From: a virus | DNA: 53,488 bases | IMG/VR virus record: IMGVR_UViG_3300020470_000011 | Span: 1 to 53,488 of that record | Direction: 5' to 3' (one strand) | Shown: piece after piece, positions 1 through 53,488 of the stretch | Layout: every line of letters starts with the position of its first letter | Position numbering within the stretch: the first letter of the stretch is position 1 | The notes under the pieces: model-generated | The model's input: only the letters and a program-made list of their open reading frames with translations | The model's database searches: none | What the model was told of the DNA's origin: nothing | Program-made: the position numbers and the translations under genes

Positions 1-157
1 TTAATGGTTCATGCTTCACTACAGGTGGTTTACCTATTATATCCTCAACATCAGATACTATCTTCTTCTTAGAGATATGATATGGTGTTGGTGCATTTTG
101 TAAACACACCTGTAAACACAATAGTTGCTCATCATTAAATGTAAATGTATGACTCAT
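1..157 (-). CDS. Hypothetical protein, partial (runs off left end)
   Basis: Reading the minus strand from the ATG at 157 gives an open frame of 52 codons that continues past the window edge, so the C-terminus is missing. The visible part begins MSHTFTFNDEQ and later has a short basic stretch (SKKK). The start overlaps the TGA of the preceding gene as ATGA, which suggests translational coupling, and AAAGAG just upstream could serve as a weak ribosome binding site. I do not recognise the family. Confidence 0.55.
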   Translation of the reverse strand, partial: MSHTFTFNDEQLLCLQVCLQNAPTPYHISKKKIVSDVEDIIGKPPVVKHEPL

Positions 158-321
158 TTCTCTTTACTTCTATTGATTAAAGATATAAACTTATCATTAG
201 CAAATGTCCCACCCAGACACACATCTATCTCATCACCATCTTTCCAATTCTCAGTACCATCCTTCTTAGTGTGTGCTAATGCAATAGTTAAATCATCAAT
301 TATCTTTTGAGTTATCTTCAT
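154..321 (-). CDS. Small hypothetical protein (55 aa)
   Basis: This 55-codon frame starts MKITQKIID and ends RSKEK. It is linked by ATGA overlaps at both ends: its ATG overlaps the stop of the small membrane protein gene upstream and its TGA overlaps the start of the next gene. That tight tiling is the main reason to call it. No transmembrane segment or motif is visible, and function is unknown. Confidence 0.55.
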   Translation of the reverse strand: MKITQKIIDDLTIALAHTKKDGTENWKDGDEIDVCLGGTFANDKFISLINRSKEK

Positions 322-500
322 TTAATATACTCCACTTGATAAGGTGGCATCTTCTTAATCTCGACCTCAACAGTTTGTTGAGTGAGTATATTAACAAGTT
401 TATGATATGCTAATGCAGTGAATATTTGAGGTACAATGAATGCCACCATTGCAACTACCCAAAACATATAATAATAATTCTCTTTATTTTGTGTTCTCAT
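318..500 (-). CDS. Small single-pass membrane protein
   Basis: A 60-residue protein with a polar N-terminus, a hydrophobic segment at about residues 10-30 (YYYMFWVVAMVAFIVPQIF) and a polar tail ending YQVEYIK. I chose the internal ATG at 500 (MRTQNK) because an earlier ATG at 539 would overlap the preceding gene by 56 bases instead of 17; neither start has a clear ribosome binding site. It resembles the protein at 21982-22176 (YY-x-FW-x-VA pattern, similar membrane segment, tail ending in tyrosine), so the two are probably paralogs. Function unknown; inner membrane location is inferred. Confidence 0.6.
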   Translation of the reverse strand: MRTQNKENYYYMFWVVAMVAFIVPQIFTALAYHKLVNILTQQTVEVEIKKMPPYQVEYIK

Positions 501-834
501 TTTTAGGAATGCCAGTGATATCAGTTGGTAAATCTTCATTTCCTGGATGATCTCTTATCACACCTTTATAATTCTTTTTATTATAAAAATGCTCATCCTC
601 TATCTCTAACTCATCCCAATCATTTGGATAGACTAACAAGTTAGTCTCTTTATATCCATGCATTGTATTGGGATCTTCTCTCCTATTTAAACTGAGGGTA
701 ATATATTGGTCACTAATAAAGTTAATAGTACCCTCATCTCCTTTAAACCTTGCTTTCTGCCCTCTCTTTAATGATTTAAGAATGTTTCTTATCTCCAATG
801 GGATTGCCTCCGCTAAGAATAATGGAATAGTCAT
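484..834 (-). CDS. Hypothetical protein (116 aa), possible small beta-barrel
   Basis: This 116-residue protein has a hydrophobic N-terminal stretch (MTIPLFLAEAIP), then a basic helix-like segment (KSLKRGQKARFKGDEG) followed by alternating beta-type residues (TINFISDQYITLSL), which resembles small SH3-like barrels. The C-terminal third is acidic and polar. It overlaps its neighbours by 4 bases upstream and about 17 downstream, as in an operon. I do not recognise a named family. Confidence 0.6.
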   Translation of the reverse strand: MTIPLFLAEAIPLEIRNILKSLKRGQKARFKGDEGTINFISDQYITLSLNRREDPNTMHGYKETNLLVYPNDWDELEIEDEHFYNKKNYKGVIRDHPGNEDLPTDITGIPKNENTK

Positions 835-1037
835 CGTAGATGCAACTTATCATAAATTGATTCAATCTCTCTACGTTGTTCCTTAGTAACACCACCATAT
901 TTCTTATACAGTTGACCTTGATAAATGAAAAGTGCCTTCCTTAATGTTTTCTGTTCAGTCTCATTTAATAAGACTCGTATACATCTAGGATCTGATTCTT
1001 GTTGTTGGTTCTCTACATTTTTCATGCCAAATATCAT
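831..1037 (-). CDS. Hypothetical protein (68 aa)
   Basis: A small charged, mostly helical protein (for example TEQKTLRKALFIYQGQLYKK). Two in-frame starts are possible, ATG at 1037 or at 1025; neither has a good ribosome binding site, so the first 4 residues are uncertain. It is the first gene after the sigma70-like promoter at 1061-1088 and heads the small-gene operon that runs off the left end. Function unknown. Confidence 0.55.
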   Translation of the reverse strand: MIFGMKNVENQQQESDPRCIRVLLNETEQKTLRKALFIYQGQLYKKYGGVTKEQRREIESIYDKLHLR

Positions 1038-1060
1038 AAGTTTGGGTAATACTATTTAAC

Positions 1061-1088
1061 ATTATAGCAGATTAAATTAATATTGCAA
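1061..1088 (-). promoter_or_regulatory. Sigma70-like promoter
   Basis: On the minus strand TTGCAA (1083-1088) and TATAAT (1061-1066) are separated by 16 bases. It lies in the only gap between the oxygenase gene ending at 1077 and the gene starting at 1037, and its -35 element overlaps the end of the upstream gene. It would drive the small hypothetical genes at the left edge. Confidence 0.55.
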
Positions 1089-1793
1089 GCGTTTGTGCTC
1101 GTCTTGATATAATTTCTCGACAGTGATGGGGTCAAACCCTGCTATACCATGGTCCATGATAGGTGGTTCGTTGTTTACCTCATGTCTGGTAAATAGTCCC
1201 TGCCTCACATCTGGGTCCATGAATTTAAATGTCATAATATATCTATTCAATGCATAACGTGGTGTTGGTGGTCTACCTGTGTGTGGTATACGACCATCAA
1301 ACATTACAACACGACCAGGTCTAGGTGTAACTGCACGATGTGCATCTAAGTTATGGTCATAGAATATAGTTTCGCCACCCCATGATGGATCCCACTTGGT
1401 ATTTAAATATATTAATACTGTCTTATTACTTGGCACATCATGTGGTGCATCTACATGAATACCAGGTGTATTTCCAAATCTAAGCACATTAATATAACAT
1501 GCATACATATGGGCACGAGGGGGCAAATTTGGGCATTTCGCTTCCAAATATCCAAGCACATCAAGATAGAGTGGATCATTACTTGCTTCAAGTCCTGCTG
1601 CTTGGAAGTAAGTAGGATTCTCAATAGGACAGAAATTATATAACTGATGAGTCCAATAACTATGCCTCATGTCAACATCAGGTGTATCTGGTGTTGGTTG
1701 CTCATCAGTTCTAATAAACCTATAAGGTAAGTATACTACCTTATACATCAGTTCATCAGATGCTAATCCAGTATCTACTACATCAATTAGCAT
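1077..1793 (-). CDS. 2OG-Fe(II) oxygenase, prolyl-hydroxylase-like
   Basis: A 238-residue predicted Fe(II)/2-oxoglutarate dioxygenase with the double-stranded beta-helix signature: HxD at His113 and Asp115 (GIHVDAPHD), a distal histidine at 171 (GRIPHTGR) and an arginine near 184 that could bind the 2OG carboxylate. The long insert after the HxD (WGGETIFYDHN) is typical of prolyl 4-hydroxylase-like enzymes. I chose the ATG at 1793 rather than 1808 because GGAG lies 9 bases before it and the overlap with the preceding gene falls to 11 bases. It is the last gene of the halogenase/oxygenase operon. Substrate unknown: a protein side chain or a small molecule. Confidence 0.82.
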   Translation of the reverse strand: MLIDVVDTGLASDELMYKVVYLPYRFIRTDEQPTPDTPDVDMRHSYWTHQLYNFCPIENPTYFQAAGLEASNDPLYLDVLGYLEAKCPNLPPRAHMYACYINVLRFGNTPGIHVDAPHDVPSNKTVLIYLNTKWDPSWGGETIFYDHNLDAHRAVTPRPGRVVMFDGRIPHTGRPPTPRYALNRYIMTFKFMDPDVRQGLFTRHEVNNEPPIMDHGIAGFDPITVEKLYQDEHKRLQY

Positions 1794-2406
1794 AATAGTG
1801 CACTCCAATAATATTCATTGACATAACATATCTATCATCGTTTGAGTTATTCTTCTCAGTCTTGTGTGTCATCCATCCTGGAAAGAATAATACATCATTT
1901 GTTTTAACTTCAATAGGTGCCCAATCATATCCTTCATCATAATAATCATATACTAATGGTTCACCCATTTTATATGGTTGCAATGGATTCTTAACTAGTA
2001 ACCTACCACTATTCTCTGGCACGTGTAAATATGCAGCAACTGCAATAATAACATTCTGATGATGATGCTCTTCAGTGTATGCACCAGGTGGATGTACATT
2101 TATCCATGATGTATCTAATTGTTTAGTTAAATTCATGAATCTCATTTGTGACCATACATCATCAATGGTGCGGTACAAATAATTCTCTTGAAATTTCTTA
2201 AAACAATCCCAGTTGTGAGGTGGATCTCGTTTACTTATTATAACAGATGTGGTGCCACCATCTTTCTCATGTGTTTGAGCATTCTGTCTAATTATTTCTT
2301 CCTTAGCATGGTCTAAGTAAGTATCAACCTTATCTTTAATAGTATCAAATTCAAAATCATACTCACCCTTGAATATGTAAGGATGTGGATTAATGGGGAA
2401 GGGCAT
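1783..2406 (-). CDS. 2OG-Fe(II) oxygenase, TIGR02466-like
   Basis: A 207-residue protein with the layout of the TIGR02466 group of phage and marine bacterial oxygenases: SWINVHPPGAYTEEHHHQN holds the proximal histidines, followed by a beta strand and VPENSGRLLVKNP, then FFPGWMTHKTEKN with the distal histidine, and an Arg-containing strand DDRYVMSMNI for 2OG binding. The open frame extends 41 codons upstream, but the ATG at 2406 (MPFPINPHP) cuts the overlap with the preceding gene to 17 bases and matches where homologous sequence should begin. Fourth of the five oxygenases in the operon in transcription order; substrate unknown. Confidence 0.82.
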   Translation of the reverse strand: MPFPINPHPYIFKGEYDFEFDTIKDKVDTYLDHAKEEIIRQNAQTHEKDGGTTSVIISKRDPPHNWDCFKKFQENYLYRTIDDVWSQMRFMNLTKQLDTSWINVHPPGAYTEEHHHQNVIIAVAAYLHVPENSGRLLVKNPLQPYKMGEPLVYDYYDEGYDWAPIEVKTNDVLFFPGWMTHKTEKNNSNDDRYVMSMNIIGVHYYAN

Positions 2407-3079
2407 AATATTTTCTATCAACTGTTTTCTTATAAGGTAATAGATGTTGCATAGGTATACTACACGACAGTCTCTTCTCACTTGGTTGTGCCCAGTGATA
2501 ATGTCTAACAGGAATGTATAACACATCACCTGGTTTCATTATAACATCTATCGCACAGTCTAGGTCATCTTCATTAACATTTAAATTATATGCTAATAGA
2601 TTACTACATCTATTATTATATACTTTCCAATGTGTTTCACCCTCTACCTGTAGAATAAAATTATTAGCGTAGTCCTCATGTACCTTAAATGATTTACATT
2701 CACCTATACCTGCATAGATGTGGAATGACCCCACTATCTTAGGAAAATGCTCTTCTAACTCTTTTAATATATCCTGTCTCTTTCTATCAATCCACTCAAA
2801 CTTCTCAATAATACATGTATGACCTTCAGCAAATATATTCATCATATCTACTGGGTCTGCATGATCTTCAGACCAGAAACGTGGATACTTAGGATACTCT
2901 ATAAAATTATTTGTATTCCTATTAATAAACTTTATATCATAGAATTGAGGATTATTTAAACACCATTCAACATCACTCCATGTAACATAGTCCTGAGGGT
3001 TGTCACATATACCAGGAAAATACTCTGGTTGATCATTTATAGTCCAGTCTCTAGACTTTAGCAGCGAAGATATCATCAT
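2390..3079 (-). CDS. JmjC/cupin-type Fe(II) oxygenase
   Basis: A 229-residue protein of the cupin-8/JmjC type. The iron site appears as HED at 134-136 in CKSFKVHEDYANNF, then QVEGETHWKVY (the usual strand after the first ligands), then MKPGDVLYIPVRHYHWAQP, where His193 or His195 is the distal ligand. PGDVLYIP is characteristic of JmjC-type hydroxylases, which hydroxylate protein side chains, including ribosomal proteins, in bacteria. It overlaps the preceding gene by up to 29 bases, and either of two adjacent ATGs (3079, 3076) may be used. It differs in subfamily from the other oxygenases of this operon. Confidence 0.8.
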   Translation of the reverse strand: MMISSLLKSRDWTINDQPEYFPGICDNPQDYVTWSDVEWCLNNPQFYDIKFINRNTNNFIEYPKYPRFWSEDHADPVDMMNIFAEGHTCIIEKFEWIDRKRQDILKELEEHFPKIVGSFHIYAGIGECKSFKVHEDYANNFILQVEGETHWKVYNNRCSNLLAYNLNVNEDDLDCAIDVIMKPGDVLYIPVRHYHWAQPSEKRLSCSIPMQHLLPYKKTVDRKYYALPH

Positions 3080-3707
3080 CAGATAAGAAATTTAAATTCA
3101 ATGCAACTCTAAACTTGTGCTCACCATTTGGATTAGATGATGCATGGTATTGATGACCATCAAATACAAATAGTTTATTCGCTTCAGGTTTAACTCTCAA
3201 CCTCTCAGTATATGATTGTGTCCTCCCCTTATACCATCTCTCATCAATATTAAGACCTGAATTTGGGTCATCATACTGATCAAAGAATACAGTATCACCT
3301 GTACAATCATGCAAATAAAATAATGCAGCATAATGATCCTTCTCACTGTCTGTGTGAGGTGCATTATGGTGCATCTTACCGTTATTTAATTGTAATGCTA
3401 ATCTAACTCTTAGAAACTGTACAGGGCATGGCAAGGCATCTTGCACACTATCTAATACTGGTAACCAATGTGATAACCATGGTGACTCAACACCCTCTTG
3501 ATCTAATAATACATGTGTAAATCCTATTGCTTTCTCATCCTCTGGCATGTCCAGTAATTTAGTATCACCAAACATAAAACCATTAGTACTATAACTCACA
3601 TCATCTGATAAGAAATACCAAGGGAATCCATTCATTCCCTTAACTTGATCAAATAAGCGAGAGAGGTACGTTGGTGTTAATAGGTTTTCTACTTGGATAT
3701 ATTTCAT
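3051..3707 (-). CDS. 2OG-Fe(II) oxygenase
   Basis: A 218-residue predicted dioxygenase. The metal ligands are visible as PHTD (His118, Asp120), followed by HYAALFYLHDCTGDTVFFDQ, and GHQYHASS (His188), with Arg200 in the final strand as a likely 2OG contact. I prefer the ATG at 3707 (MKYIQVENL); an upstream ATG at 3770 would add a hydrophobic stretch and deepen the overlap with the preceding gene from 59 to 122 bases. Part of the overlapping oxygenase series in the halogenase operon. Substrate not known. Confidence 0.78.
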   Translation of the reverse strand: MKYIQVENLLTPTYLSRLFDQVKGMNGFPWYFLSDDVSYSTNGFMFGDTKLLDMPEDEKAIGFTHVLLDQEGVESPWLSHWLPVLDSVQDALPCPVQFLRVRLALQLNNGKMHHNAPHTDSEKDHYAALFYLHDCTGDTVFFDQYDDPNSGLNIDERWYKGRTQSYTERLRVKPEANKLFVFDGHQYHASSNPNGEHKFRVALNLNFLSDDDIFAAKV

Positions 3708-4329
3708 TATCACGTAGTTGATCAGAGAATAATTGTATATTAAATGATAGAGATATTCTATCATCATCACTTGAACTTGGGTCTACTGCATGCATTAACC
3801 ATGAAGGGAATAGAATAATATTATTCTCTTGAGGTGTAATATAATGCTCTAACTCATTAGCAGGATTCTCGAAGTGATCAAAATTATCTTGACAACCCCA
3901 TGACTCCTTCATACTGGTGTAATTAAAATCTCTAACAAATTTAATATCACCACTACAACATGTAGGTACTTTAACATAGAATACACCAGATAGCAAACTA
4001 CCTGCGTGGTGATGTATGTGATTCTTATCACCTCTAGTATTAATATTAATCCAAAGGTTAGTTACCCTTAAACTAAAATCTCTACATCCAAAATCCTCAG
4101 CAACTGCATATGCCATATGCTGCAGTCTTTGATGAAATGATGCTAATGGTGTTTGATCAATATAAGGTGGACGGAAATCATTTGATTGCCACCCTCCATC
4201 ATTAGATGCTACTCTACCTCTTGGATCTTCATCCTTAACATGGTATGCAAATGCTCTAATCTCATCTAGGTCTAAATCAAATGTATCCTGCCACAATTGG
4301 GTAGGAAATAATAATTCAGTCTTCATCAT
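3649..4329 (-). CDS. 2OG-Fe(II) oxygenase, TIGR02466-like
   Basis: This 226-residue protein is a clear member of the TIGR02466-type oxygenases: a characteristic start (ELLFPTQLWQDTFDLD), then LWININTRGDKNHIHHHAG with the proximal histidines near 106-108, LLSGVFYVKVP, and FPSWLMHAVDPS with the distal histidine, then DDRISLSFNI carrying the 2OG-binding arginine. It overlaps the coiled-coil gene upstream by 14 bases and is second-to-none in motif quality among the five oxygenases here. The reaction is probably hydroxylation; the substrate is unknown. Confidence 0.85.
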   Translation of the reverse strand: MMKTELLFPTQLWQDTFDLDLDEIRAFAYHVKDEDPRGRVASNDGGWQSNDFRPPYIDQTPLASFHQRLQHMAYAVAEDFGCRDFSLRVTNLWININTRGDKNHIHHHAGSLLSGVFYVKVPTCCSGDIKFVRDFNYTSMKESWGCQDNFDHFENPANELEHYITPQENNIILFPSWLMHAVDPSSSDDDRISLSFNIQLFSDQLRDNEIYPSRKPINTNVPLSLI

Positions 4330-4651
4330 TAAATACGAAATCTCTCTCAGTACACTCTGGATCTACATGCTTCTTATATAATGCTAGTGCTTCAACTGCA
4401 CCAGATAGTTTATTAAGCAAGTCTTTCTTAGTCTGCAATTCTTCTAGTGAAATCTTAGTAACTGTTGAGGTGTAGTGCATATTATCTAATGCTTTCTGCA
4501 ATTTAATATACTCTGCTTTCACAGTTTCATGTTGTTGCAAGAAGTTCATTACCAATTCATCAAAGGTAATAAGACCTTCAAGTGGTTTCACTTCCTGCTC
4601 TTCAATACCTGCTTCTTTAGCAAGGTCAACTACTTTAACGTCTTCTGGCAT
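4316..4651 (-). CDS. Predicted coiled-coil protein (111 aa)
   Basis: A 111-residue acidic protein, mostly helical, with heptad-like spacing in the middle (FLQQHETVKAEYIKLQKAL) and a second helix (LEELQTKKDLLNKLSGAVEAL). No catalytic motif, signal peptide or metal site is visible. Its ATG overlaps the stop of the upstream gene by one base (TAATG), so it is translated with the halogenase/oxygenase operon. It could be a scaffold or partner protein, or even a substrate of the enzymes around it; that is inference only. Confidence 0.6.
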   Translation of the reverse strand: MPEDVKVVDLAKEAGIEEQEVKPLEGLITFDELVMNFLQQHETVKAEYIKLQKALDNMHYTSTVTKISLEELQTKKDLLNKLSGAVEALALYKKHVDPECTERDFVFNDED

Positions 4652-5535
4652 TATTCAAACCTCTGTTTGTTTTTATTTAGTGCGAGTACTGCTTTATGTT
4701 TATCAATCCTTTCCTTCAATGATACCATTTCAATGAAGTGCATGTATCTATTATAATCCATGACTTTATTGTTTCTAATGTCCTCATCGTTGGCAGTCTC
4801 AATAACAACCTCCCAGTCCTTCCTATTAAATAGATTCCTATCCATTGGAATCCATTGTGCTAATGGTGTACCTGCTTTAATTAGATACTCACCCTCTTCT
4901 ACAGCATGCCAAAAGAGTTGCATATTAACTTCATAAGAGTATGAAGGATCTACAAATCCTGTTGCCACACTGAACCTTGGTTCAGGATAATAAGGTACTG
5001 GTATCTGCATGAATACAATATCCTTATGTGCTTGCACTCTCCAAGGTAATTCTAATTTAATAGTTTGCTCTGTTACTTCTCGTTGTTGATCAACTAAATC
5101 ACGAATACCTTCTGTCTGCTCTGGCACATGTCCTTTGACATATGTTGGACCTCCAGAGTCAAACATTACCTGTGCAACCCAACCAAAATCTTTCTTATCA
5201 CCAGTCATTTTGATAATAATATCTGCTGGCACTGTTACTACCCAACCTGTATCCATTAATCCTGTTAATGCAGGACATGTTACAGCATGGTTGAATAGTC
5301 CATCATAATTACCATCATAGTTTCCTGATACTTTGGAACTATAATGCTCCCACATATTCTTTAGTTTAACTGCAGGACATTTAGATGTCCTATTATAATA
5401 TGTTTTAAGGGCATCTTCTCTCCATTTCCTATGTAATTTATTAGCAGGAATCCATGGATGTAGTTCTGCTACACCTGGATGTAATGAGTAGAATCTAACC
5501 CATTTCTTATTCTTCTTTTTAAACAAATTAAACAT
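4651..5535 (-). CDS. Hypothetical protein (294 aa), possible DUF6065-like
   Basis: This 294-residue protein begins with a basic patch (FKKKNKKW). It has a mixed alpha/beta body rich in aromatic residues and Pro, including WVVTVPADI, MQIPVPYYPEP, and near the C-terminus EYLIKAGTPLAQWIPMDR, a pattern I associate weakly with DUF6065-type proteins found beside phage halogenases. No cofactor motif is obvious. It overlaps the second halogenase by 8 bases (ATGTTTAA), which ties it to the halogenation function, but its role (substrate handling, partner, or a divergent enzyme) cannot be read from sequence. Confidence 0.6.
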   Translation of the reverse strand: MFNLFKKKNKKWVRFYSLHPGVAELHPWIPANKLHRKWREDALKTYYNRTSKCPAVKLKNMWEHYSSKVSGNYDGNYDGLFNHAVTCPALTGLMDTGWVVTVPADIIIKMTGDKKDFGWVAQVMFDSGGPTYVKGHVPEQTEGIRDLVDQQREVTEQTIKLELPWRVQAHKDIVFMQIPVPYYPEPRFSVATGFVDPSYSYEVNMQLFWHAVEEGEYLIKAGTPLAQWIPMDRNLFNRKDWEVVIETANDEDIRNNKVMDYNRYMHFIEMVSLKERIDKHKAVLALNKNKQRFE

Positions 5536-7105
5536 AGATATTATCCCTTAAATATTCATAATGTGTTGGTTGCTGTTGTGCCCATTGTAGCATATCTTGA
5601 CGCTCTTGTTGATATTTTGTGTGGATATCATTAATAGCATATTCAACTTCATGTGTCAATTTCTCCCTGAATAAACCTTGACTTAATGGAGAAATATTCT
5701 GCCCAGCAGCAATATAAAGCAAACCTTCAATACGACGTGGATTAAAGAATCTCTTGTCCATACTATCTATCAAATTTGCATAATCTTCTAGTGCTGATAC
5801 AGTAGACCTAGGGTCATTTACTAAATCAGGTTGGAAGGTCAGAGTATCTGTGCAATCTCTCCAATAATCATTATCCTCACGTGAACTGAGAGCATAATGT
5901 AATGCTACAAAGTTTTTAAATCCTTCTAATAGATTGTCAACAGTATGATTATATGCATCTCTATCGAATTTAGTTACCTTACCGTGTCTACATGCTAACT
6001 GATCTGATAAAAATATCAAGTTTTCATGTGTGGTCATTAAACCAGTAGATTCTAATGGTTCCAAGAATCCATAAGATAAACCAATACCAACTACATTCTT
6101 TTCCCATGCTACCTTATGCTTACCATGCTTAATCTTAATAGGCATTAATAGGCATTCTTGGGCAGATTTGGGATTATATCTCTTAGCAAGATATTGTCTG
6201 AATTCCCACTCAGCATCTGCATCACTAATATATTTACTGGAGTATACATATCCAGTCCCAACATTTTCCCACAGTGGTATATTCCATATCCATCCAGCAT
6301 TCATTGCTACACAATCTGTGTAGGTCTGCATCTGTTTCTCTCTATCTGTATAATCAATATGTGTTGCTAATGCCCTATCATTAAATAATAATTTATTAAA
6401 TGGTTTAAACTCTACACCCATATGTTGCTCAAGGAGTAGTGATTTAAATCCTGTGCAATCAACAAATAGATCAGCACTAACCATACCACCATCATCTGTA
6501 GTAACACCCTTGATACTACCATCAGGTCTCTTTAATACATCACCAACGTTACCTTTAACATAATGAACACCATTAGGTATAGCAATATTATCTCTTAGAT
6601 ACTCACCAAATTTACCAGCATCGAAATGATATGCAGTATCATCCTTGAATTGCCATTTTGATCCAGGTATCTCATCTGATATCCTACATTCATCTGCTAA
6701 GTATGTTGACTTATTAATAAACCTAGAGAATTCTTCAGGTGGATATAATTCAGGATGCATACATCTAATCTCAAAGAATCTCATGAGATTATCCTTCCAA
6801 TCACCTATATCCATCCTTCCAAATGGATACTGAAATGTCTCACCATTACCATCTCTAAAATTAGTAAACCCAATAGATGTCTTATAGGTTGCATTACATG
6901 CTGGCATCCAATCTCTATCTTCCAGTCTCAACCTCTTAAGGAACCTATTAAAATGTCCTAGTGTTGATTCACCTACACCAATAGTTTTAATATCAGGTGA
7001 TTCAATAAGACATATTTCTATATTAGGATGCTCTGTGGATAGAATAGCAGCAGACATCCACCCACTACTACCTCCACCTACAATACAAATAGATTCAACT
7101 TGCAT
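5528..7105 (-). CDS. prnA: Flavin-dependent (tryptophan-type) halogenase, copy 2
   Basis: A 525-residue flavin-dependent halogenase. Seen: FAD dinucleotide-binding motif IVGGGSSGWMSA near residues 8-19, GVGEST at 43-48, a lysine at 75 (ATYKTSIGF) in the position of the catalytic lysine that forms the haloamine, the halogenase signature WxWxIP in GWIWNIPLW, and GFLEPLESTG, which carries the conserved glutamate. Such enzymes oxidise halide with FADH2 and oxygen and need a separate flavin reductase, which is not seen nearby. The start at 7105 is preceded by AAGGAG at a good distance; an upstream ATG at 7129 is less likely. It shares its overall plan with the halogenase upstream, so the pair probably arose by an old duplication. 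A related cyanophage enzyme, VirX1, is known to halogenate (notably iodinate) small aromatics. Confidence 0.93.
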   Translation of the reverse strand: MQVESICIVGGGSSGWMSAAILSTEHPNIEICLIESPDIKTIGVGESTLGHFNRFLKRLRLEDRDWMPACNATYKTSIGFTNFRDGNGETFQYPFGRMDIGDWKDNLMRFFEIRCMHPELYPPEEFSRFINKSTYLADECRISDEIPGSKWQFKDDTAYHFDAGKFGEYLRDNIAIPNGVHYVKGNVGDVLKRPDGSIKGVTTDDGGMVSADLFVDCTGFKSLLLEQHMGVEFKPFNKLLFNDRALATHIDYTDREKQMQTYTDCVAMNAGWIWNIPLWENVGTGYVYSSKYISDADAEWEFRQYLAKRYNPKSAQECLLMPIKIKHGKHKVAWEKNVVGIGLSYGFLEPLESTGLMTTHENLIFLSDQLACRHGKVTKFDRDAYNHTVDNLLEGFKNFVALHYALSSREDNDYWRDCTDTLTFQPDLVNDPRSTVSALEDYANLIDSMDKRFFNPRRIEGLLYIAAGQNISPLSQGLFREKLTHEVEYAINDIHTKYQQERQDMLQWAQQQPTHYEYLRDNIYV

Positions 7106-8570
7106 ATAGTGTCTCCTTATAATATTCAATGGGCAATGGCATATCTCTCAATTCATCTTCATCCCATCTCATGTCATTATAATCTGGAACATCATACCCA
7201 AAGAAATCCATCTCATTGTATATAACATCATTAAATGGATTCCATCCATGTCCTGCCATAATACAGAACAATCCTTCTTTTGCCAAGTTATCCATAGAGA
7301 ATTTATCAGCAAAATTAGATGACTCCTCCATAAAACTAACCTGTGCACCTGTAATAGAATCCTTACCTCCATATGGATATCTAATATTACTTACATGCCT
7401 CCAGTATGGTGTATCATTACGATTTGTCATAGCATAATGAGATGCAACAAATGATGCGAATGCATCAAATGTATAGTTACAATGATTATTAAATGTATCT
7501 CTCATAAACTGTGTGACATTCTTCTTCATCCCATCTTGGGAATGCATAACACGTAAGAAGTATAGCAGATAATTATGGATAGACAATAGACCATTTGATT
7601 CTAATGGTTCAACAAAACCAGCAGACAATCCAATGGATACTACATTACCCTTCCATGCCTCCTTCTTCCTACCTGTCTTAAATTTAATTAACCTAAACTC
7701 ATGATCATCATCTACACCTAAATGCTCTTTAAATTCTTGCTTCGCTGCTTCCTCACTTAGATAATCACTACAGAATACATATCCAGTACCAATCCTATTC
7801 CATGTTGGTACATTCCACACCCATCCAGAGGATAATGCAGTGCAGTCTGTCACTGGCACCATCTCCCAATCTGGATCACGACCATGCATACCATATGGTA
7901 TTTGTGTCACCCATGCTCTATCATTTGGTAGATAGTCATAGAAATCCTTCCAAGGTGAATCATTTAACAATGACTTAAACCCTGTGCAATCGAAATATAA
8001 ATCTGCTTCTGGTAAATTATTTACATCAACATCTTCTACATAATGCTTCACACCACGTGGTGTAGCATACTCATCTCTTAACCAATTTGCAAACTTAACT
8101 GCATTGAAATGGAAACCACTGTGCTTACGCAATCTATAATACTGCTCTGCATACTCACCTATTGGTAACCTATTCCATTTAGAACACTTTGCTGCAAGAT
8201 AATAATCATCAGCAAACTTATCATAACCCCACTTTGCCCTATATGCATACCAAAACCAGAAATCAGGTGTATAACCATCATTCCTAGGTACACCAAAGGG
8301 ATATTGCCAAGGTATATCATTAACATCATGAAAGTTTGTGAATCTAACACTAATCTTATAGGTAGCATCACATGCTGCCATCCAATCCTCATCCTGCAAC
8401 CCTAGAAAATTTAACCAGAGTCTAAAGAATTGAGTAGTAGATTCTCCCACACCTGTAGGTGGAATGCCTGGAGACTCGTACAAAGAAATATCCCAGTCAG
8501 GGTATGCCTTGACTAGGGTACTTGCTGTCATCCAACCAGCGGTTCCACCGCCAACAATAACAATCTTCAT
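7095..8570 (-). CDS. prnA: Flavin-dependent (tryptophan-type) halogenase, copy 1
   Basis: A 491-residue halogenase and the first gene of the operon. Motifs: IVGGGTAGWMTA (FAD, residues 5-16), GVGESTTQFF, putative catalytic Lys72 in DATYKISVRFTNF, WVWNVP in place of the WxWxIP signature (Val for Ile), and GFVEPLESNG with the conserved glutamate. The active-site motifs look intact, so it is probably active. It starts at 8570 right after a near-perfect sigma70-like promoter, with an unusually short leader and no obvious ribosome binding site. Its stop overlaps the next halogenase by 11 bases. The two copies differ throughout the substrate region, which suggests different substrates or a heterodimer. 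Confidence 0.93.
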   Translation of the reverse strand: MKIVIVGGGTAGWMTASTLVKAYPDWDISLYESPGIPPTGVGESTTQFFRLWLNFLGLQDEDWMAACDATYKISVRFTNFHDVNDIPWQYPFGVPRNDGYTPDFWFWYAYRAKWGYDKFADDYYLAAKCSKWNRLPIGEYAEQYYRLRKHSGFHFNAVKFANWLRDEYATPRGVKHYVEDVDVNNLPEADLYFDCTGFKSLLNDSPWKDFYDYLPNDRAWVTQIPYGMHGRDPDWEMVPVTDCTALSSGWVWNVPTWNRIGTGYVFCSDYLSEEAAKQEFKEHLGVDDDHEFRLIKFKTGRKKEAWKGNVVSIGLSAGFVEPLESNGLLSIHNYLLYFLRVMHSQDGMKKNVTQFMRDTFNNHCNYTFDAFASFVASHYAMTNRNDTPYWRHVSNIRYPYGGKDSITGAQVSFMEESSNFADKFSMDNLAKEGLFCIMAGHGWNPFNDVIYNEMDFFGYDVPDYNDMRWDEDELRDMPLPIEYYKETLYAS

Positions 8571-8590
8571 AACGAATTATATCTGTGGTT

Positions 8591-8619
8591 ATTATACTAT
8601 GGTGGTGACCAACCGTCAA
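8591..8619 (-). promoter_or_regulatory. Sigma70-like promoter of the halogenase operon
   Basis: On the minus strand TTGACG (8614-8619) is followed after 17 bases by a perfect TATAAT (8591-8596). The -35 box lies inside the end of the preceding gene. Transcription would begin roughly 12-15 bases before the halogenase ATG, giving a nearly leaderless message. No late-type TATAAATA box is present, so the operon is probably read by unmodified host RNA polymerase, early in infection. Confidence 0.65.
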
Positions 8620-9022
8620 CCCACGCATCCCATGCCTTACGACCCTCTAGTTGAGTCTTCTTAGGATCTGGCACAAACTCTGCAATGGTACCTGGTTTAG
8701 TCGTAGTTGCCTTTACATTAGCAACATGATCCTTCCACGTAGTAGTACCATTAACCTGGTCTTTATACATCATATCCAACTGGTCTCCCACATCACCATA
8801 AGCGACATTACGGGCGACTCTTGCTAATTCTCTAAGATCTTCTTGTGTAGACCTATGGATTACCTCACCATTGACCATCTTATGTTCATAAGTTGTGTCA
8901 TCAGGTACTTCCATCCACTTCATATTTGCATCTGCACCTTCATAGATTTCAAATTTGTCTGCGGTATCAACAATATCTGTGATTTGACCGCTATCGCCAT
9001 TAACGATTGCCCATTTACTCAT
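8597..9022 (-). CDS. Possible tail-fibre-associated or assembly protein (141 aa)
   Basis: This 141-residue protein starts MSKWAIVNGDSGQI and contains GDQLDMMYKDQVNGTTTW and DHVANVK, a pattern familiar from small proteins near the tail-fibre genes of marine phages. It follows three adhesin genes, has an excellent ribosome binding site (AAGGAGAT) and a late-type promoter box just upstream, so it is a late product. A role in fibre assembly or as a small virion protein is inferred from position and that motif only. Confidence 0.6.
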   Translation of the reverse strand: MSKWAIVNGDSGQITDIVDTADKFEIYEGADANMKWMEVPDDTTYEHKMVNGEVIHRSTQEDLRELARVARNVAYGDVGDQLDMMYKDQVNGTTTWKDHVANVKATTTKPGTIAEFVPDPKKTQLEGRKAWDAWVDGWSPP

Positions 9023-9045
9023 GATAGTTTAATCTCCTTCGTTGT

Positions 9046-9053
9046 TATTTATT
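9046..9053 (-). promoter_or_regulatory. Late-type promoter box (AATAAATA)
   Basis: AATAAATA on the minus strand, one base off the T4 late consensus TATAAATA, 24 bases before the ATG at 9022 and overlapping the stop codon of the upstream adhesin gene. Its placement matches the other late boxes in this window. Confidence 0.45.
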
Positions 9054-9873
9054 AACCGTAGTATTCATAGACTACCACGATTCCCTCTCGACCTCTTGCA
9101 CCTCGGTTACCAAACTGAGATCCATTACCACCTGCACCCCATGCACAATGTGATTGATGCCTGTGTGAATAGTTACTTTGGTTGTGTGATGCAGGTTGGG
9201 AACTACCAAAATATGAAGCACCTGCAGCATGGTTGCCATAAGATGCCCAGTTACCATAACCATTACCTCCACCGCCATAAACGTTGAGGTCACCACCTGA
9301 TCCATTACCACCATATCCACCATTGTGTTGTCTGTCACAATTAGCACCTACTCCACCAGAAGCAGAGCAATATCCACCAAATGAGGATGAGTTACCATTA
9401 CCACCACAACCAGCATAGTTAGTACCACCACCTGGGTTTCCTACTGTAACTGATACTGAAGATGTATTAGTAACATCAATCACACGACGTGACATACCAC
9501 CAGCACCAGCAGATTCACATTTACCTGAACCTCCTCCACCAGCACCGATAACAACAACTTGAATTGATTTACAGTTATTAGGTCTATTCCAAGTACCACT
9601 AGATGTCCATACTTGCATAGATCTAAATCCTGCACCACCTCCACCACCTTCAAATTCTGTAGACCACGTTAGTTGACTTCCATCATTGCTGAGGAATCTA
9701 CCTGACTGACCTGAAAGAGATGGAACATTATAATTTGACGACCCTGTAATATCTCCGTTAACATTCAGATTGTTAACCTTAAGAGTTCCATTCGCAGTTA
9801 TCGAACCACTGCTGAAGGTAAACCCTCCCAGTCCTGAAATATCAGTGACGCTAGAAACCTTAAGAACACTCAT
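9052..9873 (-). CDS. Glycine-rich tail-fibre adhesin, copy 1
   Basis: A 273-residue glycine-rich protein. The first 75 residues are an N-terminal attachment region with phage-fibre features (ITANGTLKVNNLNVNGDITG). Then comes SMQVWTSSGTW, a beta domain leading into long Gly-rich runs (GAGGGGSGKCESAGAGG, GGNGSGGDLNVYGGGGNGYG), and a nearly invariant tail (YSHRHQSHCAWGAGG). This layout recalls polyglycine-II adhesins such as gp38 of T4-like phages, which bind receptors with loops between Gly-rich helices. It is the last of three tandem paralogs and overlaps the next upstream one by ATGA. The segment after GGNGYG (NWASYGNHAAGASYFGSSQP) differs between copies and may contact the receptor. Confidence 0.75.
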   Translation of the reverse strand: MSVLKVSSVTDISGLGGFTFSSGSITANGTLKVNNLNVNGDITGSSNYNVPSLSGQSGRFLSNDGSQLTWSTEFEGGGGGAGFRSMQVWTSSGTWNRPNNCKSIQVVVIGAGGGGSGKCESAGAGGMSRRVIDVTNTSSVSVTVGNPGGGTNYAGCGGNGNSSSFGGYCSASGGVGANCDRQHNGGYGGNGSGGDLNVYGGGGNGYGNWASYGNHAAGASYFGSSQPASHNQSNYSHRHQSHCAWGAGGNGSQFGNRGARGREGIVVVYEYYG

Positions 9874-10679
9874 CCGAAAAACTCCTGTACAATTACAACA
9901 CCTTCACGACCTCTTGCACCTCTGTTACCATGCTGAGATCCATTGCCACCTGCACCCCAAGCACAATGTGACTGGTGTCTGTGTGAATAGTTACCCTGAT
10001 TATGTCCAGCAGGTTGTGACCCACCTAAGAATGACACGCCAGCAGTATGGTTTGCGAATGACCAATAAGATCCATAACCATTTCCTCCACCACCGTAGAT
10101 ATTTAAATCTCCACCTGATCCATTACCACCATATCCTCCTGCATGCTGTCGTGAGCAGTTTGCTCCTACTCCACCACTTGCACTACAATAACTACCAAAC
10201 GATGATGAGTTACCATTACCACCACATCCTGAATAGTTAGTACCACCTCCTGGATTACCTACAGATACAGATACTGAAGAAACATTTGTTACATCTATTA
10301 CTCTTTCAGAGCAACCACCAGCACCAGCAGATTCGCAGTAACCACTGCCTCCTCCACCAGCACCTACTACAGTGACAATAATAGATGTGCAATTTTGTGG
10401 TCTAGTCCAAGTACCACTAGATGTCCAAACTTGCATAGACCGAATACCAGATCCAGCAGTAACTGCTGACCATTCAAATCCACTACCAGTTGACTTTAGT
10501 GCTTTACCTGCGTTACCACCGAGTGAGGGTACAATCCATGTGGATCCACCTCTTATGTCACCATTAATGACTAATGCAGAGCAAGTAAGAGTCGTTGACG
10601 CTGTGATACCTCCACCAGCGAGCATGAATCCTTCTGCCCCAGTTAAATCTTTTAATGCTGATACTTTAAGTTTTGACAT
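9870..10679 (-). CDS. Glycine-rich tail-fibre adhesin, copy 2
   Basis: A 269-residue paralog of its two neighbours: the same plan of N-terminal region, SMQVWTSSGTW, Gly-rich domain and invariant HRHQSHCAWGAGG tail. Its variable segment after GGGGNGYG reads SYWSFANHTAGVSFLGGSQP. Cysteines in the Gly-rich part (GYCESAGAGG, GCGGNG, SYCSASGG, GANCSRQH) are conserved in position among the three copies and may pair or stabilise loops. A late-type box lies at 10700-10707 before its start, so each copy may be separately transcribed. Receptor binding on the cyanobacterial surface is inferred. Confidence 0.75.
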   Translation of the reverse strand: MSKLKVSALKDLTGAEGFMLAGGGITASTTLTCSALVINGDIRGGSTWIVPSLGGNAGKALKSTGSGFEWSAVTAGSGIRSMQVWTSSGTWTRPQNCTSIIVTVVGAGGGGSGYCESAGAGGCSERVIDVTNVSSVSVSVGNPGGGTNYSGCGGNGNSSSFGSYCSASGGVGANCSRQHAGGYGGNGSGGDLNIYGGGGNGYGSYWSFANHTAGVSFLGGSQPAGHNQGNYSHRHQSHCAWGAGGNGSQHGNRGARGREGVVIVQEFFG

Positions 10680-10699
10680 AGGTCAATGATTCCTACTGC

Positions 10700-10707
10700 T
10701 ATTTATC
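10700..10707 (-). promoter_or_regulatory. Late-type promoter box (GATAAATA)
   Basis: GATAAATA on the minus strand, 21 bases before the ATG at 10679, overlapping the stop codon of the upstream adhesin gene. One mismatch to TATAAATA. Confidence 0.45.
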
Positions 10708-11512
10708 CAAAGAACTCGTGTACTACCACAACACCTTCTCTTCCTCTCGCTCCACGGTTTCCATGCTGTGATCCATTTCCACCAGCACCCCAGGCACAAT
10801 GGGATTGGTGTCTATGAGAGTAGTTTCCTTGGTTGTGAGATGATGGTTGAGTACCACCCCAGTAACTAGCACCAGCAGTATGATTACCATATGAGTGGTG
10901 TGAACCATATCCACTTCCACCACCTCCATATATGTTTAACGCTCCACCAGATCCGTTACCGCCATATCCTCCTGCATGTTGTCTTTCACAATTTGCTCCA
11001 GCACCACCTGATGCTGAACAATAACCTCCAAAACTAGAAGAGTTACCACTTCCACCACAACCAGAGTAATTAGATCCTCCACCTGGGTTTCCGATAGTAA
11101 CTGATACTGAAGAAACATTTGATACATCTATTTGTCTTTGTGAGGTACCACCTGCACCTCCTGATTCACAAAATCCTGAACCACCGCCACCTGCACCTGT
11201 ACAGGTAACCATAATTGTAGAACAACCGCTTGGTTTATTCCACGTGCCATTAGATGTCCAAACTTGCATAGACCTGACACCTGAAGCAGAAGACAGGGTA
11301 CCCCATGTTAACGCACTACCATTATTGCTTACATATTCATCTGTATGACCTGAGGGATCTGGGAGAATATAAGCGGATGACCCCGAAATGTTGCCATCAA
11401 TTTGAATGTCATTAACAGTTAAAGTACCATTAGCAGTGATACCACCAGTAGAGAATGTAAATCCACCGATGCCACCTAAGTCTTTAATAGCTCCAATATT
11501 TAACTGTGCCAT
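10703..11512 (-). CDS. Glycine-rich tail-fibre adhesin, copy 3
   Basis: A 269-residue member of the tandem adhesin family, first in transcription order. The N-terminal region (MAQLNIGAIKDLGGIGG, ITANGTLTVNDIQIDGNISG) is the most divergent part relative to the other copies, as expected if it docks to a different partner, while the C-terminal block is almost identical. The variable segment is SHHSYGNHTAGASYWGGTQP. Base-level identity is high around the MQVWTS codons in all three copies, so the duplications are recent or kept alike by recombination. The start is preceded by AAGGA and two late-type boxes. Confidence 0.75.
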   Translation of the reverse strand: MAQLNIGAIKDLGGIGGFTFSTGGITANGTLTVNDIQIDGNISGSSAYILPDPSGHTDEYVSNNGSALTWGTLSSASGVRSMQVWTSNGTWNKPSGCSTIMVTCTGAGGGGSGFCESGGAGGTSQRQIDVSNVSSVSVTIGNPGGGSNYSGCGGSGNSSSFGGYCSASGGAGANCERQHAGGYGGNGSGGALNIYGGGGSGYGSHHSYGNHTAGASYWGGTQPSSHNQGNYSHRHQSHCAWGAGGNGSQHGNRGARGREGVVVVHEFFG

Positions 11513-11535
11513 ATTATTGGTGCTTCCTTACTTTT

Positions 11536-12096
11536 CTATTTATCATTATTTATGTCCGCAAATATATTAAACGCAATAGAAATGCGGTCTTCATCACTAT
11601 CATTCTCTTCTACATCATGTTCCAACCAACAAGGGAAAAATAATACCATCCCTTCCTCTGGGTCTATGTAGTGATATTCATGACCATCATTAAAATATTC
11701 ATGGTCAGGCATACATGTCATCAATGGACCTCTAGGGTCATAAAATCTAATTCTTCCTGAATTCTCAGGCACCTTCACATAATACACACCAGAAAGAAAA
11801 ATAGAAGTATCGAGGTGAACATGTCTTTGGTTCCTGTGACCCTTAGAGTTGACATTAACCCACGTGAAAATGGAGTATTCTTGAATCGGTTTATCTTCTC
11901 TCCTAGGGCATGCTTCTGTAATCGCATTAATCCATTCCTCATTGTAAAACAATTCTCCTTGATAACCACCTATATTAGAAAAAGTTTTAGATGGAGTATT
12001 GATAGCAAACTCTCTAATTTCTTTTTCCAATTGTCTGTTATCTAGATTTAATATATCACAATGTACTGGAGTTGGAAAGAAATTAAATGTTCTCAT
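11536..12096 (-). CDS. 2OG-Fe(II) oxygenase, TIGR02466-like, in the adhesin region
   Basis: A 186-residue oxygenase with the same plan as the one at 3649-4329: MRTFNFFPTPVHCD at the start, FTWVNVNSKGHRNQRHVHLD carrying the proximal histidines and aspartate, IFLSGVYYVKVPENSGRIRF, then FFPCWLEHDVEEND with the distal histidine and DEDRISIAFNIF with the likely 2OG arginine. I start it at the ATG at 12096, which overlaps the stop of the preceding gene (TGATG). It sits between two groups of glycine-rich fibre genes, so a virion protein is a possible substrate; that is inference. Confidence 0.82.
   Translation of the reverse strand: MRTFNFFPTPVHCDILNLDNRQLEKEIREFAINTPSKTFSNIGGYQGELFYNEEWINAITEACPRREDKPIQEYSIFTWVNVNSKGHRNQRHVHLDTSIFLSGVYYVKVPENSGRIRFYDPRGPLMTCMPDHEYFNDGHEYHYIDPEEGMVLFFPCWLEHDVEENDSDEDRISIAFNIFADINNDK
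11537..11554 (-). promoter_or_regulatory. Pair of late-type promoter boxes
   Basis: GATAAATA (11537-11544) and CATAAATA (11547-11554) on the minus strand, 24-42 bases before the ATG at 11512. The first overlaps the stop codon of the oxygenase gene upstream. Two boxes in tandem are unusual in this window. Confidence 0.45.
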
Positions 12097-12383
12097 CACC
12101 ACTTACCCAAGGGACAGGTAGTATACCTAGTGTCCAATGTTTTATTGATTAATGCCATCACAATACGTTTGACATCCATAAAACATCCACACTCCATACA
12201 CTGACGTGTAACTGGATTCCACCTATCACAAGTATAGCATATTTCTATGTTTTTTGCAGCAATAGGGGCAAAATACTCTTTCTTTTGGTCAAGATCAGGC
12301 AAAATGAAGTCCCTATATTTACTGGACCATATTAAACCTGTTTCTTTTCCATTAATTACTTCTTTATCACCATCTTTACGCAT
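12096..12383 (-). CDS. Small zinc-ribbon-like protein (DUF6171-like)
   Basis: A 95-residue protein with six cysteines: Cys49, Cys52, Cys62, Cys65, Cys67 and Cys90, in the arrangement CYTCDRWNPVTRQCMECGCF ... CPLGKW. This resembles phage DUF6171-type metal-binding proteins and suggests a zinc site. It overlaps the adhesin-like gene upstream by 8 bases and the oxygenase downstream by 3, so all three are probably co-expressed. Function unknown; assembly or protein-protein contact is one option. Confidence 0.65.
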   Translation of the reverse strand: MRKDGDKEVINGKETGLIWSSKYRDFILPDLDQKKEYFAPIAAKNIEICYTCDRWNPVTRQCMECGCFMDVKRIVMALINKTLDTRYTTCPLGKW

Positions 12384-13380
12384 AATATGTAAGTACTACT
12401 TTTCCTGGTCCTCCCCAATGAGTACTATCACCCCTGCCATCATTATGTCTTCCACCCCTACTATAATTACTCTCATAATAAGGACTGGATGCCATCTGAT
12501 TAGGGACATTCTCACCATCTCCAGTGTATGTGGCAGCATTAGAGACGCTATATGACCCACTACCTCCTATATATCCTGATCCGCCACCGCCATTTCCACC
12601 GTTGGGTGACCCACCGCCACCTGCACCGCCAAAATAGCCTGCTCCCCCGCCACCAGCGTTGCAACCGTTGCCACCAGCAGCAGAAGCGTAGTTACCACCA
12701 TAGATTTGGTTAGGCCACCCTACACCACCACTACCTTCACCACCTCCGCAAGCAACGCCACCACGGAGTTGTTGACCATTACACTGACCACCAGAGGTAC
12801 AAGAACCTCCACCAGTCTGTCTATAACTACCTCCACCACCTTGATTTCCTGCAATACCACCAGAGTTTGATGGGTTTCCTCTTTGTCCTGAGTCTCCTCC
12901 TCCTGCACCACCACCGTGGCTATTTCCATTGGATGAGTCACCAGAACCTCCACCACCACCTGCTAACATAATAGAAGCGTTCCAGTCTGTGTCAGTATTA
13001 TTTCCATTCCAATTACTTGTAAATATTCCCGTATATCCTGCTCCTGACCCGTTATTCTGTCTACCAGGTCCACCACCACGACCAACAATGATTTTTAATG
13101 TGCCACCTGCTGATGTATTGATATCTCCTTCTGAGTATCCTCCTGCACCACCACGTGTATTAGTATCTCCTTCTGCACCACCTCCAGGTCCATATACATA
13201 TGCTCTTATACTATTTACATTTCCTGGAATACTAAATGATTGTTGTCCACCAGTATAGGTAAAGGTGCTCTCGGTGAAGGTACCACCGCCACCTCCTCCA
13301 CCACCTGCGCCACCACCGCCAGAAGCAGTGGGTCCAGATGATACAGGTAAATGTTGTCCAGAAAATCCAAACCTACCCAT
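12376..13380 (-). CDS. Glycine-rich fibre or adhesin protein (334 aa)
   Basis: A 334-residue protein made mostly of glycine-rich repeats (about residues 20-330), with a short beta segment near 35-65 (FTYTGGQQSFSIPGNV) and a C-terminus GGPGKVVLTYYA. It lacks the SMQVWTSSGTW block of the three smaller adhesins, so it is a different subgroup of glycine-rich adhesin, although the final beta strand is analogous. Two cysteine-containing segments (GSCTSGGQCNG, GVACGGGEG) stand out. It is probably displayed on the virion as a fibre tip or accessory adhesin. The function is inferred from composition and neighbours. Confidence 0.65.
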   Translation of the reverse strand: MGRFGFSGQHLPVSSGPTASGGGGAGGGGGGGGTFTESTFTYTGGQQSFSIPGNVNSIRAYVYGPGGGAEGDTNTRGGAGGYSEGDINTSAGGTLKIIVGRGGGPGRQNNGSGAGYTGIFTSNWNGNNTDTDWNASIMLAGGGGGSGDSSNGNSHGGGAGGGDSGQRGNPSNSGGIAGNQGGGGSYRQTGGGSCTSGGQCNGQQLRGGVACGGGEGSGGVGWPNQIYGGNYASAAGGNGCNAGGGGAGYFGGAGGGGSPNGGNGGGGSGYIGGSGSYSVSNAATYTGDGENVPNQMASSPYYESNYSRGGRHNDGRGDSTHWGGPGKVVLTYYA

Positions 13381-13385
13381 AATTT

Positions 13386-14246
13386 TTATCCGTAATTAGA
13401 ACCAGAGCCAAACACTGTGTATGACTCAGTTTGTGACCCCGTTAGTGGTTTATTTATGATTGAAAATGATGTTACAGCATAAGTGCCACTCATTCCTGGT
13501 GCACTACCACCTGACCACTGAACAGTATGAGCTACTCCATTAAGATTAAGACTAGTTGGAACACCTGAACCACCAGCATTCTCACCAACTACAGTGATAC
13601 CAAAGGCAACATCTCCAGACGTTGGTACATTAGTTACTGACAGGGTATAATCTCCACCACCTGTCCTAGTAATATACAAAGAGTTGTTGTCATTGAAATC
13701 ATGACTAATATTACCACTAGAAGTATAGTGCTTCATCTCCTCTGCTGTCTCAGCAAAGTTAAGAATACCTGTTGATTTAATATCAACAGCAGTCACATCA
13801 GATACCTCAAGACTCATATCATCTTGACCACCAATAATATTCCACGTGGCACCATTCTCAATAGTGACTGTAAAACCGTTTGCAATAGTAATTGGACCTG
13901 CACTGAATCCATTAGTGAATTCAACACCACCATTAGCAATTGGACCTATTGTTAAATTCTCTGATATTGTGGTACCATTAGTCCTAACAATACTATTCTC
14001 ACCAACTGAGGGACCACCACCTCCAACTGTTGTCCAACCTGGGACACCTTGTTGAGCATCTTGTTTATAAATCTGTGCTGCATCTTCGGTGCTGTTGTAC
14101 ACCAAAGTACCATAAGCAGGTGCACCGAGTGCTGTTACTGCTGCTTGGTTTAAATTAGGAAGATTGAGTTGCTCAGTGACTTGTAGTGCCTCCATAATGG
14201 CACGAGTCGTTGCATCAATCTGATTACCAATTATCTTGGTGGACAT
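13386..14246 (-). CDS. Virion fibre-like protein (286 aa)
   Basis: The first 50 residues (MSTKIIGNQIDATTRAI, LNLPNLN, GTLVYNSTEDAAQIY) resemble the head-binding or fibre-start segments of phage tail-fibre proteins, where a virtual-parameter-like strand YGTLVYN is common. The rest is beta-rich with Asn, Gly and Thr (NGFTVTIENGATWNII, HYTSSGNISHDF). It follows a late-type box at 14268-14275 and has the ribosome binding site AGAGGTGAT. A structural tail role is likely; the exact part is not determined. Confidence 0.65.
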   Translation of the reverse strand: MSTKIIGNQIDATTRAIMEALQVTEQLNLPNLNQAAVTALGAPAYGTLVYNSTEDAAQIYKQDAQQGVPGWTTVGGGGPSVGENSIVRTNGTTISENLTIGPIANGGVEFTNGFSAGPITIANGFTVTIENGATWNIIGGQDDMSLEVSDVTAVDIKSTGILNFAETAEEMKHYTSSGNISHDFNDNNSLYITRTGGGDYTLSVTNVPTSGDVAFGITVVGENAGGSGVPTSLNLNGVAHTVQWSGGSAPGMSGTYAVTSFSIINKPLTGSQTESYTVFGSGSNYG

Positions 14247-14267
14247 AAGATCACCTCTTTGTAATAT

Positions 14268-14275
14268 TATTTATT
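14268..14275 (-). promoter_or_regulatory. Late-type promoter box (AATAAATA)
   Basis: AATAAATA on the minus strand, 22 bases before the ATG at 14246 and directly after the stop of the large fibre gene. One mismatch to the late consensus. Confidence 0.45.
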
Positions 14276-17200
14276 TTAGATGACCAATTCACGTATCTGT
14301 ATGTTATCTCCAGTTTGAGGTGTTGTACCTACAGCGAAGTCAACAGCATTACCTGTTACTGTGTAGTCAATTCCTGGTCTCTGGCAGACACCATTTAAGA
14401 ATACCATTAATGAATATGCTGTATGTCCTGGAGAAATTGCAAACGTATTTGTAGTGCCATCTCCTGCATACATCACACCATTGTTACCATTATTAACACC
14501 AGTAGCAAGGGTATACTTGTCTGCACAACCATACTTACCAGTTACGTCAATATCACCAGTAACCTTCACGTTACCAGTAATCTTCATTCTATTGAGTGCG
14601 TCTGGTGCTTCACCAATACCATAATGAGTTACACCACTATATCTTTGAGATGTAATAGGTGCAGTATCGGATAGACCAAACTTATACCAAATACCAGTGT
14701 CATATATCCATCCTAAGAATGTACCTGGAGTCCAGTCAATATTATATGCAATATCACCACTATTATAAGCAGCACCTGCTGTAATAACTGGGTTACCAGT
14801 ACCATCATCCTCTGCTAGGAATGTATTCCTTAAAACAGTACCATCATCGTTAGATAAGGTAAAGTTTAGTGTCTGCAATGTATCCTGTGATGTTATCTTC
14901 TTCTGGAAGGTAACAGGACCAGAGAATACTGATTCCAACTGGTTAGATGCACCACCAATAACCGTTAGTTTATCGGTAAGCACAATCTCACTGAAGGTCT
15001 CAATAGTTGTACCTTCTTCACCCAACACGTTAAGTTGAGCAATATCTTCGTTAGTGATCTGACCTGTAACTGGGTTGATAACCTGGTTACCAACAAACAA
15101 CTCACCATCACTGTTAACACCAGAGTAGTATGCAACACCTGCTGCTTCTTTCAGTGACTGTGATAATCTAACTGCATCTTTACTTAATACTTCTACCTGT
15201 GTAGATGGGAATGCAGTTGAGTAGTTACCTGGACCAAATCCAAGATACTCAAACGTGTGACCTGATGCTCTGAGGATTGAGTATCTTCGCAATTCACAGA
15301 GTAGAGGTTGTACTGAGTTATCAGCATTTAGTTTGAGTGCAATCTTTCTTTCTTCTGCTTCACCTAGTCGTGCAGTAACACTAATACCATTCAATACGTT
15401 AGATGTAGTATTATATCCTAGGTTATTTTCAGATTCTAGTAAGAAGAATTGTGATGTCTCTTTAGTGACACTTCTTTGTGTATCCTCATTAGGAGTAGGA
15501 GATGCACCATCAGTAGTAGTAACTACACCTAGTGTCTCATTACTTGCAACAGATACAGATGCAGCAGGGTCTGCTACTGGGTTGTCTCTGTCAAATGCAG
15601 GATATAAATCTACAGTTGCCTGTGAGAATGCAAAGTCATTAAAGTTAGACGTTGAAGGTGATACTGAAGCATTCAATAGCGTCAGATAGTATACACCGTC
15701 AGTCACACCTCTTACAAATTCTTGATGAGTCTCTACAGCATATATGTAATATGTTTTACTGTATGCTGGACTATTGGTTTCACTACTTCGTGGTTGGATA
15801 ACAAAACCTGTAATAGGTGCTCTGGGTACAGGGAAGGCATCCTTGTCCAATACATAGCGGTACCTGTAAATCCTATCAACCAAGTTTCTAGCATCTGGTA
15901 CCCTCCTTACAAATGTAGTTGGTGTGAATCCAAGGTTTTGATATAGACTGTTTGCTTGCAGTGTAGTATAGATGGTATTTGCTGCTCCATCTACTTGTAA
16001 ATACCACTGACTATTTGCAGTATCAAACTTAATTGGTGAATCATCATCACCTGCCCTAGTACCTGTTACGCTAGTGCCTGAGGGGTTAATGTCTGCATAG
16101 TGTGTAGTAGGTTCACTAGCACCACTGGCAATCAAGAGCACATATAGTCTATCTGGGGTGTTAACGTCATCACGTCTAGCACCTACAGTATATCCTTGCA
16201 CCTTACTTGGTGGTCTAGCAGTCTCTACAGTATAACCATAGAGGAATAGTTTTGTTGGGTCTGCAACACTCTTCGTCTTATTAATATCAATGGTTACCCA
16301 GTTAATTGATATCTCATTAACATCATCTAATGACTTAGGTGGGATACAGTGTGTTATCTGCCCTGCTTTATCCTTCGTAAACGCTGCTGCTTTAAAGCCT
16401 TTAGATCGGAGAGAAGTGTTACCAAAGTTTGAGTTCGAGTTGGTAATCGAGAGGTCTCCTCCACTGTCAGAGAAGAAATGATCTCCGAATCCGACTGCGA
16501 ACACAGAGACGACTTGGATGAAAGCATCATTCGACGCTTTAATATGTCGATGTCGCCATCCCTTTCGGTATTTGGCGAGTCCATTAATGTGAGCACCTGA
16601 TCCCGCAGCTTGGGGTTCATACGCTCCAGTATTTTGGTTGTAAAGTACGAACGCTCGGTCATCTTTCTGTAGCGAAATGCCAGTAAACTGGGCAACAACC
16701 ATCGACTTAAATCCAGTGGCTTTGGCACCATCTGCATGCATGCCGTTAATACCCCAGACTGAGCGGAGACTACAGTTGAAAACATATGGAGACGCTGAGT
16801 CAACAGTGTCAATCTCCACTTTCACTAGGATGTTGCTACCTAGTGCATTACCAGATGGTTCAGAGGACATCTGGTAAGTAAATTGGTTACCTTGTGCACT
16901 GGTTACCAAGAATGATCCATTATAGAGGAGAGCATCTTGGTCAGTAGGACCAGTAACACCAGATATATTAACAGCGACACCCACGGAGAACCCATGATTC
17001 TTCGGGTTACCGAGTTCATCGACTGTAAATGCTGTTGCAGTTTGTCCATTTCTGATAATCTGAGATACAGCGAATTCATCAGAAATAGGACCAACGATTC
17101 TGTTTTCCTCGACCCTTGCTTGCATCTGGTCTTGTGCAGGAATACCAGAGGTGTCAGGAATAACAGCGTATCCTTTTGATATCTTTTGGTAATATAACTC

Positions 17201-17848
17201 TAGATCTGGTACATCAGCAAACTCAAAACATGTAAGTTTGTGGTGTGAGAAGTTTGGTGCAATCTGTGATAAATCATCACGATAATATACTCCAGTATTG
17301 TCACCATCAAAGAATGACATCTGCCAGAAGTAACATCCACCAGTTAGTTTGAATATACCAGAAGGTAGTGGTTCGTTAGCAGCAGTGATACCTAATGATC
17401 CTTGTACTGTTGGATAAGGTACAAATTTAGGTGTAATCTTAGTTCTTCTAAGGTCGGATCCAACTACTGAACAACCTCTGGGTACGATGATTCCACCGTT
17501 TACAGAGTTAAATTTGTGAAGTTCGTTAGAAGGAGAGGTAATATCAAAGTTTGTATTTTCGTTAAATGGTTGTATATTATTATAATCTGCAATTCCTGGC
17601 CTATTGTCTACTACGTACTCAGACGGATATAAGTAAATCGAGAATGCATCGAATTCATCATTACTCAGACCAACACGATATGAGAAACGTGCCACCTCTA
17701 AGAATGCACGTTGCAGTGTCTTAAATGGTCGTAGTGCTGAGTTACCTCGGTTATCGTAAGCATCAGACGCATCAAAATCGTCAGGGTTGACGTATATAAT
17801 ACGTCCAGTCCTTGACGTGATGATATTCTTTAGACGGGTTAGTGCCAT
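14276..17848 (-). CDS. Large tail-fibre-like virion protein (1190 aa)
   Basis: A 1190-residue structural protein. The N-terminus (MALTRLKNIITSRTGRIIYV) and the next 200 residues contain repeated turns with GGIIVPRGCSVVG and GGCYFWQMSFFDG, typical of right-handed parallel beta-helix fibre proteins. The middle has GDHFFSDSGGDLSITNSNSN and further beta repeats. The last 50 residues (FLNGVCQRPGIDYTVTG, GDNIQIREL) match the short repeat domain seen at the end of many phage fibre proteins. Codon usage shifts within the gene at about 16380-16830. Probably a long fibre or baseplate-associated fibre subunit. Confidence 0.7.
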   Translation of the reverse strand: MALTRLKNIITSRTGRIIYVNPDDFDASDAYDNRGNSALRPFKTLQRAFLEVARFSYRVGLSNDEFDAFSIYLYPSEYVVDNRPGIADYNNIQPFNENTNFDITSPSNELHKFNSVNGGIIVPRGCSVVGSDLRRTKITPKFVPYPTVQGSLGITAANEPLPSGIFKLTGGCYFWQMSFFDGDNTGVYYRDDLSQIAPNFSHHKLTCFEFADVPDLELYYQKISKGYAVIPDTSGIPAQDQMQARVEENRIVGPISDEFAVSQIIRNGQTATAFTVDELGNPKNHGFSVGVAVNISGVTGPTDQDALLYNGSFLVTSAQGNQFTYQMSSEPSGNALGSNILVKVEIDTVDSASPYVFNCSLRSVWGINGMHADGAKATGFKSMVVAQFTGISLQKDDRAFVLYNQNTGAYEPQAAGSGAHINGLAKYRKGWRHRHIKASNDAFIQVVSVFAVGFGDHFFSDSGGDLSITNSNSNFGNTSLRSKGFKAAAFTKDKAGQITHCIPPKSLDDVNEISINWVTIDINKTKSVADPTKLFLYGYTVETARPPSKVQGYTVGARRDDVNTPDRLYVLLIASGASEPTTHYADINPSGTSVTGTRAGDDDSPIKFDTANSQWYLQVDGAANTIYTTLQANSLYQNLGFTPTTFVRRVPDARNLVDRIYRYRYVLDKDAFPVPRAPITGFVIQPRSSETNSPAYSKTYYIYAVETHQEFVRGVTDGVYYLTLLNASVSPSTSNFNDFAFSQATVDLYPAFDRDNPVADPAASVSVASNETLGVVTTTDGASPTPNEDTQRSVTKETSQFFLLESENNLGYNTTSNVLNGISVTARLGEAEERKIALKLNADNSVQPLLCELRRYSILRASGHTFEYLGFGPGNYSTAFPSTQVEVLSKDAVRLSQSLKEAAGVAYYSGVNSDGELFVGNQVINPVTGQITNEDIAQLNVLGEEGTTIETFSEIVLTDKLTVIGGASNQLESVFSGPVTFQKKITSQDTLQTLNFTLSNDDGTVLRNTFLAEDDGTGNPVITAGAAYNSGDIAYNIDWTPGTFLGWIYDTGIWYKFGLSDTAPITSQRYSGVTHYGIGEAPDALNRMKITGNVKVTGDIDVTGKYGCADKYTLATGVNNGNNGVMYAGDGTTNTFAISPGHTAYSLMVFLNGVCQRPGIDYTVTGNAVDFAVGTTPQTGDNIQIRELVI

Positions 17849-17878
17849 TTAACGGAATCCTTCTTATATGTTATTTAG

Positions 17879-20059
17879 TTAACCACCCGCAGCGATTTTA
17901 GTCATATTAACTACAGGGAAATCATCGGATGCGGTTTCAAATCCGTTGACAACATAACTAAGGTCACCTGCTGAGGAATACACAAGTAGGTTTTGACCAG
18001 GACCCACTACTATAGAAGTATTCTTATCAGTTGTATTTGCAGCAAGTGCTTTATCATAAAATAGGTAATCCTCAGCATCAAAAATTCCAGTCTGGTCTGT
18101 ATGAATACCTGTGCTAATTGTTGCGACATCAAATGTCAAGTTAGCACCACCACCTCCTCCCAACTGGGAGTCATTAATTGTAAGAGTATCGGACGCAGCA
18201 TGACCATATCCACCATTTAATAGTGTGATAGTCGCTGCACCAGATCCATCTACCACTACAGTTACCTTAGTAGTTGTAAGATCTCCAGATCCACCTGTTG
18301 AGTTAGGTGAAATATTTGTGTAAGTACCTGCTGTCCTTGATGCATCAGCACCACCAACGTTATTAAACGTTAGCATCTTACCAGTCCTCACTGTCGTCAT
18401 GGTACGAGTACCATTGTTTAGTGTAGGAGTATCATAGAATGCGTCATTAACAGAGAATGCTTCTGACCCTTCTCCTAATGAAATCTTCAACTGACAGGTA
18501 TCTTTATTCCATGATTGGACAAACCCATAAGGTCCAGGAGTAACACCATTTGCTTGAATTGTTTGAGTAACAGCATTGATAGTAAACGTATCTGCTGCTG
18601 CAAGTGCTTCACCTTCCACATCATAGATGTATATCTCTGTATATGCAGGGTCAGCGTTAACAGTTGGGTTAAATCCAACGTCAAGTGTGGTGCCAGCAGG
18701 AGAACCATCTGCATATGCAAATAAGTTAGTCTGAGTTGTATCAGTAATCTCAATAGATGTATATGCTCCAGAAGTACCAGCAGTACCTACCTTACTAACT
18801 CCAGCAGTATATTCAGTACCTGACCCGTTAGGACCTTCAGAATCATCTGCAGAGAATTTTAGTGGATAGTTACTATTACTAGCATGCTCCAAATCATACT
18901 TATATGTCCTATCAATATTATATACAGGAGTCGTAGGTAAGATATGGTCTGTAGCATTAAGACCAGTCTCACTAACTACATATCTGTTATTAATAACTGC
19001 ACCAGATCCAGTATTAAATGCCAATACTGCAGAAGCATTAGATGCGGAACCAGTAATAGTCTCTGCCTCTGTCCAATAATTTAATAGATATACCCCATTA
19101 TCTGTTAATAGAGTTACAGTAACACCATTGTTATGGTCTACATCAGAAGTACCATAACGTGCTCTGCTAACAGTAAGGTCATTACCATTAACTGCAGTAA
19201 TCTCCAATAACTCATTATCAATAAGAATAATTCCACCAGAAATAAATCCAGTAGAATCAGCAACTGTTAGAGTGGTGTCACCAGCAACATAAGTTGCACC
19301 TTCATCAATCGTAGATGTAGTAGCAGATGCAGACCATGCATTAACTTGACTACCAGCAGGAATTGGTGCTGCAGTCGTGCCAAGTGCACTCCTTGTAATT
19401 GTTAATGTATTGTTAGCGGTATCAATACCTGAAGCATTAATAGTTACAATCTCAGTTGTAGCAGATGCTGCCTCTCCAATAGTGATATACATACCGTCAG
19501 CAAGACCAGTATTACGTGATATCTTTACAGATGTAGCAGCAGTATTTAACTCAGTATATTCAATATATGACTGTGTAGAACCTAGAATCCCTCTAAATGT
19601 AGCAGTTAAACCCGATGTTGATCCAGTAAGTGTCTCACCTCCTGAGAATGTGCCAGCAAGACTATCTGCTTGGAGTTGAGTCTGACTGATTGGTTTTACC
19701 TGCGTATAATAAGTGATGTCATCGGTTGGTTTAAAGACATCAAGAATCTTTGCAGTTGCATTATTAGTAGTATTAAATTGAGTGCCAGGAATAGCATCAG
19801 CAAGTTGGAATCCTGGGTTAAGAGTAATCTTATAAGCAGTAATAGGATTACCTTTAACAAACTTATATGTAGATGTATTCAGACCATCCAAATGCAGCAC
19901 TTGATCATAATCTCTAAGTGCAGCTCTATACGTTGCACCACTACCAGATTGATTACACACATTTAATACTGTGCTTCCTGTAACCGTAGTAGGTGTCCGA
20001 TATAAGACCGTATTTGTTGTTGCGCCTGGTTTATCGGCGGCTAATCTTCCTGCTGTCAT
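17879..20059 (-). CDS. Virion structural protein (726 aa)
   Basis: A 726-residue beta-rich protein dominated by Thr, Ser, Gly, Asn and Asp, with repeated segments such as LLNYWTEAETITGSAS, GGETLTGSTSGLTATF and GGYGHAASDTLTINDSQLGG. The end, VVGPGQNLLVYSSAGDLSYVV, is a pattern I associate with cyanophage virion proteins of the fibre region. No transmembrane or enzymatic motif is visible. It lies between two other fibre-type genes without internal promoters, so it is a late structural gene. The precise location on the virion is not determined. Confidence 0.65.
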   Translation of the reverse strand: MTAGRLAADKPGATTNTVLYRTPTTVTGSTVLNVCNQSGSGATYRAALRDYDQVLHLDGLNTSTYKFVKGNPITAYKITLNPGFQLADAIPGTQFNTTNNATAKILDVFKPTDDITYYTQVKPISQTQLQADSLAGTFSGGETLTGSTSGLTATFRGILGSTQSYIEYTELNTAATSVKISRNTGLADGMYITIGEAASATTEIVTINASGIDTANNTLTITRSALGTTAAPIPAGSQVNAWSASATTSTIDEGATYVAGDTTLTVADSTGFISGGIILIDNELLEITAVNGNDLTVSRARYGTSDVDHNNGVTVTLLTDNGVYLLNYWTEAETITGSASNASAVLAFNTGSGAVINNRYVVSETGLNATDHILPTTPVYNIDRTYKYDLEHASNSNYPLKFSADDSEGPNGSGTEYTAGVSKVGTAGTSGAYTSIEITDTTQTNLFAYADGSPAGTTLDVGFNPTVNADPAYTEIYIYDVEGEALAAADTFTINAVTQTIQANGVTPGPYGFVQSWNKDTCQLKISLGEGSEAFSVNDAFYDTPTLNNGTRTMTTVRTGKMLTFNNVGGADASRTAGTYTNISPNSTGGSGDLTTTKVTVVVDGSGAATITLLNGGYGHAASDTLTINDSQLGGGGGANLTFDVATISTGIHTDQTGIFDAEDYLFYDKALAANTTDKNTSIVVGPGQNLLVYSSAGDLSYVVNGFETASDDFPVVNMTKIAAGG

Positions 20060-20066
20060 TTGTTAA

Positions 20067-21410
20067 TTACCAACCTGCTTGAAAAAAGGATTGTAGTCTG
20101 AGTTGTCCTCCAAGGACAGGAGCTGAAATAGCACCACCAAAACTAATTGCTACAGCACTGATGTTATCAGTAGATAGCAACTGAGCATCACTATCAGGGA
20201 ATTGGATTTGCCTTGGGTTAGTGATGTTAGACATGTCAAAGGTGATGTCACCGTTGAGGTTGTCTGGATTATTTATCTTCACCAATTCCAGCGTTTTATT
20301 GTAGAGAGTTTGTGTCTTTCTCTCTGAAACTAATACGTTGGAAGCACCACCATTATTTAAGGGTGCAGTTGGTGTATCATCTGGGAAACTAAAGTCATAT
20401 GTTTGGTTATCCTCTATATTTGAAAGGTCAAATCTAATCTTCCTTCCATCACCATCTGCAGGGTCAGTATCTGAAAATACTGCTCCCTTATAAACTTTGT
20501 TAGTTAGAGTCTGTGTAGACTCAGTACCTACTACAGTAACATTCAAATCAGGAAAAACTACATTCCTATCTTGTGTTAAGTTAGAGGCATCGAAGATAAT
20601 ATAACGAGTAGGGTTATTTTCATCACTAGAAGGTGTATTTGAGAATGTGGGGTTAACCATATTCTTATTAAACACATTCTGACTTGTTATATCATCTAAT
20701 AGTGTAGATTGTGTCTGTGCAGCACCAAAGTCAGGTAGTTTATAAGTATGAGCACCTGGTGACTCCCATGAGTCAGTCTCAAACTTAGCAATCTTATCAG
20801 TTGCTGTAGATCCAGTGATCTGCAACTCAGCATCCTTGATAAGAATAGTCTTATTAGTTAACGTTTGGAATGTATCATTAGCAACTAATGTAGTAGATGT
20901 ATTAACACCAACATTAGGTAGATCAAAACGACGTGTGCCAGACTGTGTAGAAATTGTGTCAACGTTAAAGATTGCTCTCTTGGCAGGGTTTTGGTCACCT
21001 GCAATAATAAGGTTAACGTCTGTTTGAACTATCGGACCTGCAACTGTAAAGAATCCACTACCTTGTGGTTGTATCTCAATACTAGAAACTGCTGATGCAG
21101 TATCAATTGCTTTAATAAGCAATGTAGATGACCCATCAGTATTTGCTCTCCTACTATTGTAGAGAGATGCACTACCAAATGTTAATCCAATCTCATTGAT
21201 TGCAGATTGGTATATACCCGAATCTCGGTCAAGGTCAAATGCTACGCCTGGTGCTGTCGCTGATCCTGCACTAACTCCACGGAAAAGTTGATTAATCTTC
21301 GCTTTTCTATTTGGAATAAGAGGGTCAGAAATAACAATAGGCAAAATAGCTTCACCAGTTACCAAATCATTTGATATTGTCTCTAACTGGGATATTCTTT
21401 TAGTTGCCAC
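20067..21410 (-). CDS. Tail-fibre-like virion protein (447 aa)
   Basis: A 447-residue protein with the start MATKRISQLETISNDLVTGE, which resembles the N-terminal docking segment of phage fibre proteins, followed by repeats of the form TLTNKT / TLYNKTLELVKI and RYIIFDASNLTQDRNVVF / KIRFDLSNIEDNQTYDF / DITFDMSNITNPRQIQF. Those repeats of about 70-90 residues suggest a repetitive shaft. It is the first gene of the fibre block and is preceded by an exact TATAAATA box. Tail-fibre shaft function is inferred. Confidence 0.7.
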   Translation of the reverse strand: MATKRISQLETISNDLVTGEAILPIVISDPLIPNRKAKINQLFRGVSAGSATAPGVAFDLDRDSGIYQSAINEIGLTFGSASLYNSRRANTDGSSTLLIKAIDTASAVSSIEIQPQGSGFFTVAGPIVQTDVNLIIAGDQNPAKRAIFNVDTISTQSGTRRFDLPNVGVNTSTTLVANDTFQTLTNKTILIKDAELQITGSTATDKIAKFETDSWESPGAHTYKLPDFGAAQTQSTLLDDITSQNVFNKNMVNPTFSNTPSSDENNPTRYIIFDASNLTQDRNVVFPDLNVTVVGTESTQTLTNKVYKGAVFSDTDPADGDGRKIRFDLSNIEDNQTYDFSFPDDTPTAPLNNGGASNVLVSERKTQTLYNKTLELVKINNPDNLNGDITFDMSNITNPRQIQFPDSDAQLLSTDNISAVAISFGGAISAPVLGGQLRLQSFFQAGW

Positions 21411-21437
21411 AGAAATTCAACACAATTCTTACAGTTT

Positions 21438-21445
21438 TATTTATA
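21438..21445 (-). promoter_or_regulatory. T4-like late promoter (TATAAATA)
   Basis: An exact TATAAATA on the minus strand, 27 bases before the ATG at 21410. It overlaps the last codon and stop of the small gene at 21441-21602 (GTA TAA ATA). This exact match anchors the identification of the one-mismatch boxes elsewhere. Confidence 0.65.
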
Positions 21446-21602
21446 CACCTTTAGGACTAGCCCTTGCCTTATTCCTTATAACTATACAGTCGTTAGTGTA
21501 ATCTACGGAAAAATCCAATTCATCATCGGGATCCCACATAAGTTCTTCGTACATTGCGTTCAACTTTTCCATATCTTCCCATAACGCATTTGGATTAGGC
21601 AT
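21441..21602 (-). CDS. Small acidic conserved-looking protein (53 aa)
   Basis: A 53-residue protein: MPNPNALWEDMEKLNAMYEE is an acidic helical N-terminus, then MWDPDDELDFSV, then YTNDCIVIRNKARA. The start at 21602 has AGGA 5-6 bases upstream. It resembles small proteins I recall from other marine T4-like phages, but no function can be read from it. It stands alone between the plus-strand cassette and the fibre block. Confidence 0.6.
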   Translation of the reverse strand: MPNPNALWEDMEKLNAMYEELMWDPDDELDFSVDYTNDCIVIRNKARASPKGV

Positions 21603-21656
21603 AATTTCCTAGGCAATAATTTTTGTTAAAATATCCTGGATCCAGGACTGTAGTCT

Positions 21657-21664
21657 TATAAATA
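21657..21664 (+). promoter_or_regulatory. T4-like late promoter (TATAAATA), plus strand
   Basis: An exact TATAAATA facing the plus-strand gene at 21739, about 75 bases upstream of its ATG. The region after it (21665-21738) holds a leader with two short upstream reading frames, one of which is only ATG-AGT-TAA behind a strong GAGGAG. Confidence 0.6.
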
Positions 21665-21738
21665 ATGGTAAGACGAGGAGAAAAACCATGAGTTAAAACC
21701 CCCTAATACATTATGAATTTTAAACTTCGGAGGGATTA

Positions 21739-21906
21739 ATGCATAACCTAAAATCACAAAATCAATTATCTGAGTGGAATCACTTAATTAGCAATGACTA
21801 TTGCATGACGGCAACACAACAAGAGTTACAAAATGACTACTTCGAGTGTATGGTAGAAAGCAGTAGTTATGAGCAGGAAAAGATATGTAGACAATTGCTT
21901 TGCTAG
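21739..21906 (+). CDS. Small hypothetical protein, plus-strand (55 aa)
   Basis: A 55-residue protein on the strand opposite to its neighbours: it starts MHNLKSQNQLSEWNHLI and contains four cysteines, three of them in the second half (YFECMVE, KICRQLLC). The ribosome binding site GGAGG lies a few bases before the ATG at 21739. An exact late promoter and a strong terminator surround it, so it is a complete transcription unit of its own. Function unknown. Confidence 0.65.
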   Translation: MHNLKSQNQLSEWNHLISNDYCMTATQQELQNDYFECMVESSSYEQEKICRQLLC

Positions 21907-21953
21907 AGTGATTCAACCTTAATCGCAAGATAACAGTGATTACTTAATCTCTC

Positions 21954-21980
21954 AAACCACCCCTTCGGGGGTGGTTTTCT
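21954..21980. terminator. Rho-independent terminator, converging genes
   Basis: A 10-base-pair stem, AAACCACCCC / GGGGTGGTTT, closed by a TTCG tetraloop (21954-21977) and followed by TCT. It ends the plus-strand gene at 21739-21906; because the stem ends in A-T pairs it can also stop the minus-strand gene that ends at 21982. One of the best terminators in the window. Confidence 0.8.
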
Positions 21981-21981
21981 A

Positions 21982-22176
21982 TTAGTAATATGTAATTGGG
22001 TCTTGCACTTGTACCTCAATTGCATCAAATAGTCTGTTCAATGAATTTGAAAACTGTCTGTATCCTGATCCAACATATAATTGCCCAACGAATACTGATA
22101 CAGTAGCTACACCCCAGAAGATATAATAAAACCTACTCTTCACCTGTGCTCTTCGTTTCTCGCTCTTTAATGTCAT
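21982..22176 (-). CDS. Small single-pass membrane protein
   Basis: A 64-residue protein with a basic N-terminus (KSEKRRAQVKSR), a hydrophobic helix (FYYIFWGVATVSVFVGQLYVG) and a polar end (IEVQVQDPITYY). It resembles the small protein at 318-500. The ATG at 22176 overlaps the preceding gene by 44 bases; a GTG at 22140 (VKSRFYYIFW) would overlap by 8 and has AAGAG upstream, so the start is uncertain. Inner membrane location is likely; function unknown. Confidence 0.6.
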   Translation of the reverse strand: MTLKSEKRRAQVKSRFYYIFWGVATVSVFVGQLYVGSGYRQFSNSLNRLFDAIEVQVQDPITYY

Positions 22177-22276
22177 CTTCGTCTCGATTTCGCCTCACTA
22201 TTCTATCATATTCTGCTGCATTGTCAATGATGGACTTTTTCAAGTCCTCTAAATCCCATTTAATTTCCTCGGTCAT
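22133..22276 (-). CDS. Small charged protein (47 aa)
   Basis: A 47-codon frame starting MTEEIKWDLEDLKKSI, strongly charged and helical, with a basic/acidic C-terminal half (RIVRRNRDEDDIKERE). It starts inside the stop of the cupin gene upstream (ATGA at 22273-22276) and overlaps the membrane protein gene downstream. Tight operon spacing supports it, but the overlap leaves some doubt about the downstream start. Confidence 0.5.
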   Translation of the reverse strand: MTEEIKWDLEDLKKSIIDNAAEYDRIVRRNRDEDDIKERETKSTGEE

Positions 22277-22722
22277 AGTTGGAGTCCAGAAAAACTTAAA
22301 GACACCCTAGGACAATGACCTTTTGGATTATGATATACCCCTTCAGGTATATAAATGGCATCTCCTGGGGTTAGTCTATATTCTTTACCATCATCAAAAC
22401 CATAACTAGTCTCTCCAATTGCTTGAACAATTAACACATCAGTGTTATCATTATGTCTACCGAATGTCTCACTCATTAAAGAATATGACACATAAGTATG
22501 TAGACATTTCATTCTATAGTCTTTATATACTTTCTCACAAATAGGCAAAAACGAGGGTGGCCTATAGGTCCCCTCGCCAATAATTGTTGGAATAAAATTC
22601 TCTAGCATTGGTTTCTGAGTATACCCCCAGAAACCACTTATTGCATCTTCATCAATTTTAGAAATAGCATCGGCCCAAGATATATTAATCTCAGGAAAAT
22701 AATCCTTCTTAAACTTATACAT
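22273..22722 (-). CDS. Cupin / JmjC-type Fe oxygenase-like protein (149 aa)
   Basis: A 149-residue single cupin-like domain. The iron site is suggested by GRHNDNTDV (His-x-Asp), the strand IGETSYGF, then LTPGDAIYIPEGVYHNPKG, where YIPxGxxH holds the distal histidine. This is the short form of JmjC/cupin hydroxylases. The protein lies directly downstream of talC, overlapping it by 8 bases, so it belongs to the talC operon. The open frame extends to a TTG at 22728, but ATG at 22722 is the better start. Whether it is an oxygenase or only a binding protein cannot be decided from sequence. Confidence 0.65.
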   Translation of the reverse strand: MYKFKKDYFPEINISWADAISKIDEDAISGFWGYTQKPMLENFIPTIIGEGTYRPPSFLPICEKVYKDYRMKCLHTYVSYSLMSETFGRHNDNTDVLIVQAIGETSYGFDDGKEYRLTPGDAIYIPEGVYHNPKGHCPRVSLSFSGLQL

Positions 22723-23443
22723 TGTCAATGCGATCTAAATCCTTTCCAACTCTACCACGTGATGCAAATTCTGCAACTGATGGTGGAGTAAAGACCTTAG
22801 ACCTCTGCACTGCTTCCCAATCCTTATCGAAAATCTCTAGTCCTTTATCAGTAAGGACATGATTATACATTCCCTCAAAGATTTTAGGTGGCATAGTGAC
22901 TACGTGAGCACCATTCCAGAATGACCTAGTTACCTTATATACATCACGAATAGATGCAGATAAGATTTGAGTCTGGACATTGTGCACTCGATATACTTCA
23001 CTTATTGAGCGGACAATCTCCAATCCAGCAACAGAATTATCGTCCAACCTCCCAACAAAAGGAGAGACGTACGTAGCACCTGCCTTTGATGCAAGTATAG
23101 CCTGAGCTGCGTTAAAGATGAGCGTAACATTGACTTTAATTCCATTATTTGATAATACTTTACATGCAGCGAGTCCTCCTCGTGTGCATGGGACTTTAAT
23201 TGTAGCAACTTCTCCAAACTTTTGAGAAAGTCGTTTACCTTCTGCAACCATCTCATTACCATCACCCACTACTTCCATAGAGATATCTGGTAATCCGATG
23301 TCTACAATTTCTTGATAGACATCTTCAGGGTCTTGGCCACTCTTCATAATGAGTGTAGGATTTGTTGTTACTCCATCAACTAATCCTGTAGCGAAATGTT
23401 TACGAATTACTGCAGTGTCAGCTGTGTCGAGGAAGATTTTCAT
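22715..23443 (-). CDS. talC: Transaldolase, phage TalC type
   Basis: A 242-residue transaldolase of the small TalC/fructose-6-phosphate aldolase group carried by many cyanophages. It transfers dihydroxyacetone units in the pentose phosphate pathway. The Schiff-base lysine is at 83 in TIKVPCTRGG, the N-terminal DTADTAVI and GVTTNPTLI strand are typical, and NVTLIFN and YVSPFVGRLDD follow in the usual order. In cyanophage infections TalC, together with CP12, is thought to shift carbon from the Calvin cycle to the pentose phosphate pathway to make NADPH and ribose. The operon follows the sigma70-like promoter at 24307-24335. Confidence 0.95.
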   Translation of the reverse strand: MKIFLDTADTAVIRKHFATGLVDGVTTNPTLIMKSGQDPEDVYQEIVDIGLPDISMEVVGDGNEMVAEGKRLSQKFGEVATIKVPCTRGGLAACKVLSNNGIKVNVTLIFNAAQAILASKAGATYVSPFVGRLDDNSVAGLEIVRSISEVYRVHNVQTQILSASIRDVYKVTRSFWNGAHVVTMPPKIFEGMYNHVLTDKGLEIFDKDWEAVQRSKVFTPPSVAEFASRGRVGKDLDRIDNV

Positions 23444-23555
23444 TTTGTTTGTTTATAAAAGCACGTAGTTCAGGAGTCTCATCCCACTCCCATAGGGTTT
23501 TTCGGCCTTTGGAGTCAATTTGCTCCCAAGATTTCTTTACGATATTCAATTTCAT
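23418..23555 (-). CDS. Small hypothetical protein (45 aa)
   Basis: A 45-codon frame, MKLNIVKKSWEQIDSKGRK ... LPRHS. It overlaps the previous stop as ATGA and the talC start by 26 bases. The Trp-rich middle (KTLWEWDETPE) looks protein-like rather than random. Function unknown; the overlap with talC is longer than usual for this phage. Confidence 0.5.
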   Translation of the reverse strand: MKLNIVKKSWEQIDSKGRKTLWEWDETPELRAFINKQNENLPRHS

Positions 23556-23818
23556 TCCCTTACCTCATGAAAGTTTTCTACCCAGTCGCTTAGGTCATAT
23601 AGTATAGGATGGCATTCCTCTTCAACAAGGTATCCACTTAACCTATACATGTCTTGTAAAGTATAGGACTGATTCTTCTCAGCGTCAAGCCCTACCTCTT
23701 CCAACTGTTGCACTGCGACAGGAAGTTCTTCAAAAGTAAAAGGAATCCCTTGTATGTACCACATGTCAACTATTTCTTCATTTAGATAACAATAGTTGTG
23801 TGTGATACGTACCTTCAT
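23552..23818 (-). CDS. Hypothetical protein (88 aa)
   Basis: An 88-residue acidic protein, MKVRITHNYCYLNEEIVDMW at the start, followed by helix-like FEELPVAVQQLEEVGL and ending SDWVENFHEVRE. No motif or membrane segment. Overlaps both neighbours by 4 bases. Part of the talC operon; function unknown. Confidence 0.6.
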   Translation of the reverse strand: MKVRITHNYCYLNEEIVDMWYIQGIPFTFEELPVAVQQLEEVGLDAEKNQSYTLQDMYRLSGYLVEEECHPILYDLSDWVENFHEVRE

Positions 23819-24075
23819 CGGAAATCCTGTGTCATCTCCTGAAGTGATTGGTCTACAAACTGACGTGTCCCCACTGGGTCTGGGACAAACTCTTCAGGTT
23901 TTGGAATATTTAGCTCTGGCGTTTCAGGGTCTTCAGCTACTGAAGCAACTGGTGACACAAGCAGGATGATTCCACTAGGAGTGGTAATTTTAAGGGTATG
24001 ACCCTTAGATGCCAAACTCAAAGAGAAATCAGTATTCTTAGTAAATTCTTCTTGCGATAATGTGATGATATTCAT
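23815..24075 (-). CDS. Hypothetical protein (86 aa)
   Basis: An 86-residue protein with a beta-type N-terminal half (SLSLASKGHTLKITTPSG) and a Pro/Glu-rich tail (TPELNIPKPEEFVPDPVG). It overlaps its neighbours by 4 bases on each side. The N-terminal half could be a small beta domain, but I recognise no family. Confidence 0.6.
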   Translation of the reverse strand: MNIITLSQEEFTKNTDFSLSLASKGHTLKITTPSGIILLVSPVASVAEDPETPELNIPKPEEFVPDPVGTRQFVDQSLQEMTQDFR

Positions 24076-24278
24076 GGTAAATACGTTATCATGTCCTCTG
24101 GAATATGATCCTTAAAGGTGGCTAGAGTCTCAGTAAAACCTTCTGCACCTTCCTCATCAAATTTCCAACATACTGTCTCATCGGCACCCTCATGATCCAT
24201 TATCTTAACTTGTCTCTTGGGGACATTGACCCAGATATGCTCCAGATAGGTGTCTGTGTCTCCTGTTATGTCTGCCAT
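24072..24278 (-). CDS. Hypothetical protein (68 aa)
   Basis: A 68-residue protein, first gene of the talC operon, starting MADITGDTDTYLEHIW and containing AEGFTETLATFKDHIP. Mixed charge, no obvious motif. It starts 29 bases after the -10 box at 24307-24312. Function unknown. Confidence 0.6.
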   Translation of the reverse strand: MADITGDTDTYLEHIWVNVPKRQVKIMDHEGADETVCWKFDEEGAEGFTETLATFKDHIPEDMITYLP

Positions 24279-24306
24279 AAAAAGGGATACTCCATTACTT
24301 CCGTCT

Positions 24307-24335
24307 ATTATACACTAGTTCAGCAAGACTGGCAA
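24307..24335 (-). promoter_or_regulatory. Sigma70-like promoter of the talC operon
   Basis: TTGCCA (24330-24335) and a perfect TATAAT (24307-24312) on the minus strand with a 17-base spacer. It lies at the very end of the spike gene and would drive the genes from 24278 to 21982, including talC, as an early or host-type operon set among late genes. Confidence 0.6.
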
Positions 24336-27026
24336 GCCATAGATTTGGGTGGGTCCAAAGGCACAACCCAACGCTGTGTATCCCGTTGCTGTCGAATATG
24401 ACGACATCCCAGTCACCACTTGGTTTATGATGGATCCTGAAGGGACAAACTCAGCGACTACACCCGTTGGTGCAGCTATGAAAGTGGCATGTAATCCATT
24501 TGTACTACCAGCAAGGATGTCTGCCATACTACATGGGACAGTTGTACCAATAGAAATTCTAACCTGTGATGGCGGTGCCACTGCAGGGAATGGTAAGTCG
24601 CATGTGATATCAACGATAGCACCCTTAACAATAGTAAACTGACCAGTTAATGCTGCAAATGGATTGAATAGAGCAATAAACTCAAATCTACCAGCATTTA
24701 GGAATGATGTAATCCAGTTTGCTTGGTTGACTATCTCACCATCAGCGATGTTTTCAATAGTATTACCCTCAATCTTAACGTTTTGAGAGTTTAACATCAA
24801 TGATTCAATACCAGCGACACTAACCTTAGCACCTTGTATCTTAACCTCACCAGTATATGCTATATCATGGTCTCCTTCCTTTCTAGCAGCAGACTTCTGC
24901 TCTGTAGAATCTTTAAGGTCACCTGACAATTGAGGACCATAACGTGTCCTACCCATGTGGTCAGCACCTGCAGGGAATGGAATCTGATCTACTGGATAGA
25001 AACCACCTAGGTTATCTCTCTTAAGAATTATTTCTCTCTGTCTATCAATACTTGATTTGTATAGGTCTGATGAAGAATCTGCTGCTGCTGACTGGTCTAA
25101 GGTACCTTGATCAACCTGACCAGAAGTAACATTAGTATCTACAGTATCTAAAGCACCACCTGTGCTATCTGTGTCAGGTGTCTTAGATGATCCCTCTGCA
25201 TCTGACTGTGGACCTTGAGAGTTGTGCTCATTCTTAGACCCTGATACCTCTTCATGGAAGTTACCCATGACCTTAAGATAGAAGTCACCCTCAACTGTTA
25301 GAGTATAGTTACCCTTAATAGTCTCACACTTATCCTTAGCAATAATCTTAGTCTGGTTGTTTGGTACATTAATATGCTCGTTACCATAACCATCTTGGAA
25401 ACTGGTTACACCTCCAGGACCAGATATAATTGACTTCTCTTTACCTGGCGTAGCATCATGTATCTGTCTAGCACCATTCAATGAGGATGATACCTGCATT
25501 AATTCAGGTACAATACCATTGAACATCTTATCAATATAACTTGTCCCTTCGTTTATCTTATCAGTAACAGTATTAACTCCTCCAATTATCTGGTCATATA
25601 AACCATCAACACTCTGATATGGAGTACCTTTAACAGCATCAGTTATATTATCACACTCTGTGGTACCTATGAGTGGGAACCACATCTTAGACTTCGGACG
25701 TTTTATCTTCCTGTTACAACTCTTCTTAAATAGTGCTCCTAGAATAGCAAGAAGGATTTGAATTAGACTTCCCCAATCTAATGAAGTGAAGTCAAATTCC
25801 ATAATCATGCTAACAGTATCACCTAGAGATCTAGCAGCACCTGCCAAACCCTTAGCAGCACTAACAGCACTAATAACATCACCTGCTACATCTCTTACAC
25901 GATTCATTGCAGATGTAATACCCTGAAGGATGCGGTTGCTTAATCCTTTAACAGCAGAATCAATTGCTTGACCGATCGCACTGCTGGCAATTTTATCGAC
26001 AGCAAGGCTAGCCATTTGGTTAGCAAAGTTTGCCGTGTCCGATAATGCCGACTGCACCAGTCCTAACCACATTGGTTTCTTAGCACAGAATAAATCAAAT
26101 ATCTGTGACAAGAATGCCATCAACATATTGATGACTGCAATAGGCACGAATTGAGATACAATCTTAACTACAATTGCTACCACCTCAGCGATTAACTTCG
26201 CTAACATTTCCTTCAGAGGTGCTAGGATACCAGATATACCACTAGATAAGAAATTCATCACCTTACCTAGGTGCTCTCTTACCTTATCTCCTGCCATCTT
26301 ATTGCCAGTGATAACACTGACGAAACCACCAGGACCAGAGCCCATAGCAGATGCCATCTCACCTAACTCAGTAAGCATCCTTGTTAGGTCAGTTTCAAAT
26401 CCTTTACCTGATGGACCTGCAACACCATCAGCAATACCGTTACCATTAACAGGTGGTTTAATTGGGTTGGTTACTGCATTACCAGGTACAGTCTGCTCTG
26501 CTGTGTTAATACCACCACCACGTGCTTCTTCAATAGCACCAGTAGAAGTAGCAGGTGTCTGACTTTGTACCTTAGGGAATGGGTTTCCTGATTTATCTTG
26601 TTGTCCAGCAAGTGTCTTCTGTGCTGGTGTATCAGTCTTTAATTCTTCTGCTTCTGCAGGATCTGCCAGTGTAGTATCTTTCTCACCTTCTAACTGCTGG
26701 AATCCTCTAAATGCACCCAATACACAAGGTAACTGTGCTTCTTCACCATCAAGGAAGAAACCTAATACCCATGCTCCTGGTTGTAATTCTGTTGTAGTAC
26801 CTGTACCTTTAGTCTGTGCTTTATCTGTAGGTAGAAGCACAGTAGCCCACGGTAAGATTGATGTAGGTAACTCTTTAAGATATGCTTTCTTACTCTCAAC
26901 ACCTGTATACCAACCAAGAATACGCACCTTAACACGACCCAGTTTGGAGGGGTCTTTATTAGACTCAACCTCTCCAACCCACCAAGTGTATTGGTCTCTT
27001 CCTAAGTAGTCGGTTTTAGCAGCCAT
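24315..27026 (-). CDS. gp5: Baseplate hub spike protein, gp5-like (no lysozyme domain)
   Basis: A 903-residue spike protein of the gp5/VgrG type. Residues 10-120 look like the OB-fold start of gp5 (YTWWVGEVESNKDPSKLGRV, LGWYTG, PWATVLLPTDK, GAWVLGFFLDGEE). A long helical and low-complexity middle follows (about 150-520). Beta-helix-type repeats come after (YGNEHINVPNNQTKI, YTLTVEGDFYLKVMGNFH, GEVKIQGAKVSVAGIESL), and the end is a separate beta domain. T4 gp5 carries a lysozyme domain between OB-fold and helix; none is visible here, and the lytic role probably falls to the M23 protein at 32805-35369. A late-type box precedes the start. Confidence 0.8.
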   Translation of the reverse strand: MAAKTDYLGRDQYTWWVGEVESNKDPSKLGRVKVRILGWYTGVESKKAYLKELPTSILPWATVLLPTDKAQTKGTGTTTELQPGAWVLGFFLDGEEAQLPCVLGAFRGFQQLEGEKDTTLADPAEAEELKTDTPAQKTLAGQQDKSGNPFPKVQSQTPATSTGAIEEARGGGINTAEQTVPGNAVTNPIKPPVNGNGIADGVAGPSGKGFETDLTRMLTELGEMASAMGSGPGGFVSVITGNKMAGDKVREHLGKVMNFLSSGISGILAPLKEMLAKLIAEVVAIVVKIVSQFVPIAVINMLMAFLSQIFDLFCAKKPMWLGLVQSALSDTANFANQMASLAVDKIASSAIGQAIDSAVKGLSNRILQGITSAMNRVRDVAGDVISAVSAAKGLAGAARSLGDTVSMIMEFDFTSLDWGSLIQILLAILGALFKKSCNRKIKRPKSKMWFPLIGTTECDNITDAVKGTPYQSVDGLYDQIIGGVNTVTDKINEGTSYIDKMFNGIVPELMQVSSSLNGARQIHDATPGKEKSIISGPGGVTSFQDGYGNEHINVPNNQTKIIAKDKCETIKGNYTLTVEGDFYLKVMGNFHEEVSGSKNEHNSQGPQSDAEGSSKTPDTDSTGGALDTVDTNVTSGQVDQGTLDQSAAADSSSDLYKSSIDRQREIILKRDNLGGFYPVDQIPFPAGADHMGRTRYGPQLSGDLKDSTEQKSAARKEGDHDIAYTGEVKIQGAKVSVAGIESLMLNSQNVKIEGNTIENIADGEIVNQANWITSFLNAGRFEFIALFNPFAALTGQFTIVKGAIVDITCDLPFPAVAPPSQVRISIGTTVPCSMADILAGSTNGLHATFIAAPTGVVAEFVPSGSIINQVVTGMSSYSTATGYTALGCAFGPTQIYGLPVLLN

Positions 27027-27043
27027 AGTATATTGGTTTACTT

Positions 27044-27496
27044 TTATTTATCGATCAACACGAAAAGAAATTCTCCATCAGCAGGATCTTTACCATATAC
27101 TTGTTTACCAGTTGTGATATCATATCCTACATCTTTAGCCCTATAATCAACACCATTAAATCTAATAGTAGATTCTATTCTGGTGTTCCCTTGAAGACAT
27201 TCTCCATCAGTGCATCCATTCCACCAAACTCCGTCATATTGCCAAATGAAAGGACAGGAAGGACGATTAGTGATAAGATTAGTAGTTTTAGTATAAACGA
27301 TGTTTTCATCTAACTGTTGCCAATCATATTGAATATGATTATATGGATCACTCTCACCCTTATACTTATACCATGACTTAACAGTCATAATATTATGAGT
27401 ATTCTCTATTCTAATATCAATCTGAGGCCATGATGCAGGATTAGAAAATGCTTGTTTCTGATTCCTATAATGACCTACCGCTTCATCAAATCGCAT
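27044..27496 (-). CDS. cpeT: CpeT-type bilin lyase homolog
   Basis: A 150-residue protein of the CpeT family, whose cyanobacterial members help attach phycoerythrobilin to phycoerythrin. The signature at the N-terminus, GHYRNQKQAFSNPASW, matches the family pattern G-x-Y-x-N-Q-x-QA-x-x-NP. Later come FIWQYDGVWWNGCTDGEC and VDYRAKDVGYDITTGKQVYG, corresponding to the conserved C-terminal blocks. Phage copies presumably maintain or alter light harvesting during infection. I use the ATG at 27496 instead of the TTG at 27499; it overlaps the oxygenase upstream by 11 bases. The assignment rests on the motif match. Confidence 0.82.
   Translation of the reverse strand: MRFDEAVGHYRNQKQAFSNPASWPQIDIRIENTHNIMTVKSWYKYKGESDPYNHIQYDWQQLDENIVYTKTTNLITNRPSCPFIWQYDGVWWNGCTDGECLQGNTRIESTIRFNGVDYRAKDVGYDITTGKQVYGKDPADGEFLFVLIDK
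27045..27052 (-). promoter_or_regulatory. Late-type promoter box (GATAAATA)
   Basis: GATAAATA on the minus strand, 18 bases before the ATG of the spike gene at 27026, overlapping the end of the cpeT gene. Confidence 0.45.
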
Positions 27497-28148
27497 CAAT
27501 CTCTTTCCAACTACAAGGATCTACAATAGCAAATTCATTATGACCTGCATCGTCAGATCTAGTGACCATTATATCATATGATATAGAATAACGTGCAATA
27601 CTACCAAGATATGGTTCTACCTCATGCTCCAATGAAGAGGGGAATATCATTAATCTACTCTCCATGGGTGCATAAGTTGCATGACTATAACTTAAGTCAT
27701 TTAATGTCTCTACATGTATAGGCAGTCTATTAGGATTAGGTGAATGGAATTTAAGATACCCACCATTCATTACATTACCTGTCTTAAGATAATATACTGC
27801 ACTTAAACATGAATTTCTATGATTATGTTTATTAACCTTACCACCCTTCTCTACTATTACAGGCCATGCCTTTGATGCATATAATTTAATCTTATCTACA
27901 TCCACGTTAAACTTACTTAGGTATTGCTCACAATGAAAAGCAACCTGCATGTTTAACCAAGAGAATCTACTATCATTAAATAATTTATAGTCCCCGTGAG
28001 CATCACCCGTATAGCTATAATTCTCCTGCAATACAGGTAAATTCTTAGCATATATCCTCTCAAAATACTCAAGCATATGCTTTTGAATATTCTCGGAGGG
28101 GTCTAAATCTTCATGATATATTGCGGTTGGAAACCATAAATCAATCAT
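27486..28148 (-). CDS. 2OG-Fe(II) oxygenase, TIGR02466-like
   Basis: A 220-residue oxygenase with the family layout: LWFPTAIYHEDLDPSENIQK at the start, WPVIVEKGGKVNKHNHRNS with proximal ligands His-x-His, LSAVYYLKTGNVMNGGYLKF, then FPSSLEHEVEPYLG with the distal histidine and ARYSISYDI with the likely 2OG arginine. It sits between cpeT and a CxxC mini-protein, far from the halogenase operon. Its ATG overlaps the preceding stop (ATGA). Substrate unknown. Confidence 0.83.
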   Translation of the reverse strand: MIDLWFPTAIYHEDLDPSENIQKHMLEYFERIYAKNLPVLQENYSYTGDAHGDYKLFNDSRFSWLNMQVAFHCEQYLSKFNVDVDKIKLYASKAWPVIVEKGGKVNKHNHRNSCLSAVYYLKTGNVMNGGYLKFHSPNPNRLPIHVETLNDLSYSHATYAPMESRLMIFPSSLEHEVEPYLGSIARYSISYDIMVTRSDDAGHNEFAIVDPCSWKEIDAI

Positions 28149-28318
28149 ACATGTATCTCACATCGTATACAATCATCACACTCATATTCTTGTTTATATG
28201 TGTCAAGTTTGTTTATTAGTATATCATACTCTCGCATGATAAAGGAAGATCCTGCGTTACGTTGATACGCAACACAGGCATCTCTTAGTTGATGAATCTG
28301 CTGTTCATTGAATTGCAT
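28145..28318 (-). CDS. Small Cys-containing protein (57 aa)
   Basis: A 57-residue protein, MQFNEQQIHQLRDACVAYQR, with the cysteine cluster CDDCIRC near the C-terminus (residues 47-53), which could bind metal or form a disulfide. It shares an ATGA junction with the oxygenase gene downstream. Too short for family assignment; the junction and the motif support it as a real gene. Confidence 0.55.
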   Translation of the reverse strand: MQFNEQQIHQLRDACVAYQRNAGSSFIMREYDILINKLDTYKQEYECDDCIRCEIHV

Positions 28319-28332
28319 GATACATCATCCTA

Positions 28333-28560
28333 TCAATCATCATATACAAGGCACTCAGGCTCATCAGGATGCTGATCGCAAAATAGTTCTATGCAATTAG
28401 GATCGTGATGGTCACCTGCAGTAATCTCTGCCTCATGATGCTCATAATACTCTTCCAAATCATGTAATTCTTCTTTGAAATGTCTACGAGCAGCAGGGTT
28501 CAAAGTAGGGTCACTAATAATCTCCCTGTCTTTTTGGATGTGCTGTTCTATGGTTTGCAT
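28333..28560 (-). CDS. cp12: CP12-like Calvin-cycle regulator
   Basis: A 75-residue CP12-type protein. The diagnostic C-terminus is IELFCDQHPDEPECLVYDD: two cysteines eight residues apart (Cys61, Cys70) followed by the YDD end. Cyanobacterial CP12 uses this to bind GAPDH and to inhibit GAPDH and phosphoribulokinase under oxidising conditions. The N-terminal half (MQTIEQHIQKDREIIS) is helical and lacks the N-terminal cysteine pair of host CP12; an extra Cys56 is present. Phage CP12 is thought to shut down the Calvin cycle, which fits TalC in the same window. A late-type box at 28586-28593 lies upstream, 26 bases from the start. Confidence 0.92.
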   Translation of the reverse strand: MQTIEQHIQKDREIISDPTLNPAARRHFKEELHDLEEYYEHHEAEITAGDHHDPNCIELFCDQHPDEPECLVYDD

Positions 28561-28585
28561 TTGAATTTACCAAAGAGTGTATAGG

Positions 28586-28593
28586 TATTTATT
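28586..28593 (-). promoter_or_regulatory. Late-type promoter box (AATAAATA)
   Basis: AATAAATA on the minus strand, overlapping the stop codon of the hub gene (28589-28591) and 26 bases before the cp12 ATG at 28560. It would make cp12, cpeT and the genes between them late-expressed as well as read through. Confidence 0.45.
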
Positions 28594-30007
28594 GCTGTTC
28601 TGGGACAGAATCTCTGACTAATAATAGATTTGTCGTGATTCCCTGTCTTTGATATGTGTGAGTTAGAGCAGCGATAACATACTTACCACTGAATCTCTTA
28701 TCATGTTTTAGGTTTTTACCTTTCTCAATAGAGCCAGGAATTACAACCTTAATCAAAGAACCTGCTGCTAATGCAGTGTTTCCAGGAACTACTATTCTCA
28801 ATTGAATAGCTTTGAATAAATTATAGCGACCTGCAGCATATTGTGCAACTGCCATTGTGTCGTGATCAGGATTTGTCCCATTGTTAGGATTATTAACACC
28901 AGTCTGATTCTTAAGTCCAGGTAAAGCCCTTATCTTCATACGTGTAGGTTGTGCCTGTTTAAGAAACTCTGGTGTCTTAAATGGCATCCCTTGCTCAACT
29001 GTAGTTGCCTTATTAAAAATACCTGGCATAGTTATCTCCATCGCTTGATGGACAGTGCCACCAGGAGCACCTTTCTTATCTGATTTGTCATCACCACCAC
29101 CAGACTTTTTCTTACCTGATGTAGGTGCAAAACTATCTTTCTGTGCTGGTAATGATATACCAATAGCAGCAGATTTATAAGTACCTCTCCTCATATTACT
29201 GAGGTGATTTGCTTTATCTGGATATTGAATAGATTCAATAACATACTTACCACCATCAGGTGGATCAGTACCAGGTTGCACATAGGTATATGTAAACTGA
29301 GTCTTAGTTGCTTGACCATCACATATAGAATCTATAGATTTAAAATTAAACCCATTCCTATTCTCAAAGAATAAAAACCCAGACTGTTTCATACTAGTCT
29401 TAGATCCAGTAAGTCTAGTAACTTTATCTGTCATATACTGGATAGCATCAGATGGTTTCCAGTTAGCAGAAACAAATGTAATCTTAGAATGATTCTCAAA
29501 ATTCTCTGCAGTTATCTTATCATCTGCTTTAAGATATTCCTTACATATATGCTTAGGGACATTATCTACATCTTTAGCACCCTTACCAGGTCCAAATGCT
29601 TTAAGTATCTTTGTCATCTCATCATGATACATCTCTGGAGATACACAGTGTAGAATATACATCTGTCCTCTCTCAGACTTAATGATACTACCAATCTTAT
29701 ATACCTGTAGTGTAGTATCAAGAGACCCATGATCCAATGAGCTATCCGTTTTCATCTGAATAGTAATCTTCTCACCACCCTGTAGATTAGAATTAAAATC
29801 TATAGAGTCTAGGATACTAAAATCACACCGAAGAAATGATGCTTCAATAGATTCATGGTATTCAAAATCAACTACAAGATCTTGAATATCAAACACCTCT
29901 TCATTAACCAATTCTATTTCCATCTTCTTCAACTCAAATGCCCTGTTATTTCTATTAGGGGATTGAGATTGACTGTAGGTTGTATTAGCTTGTTGTACTA
30001 CACTCAT
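28589..30007 (-). CDS. Baseplate hub protein, gp27-like
   Basis: A 472-residue protein immediately before the spike region. The beta-rich start (LKKMEIELVNEEVFDIQDLV, VVDFEYHESIEASFLRCDFS) and the middle with YIQ-type ridge patterns fit a hub ring of the gp27/gpD class on which the gp5 spike sits. The C-terminus, GKYVIAALTHTYQRQGITTN, resembles the end of such hub proteins. The section around residues 300-330 (KKKSGGGDDKSDKKG) is a flexible insert. Assignment rests on gene order and this pattern rather than on a strong motif. Confidence 0.65.
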   Translation of the reverse strand: MSVVQQANTTYSQSQSPNRNNRAFELKKMEIELVNEEVFDIQDLVVDFEYHESIEASFLRCDFSILDSIDFNSNLQGGEKITIQMKTDSSLDHGSLDTTLQVYKIGSIIKSERGQMYILHCVSPEMYHDEMTKILKAFGPGKGAKDVDNVPKHICKEYLKADDKITAENFENHSKITFVSANWKPSDAIQYMTDKVTRLTGSKTSMKQSGFLFFENRNGFNFKSIDSICDGQATKTQFTYTYVQPGTDPPDGGKYVIESIQYPDKANHLSNMRRGTYKSAAIGISLPAQKDSFAPTSGKKKSGGGDDKSDKKGAPGGTVHQAMEITMPGIFNKATTVEQGMPFKTPEFLKQAQPTRMKIRALPGLKNQTGVNNPNNGTNPDHDTMAVAQYAAGRYNLFKAIQLRIVVPGNTALAAGSLIKVVIPGSIEKGKNLKHDKRFSGKYVIAALTHTYQRQGITTNLLLVRDSVPEQQ

Positions 30008-30008
30008 G

Positions 30009-32801
30009 TTACATCAACTCCACTGGCTTTGTAGTAAATTCAGCGACCATACCAAACTTAGGTTGTAAGTATTCATCTGCATCTAAATGATCTCGACCTG
30101 GAATTACAATAGGATCTGCTGACTCACCTCCTGCTGCTGTAACTACTGCTGCTGCATCCTCTGTAACAGTTAAGTTAGCTTGAGATGCATTCATTGCTGC
30201 CTGTTGTTTCTCAAATTTTGCTTGATTCTCTTTCTGCTTTGCCTCCTCTAGACCAGCACCAACATCACCCATAGCAGAAGCAAATGCTTGTAATGCCTTC
30301 TTAAGTTGCTCCTCTGGACTAGCAGCTTTCTCTGCAGCAAGTTTCTTCTGCTCTTTCTTAGGTAATGATGCTTCATACCACTCCTGTATCTTAGGATCAG
30401 AAGCTATACTTGCAATCTTACTTGGGTCAACCTTCCTATTCCTTACGCTAGTGCCACTCTTGAATTGTGCTTTACGAGCAATTCTTTCCTTAGTATTAGC
30501 ATGCTGAATAAGCATCTTATACTCATCACTCCTAGGATCAACAGGTGCGAATCCCTGCCATGCACCAAATACTCCACCATGAGTCTTCTTAAGTGCACCT
30601 AGAATATTTACATTATACCCATCATGTGTAAACTCAATCTTATATGCTTGTTTCTTTCCACTCTCATCTTCAATATCAATATTCTTAGTGGTCTTCATAC
30701 CCGCTTGGTATGACTTCATATCAAACTCACCACCCTCAGCATACTTAGGCATGCCAAATCCACCAGCATGTGCTTGAGTTAATCTCTTTCTTGTTAAACC
30801 TTTATTCTGTCTTGTTGCAGGAGTATCAAATGGTACTACAAATGCTTTACCACCTTCTTTCATTCCTACCCACTCTCTACCATGACCAATGAAATCTACA
30901 CCACGTCCAGTAAGTGACACTGGGTAACCTGACATTGGACCATCTATCCAACCACCACCAGCTCTACCTCTCCTCTTGCGTCTATTTGCCTTTCCTCCAG
31001 GAGTTATAGTGCCTGGTGAATCATCAGCATTAAGTCTCTTCTGTCTCTCCTTGTTTCTTTCACCTTCTACCCTTGCTTTATCCTCTGCAATCTTCTTCTC
31101 TTTCCACTCATCATTGGTCATCCTGATCATATCATCATAATCTTTCTTCTTCCTATTATAATCCTGCTTCTCCTCATTATATGCTTGCATTGCTGCTGCA
31201 GCATCAGGATACTGCCCAATCTTTGTCATATCTTCTAGAGAATGAAGTCCATACTTCTTCTGTAAGTCTCTAAACTTCTTCTCCTTAGCACTCTCAACAA
31301 ATGGTGATCCTGGATGACTATCATCAGGGTCATTTGTAAAATCTCTGGTTGTATCTACTGTATGTGTTACAACTTTCTTCCTACTAGTAGACCCACCAAC
31401 TGGTACAGTTTCCTTCCATGTAGCAGTATTATTACTCTTATTGCCTCCACCTCCAGTGAAGAATTTAAGGACAGTAGTTAGTGCCTTAATACCTAAGAAT
31501 AAAGGCCAAAAGATTACTTTAAATCCAATACCAAGTATCTTACTGATCATTGGTATATGTGGTGCAACAGCATCTAAGATTTGATTAAAGAACTTACCAA
31601 GCACCTCAAAGAATTGACCAATTGGTTTCTTAATATCTGCTATCACATTATTAAATATCTTACCAATTTGACTAAACCATTTCTGCACAGGTTCAACAAT
31701 TGGTTCTAATAGACCACCTATTGCTTTACCTATAGGTGCACCAGCAGCAGAACCTATCATACCACCAACAATACCAGCACCAGGAATTCCTGTTGCAGCA
31801 CCTATTGCAGCACCTGCTGCTTGACCAACACCAGCACCTATACCAGTACCTGCTATCTCCATACCACTATTTTCTGGGTCTAAAGATGCAGTGAATGCTG
31901 CTGTGCCACCTACTGCTGCAGCATTAAATAACTTACCAAACTTACCAGTACTGAATGTCCTAAACTTAGACGCAAGTTTCCCTTGCTTGAACATATTCAT
32001 TATGCCCTTGCCTAAGGTTCCTACGACCCATGCTAAGGCTTTCACTGTTGCTACAGGTGATTTAAGGAATGCAAATGCAGCAAATAAAGGTGCAGCAGAT
32101 AGTATAAACTGCAATGCACCTAGCATTCCTTTAAAACTTAAAGGATTCTCTAAGAATTTAACTAGACCATCAAGAGAAGACCCAACTAAGAATCCTGTAA
32201 CATTAAATATAAACTTACCAAAGGCAGCAAGACCTTTGAATAACTTCTCAACCTTATCTGGGTTCTTTGATATCCAATCAAATATATGATACCCCAGAAT
32301 AATAGGTATGATCCATCGAAGCATTCTCAATAATCCACCAAAGAGACCTTGAATACCTCCCTTTATGGACTGCTTAAATGCTTTACCAATCTTCTTGAGG
32401 AATGGTGTTTTTTCTGCACCTTCTTCACTCTCATCTCTCTCTGCTTTCTTCCTTCTTAATGCTTCTGCATCATCCTTTGCTTTCTCTCTCTTCTCTCTTG
32501 CTTTATCTAATAATGCTTCTCTCTTAGCAATTGCTTTGTTATCAGATATCTGTGACCTAATACTATTACGCCAACTCTCTAGCATATTCTGAGAGTTTAA
32601 TGATATAGTATTGAGTGTTGCACCTAATGAATTAAGTCCAGCGGCTACTGTACCTAAACCCTTACCTACATTCTTCTCAACTACACTTAAATGTGCTGCT
32701 GCAGTAAGTGGAGTATATTTCTTTGCACCAGCAGTAACACCCTTATAAGATACCATCTTATAGAGTTTCGCTTTTTGTACTTTTACTCCTGGGTTTGCCA
32801 T
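30009..32801 (-). CDS. Tape-measure-like tail protein (930 aa)
   Basis: A 930-residue protein, likely in the tail lumen or hub. The start (MANPGVKVQKAKLYKMVSYK) is followed by a helical coiled region with many Lys/Glu/Arg (KAREKREKAKDDAEALRRKK), then hydrophobic segments near residues 150-270 (WIIPIILGYHIFDWI, FILSAAPLFAAFAF) and a glycine zipper (GIGAGVGQAAGAAIGAATG). The second half is charged and repetitive. Its N-terminal half shares this layout with the next gene upstream, so the two are tandem paralogs. Such proteins measure tail length and may insert in the host membrane during injection; the function is inferred. Confidence 0.65.
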   Translation of the reverse strand: MANPGVKVQKAKLYKMVSYKGVTAGAKKYTPLTAAAHLSVVEKNVGKGLGTVAAGLNSLGATLNTISLNSQNMLESWRNSIRSQISDNKAIAKREALLDKAREKREKAKDDAEALRRKKAERDESEEGAEKTPFLKKIGKAFKQSIKGGIQGLFGGLLRMLRWIIPIILGYHIFDWISKNPDKVEKLFKGLAAFGKFIFNVTGFLVGSSLDGLVKFLENPLSFKGMLGALQFILSAAPLFAAFAFLKSPVATVKALAWVVGTLGKGIMNMFKQGKLASKFRTFSTGKFGKLFNAAAVGGTAAFTASLDPENSGMEIAGTGIGAGVGQAAGAAIGAATGIPGAGIVGGMIGSAAGAPIGKAIGGLLEPIVEPVQKWFSQIGKIFNNVIADIKKPIGQFFEVLGKFFNQILDAVAPHIPMISKILGIGFKVIFWPLFLGIKALTTVLKFFTGGGGNKSNNTATWKETVPVGGSTSRKKVVTHTVDTTRDFTNDPDDSHPGSPFVESAKEKKFRDLQKKYGLHSLEDMTKIGQYPDAAAAMQAYNEEKQDYNRKKKDYDDMIRMTNDEWKEKKIAEDKARVEGERNKERQKRLNADDSPGTITPGGKANRRKRRGRAGGGWIDGPMSGYPVSLTGRGVDFIGHGREWVGMKEGGKAFVVPFDTPATRQNKGLTRKRLTQAHAGGFGMPKYAEGGEFDMKSYQAGMKTTKNIDIEDESGKKQAYKIEFTHDGYNVNILGALKKTHGGVFGAWQGFAPVDPRSDEYKMLIQHANTKERIARKAQFKSGTSVRNRKVDPSKIASIASDPKIQEWYEASLPKKEQKKLAAEKAASPEEQLKKALQAFASAMGDVGAGLEEAKQKENQAKFEKQQAAMNASQANLTVTEDAAAVVTAAGGESADPIVIPGRDHLDADEYLQPKFGMVAEFTTKPVELM

Positions 32802-32804
32802 CTA

Positions 32805-35369
32805 TTAACAGGTAAGCATTGGTATTGGTTTTGTTCTCACCACTGCTGGAGATCCTCCACCACTGTTATTTATTATAGGTTGACGGATTTGTCTGGTAAT
32901 TGTCATCACAGGAGGCACAAAGTTATCCATCTGTTTATCCCTAAATGCCTTCTCATCCATAATTGTCTTTGCCTGATTCCTATCCATAACCATAGATTTA
33001 ATATCACTACCAGACACATTATTATGTTTGATAACTGTTGGTGCTTGATTGAAAGTAGAAGCACGTCTTTCTCTAATAGACTGACCACCAGGACTATCAA
33101 ATGCTGCACCTAACTGTGCAAATGCTTTCTCTAAACCACCAAATACTTCATGTTGTTTTGATTGTGGGATTGGTTTTTCATCTTCTGTAGTTTGCTTATG
33201 ACTGACAGGCTCATATACAGAATCATTCTTAAGAATCTTCTTGACTGCTCCACCAAAAGGTGATTCCTTACCATAGTAATCTAAAGGATTCATTCTAGAC
33301 AATACTGCACTCTTAGGCATACCAGTATCAGCAGGATTTGTTGCCATCTCCCAGTGTAAATGTGGTCCTTCAGACCTACCAGTGTTACCAACATAACCTA
33401 CTACTTGACCCTTTGTTAACTTCTGACCCTTCTTAACCTTACAAGGTTCCATCAAATGAGCATAAAAATGTCCATAACCCTTATCATCTATCCAACTGAC
33501 ATAGTAACCATATCCACCATCCCAACCACAATCTTCAACTTCACCATCAGTAAATGCTACTAATTCTTCTCCTGTGGCAGCTGCTATATCAACACCCATA
33601 TGCATACCAGGAGACAGTTTGAAGTCCCTCATACCCATCTTAGATGTAACTACATGACCACCCTCAGCTAATGCTGGCATAGTCAATCCTAATATTCCTG
33701 CTAATGCTGCTCCTGTAACTAATCCACCCATACTCATCCATTTAACTCGATTTCTTATACTAACACGATTCTTAACAGTTACCAAGCCCCCTTCCTCATA
33801 TCCATCAAGGTTAAAGGCATTAAACGTTAAAGCATCTGCAAATCCAGCAAGCACAGACTTCGGATCCATTAATCGTTTAGCATTATTAATAACAAACTGG
33901 ATAACCTTACCCACTACCTTAAGGGCAGTACCCAATACAAATCCTACAAAATCTGCTAACCATTTAGCAGCTTTCATCAATAGACCACCTAATTGACCTA
34001 TTGCTTTAAATAATACCTGTAGAAACTCTGTTATACCAGTCTCTTTAGCAATACCCTTTACTATGTCCCATAACATCGTAAAGTATCTCTTAACAGGTTC
34101 AAATAATGGTTTGAGTAGAGGTATAAACGTCTTACCTAACCATTCACCTAAGAAACTACCAATAGCATTACCTACAATAGGTGCAAATGGTCCTAAGAAT
34201 GGACCTAGTAATGCTGTACCTGCTGCAGCACCTAAAAGACCACCTGCTGCTTGACCTATACCAGCACCAACTGCCTGTGTAGCATCTTCACCACTTGCTA
34301 TACCCGTAGCAGCTCTAGTAATACCACCAAATACAGCAAATCCCTTCTGAAATCCTGGTTTTAAGAAGTTACCTTTAACTCCCTTAGCAACCCTACCTGG
34401 AAATTTCCTTGCACCTCTAGTCTTCTTAAGAAATCCTGCTTTAAGATTCCTTCCTCTCTGAGTTGCAGTAGGTGCAACTCTCCTATTAAATATCTTCTCT
34501 TTACCTGCTCTACGAGCAGATTTCTGCATCTGTTCGTATTCACGTTTAGAGTATATTACTCCAGTCTTCTTGTCTCTATATCCTTTCTGTCTCCATGCAG
34601 CATTAGCACTTGCCTCTGCACCTTGCTCTGCTTGCTTGAAAAATACTTCTCTAACAAAGTTAATGTCTTGGAATAACTTCCAAGGCATAATCATATACTG
34701 TGCTGTCTTAAGTGCAGCAAGACCACCAACTAACTGTAGTGCTCCACCTATAAATCTAAATCCTCTCTTAACTGGTCCTTCACCAAAACCAATACCAAAC
34801 ATATTGGTGAGACCATCCATTATCTTAAAGATACCCCACCCAGAAATCTTAAATGCAAACTTAGCGAGGTTGAAAACCACCCTCATTATCTTCTCTGCTT
34901 GCTTCCCATGGGTGGATAACCATGAAAAGACTGCATACTTAACAAAGAAATCAAATATGGGAGTTAAAAATCCTGCAATAGTCTTAAGGAATCCTTTAAC
35001 TGGTTTCTTTATTTCTTCCTGTCTCTTAAGTGTTTCTTTATCTGCATCCTCTTCTGCTTGCTCTGCTGTCCTCTCTGCTTCCTTACGCTTATTGCGTCTG
35101 AACATAGAAAAAAACTTATCCAGAAATGACTTCTGTTTAAGTTTATCCTTTTTATCTTCGTCGTTTATATCGTCTAGTTTCTCCTGCCCTACGTCACTGA
35201 GCCATTCTTTCTGAAATTGAATGAGTTTATGTGTTTCAACAAAATTCTTACCAATGCTCTCTGTGACTTCGCCAGTACGATTAATACCCTTACGAATCTC
35301 ATTGAACCCATTTGTAAATGGTCCCTTGTCCGATAATGGTTTAATTTTGACGAAACTCTTTATTGTCAT
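32805..35369 (-). CDS. Tape-measure-like tail protein with M23 peptidase domain
   Basis: An 854-residue protein. The N-terminal 400 residues parallel the protein above (coiled region, hydrophobic segment FFVKYAVFSWLSTHG, glycine zipper GAGIGQAAGGLLGAAAG). Residues about 580-700 form a LytM/M23 zinc metallopeptidase: HMGVD (first His and Asp), GYGYYVSWIDDKGYGHFYAH, and HLHW (last His). M23 enzymes cut peptide cross-links in peptidoglycan, so this virion protein probably opens the wall at injection, which the spike here does not appear to do. It ends with PVVRTKPIPMLTC or similar polar sequence. Confidence 0.82.
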   Translation of the reverse strand: MTIKSFVKIKPLSDKGPFTNGFNEIRKGINRTGEVTESIGKNFVETHKLIQFQKEWLSDVGQEKLDDINDEDKKDKLKQKSFLDKFFSMFRRNKRKEAERTAEQAEEDADKETLKRQEEIKKPVKGFLKTIAGFLTPIFDFFVKYAVFSWLSTHGKQAEKIMRVVFNLAKFAFKISGWGIFKIMDGLTNMFGIGFGEGPVKRGFRFIGGALQLVGGLAALKTAQYMIMPWKLFQDINFVREVFFKQAEQGAEASANAAWRQKGYRDKKTGVIYSKREYEQMQKSARRAGKEKIFNRRVAPTATQRGRNLKAGFLKKTRGARKFPGRVAKGVKGNFLKPGFQKGFAVFGGITRAATGIASGEDATQAVGAGIGQAAGGLLGAAAGTALLGPFLGPFAPIVGNAIGSFLGEWLGKTFIPLLKPLFEPVKRYFTMLWDIVKGIAKETGITEFLQVLFKAIGQLGGLLMKAAKWLADFVGFVLGTALKVVGKVIQFVINNAKRLMDPKSVLAGFADALTFNAFNLDGYEEGGLVTVKNRVSIRNRVKWMSMGGLVTGAALAGILGLTMPALAEGGHVVTSKMGMRDFKLSPGMHMGVDIAAATGEELVAFTDGEVEDCGWDGGYGYYVSWIDDKGYGHFYAHLMEPCKVKKGQKLTKGQVVGYVGNTGRSEGPHLHWEMATNPADTGMPKSAVLSRMNPLDYYGKESPFGGAVKKILKNDSVYEPVSHKQTTEDEKPIPQSKQHEVFGGLEKAFAQLGAAFDSPGGQSIRERRASTFNQAPTVIKHNNVSGSDIKSMVMDRNQAKTIMDEKAFRDKQMDNFVPPVMTITRQIRQPIINNSGGGSPAVVRTKPIPMLTC

Positions 35370-35554
35370 CAGAGAGACATACGATTTTCTTCTTGTTTTT
35401 GCCGTCTTTCCTCTTCAGCAATATGTGCTAAAAGGAGATTCACGTATACATCTCTTTCCCACGGCATCATATTTTCTAACTCAGTTAATGAGTATTTGTG
35501 ATGCTGCATTAATGCAAAGTTAGTCTTGTATAAATTTTCAAGACTATCATGCAT
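35369..35554 (-). CDS. Small baseplate-cluster protein (61 aa)
   Basis: A 61-residue helical protein (MHDSLENLYKTNFALMQHHK, LTELENMMPWERDVYVNLLL). It lies between gp26 and the large tail protein, where T4 keeps small hub-assembly genes (51/28), and its stop overlaps the next start as TGATG. A role in hub assembly is possible but I cannot match it to gp51 or gp28 by sequence. Confidence 0.55.
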   Translation of the reverse strand: MHDSLENLYKTNFALMQHHKYSLTELENMMPWERDVYVNLLLAHIAEEERRQKQEENRMSL

Positions 35555-35559
35555 TAGGG

Positions 35560-36264
35560 CTACTCGAAAAAACTTGCTAATCCCTCCAGCACTAACTCAC
35601 TAGTAACTTTAGTTTTAGGATTGGTAACCTCCAAAGTATATGATAGTTTAGGCATAGTCTCAAAGAATGATTGAATCTTCTGGAACTGGTCAGAATTCAA
35701 ATTCTCAAGAAACTCAAGTGCTTCCTTCTTAGTAAAGGAATCATAAACTTCTTCTTGGTCATATACTTGGTCGATACAACCAGCAGCAAGTTCAAAGATA
35801 TCATCCAAATTAGGATTATCAGTTAGGTTCTGTTGAATGAATACATCCAATGAAGGATACTTCATAACAATACCTACGTTATCATCCAATTGAATCTTCT
35901 TATCATGGTCATCTGGAACCTGTACTTCTACTTGCTCCAATGGTACCTGCACCTTCACCTCAGTCTCATTATCATCAGGTGCTGTGACCTTAAACTCACT
36001 TGTTTCACCAACTGCTTTAGACCTAATACGAAGGAAAATATATTCAATCTCAAAAGTAGCGAGATTCTCAACTTTAGTCTTTAAGTTTGTGCAGTTTTTA
36101 ATTATAGTCTTCACTGCTTTAATCATCTCTTTGTCGTTTTGCGACTCCATAGCGAGATAAAGCAATTTCTCCTCTTTCACTAGAAAGGGACGGTATGATA
36201 CTTTAGTGCCTGAAACAGGCAACTCCATCTCATACTCAGGTATGGCTAACTTAGGTAAAGGCAT
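35560..36264 (-). CDS. gp26: Baseplate hub subunit gp26-like
   Basis: A 234-residue protein with the family start of T4-type base plate proteins (PF12322-like): PLPKLAIPEYEMELPVSGTK, VSYRPFLVKEEKLLYLAM, and FEIEYIFLRIRSKAVGE. The rest is helical and acidic. In T4 gp26 belongs to the hub assembly set. Gene order (initiator gp54 upstream, large hub proteins downstream) agrees. Good match at the start; the T4 functional role is carried over by homology. Confidence 0.82.
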   Translation of the reverse strand: MPLPKLAIPEYEMELPVSGTKVSYRPFLVKEEKLLYLAMESQNDKEMIKAVKTIIKNCTNLKTKVENLATFEIEYIFLRIRSKAVGETSEFKVTAPDDNETEVKVQVPLEQVEVQVPDDHDKKIQLDDNVGIVMKYPSLDVFIQQNLTDNPNLDDIFELAAGCIDQVYDQEEVYDSFTKKEALEFLENLNSDQFQKIQSFFETMPKLSYTLEVTNPKTKVTSELVLEGLASFFE

Positions 36265-36288
36265 AACGATTAATTATATTATCTTTAT

Positions 36289-37023
36289 TTAGACACCAAA
36301 TCGAGCAACATCTTTCTGTGAAGATACAAACCCTAATTGTTCAGATACATCACCAAACTCGTTGATAAATCTATCACTAGTATTGGGTCCGAATCCTAAC
36401 ACATCATCAGCAATAGTGTCAAATCTATATCTCTCAAATGCAAAACTAATATTCATCTTTATTAGGTCTGCCTCATCATTATCGAGAGTTATTTCTTGCA
36501 TATCTACTGGATATGCAGAGAAGAATTGCCATGCACCAGTAGACCTATTAAGTCTCTGCTGATAACGCATTCCATTCTTACTTAGTCCATCATATATGAC
36601 ATTAGATCCCAATTCCCATTTAGATATGATTATCTGACTTGTATACTCATCGTAGAAGGTAGTCCTATTCTCTGCATCTGTAGCAGTATAATTCATCCAT
36701 CTCTCAAATATTGTCCTATGAAGTAAATCCTTAGTAAGTACAAAAGATATAGTCAACTCTCCTGGTGCGACACCAGTAGCATATTTACGTTGCATACCAA
36801 CATCTTTTACTTCACTAGTAGTAATCCTTCTTCCAGGAATCACTACATTGTCAGCAAAATAATTAATTGCATCAGCAACATCCCTGACATTACGACGAAT
36901 AACAGGGTCGTTATACATTATTGCAGGTGGAAGGGATACTCTAACCTCATAGAGATTACTACGTGCTGGTTCTTTAGCACCAGACGTAACTAACTCCTTA
37001 AACCTCTCGAATCCATTTGCCAT
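36289..37023 (-). CDS. gp54: Baseplate tail-tube initiator, gp54-like
   Basis: A 244-residue tube-fold protein. The N-terminus (MANGFERFKELVTSGAKEPA) and the strands NLYEVRVSLPPAIMYND, YFADNVVIPGRRITTSE, RKYATGVAPGELTISFVL, IFERWMNYTAT and MNISFAFERYRF match the tail-tube-like plan of phage T4 gp54/gp19 relatives. It would cap the hub and nucleate tube growth. It is followed by gp26 and preceded by the unknown protein at 37023 (one-base overlap). Alternative: a second tube protein; the gene order favours gp54. Confidence 0.7.
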   Translation of the reverse strand: MANGFERFKELVTSGAKEPARSNLYEVRVSLPPAIMYNDPVIRRNVRDVADAINYFADNVVIPGRRITTSEVKDVGMQRKYATGVAPGELTISFVLTKDLLHRTIFERWMNYTATDAENRTTFYDEYTSQIIISKWELGSNVIYDGLSKNGMRYQQRLNRSTGAWQFFSAYPVDMQEITLDNDEADLIKMNISFAFERYRFDTIADDVLGFGPNTSDRFINEFGDVSEQLGFVSSQKDVARFGV

Positions 37024-37502
37024 TACTTAAGTCTACCCCAAATGATTGCACTAGGTACTTCCAGAATTTTACCAATACCTTTAGGTTGTATAACAAATTG
37101 TTCTACAGGTAAAGGTGTCATATCATTCAATTCCTCATTAGGTACATTATATACTCTAGTAGCACTACTCATAAAGTATTTATGGTGGCAACGCATAGGA
37201 TATGACAATGCACCATCTGCCCAATTACCAGCAACCATTTTCCTTGTCCCTGGTCTCAAATAATGTAAATTACCACCAGAAAACTGCATTTTATCATAAT
37301 CTACATCTGTGATTAATACCATAGGAAAGGTATCCCACCATGGTAAATCAGGTGTTTGTGCTGAATAGTTGAAAAATATGATATCACCAACCTGAAAAGC
37401 ACCTTCATATTCCTGCAGTCCAAAGGTCAATTGCTCTCTATACCATGACTTACTCTGTGGTATGCCACTTGCTAATTCTTTTACGTCTGTGAATATACTC
37501 AT
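37023..37502 (-). CDS. Hypothetical phage structural-cluster protein (159 aa)
   Basis: A 159-residue protein with the segment GDIIFFNYSAQTPDLPWWDT, FPMVLITDVDYDKMQFSG and GNLHYLRPG. This PxVxx ... NLHYL pattern recurs in proteins next to gp4 in T4-like phages, but I cannot assign a confirmed function. Its ATG at 37502 overlaps the gp4 stop by 4 bases. It may be a head-tail or baseplate accessory factor. Confidence 0.6.
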   Translation of the reverse strand: MSIFTDVKELASGIPQSKSWYREQLTFGLQEYEGAFQVGDIIFFNYSAQTPDLPWWDTFPMVLITDVDYDKMQFSGGNLHYLRPGTRKMVAGNWADGALSYPMRCHHKYFMSSATRVYNVPNEELNDMTPLPVEQFVIQPKGIGKILEVPSAIIWGRLK

Positions 37503-37933
37503 AAATTTAGATGATGCTCTGTGAGTATAATAAAATTCATCCCTTTACCTTGACAATATTTCCTTGCTGCCTTCCATTTAGCAGCATTCACATTATATGT
37601 CTTGACTTCACTTAAAAACGTCCTGGACTTCTGTTTATTACGTTTCGGTGGGAGAGTTTGTTTATGAGGTTTAATTTCGATAATGTTCTTTGCGAGTCTT
37701 CCGTCTTTGGTTCGTGCTTTGACGTAGAAATCAGGAAAATAACGGTGAATCCTGAGATCCAAAGGACTCCTGTAAGGAATAATAATTTCTTCACTACCCC
37801 ACTCCAATACGTTTACATTGCGATCACACCAGTGCATAAACTTCTTTTCCCACAAACTCCTATAAATAATGTTTGTAGGATCACCCTTATACTTATTTCT
37901 ATTTGATGGTCTATATTTACCAGAGTAACTCAT
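37499..37933 (-). CDS. gp4: Head completion nuclease gp4
   Basis: A 144-residue protein matching T4 gp4, the head completion protein with an endonuclease-like fold. Family strings: KYRPSNRNKYKGDPTNIIYR, WGSEEIIIPYRSPLDLRIHR, YFPDFYVKA and NIIEIKPHKQTLPP, which contain the restriction-like PD...E-x-K catalytic arrangement. It trims DNA or prepares the head for tail joining. The start codon shares the palindrome CATG with the divergent gp48 gene, so its 5' region lies inside gp48. AAGG lies just before the ATG. Confidence 0.92.
   Translation of the reverse strand: MSYSGKYRPSNRNKYKGDPTNIIYRSLWEKKFMHWCDRNVNVLEWGSEEIIIPYRSPLDLRIHRYFPDFYVKARTKDGRLAKNIIEIKPHKQTLPPKRNKQKSRTFLSEVKTYNVNAAKWKAARKYCQGKGMNFIILTEHHLNL
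37861..37868 (+). promoter_or_regulatory. T4-like late promoter inside gp4
   Basis: An exact TATAAATA on the plus strand within the gp4 coding sequence, 64 bases before the gp48 ATG at 37932. Because gp48 and gp4 start codons overlap, the promoter for gp48 must lie inside gp4, and this is the obvious candidate. Confidence 0.6.
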
Positions 37934-38915
37934 GACCTTAGTATTCCCAAAAAGTAAACCAATTGGAGTGAACTCGGCAAATAGCAGAGAAGCTATTCGT
38001 GGAGAAGCAGCCTTTCCAACTAGGGTTATAGACTACCTTAAATTAGATATTTATAGTCATGAACAGAATACTATCCAAGACACTATCTTTCTCTATTTAC
38101 CCAAACAGTTAAGTGAAGACTATCAAGTCCAATATCAGAAAGTAACATTAGGTCCAGCAGGTGCTCAAGCAATAGGTATGGCAGGTGCTGCTATTGATGC
38201 AGGTGGTATAGGAGAAGGTTTTGGTCAACAAATTGAAGCATTCGCAAAAGCAGCAAAACCAGCATTAGGTTTCTCTGCAGGTAGTAAAGCAATTAATACA
38301 GCAATTGGTCTTACAGGTCAAGCAGCAGGTGGTCTTGATACTAATAGTCTTGCAGCATTAACCACAAAAAGAGTTTTCAACCCATACGAAGAAGCAGTCT
38401 TCCAGGGTACAGATTTCCGTTTAAGGTCATTTAAATTCGATTTGGTACCAAAAAGTGCTGATGATGTATCAGTAATATACGAAATCGTCCATAAGCTACG
38501 ACTCGCATTGCTACCAGGTAAAGATGGCCAGAATTGGTTAACCCTCCCTGAATATTTCCGTATCTCTATTGTTAGATACTCTGATAATGGTATAAATGAG
38601 ACTATCACCAACCCTCAAACTGGTGGTCGAGGTGGTGTATTAAACGCATTAATGCAATTCCCAACTAAACTAGTATTGAAGAATTTAGGATTGAATTTGG
38701 CACCTCAGGGTAACTACAGTAGTATTCAATCATGGTCTCCAGGTAACCAAATGACCGACTTTGGTCCTACTGCATATTCTATGCAACTTGATTTCCAAGA
38801 AACATCCTTCCTTACCAAGGAATCCTTTGGAATCGACTCATCAACAAATAATGGGTATTTTAATTATGAGAATAGTGGTCCAACACCACCAGTACAAACC
38901 TTTGTTCAAGCGTAA
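37932..38915 (+). CDS. gp48: Baseplate tail-tube cap, gp48-like
   Basis: A 327-residue plus-strand protein. The N-terminus (MTLVFPKSKPIGVNSANSR) and the body (FLYLPKQLSEDYQVQYQKVT, LTTKRVFNPYEEAVFQGTDF, RLRSFKFDLVPKSADD, TAYSMQLDFQETSFLTKE) match the tail-tube cap family (T4_tail_cap, gp48). It joins baseplate hub and tube. Alanine/glycine-rich middle residues 80-130 form a likely flexible insert. It is the first of two plus-strand baseplate genes and shares its start palindrome with gp4. The stop TAA overlaps the next ATG by one base (TAATG). Confidence 0.75.
   Translation: MTLVFPKSKPIGVNSANSREAIRGEAAFPTRVIDYLKLDIYSHEQNTIQDTIFLYLPKQLSEDYQVQYQKVTLGPAGAQAIGMAGAAIDAGGIGEGFGQQIEAFAKAAKPALGFSAGSKAINTAIGLTGQAAGGLDTNSLAALTTKRVFNPYEEAVFQGTDFRLRSFKFDLVPKSADDVSVIYEIVHKLRLALLPGKDGQNWLTLPEYFRISIVRYSDNGINETITNPQTGGRGGVLNALMQFPTKLVLKNLGLNLAPQGNYSSIQSWSPGNQMTDFGPTAYSMQLDFQETSFLTKESFGIDSSTNNGYFNYENSGPTPPVQTFVQA
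38048..38055 (-). promoter_or_regulatory. T4-like late promoter inside gp48
   Basis: TATTTATA on the plus strand, that is an exact TATAAATA reading on the minus strand, inside gp48 coding sequence and 115 bases before the gp4 ATG at 37933. With the box at 37861-37868 it forms a convergent-looking pair in which each gene carries the other's promoter. Confidence 0.5.
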
Positions 38916-39778
38916 TGTCTAATTATTTCTCATATCTACCAAATGTCTATACTAGGTCATCTAGTTATAGGTCAAATAATGTAGATCCTTATGTTTTATC
39001 GAAAAATATCTTTAGACGCATCAAAATACGTGAAGAGTTAGATGACGTTATTTTAGGGTTTTCGCAATATACCATTAAAAACAACCAAAGACCAGATCAA
39101 GTAGCAAAAGAGTTTTACGGTGATGACCAATATGACTGGGTTGTCCTTCTTTGTAACAATATACTGAATCTTTACGAAGAATGGCCTATGACTGAATTGG
39201 AGCTAGAAAACTATATTGACAGTGAATATGGCACTCAGCAAGATTCAGTGCATCACTGGGTTACTCAAAAAATCACAGATTCTAAAGGTAGAACCCTATT
39301 AAAAGATGGCATCCAAGTGCCAGAAAACTTCACTTATAGGAGACCAGACGGAACTGTGGTAGAAAAGGCAGATACCGTTAGACCCATATCTGTCTATGAT
39401 TACGAAAGTGAGAAAAATGAGTATAAACGCAATATTTACCTTTTGAGGAAAGATTACCTAACTGGGTTTGTAGAGGAATTTAGCACTTTGGTCAAATATC
39501 TTCCAAATGGCGAAATAGACGATGAAACCAATACTAAGAGATCTCGAAATACCATCGAAGAGAAGTTTCAGACCGTTAAACCGACTTATAGCACAAATAT
39601 CGGTCAGACAAGTTCTATCGATTTTGCTGTAGAGCAAGATTACTCATCTAGGACATTTGCTATCGGTGGTCAGGTTATTAGTGAAGGTGATGTATTAGCA
39701 GATGGCAGCACAGTAGCTACAACCACAGCAGGGTCAACCGACCTCACGACCACAACTAACCAATATGGCACAGGATAG
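38915..39778 (+). CDS. gp53: Baseplate wedge protein gp53-like
   Basis: A 287-residue protein corresponding to T4 gp53, the wedge subunit needed for baseplate completion. The N-terminal half shows FSYLPNVYTRSSSYRS, DVILGFSQYTIKNNQRPDQV, FYGDDQYDWVVLLCNNILN and EEWPMTELELENYI, close to the gp53 pattern of PEx-A..YGxPQ-WVLLxCN. The second half (DSVHHWVTQKITDSKGR onward) is longer than T4 gp53 and ends in Thr/Gly repeats (ATTTAGSTDLTTTT). It ends the plus-strand pair, followed by a strong terminator. Confidence 0.85.
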   Translation: MSNYFSYLPNVYTRSSSYRSNNVDPYVLSKNIFRRIKIREELDDVILGFSQYTIKNNQRPDQVAKEFYGDDQYDWVVLLCNNILNLYEEWPMTELELENYIDSEYGTQQDSVHHWVTQKITDSKGRTLLKDGIQVPENFTYRRPDGTVVEKADTVRPISVYDYESEKNEYKRNIYLLRKDYLTGFVEEFSTLVKYLPNGEIDDETNTKRSRNTIEEKFQTVKPTYSTNIGQTSSIDFAVEQDYSSRTFAIGGQVISEGDVLADGSTVATTTAGSTDLTTTTNQYGTG

Positions 39779-39814
39779 GTATTTTTACTTATCGACCCTA
39801 CAGGACAAAAAAAT

Positions 39815-39838
39815 ACCCCCGATTTTTTCGGGGGTTTT
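39815..39838. terminator. Rho-independent terminator between converging genes
   Basis: Stem CCCCCGA / TCGGGGG with a loop of five T, followed by TTTTGCTT on the plus strand. On the minus strand the stem is followed by TATTTTTTT, so it can stop transcription in both directions. It separates gp53 (plus) and the His-rich exported protein (minus). Confidence 0.85.
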
Positions 39839-39864
39839 GCTTGATCAAAAAGTCGAATAATATA

Positions 39865-40191
39865 TCAATGTCTTCTACCTCTGCATGGTTCCCACTGGAG
39901 GTGGTCACGATGCTCATAGTAACCAGGGATGTATTGGTTTGAACTTCCAAGGTAATGACCTGGAATCCAGTATTTCCTGCTTACTACCACTTCACACATT
40001 CTACGTCTAGGACGTGGACGGTGGTGATGGTGGTCATATCTCCAATCATGCCAGTGTCCTGACCCGTGATCGTGTCCATGATGGTAGGATTCTGCAAAAG
40101 GCTCCCAGAATTCCTTCCAAGTTAGTGCTTCTGCTTTCGCAGGTGCGAGTGGCAGAAACACAAGTGGGAGCATTAGCAGAAACTTTTTCAT
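39865..40191 (-). CDS. Exported histidine-rich protein (108 aa)
   Basis: A 108-residue protein. The first 20 residues (MKKFLLMLPLVFLPLAPAKA) are a signal peptide with an ALA/AKA cleavage site. The mature part has a striking His cluster (SYHHGHDHGSGHWHDWRYDH) followed by HHHRPRPRRR, then paired segments with YWIPGHYLG and YIPGYYEHR between two cysteines (CEVVVS ... EPC). That looks like a periplasmic metal-binding domain. Its ATG shares one base with the stop of the gp32 gene, so it is transcribed with it, a curious partner for a replication protein. Function unknown; nickel, zinc or copper binding is a guess. Confidence 0.65.
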   Translation of the reverse strand: MKKFLLMLPLVFLPLAPAKAEALTWKEFWEPFAESYHHGHDHGSGHWHDWRYDHHHHRPRPRRRMCEVVVSRKYWIPGHYLGSSNQYIPGYYEHRDHLQWEPCRGRRH

Positions 40192-41105
40192 TAGTCCTCG
40201 TTAGCGAGAGCAGCGAAGTAAGAAAGGTCTGGTGATTCACCCGACTCTTCTATTTCTTCTATCTTAGCACCAAACCCACTCTTTTGTGGGGGTGTAGGGT
40301 CCGCTTTAACAACTGGACTAGTCAGAGGTACCAAATCCTCATCTTCCTCTGTCTGGACTACAGGTCTAGTGGACTTATTAAGTACCAAATTCAGACGTGC
40401 TGATAGTTCTTCATAGGATTTGAAGTTCTTGAGGTCAGTAAACTCTTTAAGAGAATACTGTGACTTCCAGACCTTCTCAAGTGCTTCATCATCTAGTCCA
40501 CCTGCAACAGATGGTGCATCAAACTCACTCTTGTCATAATTCCAGTAACCACCGATTGTTTGAATCTTAATCTTGAAGTTAGCACCCTTCCATAGATCAA
40601 ATGGATTGATGGGAGTCTCATCTTCAAACTGTGGTTGCATCGCTGATGCAATTTTATCATGAATCTTCTTCCCATACTTGTATAGGAATACTTTACCCTC
40701 ATTCTCTGGGTGAAGTTGATCTTTAATAACAAGAATGTTACTGTAATAAGAAAGCTTACGCTTCTGCTTACGTGCAGTGTCCTTGTCAGCATCTAGTCCA
40801 CTATTCCATAGTGTCCTATTCAATTCTCCAACTGGATCCTTCTGGTTGAGAGTAGTGAGAGAATTCTCAATGTACCAACCACCTGGTCCTTGGAATGCGT
40901 GACTCCATACCTGTGCCCAAGGGAGATCTTCTCCATCTGGTTCAGGAAGGAAACGAATAACGGCATAACCGTTACCACTCTTGTCTACCTCTGGTTTCCA
41001 GAGTCTTTCATCTGGACCACGCCCCTGAGGCTTGGACATGTTTTCAATCTGTTGTGTAAGCTTAGCAAACTTACCAGACTTGCTCTTTAATGATGCGAAT
41101 GACAT
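40191..41105 (-). CDS. gp32: Single-stranded DNA binding protein gp32
   Basis: A 304-residue homolog of T4 gp32. It protects single-stranded DNA in replication and recombination. Recognised by MSFASLKSKSGKFAKLTQQI with a basic N-terminus, ERLWKPEVDKSGNGYAVIRF, LPWAQVWSHAFQGPGGWYIE and the acidic tail (EEIEESGESPDLSYFAALA) that recruits partners. T4 gp32 holds zinc through three cysteines and a histidine; this protein contains no cysteine at all, so the zinc site is absent. A sigma70-like promoter at 41150-41178 precedes it. Confidence 0.93.
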   Translation of the reverse strand: MSFASLKSKSGKFAKLTQQIENMSKPQGRGPDERLWKPEVDKSGNGYAVIRFLPEPDGEDLPWAQVWSHAFQGPGGWYIENSLTTLNQKDPVGELNRTLWNSGLDADKDTARKQKRKLSYYSNILVIKDQLHPENEGKVFLYKYGKKIHDKIASAMQPQFEDETPINPFDLWKGANFKIKIQTIGGYWNYDKSEFDAPSVAGGLDDEALEKVWKSQYSLKEFTDLKNFKSYEELSARLNLVLNKSTRPVVQTEEDEDLVPLTSPVVKADPTPPQKSGFGAKIEEIEESGESPDLSYFAALANED

Positions 41106-41149
41106 TAGTATTTGTCTCCGAAGTTGTATTGTGATATTGCTACTGGATT

Positions 41150-41178
41150 ATAGTAGCATACTATTTAGGCTCTGTCAA
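41150..41178 (-). promoter_or_regulatory. Sigma70-like promoter of gp32
   Basis: TTGACA (41173-41178) with a 17-base spacer to TACTAT (41150-41155); an alternative TATAAT at 41147-41152 would be 20 bases away. The -35 is a perfect match and overlaps the end of the gene upstream. The ATG of gp32 is about 45 bases further, with CGGAGAC before it. Confidence 0.5.
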
Positions 41179-41514
41179 GAGCTCGTTTCTCCACCCTCTG
41201 AGCTTAGATTCCATCTGGTCTAGCACCATGGTAAGGTTGAGTCCACCACTATACTCTGTGGACATCACCTCTATCCTGTCTTTAATTGCTTTTGCTGATT
41301 CATCATCTTGTAACTCATTTGCTGCAAGTTGTAACCGTGCATAGAATACCTTCTGCTTCGCTACTAACTCCAGAGTCTTCTCAATGTGATCCAACCTCTC
41401 TTTAGGAGAAAATTCTTTAAGACCAGCAGACATCTTTAGAAGCTGAGTATAGCACTCCTGTATCTCTTCTAATTCTCTCTTGACTACCTCAGATTCAAAA
41501 AACATATCCGTCAT
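41161..41514 (-). CDS. DUF1825-like protein (117 aa)
   Basis: A 117-residue helical protein resembling the DUF1825 group, whose members occur in cyanobacteria and their phages. Segments: FFESEVVKRELEEIQECYTQ, LKMSAGLKEFSPKERLDHIE, QKVFYARLQLAAN and NLTMVLDQMESKLRGW. No enzymatic motif. It sits between the gp33-like gene and gp32, so a DNA-metabolism or transcription role is conceivable. Its start overlaps the gp33-like stop by 4 bases. Confidence 0.6.
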   Translation of the reverse strand: MTDMFFESEVVKRELEEIQECYTQLLKMSAGLKEFSPKERLDHIEKTLELVAKQKVFYARLQLAANELQDDESAKAIKDRIEVMSTEYSGGLNLTMVLDQMESKLRGWRNELLTEPK

Positions 41515-41732
41515 AGTTTTAAAACTCCTCTACTTGTACGTTTAATGTAGTTTAATTGTTGTGCGTCCCATTTAATCTTATCCTTGAGTGGTTTAGAGAT
41601 GAGTTTGTTAACAGTCTCAACTTCTATCTCATACTCTTCACATACTGATGCGACACCTTCGATATAATTTATAAGACCTTGACTCTCCTTCACCCTGTCT
41701 TCAACAAGGGAAGTAAACTTACCTTGTGTCAT
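41511..41732 (-). CDS. gp33: Late transcription coactivator, gp33-like
   Basis: A 73-residue protein resembling gp33 of cyanophages: FTSLVEDRVKESQGLINYIE, EEYEIEVETVNKLISKPLKD and LNYIKRTSRGVLKL, ending in hydrophobic residues. T4 gp33 bridges RNA polymerase and the sliding clamp to activate late promoters; the small size and C-terminal hydrophobic patch fit. I place the start at the ATG at 41732, which has a perfect GAGGAG six bases upstream; an upstream ATG at 41756 would overlap the previous gene. The many TATAAATA-type boxes in the window fit this function. Confidence 0.68.
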   Translation of the reverse strand: MTQGKFTSLVEDRVKESQGLINYIEGVASVCEEYEIEVETVNKLISKPLKDKIKWDAQQLNYIKRTSRGVLKL

Positions 41733-41742
41733 AAATTTCTCC

Positions 41743-42414
41743 TCAATTTCTTTCATTATTATCCTCCCAATAAGTTTTTATCCACTCAATGAGAGTATCA
41801 ATATAGGGTATTTTATCATACTTTTGAGCAACTTGTATAGTGCCATCCTCTGCAACAGATAATGTTACAAGTTTGTCCACCTCTACACCTGTCATCTCAT
41901 AATACATGTAAGCATACGCTGCTTCCTGCACAAAGAATTTCTCTAGGTGCTCCTCTTTCTTAATGTTTTTAGTTGTCTTGAAGTCAATTATAGCAAGCTC
42001 ATTATCAAACTCAGCAATGCAATCAACACGACCAGCAATGCATAGACGCTTAGAAAAAAGAGGGGCTTCAATAGCGTGAATATTACTAATGCGATCAAGA
42101 GTCTCACGAGCAGCCCTAAAAAGGTACGTGGGAAGACCCTTGCTCTCCTCAATTTTTTCCAATTCATTTTTAAGATAATGCTCCACTAAACTATGATATT
42201 GAGACCCTCTCCATGCAGCAGCACGACGGACCTTCTCTGCTTCAGCAAACCCGACTCGTTGCTGCCACTTTAGTATACCATCTTTAGTAGCGTTGCCAAC
42301 CACTGTTGTAACACTTGGCATCCATACATCATCAAGCTTATAGAAACGACCACTGTCGAGTGTCCTGCTAGGTAACTCTTTTATGGGAGCTGCAGGACCA
42401 ACATAATTAAACAT
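41743..42414 (-). CDS. PD-(D/E)XK family nuclease
   Basis: A 223-residue predicted exonuclease of the RecB-like class. The motifs are RGSQYHSLVEHYL near the start, AGRVDCIAEFDNELAIIDFK with the catalytic Asp and D-x-K pair, and the later QEAAYAYMYYEMTG with the conserved Gln-x-x-x-Tyr. Phage enzymes of this family process DNA ends in recombination and repair. It starts at 42414, overlapping the phoH stop by one base. Specificity (exonuclease or endonuclease) is not certain. Confidence 0.82.
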   Translation of the reverse strand: MFNYVGPAAPIKELPSRTLDSGRFYKLDDVWMPSVTTVVGNATKDGILKWQQRVGFAEAEKVRRAAAWRGSQYHSLVEHYLKNELEKIEESKGLPTYLFRAARETLDRISNIHAIEAPLFSKRLCIAGRVDCIAEFDNELAIIDFKTTKNIKKEEHLEKFFVQEAAYAYMYYEMTGVEVDKLVTLSVAEDGTIQVAQKYDKIPYIDTLIEWIKTYWEDNNERN

Positions 42415-43181
42415 TAATTAAATCCTAGATTGTTTTTAGCGATAAGGTATTCTCTGATGAAACCAGACCTTACGATATCATTGATGTTAAACTCTACCAA
42501 CTCAAAGGATGGCATAGTCTGTGTAATCTTCATGAAGTCTAGCACACCAGTCCTCTCATTAGCCTTAACTAAGTCAGACTGTGAATAATCTCCAGAGAAT
42601 ATAATCCTGCTGTCTTGACCAACACGAGTGACAATACTATCTAACTCGTGGAAGTTTAAGTTAGAGAACTCATCTACTATTATAATAGCCCTGTCAAGGG
42701 TGACACCACGCAAGAAGGAAGTAGACCAGAAGTCTATTGACCCTTGCCCTCTTAGATTATCATATAACATGCGAAATGCTCCTTCATCAGGCATGTTAAA
42801 CATATATCGTACCATATTTCTGTATGGTATTTGATACAAGTCAGACTTATCCTCATGGTCACCAGGTAAGAAACCAATCTCTCTTGTAGGTACAAGAGAC
42901 CTGACCATGAATACCTTAGTGTAAGGAGTGGAAGGGTCTAAGACTGACTTCAATGCTAGGTACAGACTAATGAATGTCTTACCAGTACCTGCAGCACCAT
43001 GTAGAACAAGGTTCTTCCCCTCACCATATGCATTGAATACATTTGTCTGATTGTCTGTTAATGGTTCAATAACCCTGAGATGGTCAAGGTTTATTGGGGG
43101 TTTCTTCTTCATTGCTCTTGATACAGTCCCGTTCCCGTTGCCGTTCCCGTTTCCATTCGTTTTCTTCTTTCTTGCTGGCAT
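42414..43181 (-). CDS. phoH: PhoH-like P-loop ATPase
   Basis: A 255-residue PhoH-type ATPase. Walker A is GAAGTGKT at 62-69 and Walker B AIIIVDEF, with SGDYSQSDL after it. PhoH is common in marine phages; its role, possibly in RNA metabolism or stress, is unsettled. The N-terminus has an unusual Asn-Gly run (NGNGNGNGNG) encoded by a hexanucleotide repeat. It lies three bases after the gene at 43184-43414. Confidence 0.93.
   Translation of the reverse strand: MPARKKKTNGNGNGNGNGTVSRAMKKKPPINLDHLRVIEPLTDNQTNVFNAYGEGKNLVLHGAAGTGKTFISLYLALKSVLDPSTPYTKVFMVRSLVPTREIGFLPGDHEDKSDLYQIPYRNMVRYMFNMPDEGAFRMLYDNLRGQGSIDFWSTSFLRGVTLDRAIIIVDEFSNLNFHELDSIVTRVGQDSRIIFSGDYSQSDLVKANERTGVLDFMKITQTMPSFELVEFNINDIVRSGFIREYLIAKNNLGFN
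43128..43157 (-). repeat. Hexanucleotide tandem repeat in phoH
   Basis: About five copies of a six-base unit (CCCGTT on the plus strand, AACGGG on the minus strand) with small variations. They encode the Asn-Gly run near the N-terminus of PhoH. The unit is a multiple of three, so changes in copy number would alter length but not frame. Confidence 0.75.
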
Positions 43182-43183
43182 AA

Positions 43184-43414
43184 TTAAGTAAACCTCGAAA
43201 GGTTAGCACGTGGGTGTTGTTCTTGGACTTTACTCATTACTTCTTTGAATCCATCCGATTGCTTGGGATCTCCATATGTTACTCCACCAGTCCCTGCGGA
43301 CCAGTCTTTATCCCAGTCGGGATTATCCCTTCTCCATTCGTCATAAGCTTTCATGGACATAGAGAGTTCTTTTTTCTCTCCAGTAGATTTATTTATAACA
43401 GGGTATGTTGGCAT
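43184..43414 (-). CDS. Hypothetical protein (76 aa)
   Basis: A 76-residue protein, MPTYPVINKSTGEKKELSMS, with an aromatic-rich middle (YDEWRRDNPDWDKDWSAG). Its N-terminus resembles short zinc-regulator-type phage proteins (MPTYP) but has no cysteines. I use the ATG at 43414, which overlaps the thyX stop (TAATG) and has AAGGA eight bases upstream; an ATG at 43432 is also in frame. A TATAAATA box falls inside it at 43390-43397 and may serve phoH. Function unknown. Confidence 0.6.
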   Translation of the reverse strand: MPTYPVINKSTGEKKELSMSMKAYDEWRRDNPDWDKDWSAGTGGVTYGDPKQSDGFKEVMSKVQEQHPRANLSRFT

Positions 43415-44121
43415 TAGTCTATCCTTAAACATGGTTGTGTGTCACCCCAGTCATTATCATAACGACAATCACAGTCATCAACATCAGGACACCATCCTAG
43501 TGCCTTAGATATAGTGGGGAAGTTACAGATGAAGTGGTCACGACATAGGTTTGCTATGTCCATGTGCTCCTTCTGTGTGCCATGACCTGTGCGTAGTTGG
43601 ATGTAATGCATCCATGACCTTGCACTACCAGTCATGTATATCCTAGTGGGTGTTGCTAGAGGGAGAACAAACCTCGCACACTCCTTCGCAATGCCCTTAG
43701 ATAATAGTTCACTGTATAAGTCCATCCCTTCTTGGAAGTATTGCGAAATTCGGCCTTGTAAGAACGCCTTCTCGGTTTCGTCGATGTCATCTATACTATT
43801 CTGTCTATTCTTGGTGTCCTGTCTCCTTAGGTCTGGCACCTCTGGTTTCTCAAGAAGATTAGCGTCAGCATATCTCTGACTGAACTCTTGGAATGTGAAG
43901 CTACGATGCCTCAGTATTTGAGCTGCAATACCACGAGTGGTATTAATCTCTAAGGTCATGTGTGCTTGCTCGAAGATAGACCAGTGTCCATGCTCTATAC
44001 AATACTTTAAAAGACCAGCAACCTTAGGGTTGTCTTGGTTGTTTGGATTGGATACTCTTGCGACATATCCTATAGTTTTTTCTGCGTCTGGTGTGACGCT
44101 TACTAAACATACTTTAGTCAT
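43414..44121 (-). CDS. thyX: Flavin-dependent thymidylate synthase ThyX
   Basis: A 235-residue ThyX. The signature RHRSFTFQEFSQRY (71-84) matches the RHRxxSxxxxSxRY motif, and GSARSWMHYIQLR carries the second substrate-binding block. ThyX makes dTMP from dUMP using FAD and methylene-tetrahydrofolate, supplying thymidine for phage DNA. It overlaps the small membrane protein gene upstream by 8 bases and shares TAATG with the next gene. The C-terminal Cys-rich end (CPDVDDCDC) is a curious extension. Confidence 0.97.
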   Translation of the reverse strand: MTKVCLVSVTPDAEKTIGYVARVSNPNNQDNPKVAGLLKYCIEHGHWSIFEQAHMTLEINTTRGIAAQILRHRSFTFQEFSQRYADANLLEKPEVPDLRRQDTKNRQNSIDDIDETEKAFLQGRISQYFQEGMDLYSELLSKGIAKECARFVLPLATPTRIYMTGSARSWMHYIQLRTGHGTQKEHMDIANLCRDHFICNFPTISKALGWCPDVDDCDCRYDNDWGDTQPCLRID

Positions 44122-44281
44122 ACCAATGTCTGATTACTCCGCTAACGATAAAACAATTAGTAATGAGATAAGAAAGGAATATAATAGTCCGTACGATAAC
44201 AACGTGGTTGTCGTAGCGTTTAGTTCTTTCGTCAGAGAAACTACCCAACGCATACTTCCATATCCTCCACCATCTAGTCAT
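44114..44281 (-). CDS. Small membrane protein (55 aa) between thyX and pyrE block
   Basis: A 55-residue protein, MTRWWRIWKYALGSFSDERT, then KRYDNHVVIVRTIIFLSYLI, then TNCFIVSGVIRHWYD. The N-terminus is Trp-rich and basic and the second half is hydrophobic. It overlaps the genes on both sides by eight bases, which supports it as a real coding frame; a plus-strand frame covering the same DNA is rejected. This is a type I recall as common in marine T4-like phages, but function is unknown. Likely in the inner membrane. Confidence 0.7.
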   Translation of the reverse strand: MTRWWRIWKYALGSFSDERTKRYDNHVVIVRTIIFLSYLITNCFIVSGVIRHWYD

Positions 44282-44519
44282 TCTTCTTCAAAAGAATACG
44301 AGAGACTACATAGAGTCCCATTGCTGACCAGTAACCTAAGACAGGTAGTCCAAAGATGCCTGGTATACATAGATTCCATACTAACATAAGAACCAAGGGA
44401 GATACAAATAGATTAGCGATTGCTGTTGTTGCTTGCTTACCCATCTCTATATTCTTTTCATCCTCTGTCATTTCCTCGACAGGTTTAGATGCCTTACGAG
44501 GGTCAAAATATACTGTCAT
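44274..44519 (-). CDS. Small membrane protein (81 aa)
   Basis: An 81-residue protein with a polar N-terminus (MTVYFDPRKASKPVEEM) and two hydrophobic segments in the second half (NLFVSPLVLMLVWNLC and LGYWSAMGLYVVSRIL) ending KKND. Probably two transmembrane helices. It overlaps pyrE upstream by 4 bases. Function unknown. Confidence 0.65.
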   Translation of the reverse strand: MTVYFDPRKASKPVEEMTEDEKNIEMGKQATTAIANLFVSPLVLMLVWNLCIPGIFGLPVLGYWSAMGLYVVSRILLKKND

Positions 44520-45061
44520 TCTATAATGTCCTCCAACTTGAATAGTGATAGAAATTCTATCTTATTATGATCCCATATCTCATGGTCATCCATACGATCT
44601 ACAATAGCAACTACCCTATTAACTGTGTAACCTGCACCACGTAGGACATTAACTGCCTTCATAGCACTACCTCCAGTGGTAGTTACATCCTCTAGGACAG
44701 TTACAACTGACCCTTTAGGTGGTTTGTTACCTTCAATGACTTCCTTTGTACCATATCCTTTAGGATTCTTCCTAACAATTAGAGCATCGATGTTACCACC
44801 CTTATAGAATGCTCTCTGTGCTACTCCAACAACCAATGGGTCTCCACCTAGAGTAAGACCACCAACTGCTACTGACTTAGGGTCTAGCATCTTTACCATC
44901 AAGGATGATAGGAGTGCATTACCTTCACATGATAGAGTAACAGGTTTGCAATTAATATAATGCTCTGACTCTTTACCTGAAGACAATACATACTGACCCT
45001 TCTTATACGCTTTCTCCTTTAATAGATTGAGTAGAGTCTCCTTATGAATAGTATCTGTCAT
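44516..45061 (-). CDS. pyrE: Orotate phosphoribosyltransferase
   Basis: A 181-residue enzyme with the PRPP-binding motif SVVTVLEDVTTTGGSAMKAV near residues 118-135 and the substrate region VLSSGKESEHYINCKP (25-40). PyrE converts orotate to OMP in pyrimidine synthesis, supplying nucleotides for phage DNA. It overlaps the gene upstream by 4 bases and the membrane protein downstream by 4. Length is typical of bacterial PyrE. Confidence 0.95.
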   Translation of the reverse strand: MTDTIHKETLLNLLKEKAYKKGQYVLSSGKESEHYINCKPVTLSCEGNALLSSLMVKMLDPKSVAVGGLTLGGDPLVVGVAQRAFYKGGNIDALIVRKNPKGYGTKEVIEGNKPPKGSVVTVLEDVTTTGGSAMKAVNVLRGAGYTVNRVVAIVDRMDDHEIWDHNKIEFLSLFKLEDIIE

Positions 45062-45366
45062 TTCTTCTTCCTCTTAGGTGGTGTCATTAAAGGATTGTTA
45101 TACTGACCTGGTGCTCTAGTGCCCTTAGTATAATTCATTTTCTGCATAACATTACCAAGCATATCATAGTATGTGTCATGGATGTCAACAGCGTTGCCCA
45201 TTACTAGGTCAAACCATGTCTCATTATCCTTCTTCAACTCTAGCAAATATGCATTGGTTGGCAACGCTCTATCTTCACCAGCATCAGGAGTGATACCAGT
45301 TGCAATTATAGAACACCCCAATCCTCTGCTGTTAATGTCAGCAACTTGGTCATCGGTTAATTTCAT
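45058..45366 (-). CDS. Hypothetical protein (102 aa)
   Basis: A 102-residue protein starting MKLTDDQVADINSRGLGCSI, with DNETWFDLVMGNAVDIHDTY and a basic C-terminus (PPKRKKK). No known motif. It overlaps both neighbours by 4 bases. A DNA- or RNA-binding role is possible because of the basic tail, but nothing else supports it. Confidence 0.6.
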   Translation of the reverse strand: MKLTDDQVADINSRGLGCSIIATGITPDAGEDRALPTNAYLLELKKDNETWFDLVMGNAVDIHDTYYDMLGNVMQKMNYTKGTRAPGQYNNPLMTPPKRKKK

Positions 45367-45803
45367 CTACCTCTGCCACCCCATTCAATAGATGGGAATG
45401 CTTCTTGAACTGCTGCCTTAGTGATTCTATATCTCTTATGCAATGTCTTATTGATTGCCTTAACAACTACCTCTGCCTCACTCTCATGAAGACCTTCAAG
45501 TAATTGAATAAACATACTCTCTATCTTCATAGGTTTGAGTGTATCATCACCACCCTTGAAGAAGCGATAGAGTTTCTTTGCCTCCTTCTCTAGGAGTGTG
45601 TGCTCAGTACCTTTTGGTGCCTCATTCTTACGATAAGGTACGTCCTCACCAAGTGGGACAGCAGGTGTCAAACTCTCATCAAAATTCATAATAAACACAG
45701 ACCTTAGAGCAGGAGTGTTATTATCCTGAAGGATCTTCACCTTCTGTGCTTTCGTCTTGGCATTGTGAGCCTTCTGAAGCACTTCAGATATCATTAGTTT
45801 CAT
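45363..45803 (-). CDS. DUF6433-like phage protein (146 aa)
   Basis: A 146-residue protein resembling the DUF6433 family that is frequent in T4-like cyanophages: ISEVLQKAHNAKTKAQKVKI, NTPALRSVFIMNFD, EKEAKKLYRFFKGGDDTL and FIQLLEGLHESEAEVVV. It is helical, without an enzymatic motif; function unknown. It overlaps the next gene by 4 bases. Confidence 0.6.
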   Translation of the reverse strand: MKLMISEVLQKAHNAKTKAQKVKILQDNNTPALRSVFIMNFDESLTPAVPLGEDVPYRKNEAPKGTEHTLLEKEAKKLYRFFKGGDDTLKPMKIESMFIQLLEGLHESEAEVVVKAINKTLHKRYRITKAAVQEAFPSIEWGGRGR

Positions 45804-45806
45804 AGC

Positions 45807-46046
45807 TTACTCGTCTTCATCGTATATTGTATCATCTTCGTCAGTAATACGCAAGTAAAGAAGCTCAGTAGGGTCTACTGGTCCATCTTCTGTTTGCATT
45901 TCAGGGTGCATAACGACAGCAGCATACTCTGCTCTCTCCTTCCACTGGTCGAAGACATCTTTTATGTTCCATGATACCACAAAACCTAAAAGAAAACTAC
46001 CTATAGTTAGGAAGAATGCGATGTATAAAAAAGAAACATCTGCCAT
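45807..46046 (-). CDS. Small membrane protein (79 aa)
   Basis: A 79-residue protein with a hydrophobic N-terminus (MADVSFLYIAFFLTIGSFLL, GFVVSW) and an acidic tail (RITDEDDTIYDEDE). I use the ATG at 46046, which has AGGAGG eight bases upstream; an in-frame ATG at 46055 is less likely. One transmembrane helix, tail probably in the cytoplasm. Function unknown. Confidence 0.65.
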   Translation of the reverse strand: MADVSFLYIAFFLTIGSFLLGFVVSWNIKDVFDQWKERAEYAAVVMHPEMQTEDGPVDPTELLYLRITDEDDTIYDEDE

Positions 46047-46069
46047 GGGTAACACCTCCTAACTTTTTT

Positions 46070-46423
46070 TTATTTAGTAGTTTTCTTTGGTCTGCCTGGT
46101 CTACGGTTATCATAATATTCCTGGGCATCATCTATTAGTGATTGGAAATACTTCCTAATCTTTCTCGCTTGTGGTTTGGGGACATTATTATATGCCTCAG
46201 ACATATACTTATCCCTTGCAATGTATTGACTCAACTCACTCACTACTTGATTTAACTCACCCATAGAGGATGAATTAATTAATTCACCTGTCTGTTTGCG
46301 TGTCCACTTAGCAGACGTGAGATAAGTTTTCATATTAAATAGGAATCTCCCATTGAGCATCGCTTCGTCGATTGCTCTGTCAATGATTGTATAGAGTTCC
46401 TCGGAGTTGGCATCCATGTACAT
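46070..46423 (-). CDS. Hypothetical protein (117 aa), basic C-terminus
   Basis: A 117-residue helical protein (YTIIDRAIDEAMLNGRFLFN, LNQVVSELSQYIARDKYMSE) with a basic Pro-rich end (NRRPGRPKKTTK). GRPKK resembles an AT-hook, so DNA contact is possible. Overlaps the glutaredoxin gene upstream by one base. Function unknown. Confidence 0.6.
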   Translation of the reverse strand: MYMDANSEELYTIIDRAIDEAMLNGRFLFNMKTYLTSAKWTRKQTGELINSSSMGELNQVVSELSQYIARDKYMSEAYNNVPKPQARKIRKYFQSLIDDAQEYYDNRRPGRPKKTTK

Positions 46424-46680
46424 CAGACGTAAGAATTTTCTCGCAGGTATTTAACAGTTTCAGTGCAACCACCCATCTTATGTCCTGAGATGATTACTTG
46501 AGGGAATGTGGCTGATTGACCAAACTCCTGCTTAAACTGCTCTCTAGTAAAGTTAACATTTAATTTGTATTCTGCATAGCCCCAACCCTTCTGATTGTAA
46601 ACTTCCTTAATCTTTGTGCAGTAAGGGCATCCTTCACGGGTATAAATGGCAGTGTTGCCAGGTCTTTTTGTTTCGGCCAT
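46423..46680 (-). CDS. Glutaredoxin
   Basis: An 85-residue glutaredoxin with the active site CPYC at residues 18-21 (YTREGCPYCTKIK) and the later cis-proline TFPQVIISG and GGCTETVKYL, all in the expected order. It reduces disulfides, probably supporting ribonucleotide reductase. It follows the terminator at 46695-46726, so it starts a new transcription unit or is read from further upstream. Confidence 0.95.
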   Translation of the reverse strand: MAETKRPGNTAIYTREGCPYCTKIKEVYNQKGWGYAEYKLNVNFTREQFKQEFGQSATFPQVIISGHKMGGCTETVKYLRENSYV

Positions 46681-46694
46681 ATTAATAATAGTAG

Positions 46695-46726
46695 GAAAGA
46701 AAAAAGGGTCTCATTAGAGACCCTTT
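46695..46726 (-). terminator. Rho-independent terminator after the porin-like gene
   Basis: A 10-base-pair stem (AAAGGGTCTC / GAGACCCTTT) with a four-base loop at 46703-46726, followed on the minus strand by TTTTCTTTCC. It ends the porin-like gene (46751-47140). Confidence 0.82.
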
Positions 46727-46750
46727 ATTTAGTTATATATTAACCTGCTC

Positions 46751-47140
46751 TTAGAATGTGAATTTCACACCTGCTTTAGCACCCCAGTTAACTAGAGAGT
46801 CACCATTGGAATCTTCATCAGTGATTCCAGACAACTCACCGTAAAGTGAAGTAGCATCAGCAATAGCGTAAGAAAGACCAGCCTTACCAGAGAAGTCAAG
46901 GTCTGTGTCATCAGTTGACTCAGCGTGACTTACAGCAGGACCACCTTGCACGTAGTATGCAAGCTTACCTGTGTCATTTACTCCCTCATATCCAAGATGG
47001 ATATCTGTAGTAGCAGAAGAATACTCTCCGTCAGGGTAAGAAAGGTTGCTCTCAACATTCACATATGGACCAGCAAAAGCTGCACCAGCGAGAAGGAATG
47101 GAGATGCTGCCAAAGCAGCGATTGTTGATTTGATTGACAT
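46751..47140 (-). CDS. Porin-like small outer membrane protein (129 aa)
   Basis: A 129-residue protein with a signal peptide (MSIKSTIAALAASPFLLAGA, cleavage after AFA) and a beta-rich mature part with Gly and alternating hydrophobics (LAYYVQGGPAVSHAE, GKAGLSYAIADATSLYGEL), ending GVKFTF with a C-terminal Phe, as in outer membrane beta barrels. It is short for an eight-stranded barrel. It stands alone with its own promoter, a 143-base structured leader and a terminator. It may modify the host envelope or block superinfection; both are inference. Confidence 0.72.
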   Translation of the reverse strand: MSIKSTIAALAASPFLLAGAAFAGPYVNVESNLSYPDGEYSSATTDIHLGYEGVNDTGKLAYYVQGGPAVSHAESTDDTDLDFSGKAGLSYAIADATSLYGELSGITDEDSNGDSLVNWGAKAGVKFTF

Positions 47141-47283
47141 GTTTTTGTTTAAGTGTCTCGCAATACAAGACTGCGGATGTTACAATCCCTCGACATGGGA
47201 TTGTTTCTTTCGTTACGAGACCTAGCTCAAATTTGCGGAATTCGGAATGTTACGATAGATGAAGCGTCCTTCATCTGAAGAAG
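47141..47283 (-). promoter_or_regulatory. Structured 5' leader of the porin-like gene
   Basis: The 143-base leader can fold: an outer stem pairs GTCTCG (47155-47160) with CGAGAC (47216-47221), and inside it a perfect 7-base-pair hairpin pairs CAATCCC (47183-47189) with GGGATTG (47197-47203). Shorter inverted repeats (CTTC/GAAG) follow the promoter near 47265-47283. A leader this long is exceptional in a genome where genes overlap, so it may regulate translation or RNA stability. It could also be a small RNA on its own. Confidence 0.5.
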
Positions 47284-47318
47284 TATTTATAATACTTTAT
47301 TTTGCGGTTAACCGTCAA
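47284..47318 (-). promoter_or_regulatory. Overlapping sigma70-like and late promoter
   Basis: TTGACG (47313-47318), an 18-base spacer and TATTAT (47289-47294) form a sigma70-like promoter, and an exact TATAAATA (47284-47291) overlaps its -10. The porin-like gene may thus be transcribed by both early and late polymerase. Confidence 0.6.
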
Positions 47319-47338
47319 GGGGGGTTGTGCCAGTTCTA

Positions 47339-47941
47339 TTACTGGTACGTGTAAGAAGAGTCACCCACATCCACGTGACCTTTAGGCATGACATTAAATG
47401 CCAGTGAAAATCTATCAATATTTGAATAGTTTTTCAATACCTTATGCCTTACATCACTTGGGAATAAAATAATGGTACCTCTTTCAGGTGATACCCTGTA
47501 ATCAGTAGCATTAAATTCATTCATGTTAGCAGGTGTCACATAAACACCTGAAGGTGGATCTACAAACTGTAGTTGGGATGAATCATCATCATACACATCA
47601 TAGTATACCACACCAGAGAACCAACTGTTGGTATGAGCATGCTCATTCGCAAATCCTCCAGGAAATGTTACTGTAAACCACGAAGTTGTTATCTGCACAT
47701 CACAATGATACCCTAGGTAACAGACACACTCTCTTACTCTACGAGTAAGGTAGTCCAGCACTGCAGGTTTATTGTGTAGCACATGCTTATTAGTTGTTAC
47801 CCCACCATCCTGTCCTGAATCCTCATTATCAAGACCAAATTCATATTCATTACACATCTCAGTGAGGATATCACAGACATCCTCATTGATTTTAGATGAT
47901 GCTAGGGGTTTAGGGAAAAGATAATCAAGATTCCACGTCAT
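47339..47941 (-). CDS. 2OG-Fe(II) oxygenase, TIGR02466-like
   Basis: A 200-residue oxygenase of the same group as several others here: WFTVTFPGGFANEHAHTNSW with the proximal histidines, FSGVVYYDVYDDD, and FPSDVRHKVLKNYS with the distal histidine, then IDRFSLAFNVMP with the 2OG arginine. It is alone among virion and hypothetical genes, overlapping the gene upstream by 17 bases. Substrate unknown. Confidence 0.82.
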   Translation of the reverse strand: MTWNLDYLFPKPLASSKINEDVCDILTEMCNEYEFGLDNEDSGQDGGVTTNKHVLHNKPAVLDYLTRRVRECVCYLGYHCDVQITTSWFTVTFPGGFANEHAHTNSWFSGVVYYDVYDDDSSQLQFVDPPSGVYVTPANMNEFNATDYRVSPERGTIILFPSDVRHKVLKNYSNIDRFSLAFNVMPKGHVDVGDSSYTYQ

Positions 47942-48137
47942 TTAAGGGTACCATCCTAATGAATTGCTCATTCAAATTATAGAACAATTTATAGTTACGA
48001 GTGTTAACCCAGTAACCTTTTATTTCACTACCATCACAGTGGTATCCATACCCTGTAACTGGTTCTTCTACTCCATCTATCCTAAAAGTCTTGTGACTAC
48101 CAATGTAAGACCCATACTTCTCCTCCAGATTAATCAT
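47925..48137 (-). CDS. Hypothetical protein (70 aa)
   Basis: A 70-residue protein, MINLEEKYGSYIGSHKTFRI, with GYGYHCDGSEIKGYWV. The ATG at 48137 overlaps the preceding stop by 8 bases and is preferred to an ATG at 48176, which would add a basic stretch and overlap more. Aromatic-rich; no motif recognised. Function unknown. Confidence 0.55.
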   Translation of the reverse strand: MINLEEKYGSYIGSHKTFRIDGVEEPVTGYGYHCDGSEIKGYWVNTRNYKLFYNLNEQFIRMVPLNDVES

Positions 48138-48513
48138 TTTCTTCTTCGGTTTTGGACAGTTTAGCACGAAGTTCATCTTCCTGCTCGACTGTTAAGGCAT
48201 TGTTATTTATGTCGGTTTCCTGACCTTCTTCCTTCCTTGGATCAATATACTCGGCCATTGTCTGAAGATTCTGCTGCAAATCTTCAGGGGGTGTCCAGCT
48301 ACTACCCTTCGGTTTGTAATCGAGACCTTTAATCTCTGCGATAGGACTCCTCCAATACTTCTGCATCTTCTTGAGCATCTTCTTCTTGCCCTTAGGGTCA
48401 TCCTTATACTTCTCGATGACCTTCTTAAGTGTCCTCAACTCACGTGAAGACCTCTCTAAAGATCTCTCTGCTGCAATCTCACCTGCTGTGAAACCGTCGA
48501 ATCCTTGTGCCAT
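48130..48513 (-). CDS. Hypothetical protein (127 aa)
   Basis: A 127-residue charged helical protein (MAQGFDGFTAGEIAAERSLE, RELRTLKKVIEKYKDDPKGK) with a Lys-rich middle and an acidic C-terminus (LRAKLSKTEEEND). It follows the large virion protein gene with a one-base overlap. It does not match UvsY. A small virion or assembly protein is possible. Confidence 0.55.
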   Translation of the reverse strand: MAQGFDGFTAGEIAAERSLERSSRELRTLKKVIEKYKDDPKGKKKMLKKMQKYWRSPIAEIKGLDYKPKGSSWTPPEDLQQNLQTMAEYIDPRKEEGQETDINNNALTVEQEDELRAKLSKTEEEND

Positions 48514-51500
48514 TAGCTCGTCACCTCCGTAATGATTACCTTAAATTTAACTCTGAATTTAGTTTTGTCCGTGCCACTATACCATACCATAGAATCTTTG
48601 TTGTGTGACTCCATGTAGAACGCTTCCTTAGCTGTCCTACGTACCAACTCATCATCCTCAAACCAAGAGACGATAGGTCTTGATGGCATCTGGAATGATG
48701 GCTCGTAGTCAGGGTAGTATGGTGACTGTGTAGTGTCCTCAGTCAGTGGATCCCTAGTAGGAGGCCACGTTAAGACAAACTCTGATGCAGTAGTGTATCC
48801 TGACCCTTCCTCCACAACATCAATGATATGAATCATTGCTTGCCAGTAGTGGACTGTCCTTGCACCTGTCTGTAACTCTGCTAGGACTGGATAGAATGTG
48901 ATACCTACCCTTATCTTACATGCATCCTGATAGTTTGATCCACCTGTACCATGATAGTTATCTAAAGTATAGTCATGGATAAAAGTAACAGGAGAGAAGT
49001 AAGTATCCCTCTGTGGATTCAGTGCTCTACCATCCCAGATACTATCAACAACAGCACCATATCCTGCTGTCTTATTCTCACCCATAGTATACCAAGGTAC
49101 TGAGTTCTTTGCAAACGTAGTAGGTCCAGCAGTCAAGAGTGTTGCTCTATCAGATGCACTGATGCTAGTGCCACTCAGTGTTTCAAACCTAGTGCATAAG
49201 AAATTCTCAAGCAAGAAGTTATAGACACCAGTATTATTTCTATACTTGTATGACTCTAGTATAGTACCAGAGAAGTATTCATTCTTATCATAAAGATATC
49301 CTGTATCACAGTAAGCACCAGGTAAGTTAGGCATGGAAGGATTATTAATTATCCTACTGTTACCAGGAATATCAGGGTTAGCTTGTAGTGACCCATGCAT
49401 AGCGACAGGTCCACCACCAGACCATACTTCTACCCATGGATATCCAGGGTCAGGAGTATTATCTTCCACCCATGACTCAGTATACTTAGCACCTGCTTCC
49501 CATTCAAACTCCAACTTATTAGATGGACGGAACTGCATTGCTAGTCCTCTTACAAAACCAACAGTAGAAGTATTAACTTGGTTGTGTGTTGGGTTACCTT
49601 GTGTCTCACCATGGACAGCATCATCAGAAGTTGTGCCAAGAGTTAACTTGAATACACCATCATAATTTTCATTAGTTAAGTCAAAGAATCCCATCTCTAA
49701 TGATATGTCACCATAGACAGGACCATGGTCAATACTTACTACTTGGAATGTAAGTTCATCACCTGTTGCTAGGTCTATATCTTGGTCATATAAATCCTGT
49801 CCTATTAGAGGCCAATACTTTGCTTCAAATTGTTTAGTGAATAAATCTACACCATTCTTCTTCATCTTGATGGTAAATTTAATACAGTCACCAAACAATC
49901 CACCAGTGATACCACCCATTGATATAACTCTGACCTTACCACCTGCTGCTACCTTAATTGTCTGATTGTCATGCACTCTAACACTATAGGGACCATTACA
50001 TGAGTCACACTCCCAATCTATATCATTAGAAGTAAAGGTAGGTAACCTCTCACCACAGTCCAATCGTCTCATGATTACATCCTTAAAGGAACTAGTAAGG
50101 ACTCTAGTATCACACTTAGTATCATTATTAATCTTTCTCATCACCTTAGGTGGTGCAGCACCAGCATAGAGATAACATTGGATACCTTCATAAGCATATC
50201 CATTGTAAGACCATCTAACTTGGTGCCACAATCTCAGGTCATCATAATCATCATCACCATTGAGTAAGTCTTCCCACATTTGATGTGCTTTACCATGCCA
50301 TTTAGTATGGTCTTTATCATTAGGATTCCATAGGTTATCACCAAACATACAATAGTTACTCTGTGCTGTAGAGATTCCTATCGCACTGAAACCATCACCG
50401 AGTGGATTGAATGCTACCTCTTGGTTAATAGTCAATGTATTCTGGCCACCACCATCAGGGATCAAGAAATATCCCATGGTGCCACCTGCATACTGCTTCA
50501 ACTTGGCATTAGGTACGTTAGCAGTGTACATATTGGTGCCACCCCTAGCACTGGTGACTACTACCCTTCCATACTTGGGTCCAGTCTCATCTGCTAGGTA
50601 AAATCCTACAGCATTATCAAATCCAGCAGACCCTTTCTCAACATCCATGATGATACTCAAGTCTGCTGATACATTCTTAGGTATACGATAGACCCACTTA
50701 TTCTTTATCTGTTTGGGTCCACCACCTTCATAGTCACCCTCGATAGTATATCTGTGGTCAAATGGATTACTACTATGGAATCTATGCAATGCTTCTGCTT
50801 GCTCACCTGCTGCTAAGTAACTTGTCATTGAGCTAGCAGTTGGGAAGACATGCCCTAGCACCTCTACAAATTGCATGCCAGTAGCATTCATAGTTACTCT
50901 CTCACCAGCACCCTCAGAGTCTGGTTGACCTGGGTTAGTAGTGAGGAAAGTATCTATCTTACTGCTTGAGTAGTACTTAAAGAGTGGTTTTGTTACACCA
51001 GGAATAGGATCCTTAAGAGCATAGAAATGTGGTGCTTGATTGGTCAATGAATATCCTGATGGTGGTATGGATGTCAATTGATAAGCATGGTCACTACCAG
51101 TCTGCTCCGATGCAATAATAAAGTTAGCATTACAATCACTACCATGAGTGTCCTTCATGCATAGTCTCTTACCGTTATCAACCACAGTAAATCCACCAGT
51201 GATACCATTATAGGTCACAGTATTAGTGCCAGCACCACTCAATACTATAGTATGAGTGACAGAACCAGACCTACCTGATTGTGTCCATGTCTTACCACCA
51301 AATTGTATATTATTTACTGCCTGTCCATAAGTATTAGGATTATCATTCCATTCTAATCTTATCTGTAATACTGCATCACCACTACCTGTAGCAATTAGAT
51401 TACCTGATGCATCAAAGTTGACAGTCAATGGATTTGCTTCACCCAATCTAGCTTCATAGATTGCTACCCTGTCTGGGAAACAATTCTTAATGCATACCTC

Positions 51501-52262
51501 ATCCTTGTTACCACTCCATCCATTAGGCCAGTAAGCATCACAGTCTGCCTTAGGTGGTTTCCATTGACCTCCAAAGTAAGGACGGAACATACACTCTAGT
51601 GCATTCCTAACACACCTATCAAACTCATCTGGATCTCCACCATCATCCTTACAAAAATATACTACTCCAGTATTAATATGCTCCCAGTATCCATCTTCTA
51701 ATTTCTTAAGGAGGTTTTGTTTCTTTAATTTAACAACCTCTATACAATCATCACCTCCACCACCCCATCTAATATTCCACGTGGGGTCAGGAGGTGTTGG
51801 TGGATCAATAATGATAACACCATCATCAATAGGTAAATCTGGAAACCATATCTTTATTTCTTTAAGAGGATCACCCCAGTCCCACGTGCTCGTCGCTGGT
51901 GGTGGTATTGTATCTGGTAGTGGTGCAAGAGGAGGTAGGTCTGGATAACATCTACCAACTAACTGCTGAATAACCTCCGAAGGTGTAGGCACAGGGTCTG
52001 AATCTGGTGGTACAAATGGTACCATAGGAAACTGTGAATCCAATTGATTGGGTTCCAGTGGGACTGGTGCACTATAACATCTACCAACTAAACTCTGTAT
52101 GATTTCTGCTGGTGATTGTTGAGGTGCTACTGGTCCTGCAGATGTACTACTAGTAACTGGAGTGTAAGGGTTGAGTCCATCTAAAGCACTAGGACTCAAG
52201 ACCTCACCCATACCACCTGAGTAACATCTCTCTACTAATTGTCTTATAATCTCCGCAGACAT
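48513..52262 (-). CDS. Large virion protein with N-terminal RCY repeats (1249 aa)
   Basis: A 1249-residue structural protein. The N-terminus carries three copies of a 14-residue motif, AEIIRQLVERCY, AEIIQSLVGRCY and SEVIQQLVGRCY, separated by Pro-rich linkers of 36-46 residues. A beta-rich body follows, with a domain near residues 420-525 (LFKYYSSSKIDTFLTTNPG, LHRFHSSNPFDHRYTIEG) that resembles the DUF5648-type repeat. Many cysteines occur in the first third. The three short repeats could be docking motifs for a threefold or repeated partner, or metal-binding units. Fibre or decoration function is inferred. Confidence 0.65.
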   Translation of the reverse strand: MSAEIIRQLVERCYSGGMGEVLSPSALDGLNPYTPVTSSTSAGPVAPQQSPAEIIQSLVGRCYSAPVPLEPNQLDSQFPMVPFVPPDSDPVPTPSEVIQQLVGRCYPDLPPLAPLPDTIPPPATSTWDWGDPLKEIKIWFPDLPIDDGVIIIDPPTPPDPTWNIRWGGGGDDCIEVVKLKKQNLLKKLEDGYWEHINTGVVYFCKDDGGDPDEFDRCVRNALECMFRPYFGGQWKPPKADCDAYWPNGWSGNKDEVCIKNCFPDRVAIYEARLGEANPLTVNFDASGNLIATGSGDAVLQIRLEWNDNPNTYGQAVNNIQFGGKTWTQSGRSGSVTHTIVLSGAGTNTVTYNGITGGFTVVDNGKRLCMKDTHGSDCNANFIIASEQTGSDHAYQLTSIPPSGYSLTNQAPHFYALKDPIPGVTKPLFKYYSSSKIDTFLTTNPGQPDSEGAGERVTMNATGMQFVEVLGHVFPTASSMTSYLAAGEQAEALHRFHSSNPFDHRYTIEGDYEGGGPKQIKNKWVYRIPKNVSADLSIIMDVEKGSAGFDNAVGFYLADETGPKYGRVVVTSARGGTNMYTANVPNAKLKQYAGGTMGYFLIPDGGGQNTLTINQEVAFNPLGDGFSAIGISTAQSNYCMFGDNLWNPNDKDHTKWHGKAHQMWEDLLNGDDDYDDLRLWHQVRWSYNGYAYEGIQCYLYAGAAPPKVMRKINNDTKCDTRVLTSSFKDVIMRRLDCGERLPTFTSNDIDWECDSCNGPYSVRVHDNQTIKVAAGGKVRVISMGGITGGLFGDCIKFTIKMKKNGVDLFTKQFEAKYWPLIGQDLYDQDIDLATGDELTFQVVSIDHGPVYGDISLEMGFFDLTNENYDGVFKLTLGTTSDDAVHGETQGNPTHNQVNTSTVGFVRGLAMQFRPSNKLEFEWEAGAKYTESWVEDNTPDPGYPWVEVWSGGGPVAMHGSLQANPDIPGNSRIINNPSMPNLPGAYCDTGYLYDKNEYFSGTILESYKYRNNTGVYNFLLENFLCTRFETLSGTSISASDRATLLTAGPTTFAKNSVPWYTMGENKTAGYGAVVDSIWDGRALNPQRDTYFSPVTFIHDYTLDNYHGTGGSNYQDACKIRVGITFYPVLAELQTGARTVHYWQAMIHIIDVVEEGSGYTTASEFVLTWPPTRDPLTEDTTQSPYYPDYEPSFQMPSRPIVSWFEDDELVRRTAKEAFYMESHNKDSMVWYSGTDKTKFRVKFKVIITEVTS

Positions 52263-52286
52263 ATCTTACAGATCCCTACGCAATAT

Positions 52287-52976
52287 TTAGGCAAACTGCC
52301 TGAGCTGTTGTAAGATGTGCTTGTATGCTACCACTATATCTCCTTCGTCTTTTCTAAAAAGATCCTTATCGAATCTCTCTTTCGTTCCTTTCTTCCAGAG
52401 TCGCATGTTGTCAGGTGATAATTCATCAGCCAGGAATAAATCGCCGTGAGCATCGTATCCAAACTCCAATTTAAAATCTACAAGGTCAATACCACAAAGG
52501 GTGAACAGTGATTGCAACTGATAGTTAACCATCAATGCTTGCTCCTTCATAGGTTCTGGGTCTATACCCATGAGTCTTACCCTATCATAGGTAAGTAAAG
52601 GATCATCCTTAGCATCATCCTTAAGGAAGTACTCCACTATAGGAGGATTGATAAGTGTTCCTTCAGTTATGTTTGTATTCTTTACTATACTACCAGCAGC
52701 AATGTTTCTTACGATAACTTCTACTGGTATGATGGTAAGTTTTCTACAAAGCATAGTGTCTAGACCATCAGTCCCTAGGAAGTGAGTCTTAACACCTTGC
52801 TTCTCCATCATCTCAAAGAGAAGTGCAGATATCAAACAACATATCTTACCCTTCTCTTCAGGAAACTCCACCTGTCTACCATTCCATGCTGTTACTTTAT
52901 CATGGAATTTAATCTTTACCTTTTGTGGATCAACATCATAGACAGACTTAACTTTACCTTCATTAATTAAATTCAT
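52287..52976 (-). CDS. purC: SAICAR synthetase (purine synthesis)
   Basis: A 229-residue phosphoribosylaminoimidazole-succinocarboxamide synthase. The ATP-binding start EGKVKSVYDVDPQ, then PVEVIVRNIAAGS, and LVDFKLEFGYDAHGDLFLADELSPDNMRLW are standard PurC blocks. It joins CAIR and aspartate in purine synthesis. It overlaps the gene upstream by 4 bases. Confidence 0.96.
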   Translation of the reverse strand: MNLINEGKVKSVYDVDPQKVKIKFHDKVTAWNGRQVEFPEEKGKICCLISALLFEMMEKQGVKTHFLGTDGLDTMLCRKLTIIPVEVIVRNIAAGSIVKNTNITEGTLINPPIVEYFLKDDAKDDPLLTYDRVRLMGIDPEPMKEQALMVNYQLQSLFTLCGIDLVDFKLEFGYDAHGDLFLADELSPDNMRLWKKGTKERFDKDLFRKDEGDIVVAYKHILQQLRQFA

Positions 52977-53311
52977 TGGCTCCAGTCTTGATAGGGTGGT
53001 TCTTCTTCTCCAACAGGATATTTAAAGTGCTCAGTGTCGAAATAGGATGGAGGTAAAGGTTTAACATCATCATATGCACCTTCCATCCTCTTCTTATGCT
53101 CTCGCTCATCCAATATTTCATTAATAAGTATCTTCATCTCCTTTACATACTCAGGAGTAAATAACCTACGAGGTCTAACCACCATAGGTTTATGAACCTG
53201 CTTCTTATACTCAGGAGATGCCTTCCACTTAGCAAGGTCTTCTGGAGTCATAGGACCACCCATTCCTTGAGTGTCTATGTAACTGCCTGGTTTAAGAGGA
53301 TTATCTGTCAT
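52973..53311 (-). CDS. Hypothetical protein (112 aa)
   Basis: A 112-residue hydrophilic protein with GGPMTPEDLAKWKASPEYKK, MVVRPRRLFTPEYVKEM and a Pro-rich end (PPSYFDTEHFKYPVGEEEPP). No motif recognised. It overlaps the purC start and the tiny gene upstream by 4 bases each. Function unknown. Confidence 0.6.
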   Translation of the reverse strand: MTDNPLKPGSYIDTQGMGGPMTPEDLAKWKASPEYKKQVHKPMVVRPRRLFTPEYVKEMKILINEILDEREHKKRMEGAYDDVKPLPPSYFDTEHFKYPVGEEEPPYQDWSQ

Positions 53312-53391
53312 GGATTAAAGTTAGGGTCATAGTAGCAAAGCATTGCTGTGGATGATAGTGCTAACGCACCAATGATTAGTAAGATAGGCAT
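53308..53391 (-). CDS. Tiny membrane peptide (27 aa)
   Basis: A 27-codon frame beginning MPILLIIGALALSSTAML, strongly hydrophobic over 18 residues, then polar (CYYDPNFNP). Its TGA overlaps the next ATG (ATGA). The overlap and the membrane-like composition make a real peptide plausible, but it is short and no ribosome binding site is clear. Confidence 0.45.
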   Translation of the reverse strand: MPILLIIGALALSSTAMLCYYDPNFNP

Positions 53392-53412
53392 AGTATTTCT
53401 AACGATAGTTTA

Positions 53413-53488
53413 TTATACCACATTGTCAACCCATTTCTCAGCAAGAATTGATTCGTAATCATTTCCAACGAGTTTGTGGTGTGTCACC
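53413..53488 (-). CDS. Hypothetical protein, partial (runs off right end)
   Basis: The last 24 codons of a frame that enters from the right edge, ending ILAEKWVDNVV and then TAA. Without the start no family can be assigned. The extended -10 sequence TGGTATAAT overlapping its end may be a promoter for the tiny peptide gene downstream. Confidence 0.45.
   Translation of the reverse strand, partial: VTHHKLVGNDYESILAEKWVDNVV

What the first reader, a model, noticed from the sequence alone, without database searches (positions are those of the whole stretch)
1077..8570. A self-contained nine-gene operon with two halogenases and five iron oxygenases
Seen: nine minus-strand genes run without a gap from a TTGACG-N17-TATAAT promoter (8591-8619) to 1077, each overlapping the next by 1-59 bases. 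Two are flavin-dependent halogenases with intact motifs, four are 2OG-Fe(II) oxygenases, one is a JmjC/cupin enzyme, one is coiled coil and one is an unknown 294-residue protein. Known: a cyanophage halogenase (VirX1, phage Syn10) is active on small aromatics. Inference: together they look like a tailoring pathway for a peptide, protein or metabolite, expressed early. No flavin reductase, peptide synthetase or core peptide was found, so reduced flavin and the substrate would come from the host or from virion proteins.
Basis: partly seen in the sequence, partly recalled or inferred. Interest (0 to 1): 0.82.

Follow-up and report, generated by a model that had tools for sequence, protein, structure and literature searches.

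The report
Phage tail-tip protein modification cassette
A marine cyanobacterial virus carries two halogen-adding and five oxygen-adding enzymes whose genes nearly always travel with the genes for the sticky tips of its tail fibres, which suggests that the virus chemically alters its own host-recognition proteins rather than making a small molecule.

Summary
The nine genes, their 1-59 bp overlaps, halogenase motifs and promoter are real, but not self-contained. They are the second half of a conserved cassette in T4-like cyanophages: tail fibre, 1-4 glycine-rich tip adhesins, small protein, halogenase(s), dUTPase-fold protein, 2OG/JmjC oxygenases. In 91 of 91 distinct adhesin loci with at least 2.5 kb downstream, a halogenase follows within 1.1 kb. 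The adhesin model matches the receptor-binding fibre of cyanophage Pam3. S-RIM44 isolates with 95-97% identical flanks differ by replacement of the whole adhesin-halogenase-oxygenase block with another tip protein, so it is exchanged as a unit. All 105 distinct cassette-type adhesins keep Glu116 and Tyr149; 11 unlinked relatives have neither, though the linked ones form one clade. hal2 is the counterpart of VirX1, an active viral halogenase without a known natural substrate. Best reading: a post-translational modification cassette for the tail-tip adhesin. Substrate, chemistry and timing are inferred. I found no paper proposing this; published guesses are antibiotic protection or host metabolism. 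Published S-SZBM1 virion proteomics detected neither adhesins nor enzymes; re-searching such data with halogen and oxygen mass shifts is a cheap test.

The parts
7095..8570 (-). Halogenase 1 (hal1), 491 aa, flavin-dependent, optional paralogue, first where two are present
   Evidence: Pfam Trp_halogenase E 1.8e-90; motifs; separate clade from hal2
5528..7105 (-). Halogenase 2 (hal2), 525 aa, counterpart of VirX1
   Evidence: VirX1 6qgm E 5e-156 over 2-524; Pfam E 3.3e-106
4651..5535 (-). U: 294-aa protein with dUTPase-like fold, phrog_7084, function unknown
   Evidence: AF2 pLDDT 86.7; Foldseek top hits dUTPases, E 2.2e-4
4316..4651 (-). c: 111-aa protein without Pfam family, conserved after U
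3649..4329 (-). oxyD: PF13759 2OG-Fe(II) oxygenase-like; HxH in place of HxD, invariant in 110 aligned homologues
3051..3707 (-). oxyC: 2OG-like (phrog_274, weak DUF6445)
   Evidence: start
2390..3079 (-). JmjC_2/cupin oxygenase
   Evidence: PF08007 E 3.2e-18; phrog_8014
1783..2406 (-). oxyB: PF13759; HxH invariant in 61 homologues
1077..1793 (-). oxyA: PF13640 2OG-Fe(II) oxygenase
   Evidence: E 8.7e-12
8591..8619 (-). Sigma70-type promoter TTGACG-N17-TATAAT overlapping the end of gene s; a similar site recurs at the same place in many loci of this lineage
8597..9022 (-). s: 141-aa protein (phrog_1787), in the position of a tail-fibre assembly chaperone (inferred)
   Evidence: no solved relative found
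9052..9873 (-). Glycine-rich tip adhesin A
   Evidence: PF21722 E 2.9e-10; phrog_863
9870..10679 (-). Glycine-rich tip adhesin B (reference for Glu116, Tyr149 numbering)
   Evidence: AF2 pLDDT 85.8; Foldseek Pam3 fibre 7ypx E 2e-9
10703..11512 (-). Glycine-rich tip adhesin C
11536..12102 (-). Further PF13759 2OG-Fe(II) oxygenase next to the adhesins
   Evidence: E 9.1e-26
13386..14246 (-). p: tail-fibre-associated protein; its homologues precede adhesins and halogenase in 52 of 52 loci with over 5.5 kb downstream
14276..17848 (-). Tail fibre protein (phrog_529)

Best explanation
The operon is the enzyme half of a tail-tip cassette. The phage makes three glycine-rich adhesins for the distal end of its tail fibres, plus a probable assembly helper (s). 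Two flavin-dependent halogenases and five 2OG/JmjC-type oxygenases then modify side chains on these adhesins, using host reduced flavin, halide, O2 and 2-oxoglutarate. The likeliest halogenation target is the invariant Tyr149, or other aromatic or His residues of the glycine-rich loops; the oxygenases would hydroxylate others. The result would be a chemically altered receptor-binding surface. Shown: gene content, motifs, fold of the adhesin, complete linkage in the loci tested, exchange as one block in S-RIM44, clade-specific residues. Inferred: that the adhesin is the substrate, which residues are hit, the roles of U, c and s, and the benefit to the phage.
For: Linkage: 91/91 distinct adhesin loci carry a halogenase within 1.1 kb, median 540 bp; the order TF-p-Ad-s-H-U-c-oxygenases recurs. 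Genome-wide in 25 complete isolates: 9 with a strong adhesin all have a VirX1-type halogenase; 2 have the halogenase only; 14 neither; Fisher p 2.7e-5, not corrected for kinship. Halogenases that sit elsewhere in L016 and L019 are in contigs that also hold three adhesins followed by a linked second halogenase. Block exchange in S-RIM44: flanks 96.6% and 94.8% identical, 10.75 kb cassette replaced by a different tip protein, a small gene and one 2OG gene. Adhesin fold matches the Pam3 receptor-binding fibre (PMC9608196). Glu116 and Tyr149: 105/105 in cassette-type adhesins versus 0/11 unlinked relatives, including cyanophages Syn33 and S-H35, while structural residues are largely shared. L061: halogenases, oxygenases and U homologues beside three tandem tips of another tail-fibre family. 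VirX1 has a large, open active site (PMC8407142).
Against: No modification has been seen. The linked adhesins form one clade, so shared residues and linkage could reflect common descent. S-H35 has a VirX1-type halogenase far from an adhesin that lacks the signature, S-MbCM6 has a weaker relative near psbA, and Sf-CH11 has one with other tip genes. The conserved His/Glu/Tyr set could instead be a metal or receptor site. VirX1 acts on small aromatics in vitro. In S-SZBM1 virions fibre-region proteins 51-54 were detected but not adhesins 48-49, although these have 8-9 suitable peptides: they may be scarce, absent or altered.
Confidence: 0.62

Rival explanations
1. Tail-module linkage is real, but the enzymes modify another target at the tip: the long tail fibre, protein p, or a host surface molecule, while Glu116/Tyr149/His residues of the adhesin form a receptor- or metal-binding site.
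For: Halogenases occur with other tip proteins in Sf-CH11 and L061. In S-RIM44 the tail fibre itself also diverges (65-70%) together with the cassette.
Against: Across lineages the genes directly before s and the halogenase are the adhesins, not the fibre.
Confidence: 0.15
2. Small-molecule tailoring pathway expressed during infection.
For: VirX1 halogenates diverse small aromatics and heterocycles in vitro (PMC8407142). Host-type promoter.
Against: No core biosynthetic gene among the genes inspected; the block travels with tail-tip genes.
Confidence: 0.1
3. Halogenase as an auxiliary metabolic gene, for example antibiotic (pyrrolnitrin-like) protection of the host.
For: Repeated in the literature as speculation (PMC2984593, PMC9964418, PMC9146016).
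Against: No other pyrrolnitrin genes seen nearby; does not explain linkage to adhesins or co-exchange.
Confidence: 0.04
4. DNA or nucleotide modification, given the dUTPase-like protein and the 'DNA endonuclease V' labels.
For: U matches dUTPase folds; labels in PHROG.
Against: The label sits on 2OG-oxygenase-like proteins and the gene context is tail, not replication.
Confidence: 0.03

Closest known systems
VirX1, flavin-dependent halogenase of cyanophage Syn10 (PDB 6qgm)
   Same: hal2 aligns over its whole length (E 5e-156); in Syn9, whose halogenases match the window with the same identities as those of Syn10, it lies in the same order after adhesin-type genes and hal1
   Different: Characterised on small aromatics only; no natural substrate and, in the papers read, no link to tail genes
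Cyanophage Pam3 tail fibre gp24 with chaperone gp25 (7ypx, 7yfw)
   Same: Distal glycine-rich receptor-binding domain; a small gene next to it
   Different: In Pam3 the distal tip is hypervariable (PMC9608196), here several non-glycine residues are invariant; s has no detectable sequence similarity to a solved chaperone; no halogenases are described in that paper's text read here
T4-superfamily gp38 adhesins (for example Salmonella phage S16)
   Same: Glycine-rich tip adhesin, per the comparison in PMC9608196
   Different: Not among the Foldseek matches printed here; no linked modification enzymes known to me
JmjC_2 protein oxygenases (YcfD, MINA53, NO66; from memory)
   Same: Same Pfam domain PF08007; known members hydroxylate protein Arg or His
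   Different: Substrate here unknown

Membership tests
Flavin-dependent (tryptophan-type) halogenase | FAD motif, GWxWxIP-type motif, catalytic Lys and Glu | tested here: met
   Alignment of 14 phage halogenases; Pfam
Flavin-dependent (tryptophan-type) halogenase | Halogenating activity with reduced flavin | not testable with these tools
   Only the homologue VirX1 has published activity (PMC8407142)
VirX1 subfamily | hal2 full-length best match to VirX1 and own clade apart from hal1 | tested here: met
2OG-Fe(II) oxygenases | HxD...H metal triad | tested here: inconclusive
   HVD, HTD and HED are visible in the sequences at 1077, 3051 and 2390; 1783 and 3649 have HxH, invariant in homologues
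Glycine-rich tip adhesin (Pam3 gp24 type) | Gly_rich domain and matching fold | tested here: met
   PF21722, Foldseek E 2e-9
Glycine-rich tip adhesin (Pam3 gp24 type) | Presence in virion | tested here: inconclusive
   S-SZBM1 proteome lists 51-54 but not adhesins 48-49; absence is not proof
dUTPase | Fold | tested here: met
   Foldseek top hits, TM-score by target 0.62, by query 0.28: the core of U only
dUTPase | Catalytic motifs and activity | tested here: inconclusive
   Asp105 and Gly193 invariant, Asp196 nearly so; motifs not mapped, activity untested
Secondary-metabolite gene cluster | Core synthase or precursor peptide | tested here: not met
   None among the operon, tail-module genes and ORFs inspected

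The most novel reading that the evidence does not exclude
Marine T4-like cyanophages halogenate and hydroxylate their own receptor-binding tail tips: a virus-encoded protein halogenation system that alters host recognition, and the natural role of VirX1-type enzymes.
Probability: 0.35. Interest if true: 0.93.

Novelty: new variant of a known kind. Interest (0 to 1): 0.78.

Why it matters
VirX1 is a known biocatalyst without a known natural substrate, and cyanophage 'tryptophan halogenases' have been treated as metabolic genes for over fifteen years. Tying them to the tail-tip adhesin gives a specific, testable substrate and candidate residues. If true it would be an unusual way for a virus to diversify or harden its host-binding surface, and it would help explain the many 2OG oxygenase genes next to cyanophage tail fibres.

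Tried and rejected
Bacterial parallel: a genome-contig scan with U gave two phage-like contigs in microbial assemblies and four distant bacterial homologues without halogenases nearby. Recalled TonB-receptor/SapC/halogenase loci: no paper found, dropped. U as DUF6065: only weak hits. s as a Pam3 gp25-type chaperone by sequence: no hit. 'Halogenases are always linked to adhesins': rejected, exceptions exist. The Syn9 transcriptome and the VirX1 paper were not held, so timing and the original substrate tests could not be read.

Full report
What is there. The window is a 53,488-base virus record from IMG/VR with cyanomyovirus matches in the phage collection. Both halogenases carry the flavin-dependent halogenase motifs. 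hal2 aligns with VirX1 over its length; hal1 belongs to a separate clade and comes first where two are present. Loci with one halogenase mostly hold the hal2 clade.

Directly upstream lie s (8597-9022) and three glycine-rich proteins (9052-11512). I called ORFs and searched profiles in 78 sequences and then in further loci seeded with the adhesin, with U and with protein p. The order tail fibre, p, adhesins, s, halogenase(s), U, c, oxygenases recurs. Of 91 distinct adhesin loci with at least 2.5 kb downstream, all have a halogenase within 1.1 kb. Named phages with this order, or close to it, include P-TIM40, Syn9, S-RIM44, P-RSM6, S-WAM1, S-SZBM1, S-CREM1 and Sf-FR1.

What the adhesin is. An AlphaFold2 model (pLDDT 85.8) matches the Pam3 cyanophage fibre best (E 2e-9). 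In Pam3 the glycine-rich end recognises the host and its tip is hypervariable (PMC9608196).

Test of co-variation. In 105 distinct cassette-type adhesins Glu116 and Tyr149 are invariant, Asn174 is 100/105, Arg253 100/105, His226 97/105 with Trp or Tyr in the rest. Of nine halogenase-free homologues none has Glu116 or Tyr149, while Trp91, Phe161 and Asn193 are largely shared. Two more relatives from cyanophages, Syn33 (no halogenase) and S-H35 (halogenase elsewhere), also lack Glu116 and Tyr149. The cassette-type adhesins are one well-supported clade, so this is a clade signature and not independent evidence from many lineages. Placement of these residues at loop tips is my inference from the glycine-rich pattern; I had no coordinates.

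Natural experiment. Cassette-plus S-RIM44 isolates (KX349291, 293, 294, 296) match the region fully; S-RIM44 records KX349292, 295, 297 and KU594607, and phage Syn1, match only from the neck genes on. I compared one pair in detail: left flank 96.6%, right flank 94.8% identical, fibre 65-70%, and between them 10.75 kb of adhesins, s, halogenases, U and oxygenases replaced by a 294-aa tip-like protein, a 121-aa protein and one 2OG-type protein. The block moves as one.

Limits of the rule. A VirX1-type halogenase sits away from adhesins in S-H35 and beside other tip genes in Sf-CH11; a weaker relative in S-MbCM6 is near psbA. In L016 and L019 the unlinked hal1 is accompanied elsewhere in the contig by three adhesins and a linked halogenase. 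In L061 two halogenases, several 2OG genes and four U-like genes lie beside three tandem tips of another tail-fibre family.

U. The 294-aa protein folds in its core like a dUTPase (pLDDT 86.7). Its role is unknown.

Expression. The promoter is the best of its kind in 12.5 kb. A sigma70-type site recurs at the same spot in much of the window's lineage, while several other lineages show a terminator-like hairpin and an ATAAATA late-type motif instead. In the window NATAAATA motifs precede s, the adhesins and the fibre, and none lies inside the operon on its strand. Timing stays open.

Proteomics. In S-SZBM1 virions proteins 51-54 were found, but not adhesins 48-49, s, the halogenase or the oxygenases. 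The adhesins would give 8-9 usable tryptic peptides. Scarcity, absence and modification all fit.

Literature. Papers found treat the gene as antibiotic protection or as a host-metabolism gene. I found none that links it to adhesins, within an open-licence library.

Verdict. The linkage and block exchange are well supported. That the adhesin is the substrate is the best explanation at about 0.62; halogenation of Tyr149 in particular is a guess to be tested.

Noticed in passing
L102, L106, L126, L103 between s and the halogenase: A hairpin followed by a T run lies between the sigma70-type promoter and the halogenase start codon, like an attenuator.
   Followed up: no
Phage records, for example L070-L075: 2OG-oxygenase-like genes of the cassette are annotated as DNA endonuclease V, ferrochelatase or minor coat protein; the labels look carried over from PHROG families.
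   Followed up: partly
L263, L264: Whole cassettes in assemblies named Euryarchaeota TMED129 and Nonlabens xiamenensis; probably phage contigs binned or assembled with these.
   Followed up: partly
L061:1-16800: Cluster of two halogenases, several 2OG genes and four U-like genes converging on three tandem Tyr/Asn/His-rich tail tips of another family.
   Followed up: partly
L234 (Sf-CH11): Halogenase and oxygenases in the tail-tip slot with a GspG-like and a LamG-like protein instead of glycine-rich adhesins.
   Followed up: no
OP535465.1:54494-55291 and NC_008296.2:31149-32415: Second adhesin copies in S-CREM1 (five in-frame TAA) and Syn9 (match split over several pieces) look decayed.
   Followed up: no
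window:12096-13380: Two genes between tail genes with no homologue in the 77 loci first searched, one of them glycine-rich.
   Followed up: no
L269 (Pelagibacter phage HTVC008M): Halogenase between terminase genes, with four 2OG genes next to gp13 nearby.
   Followed up: no
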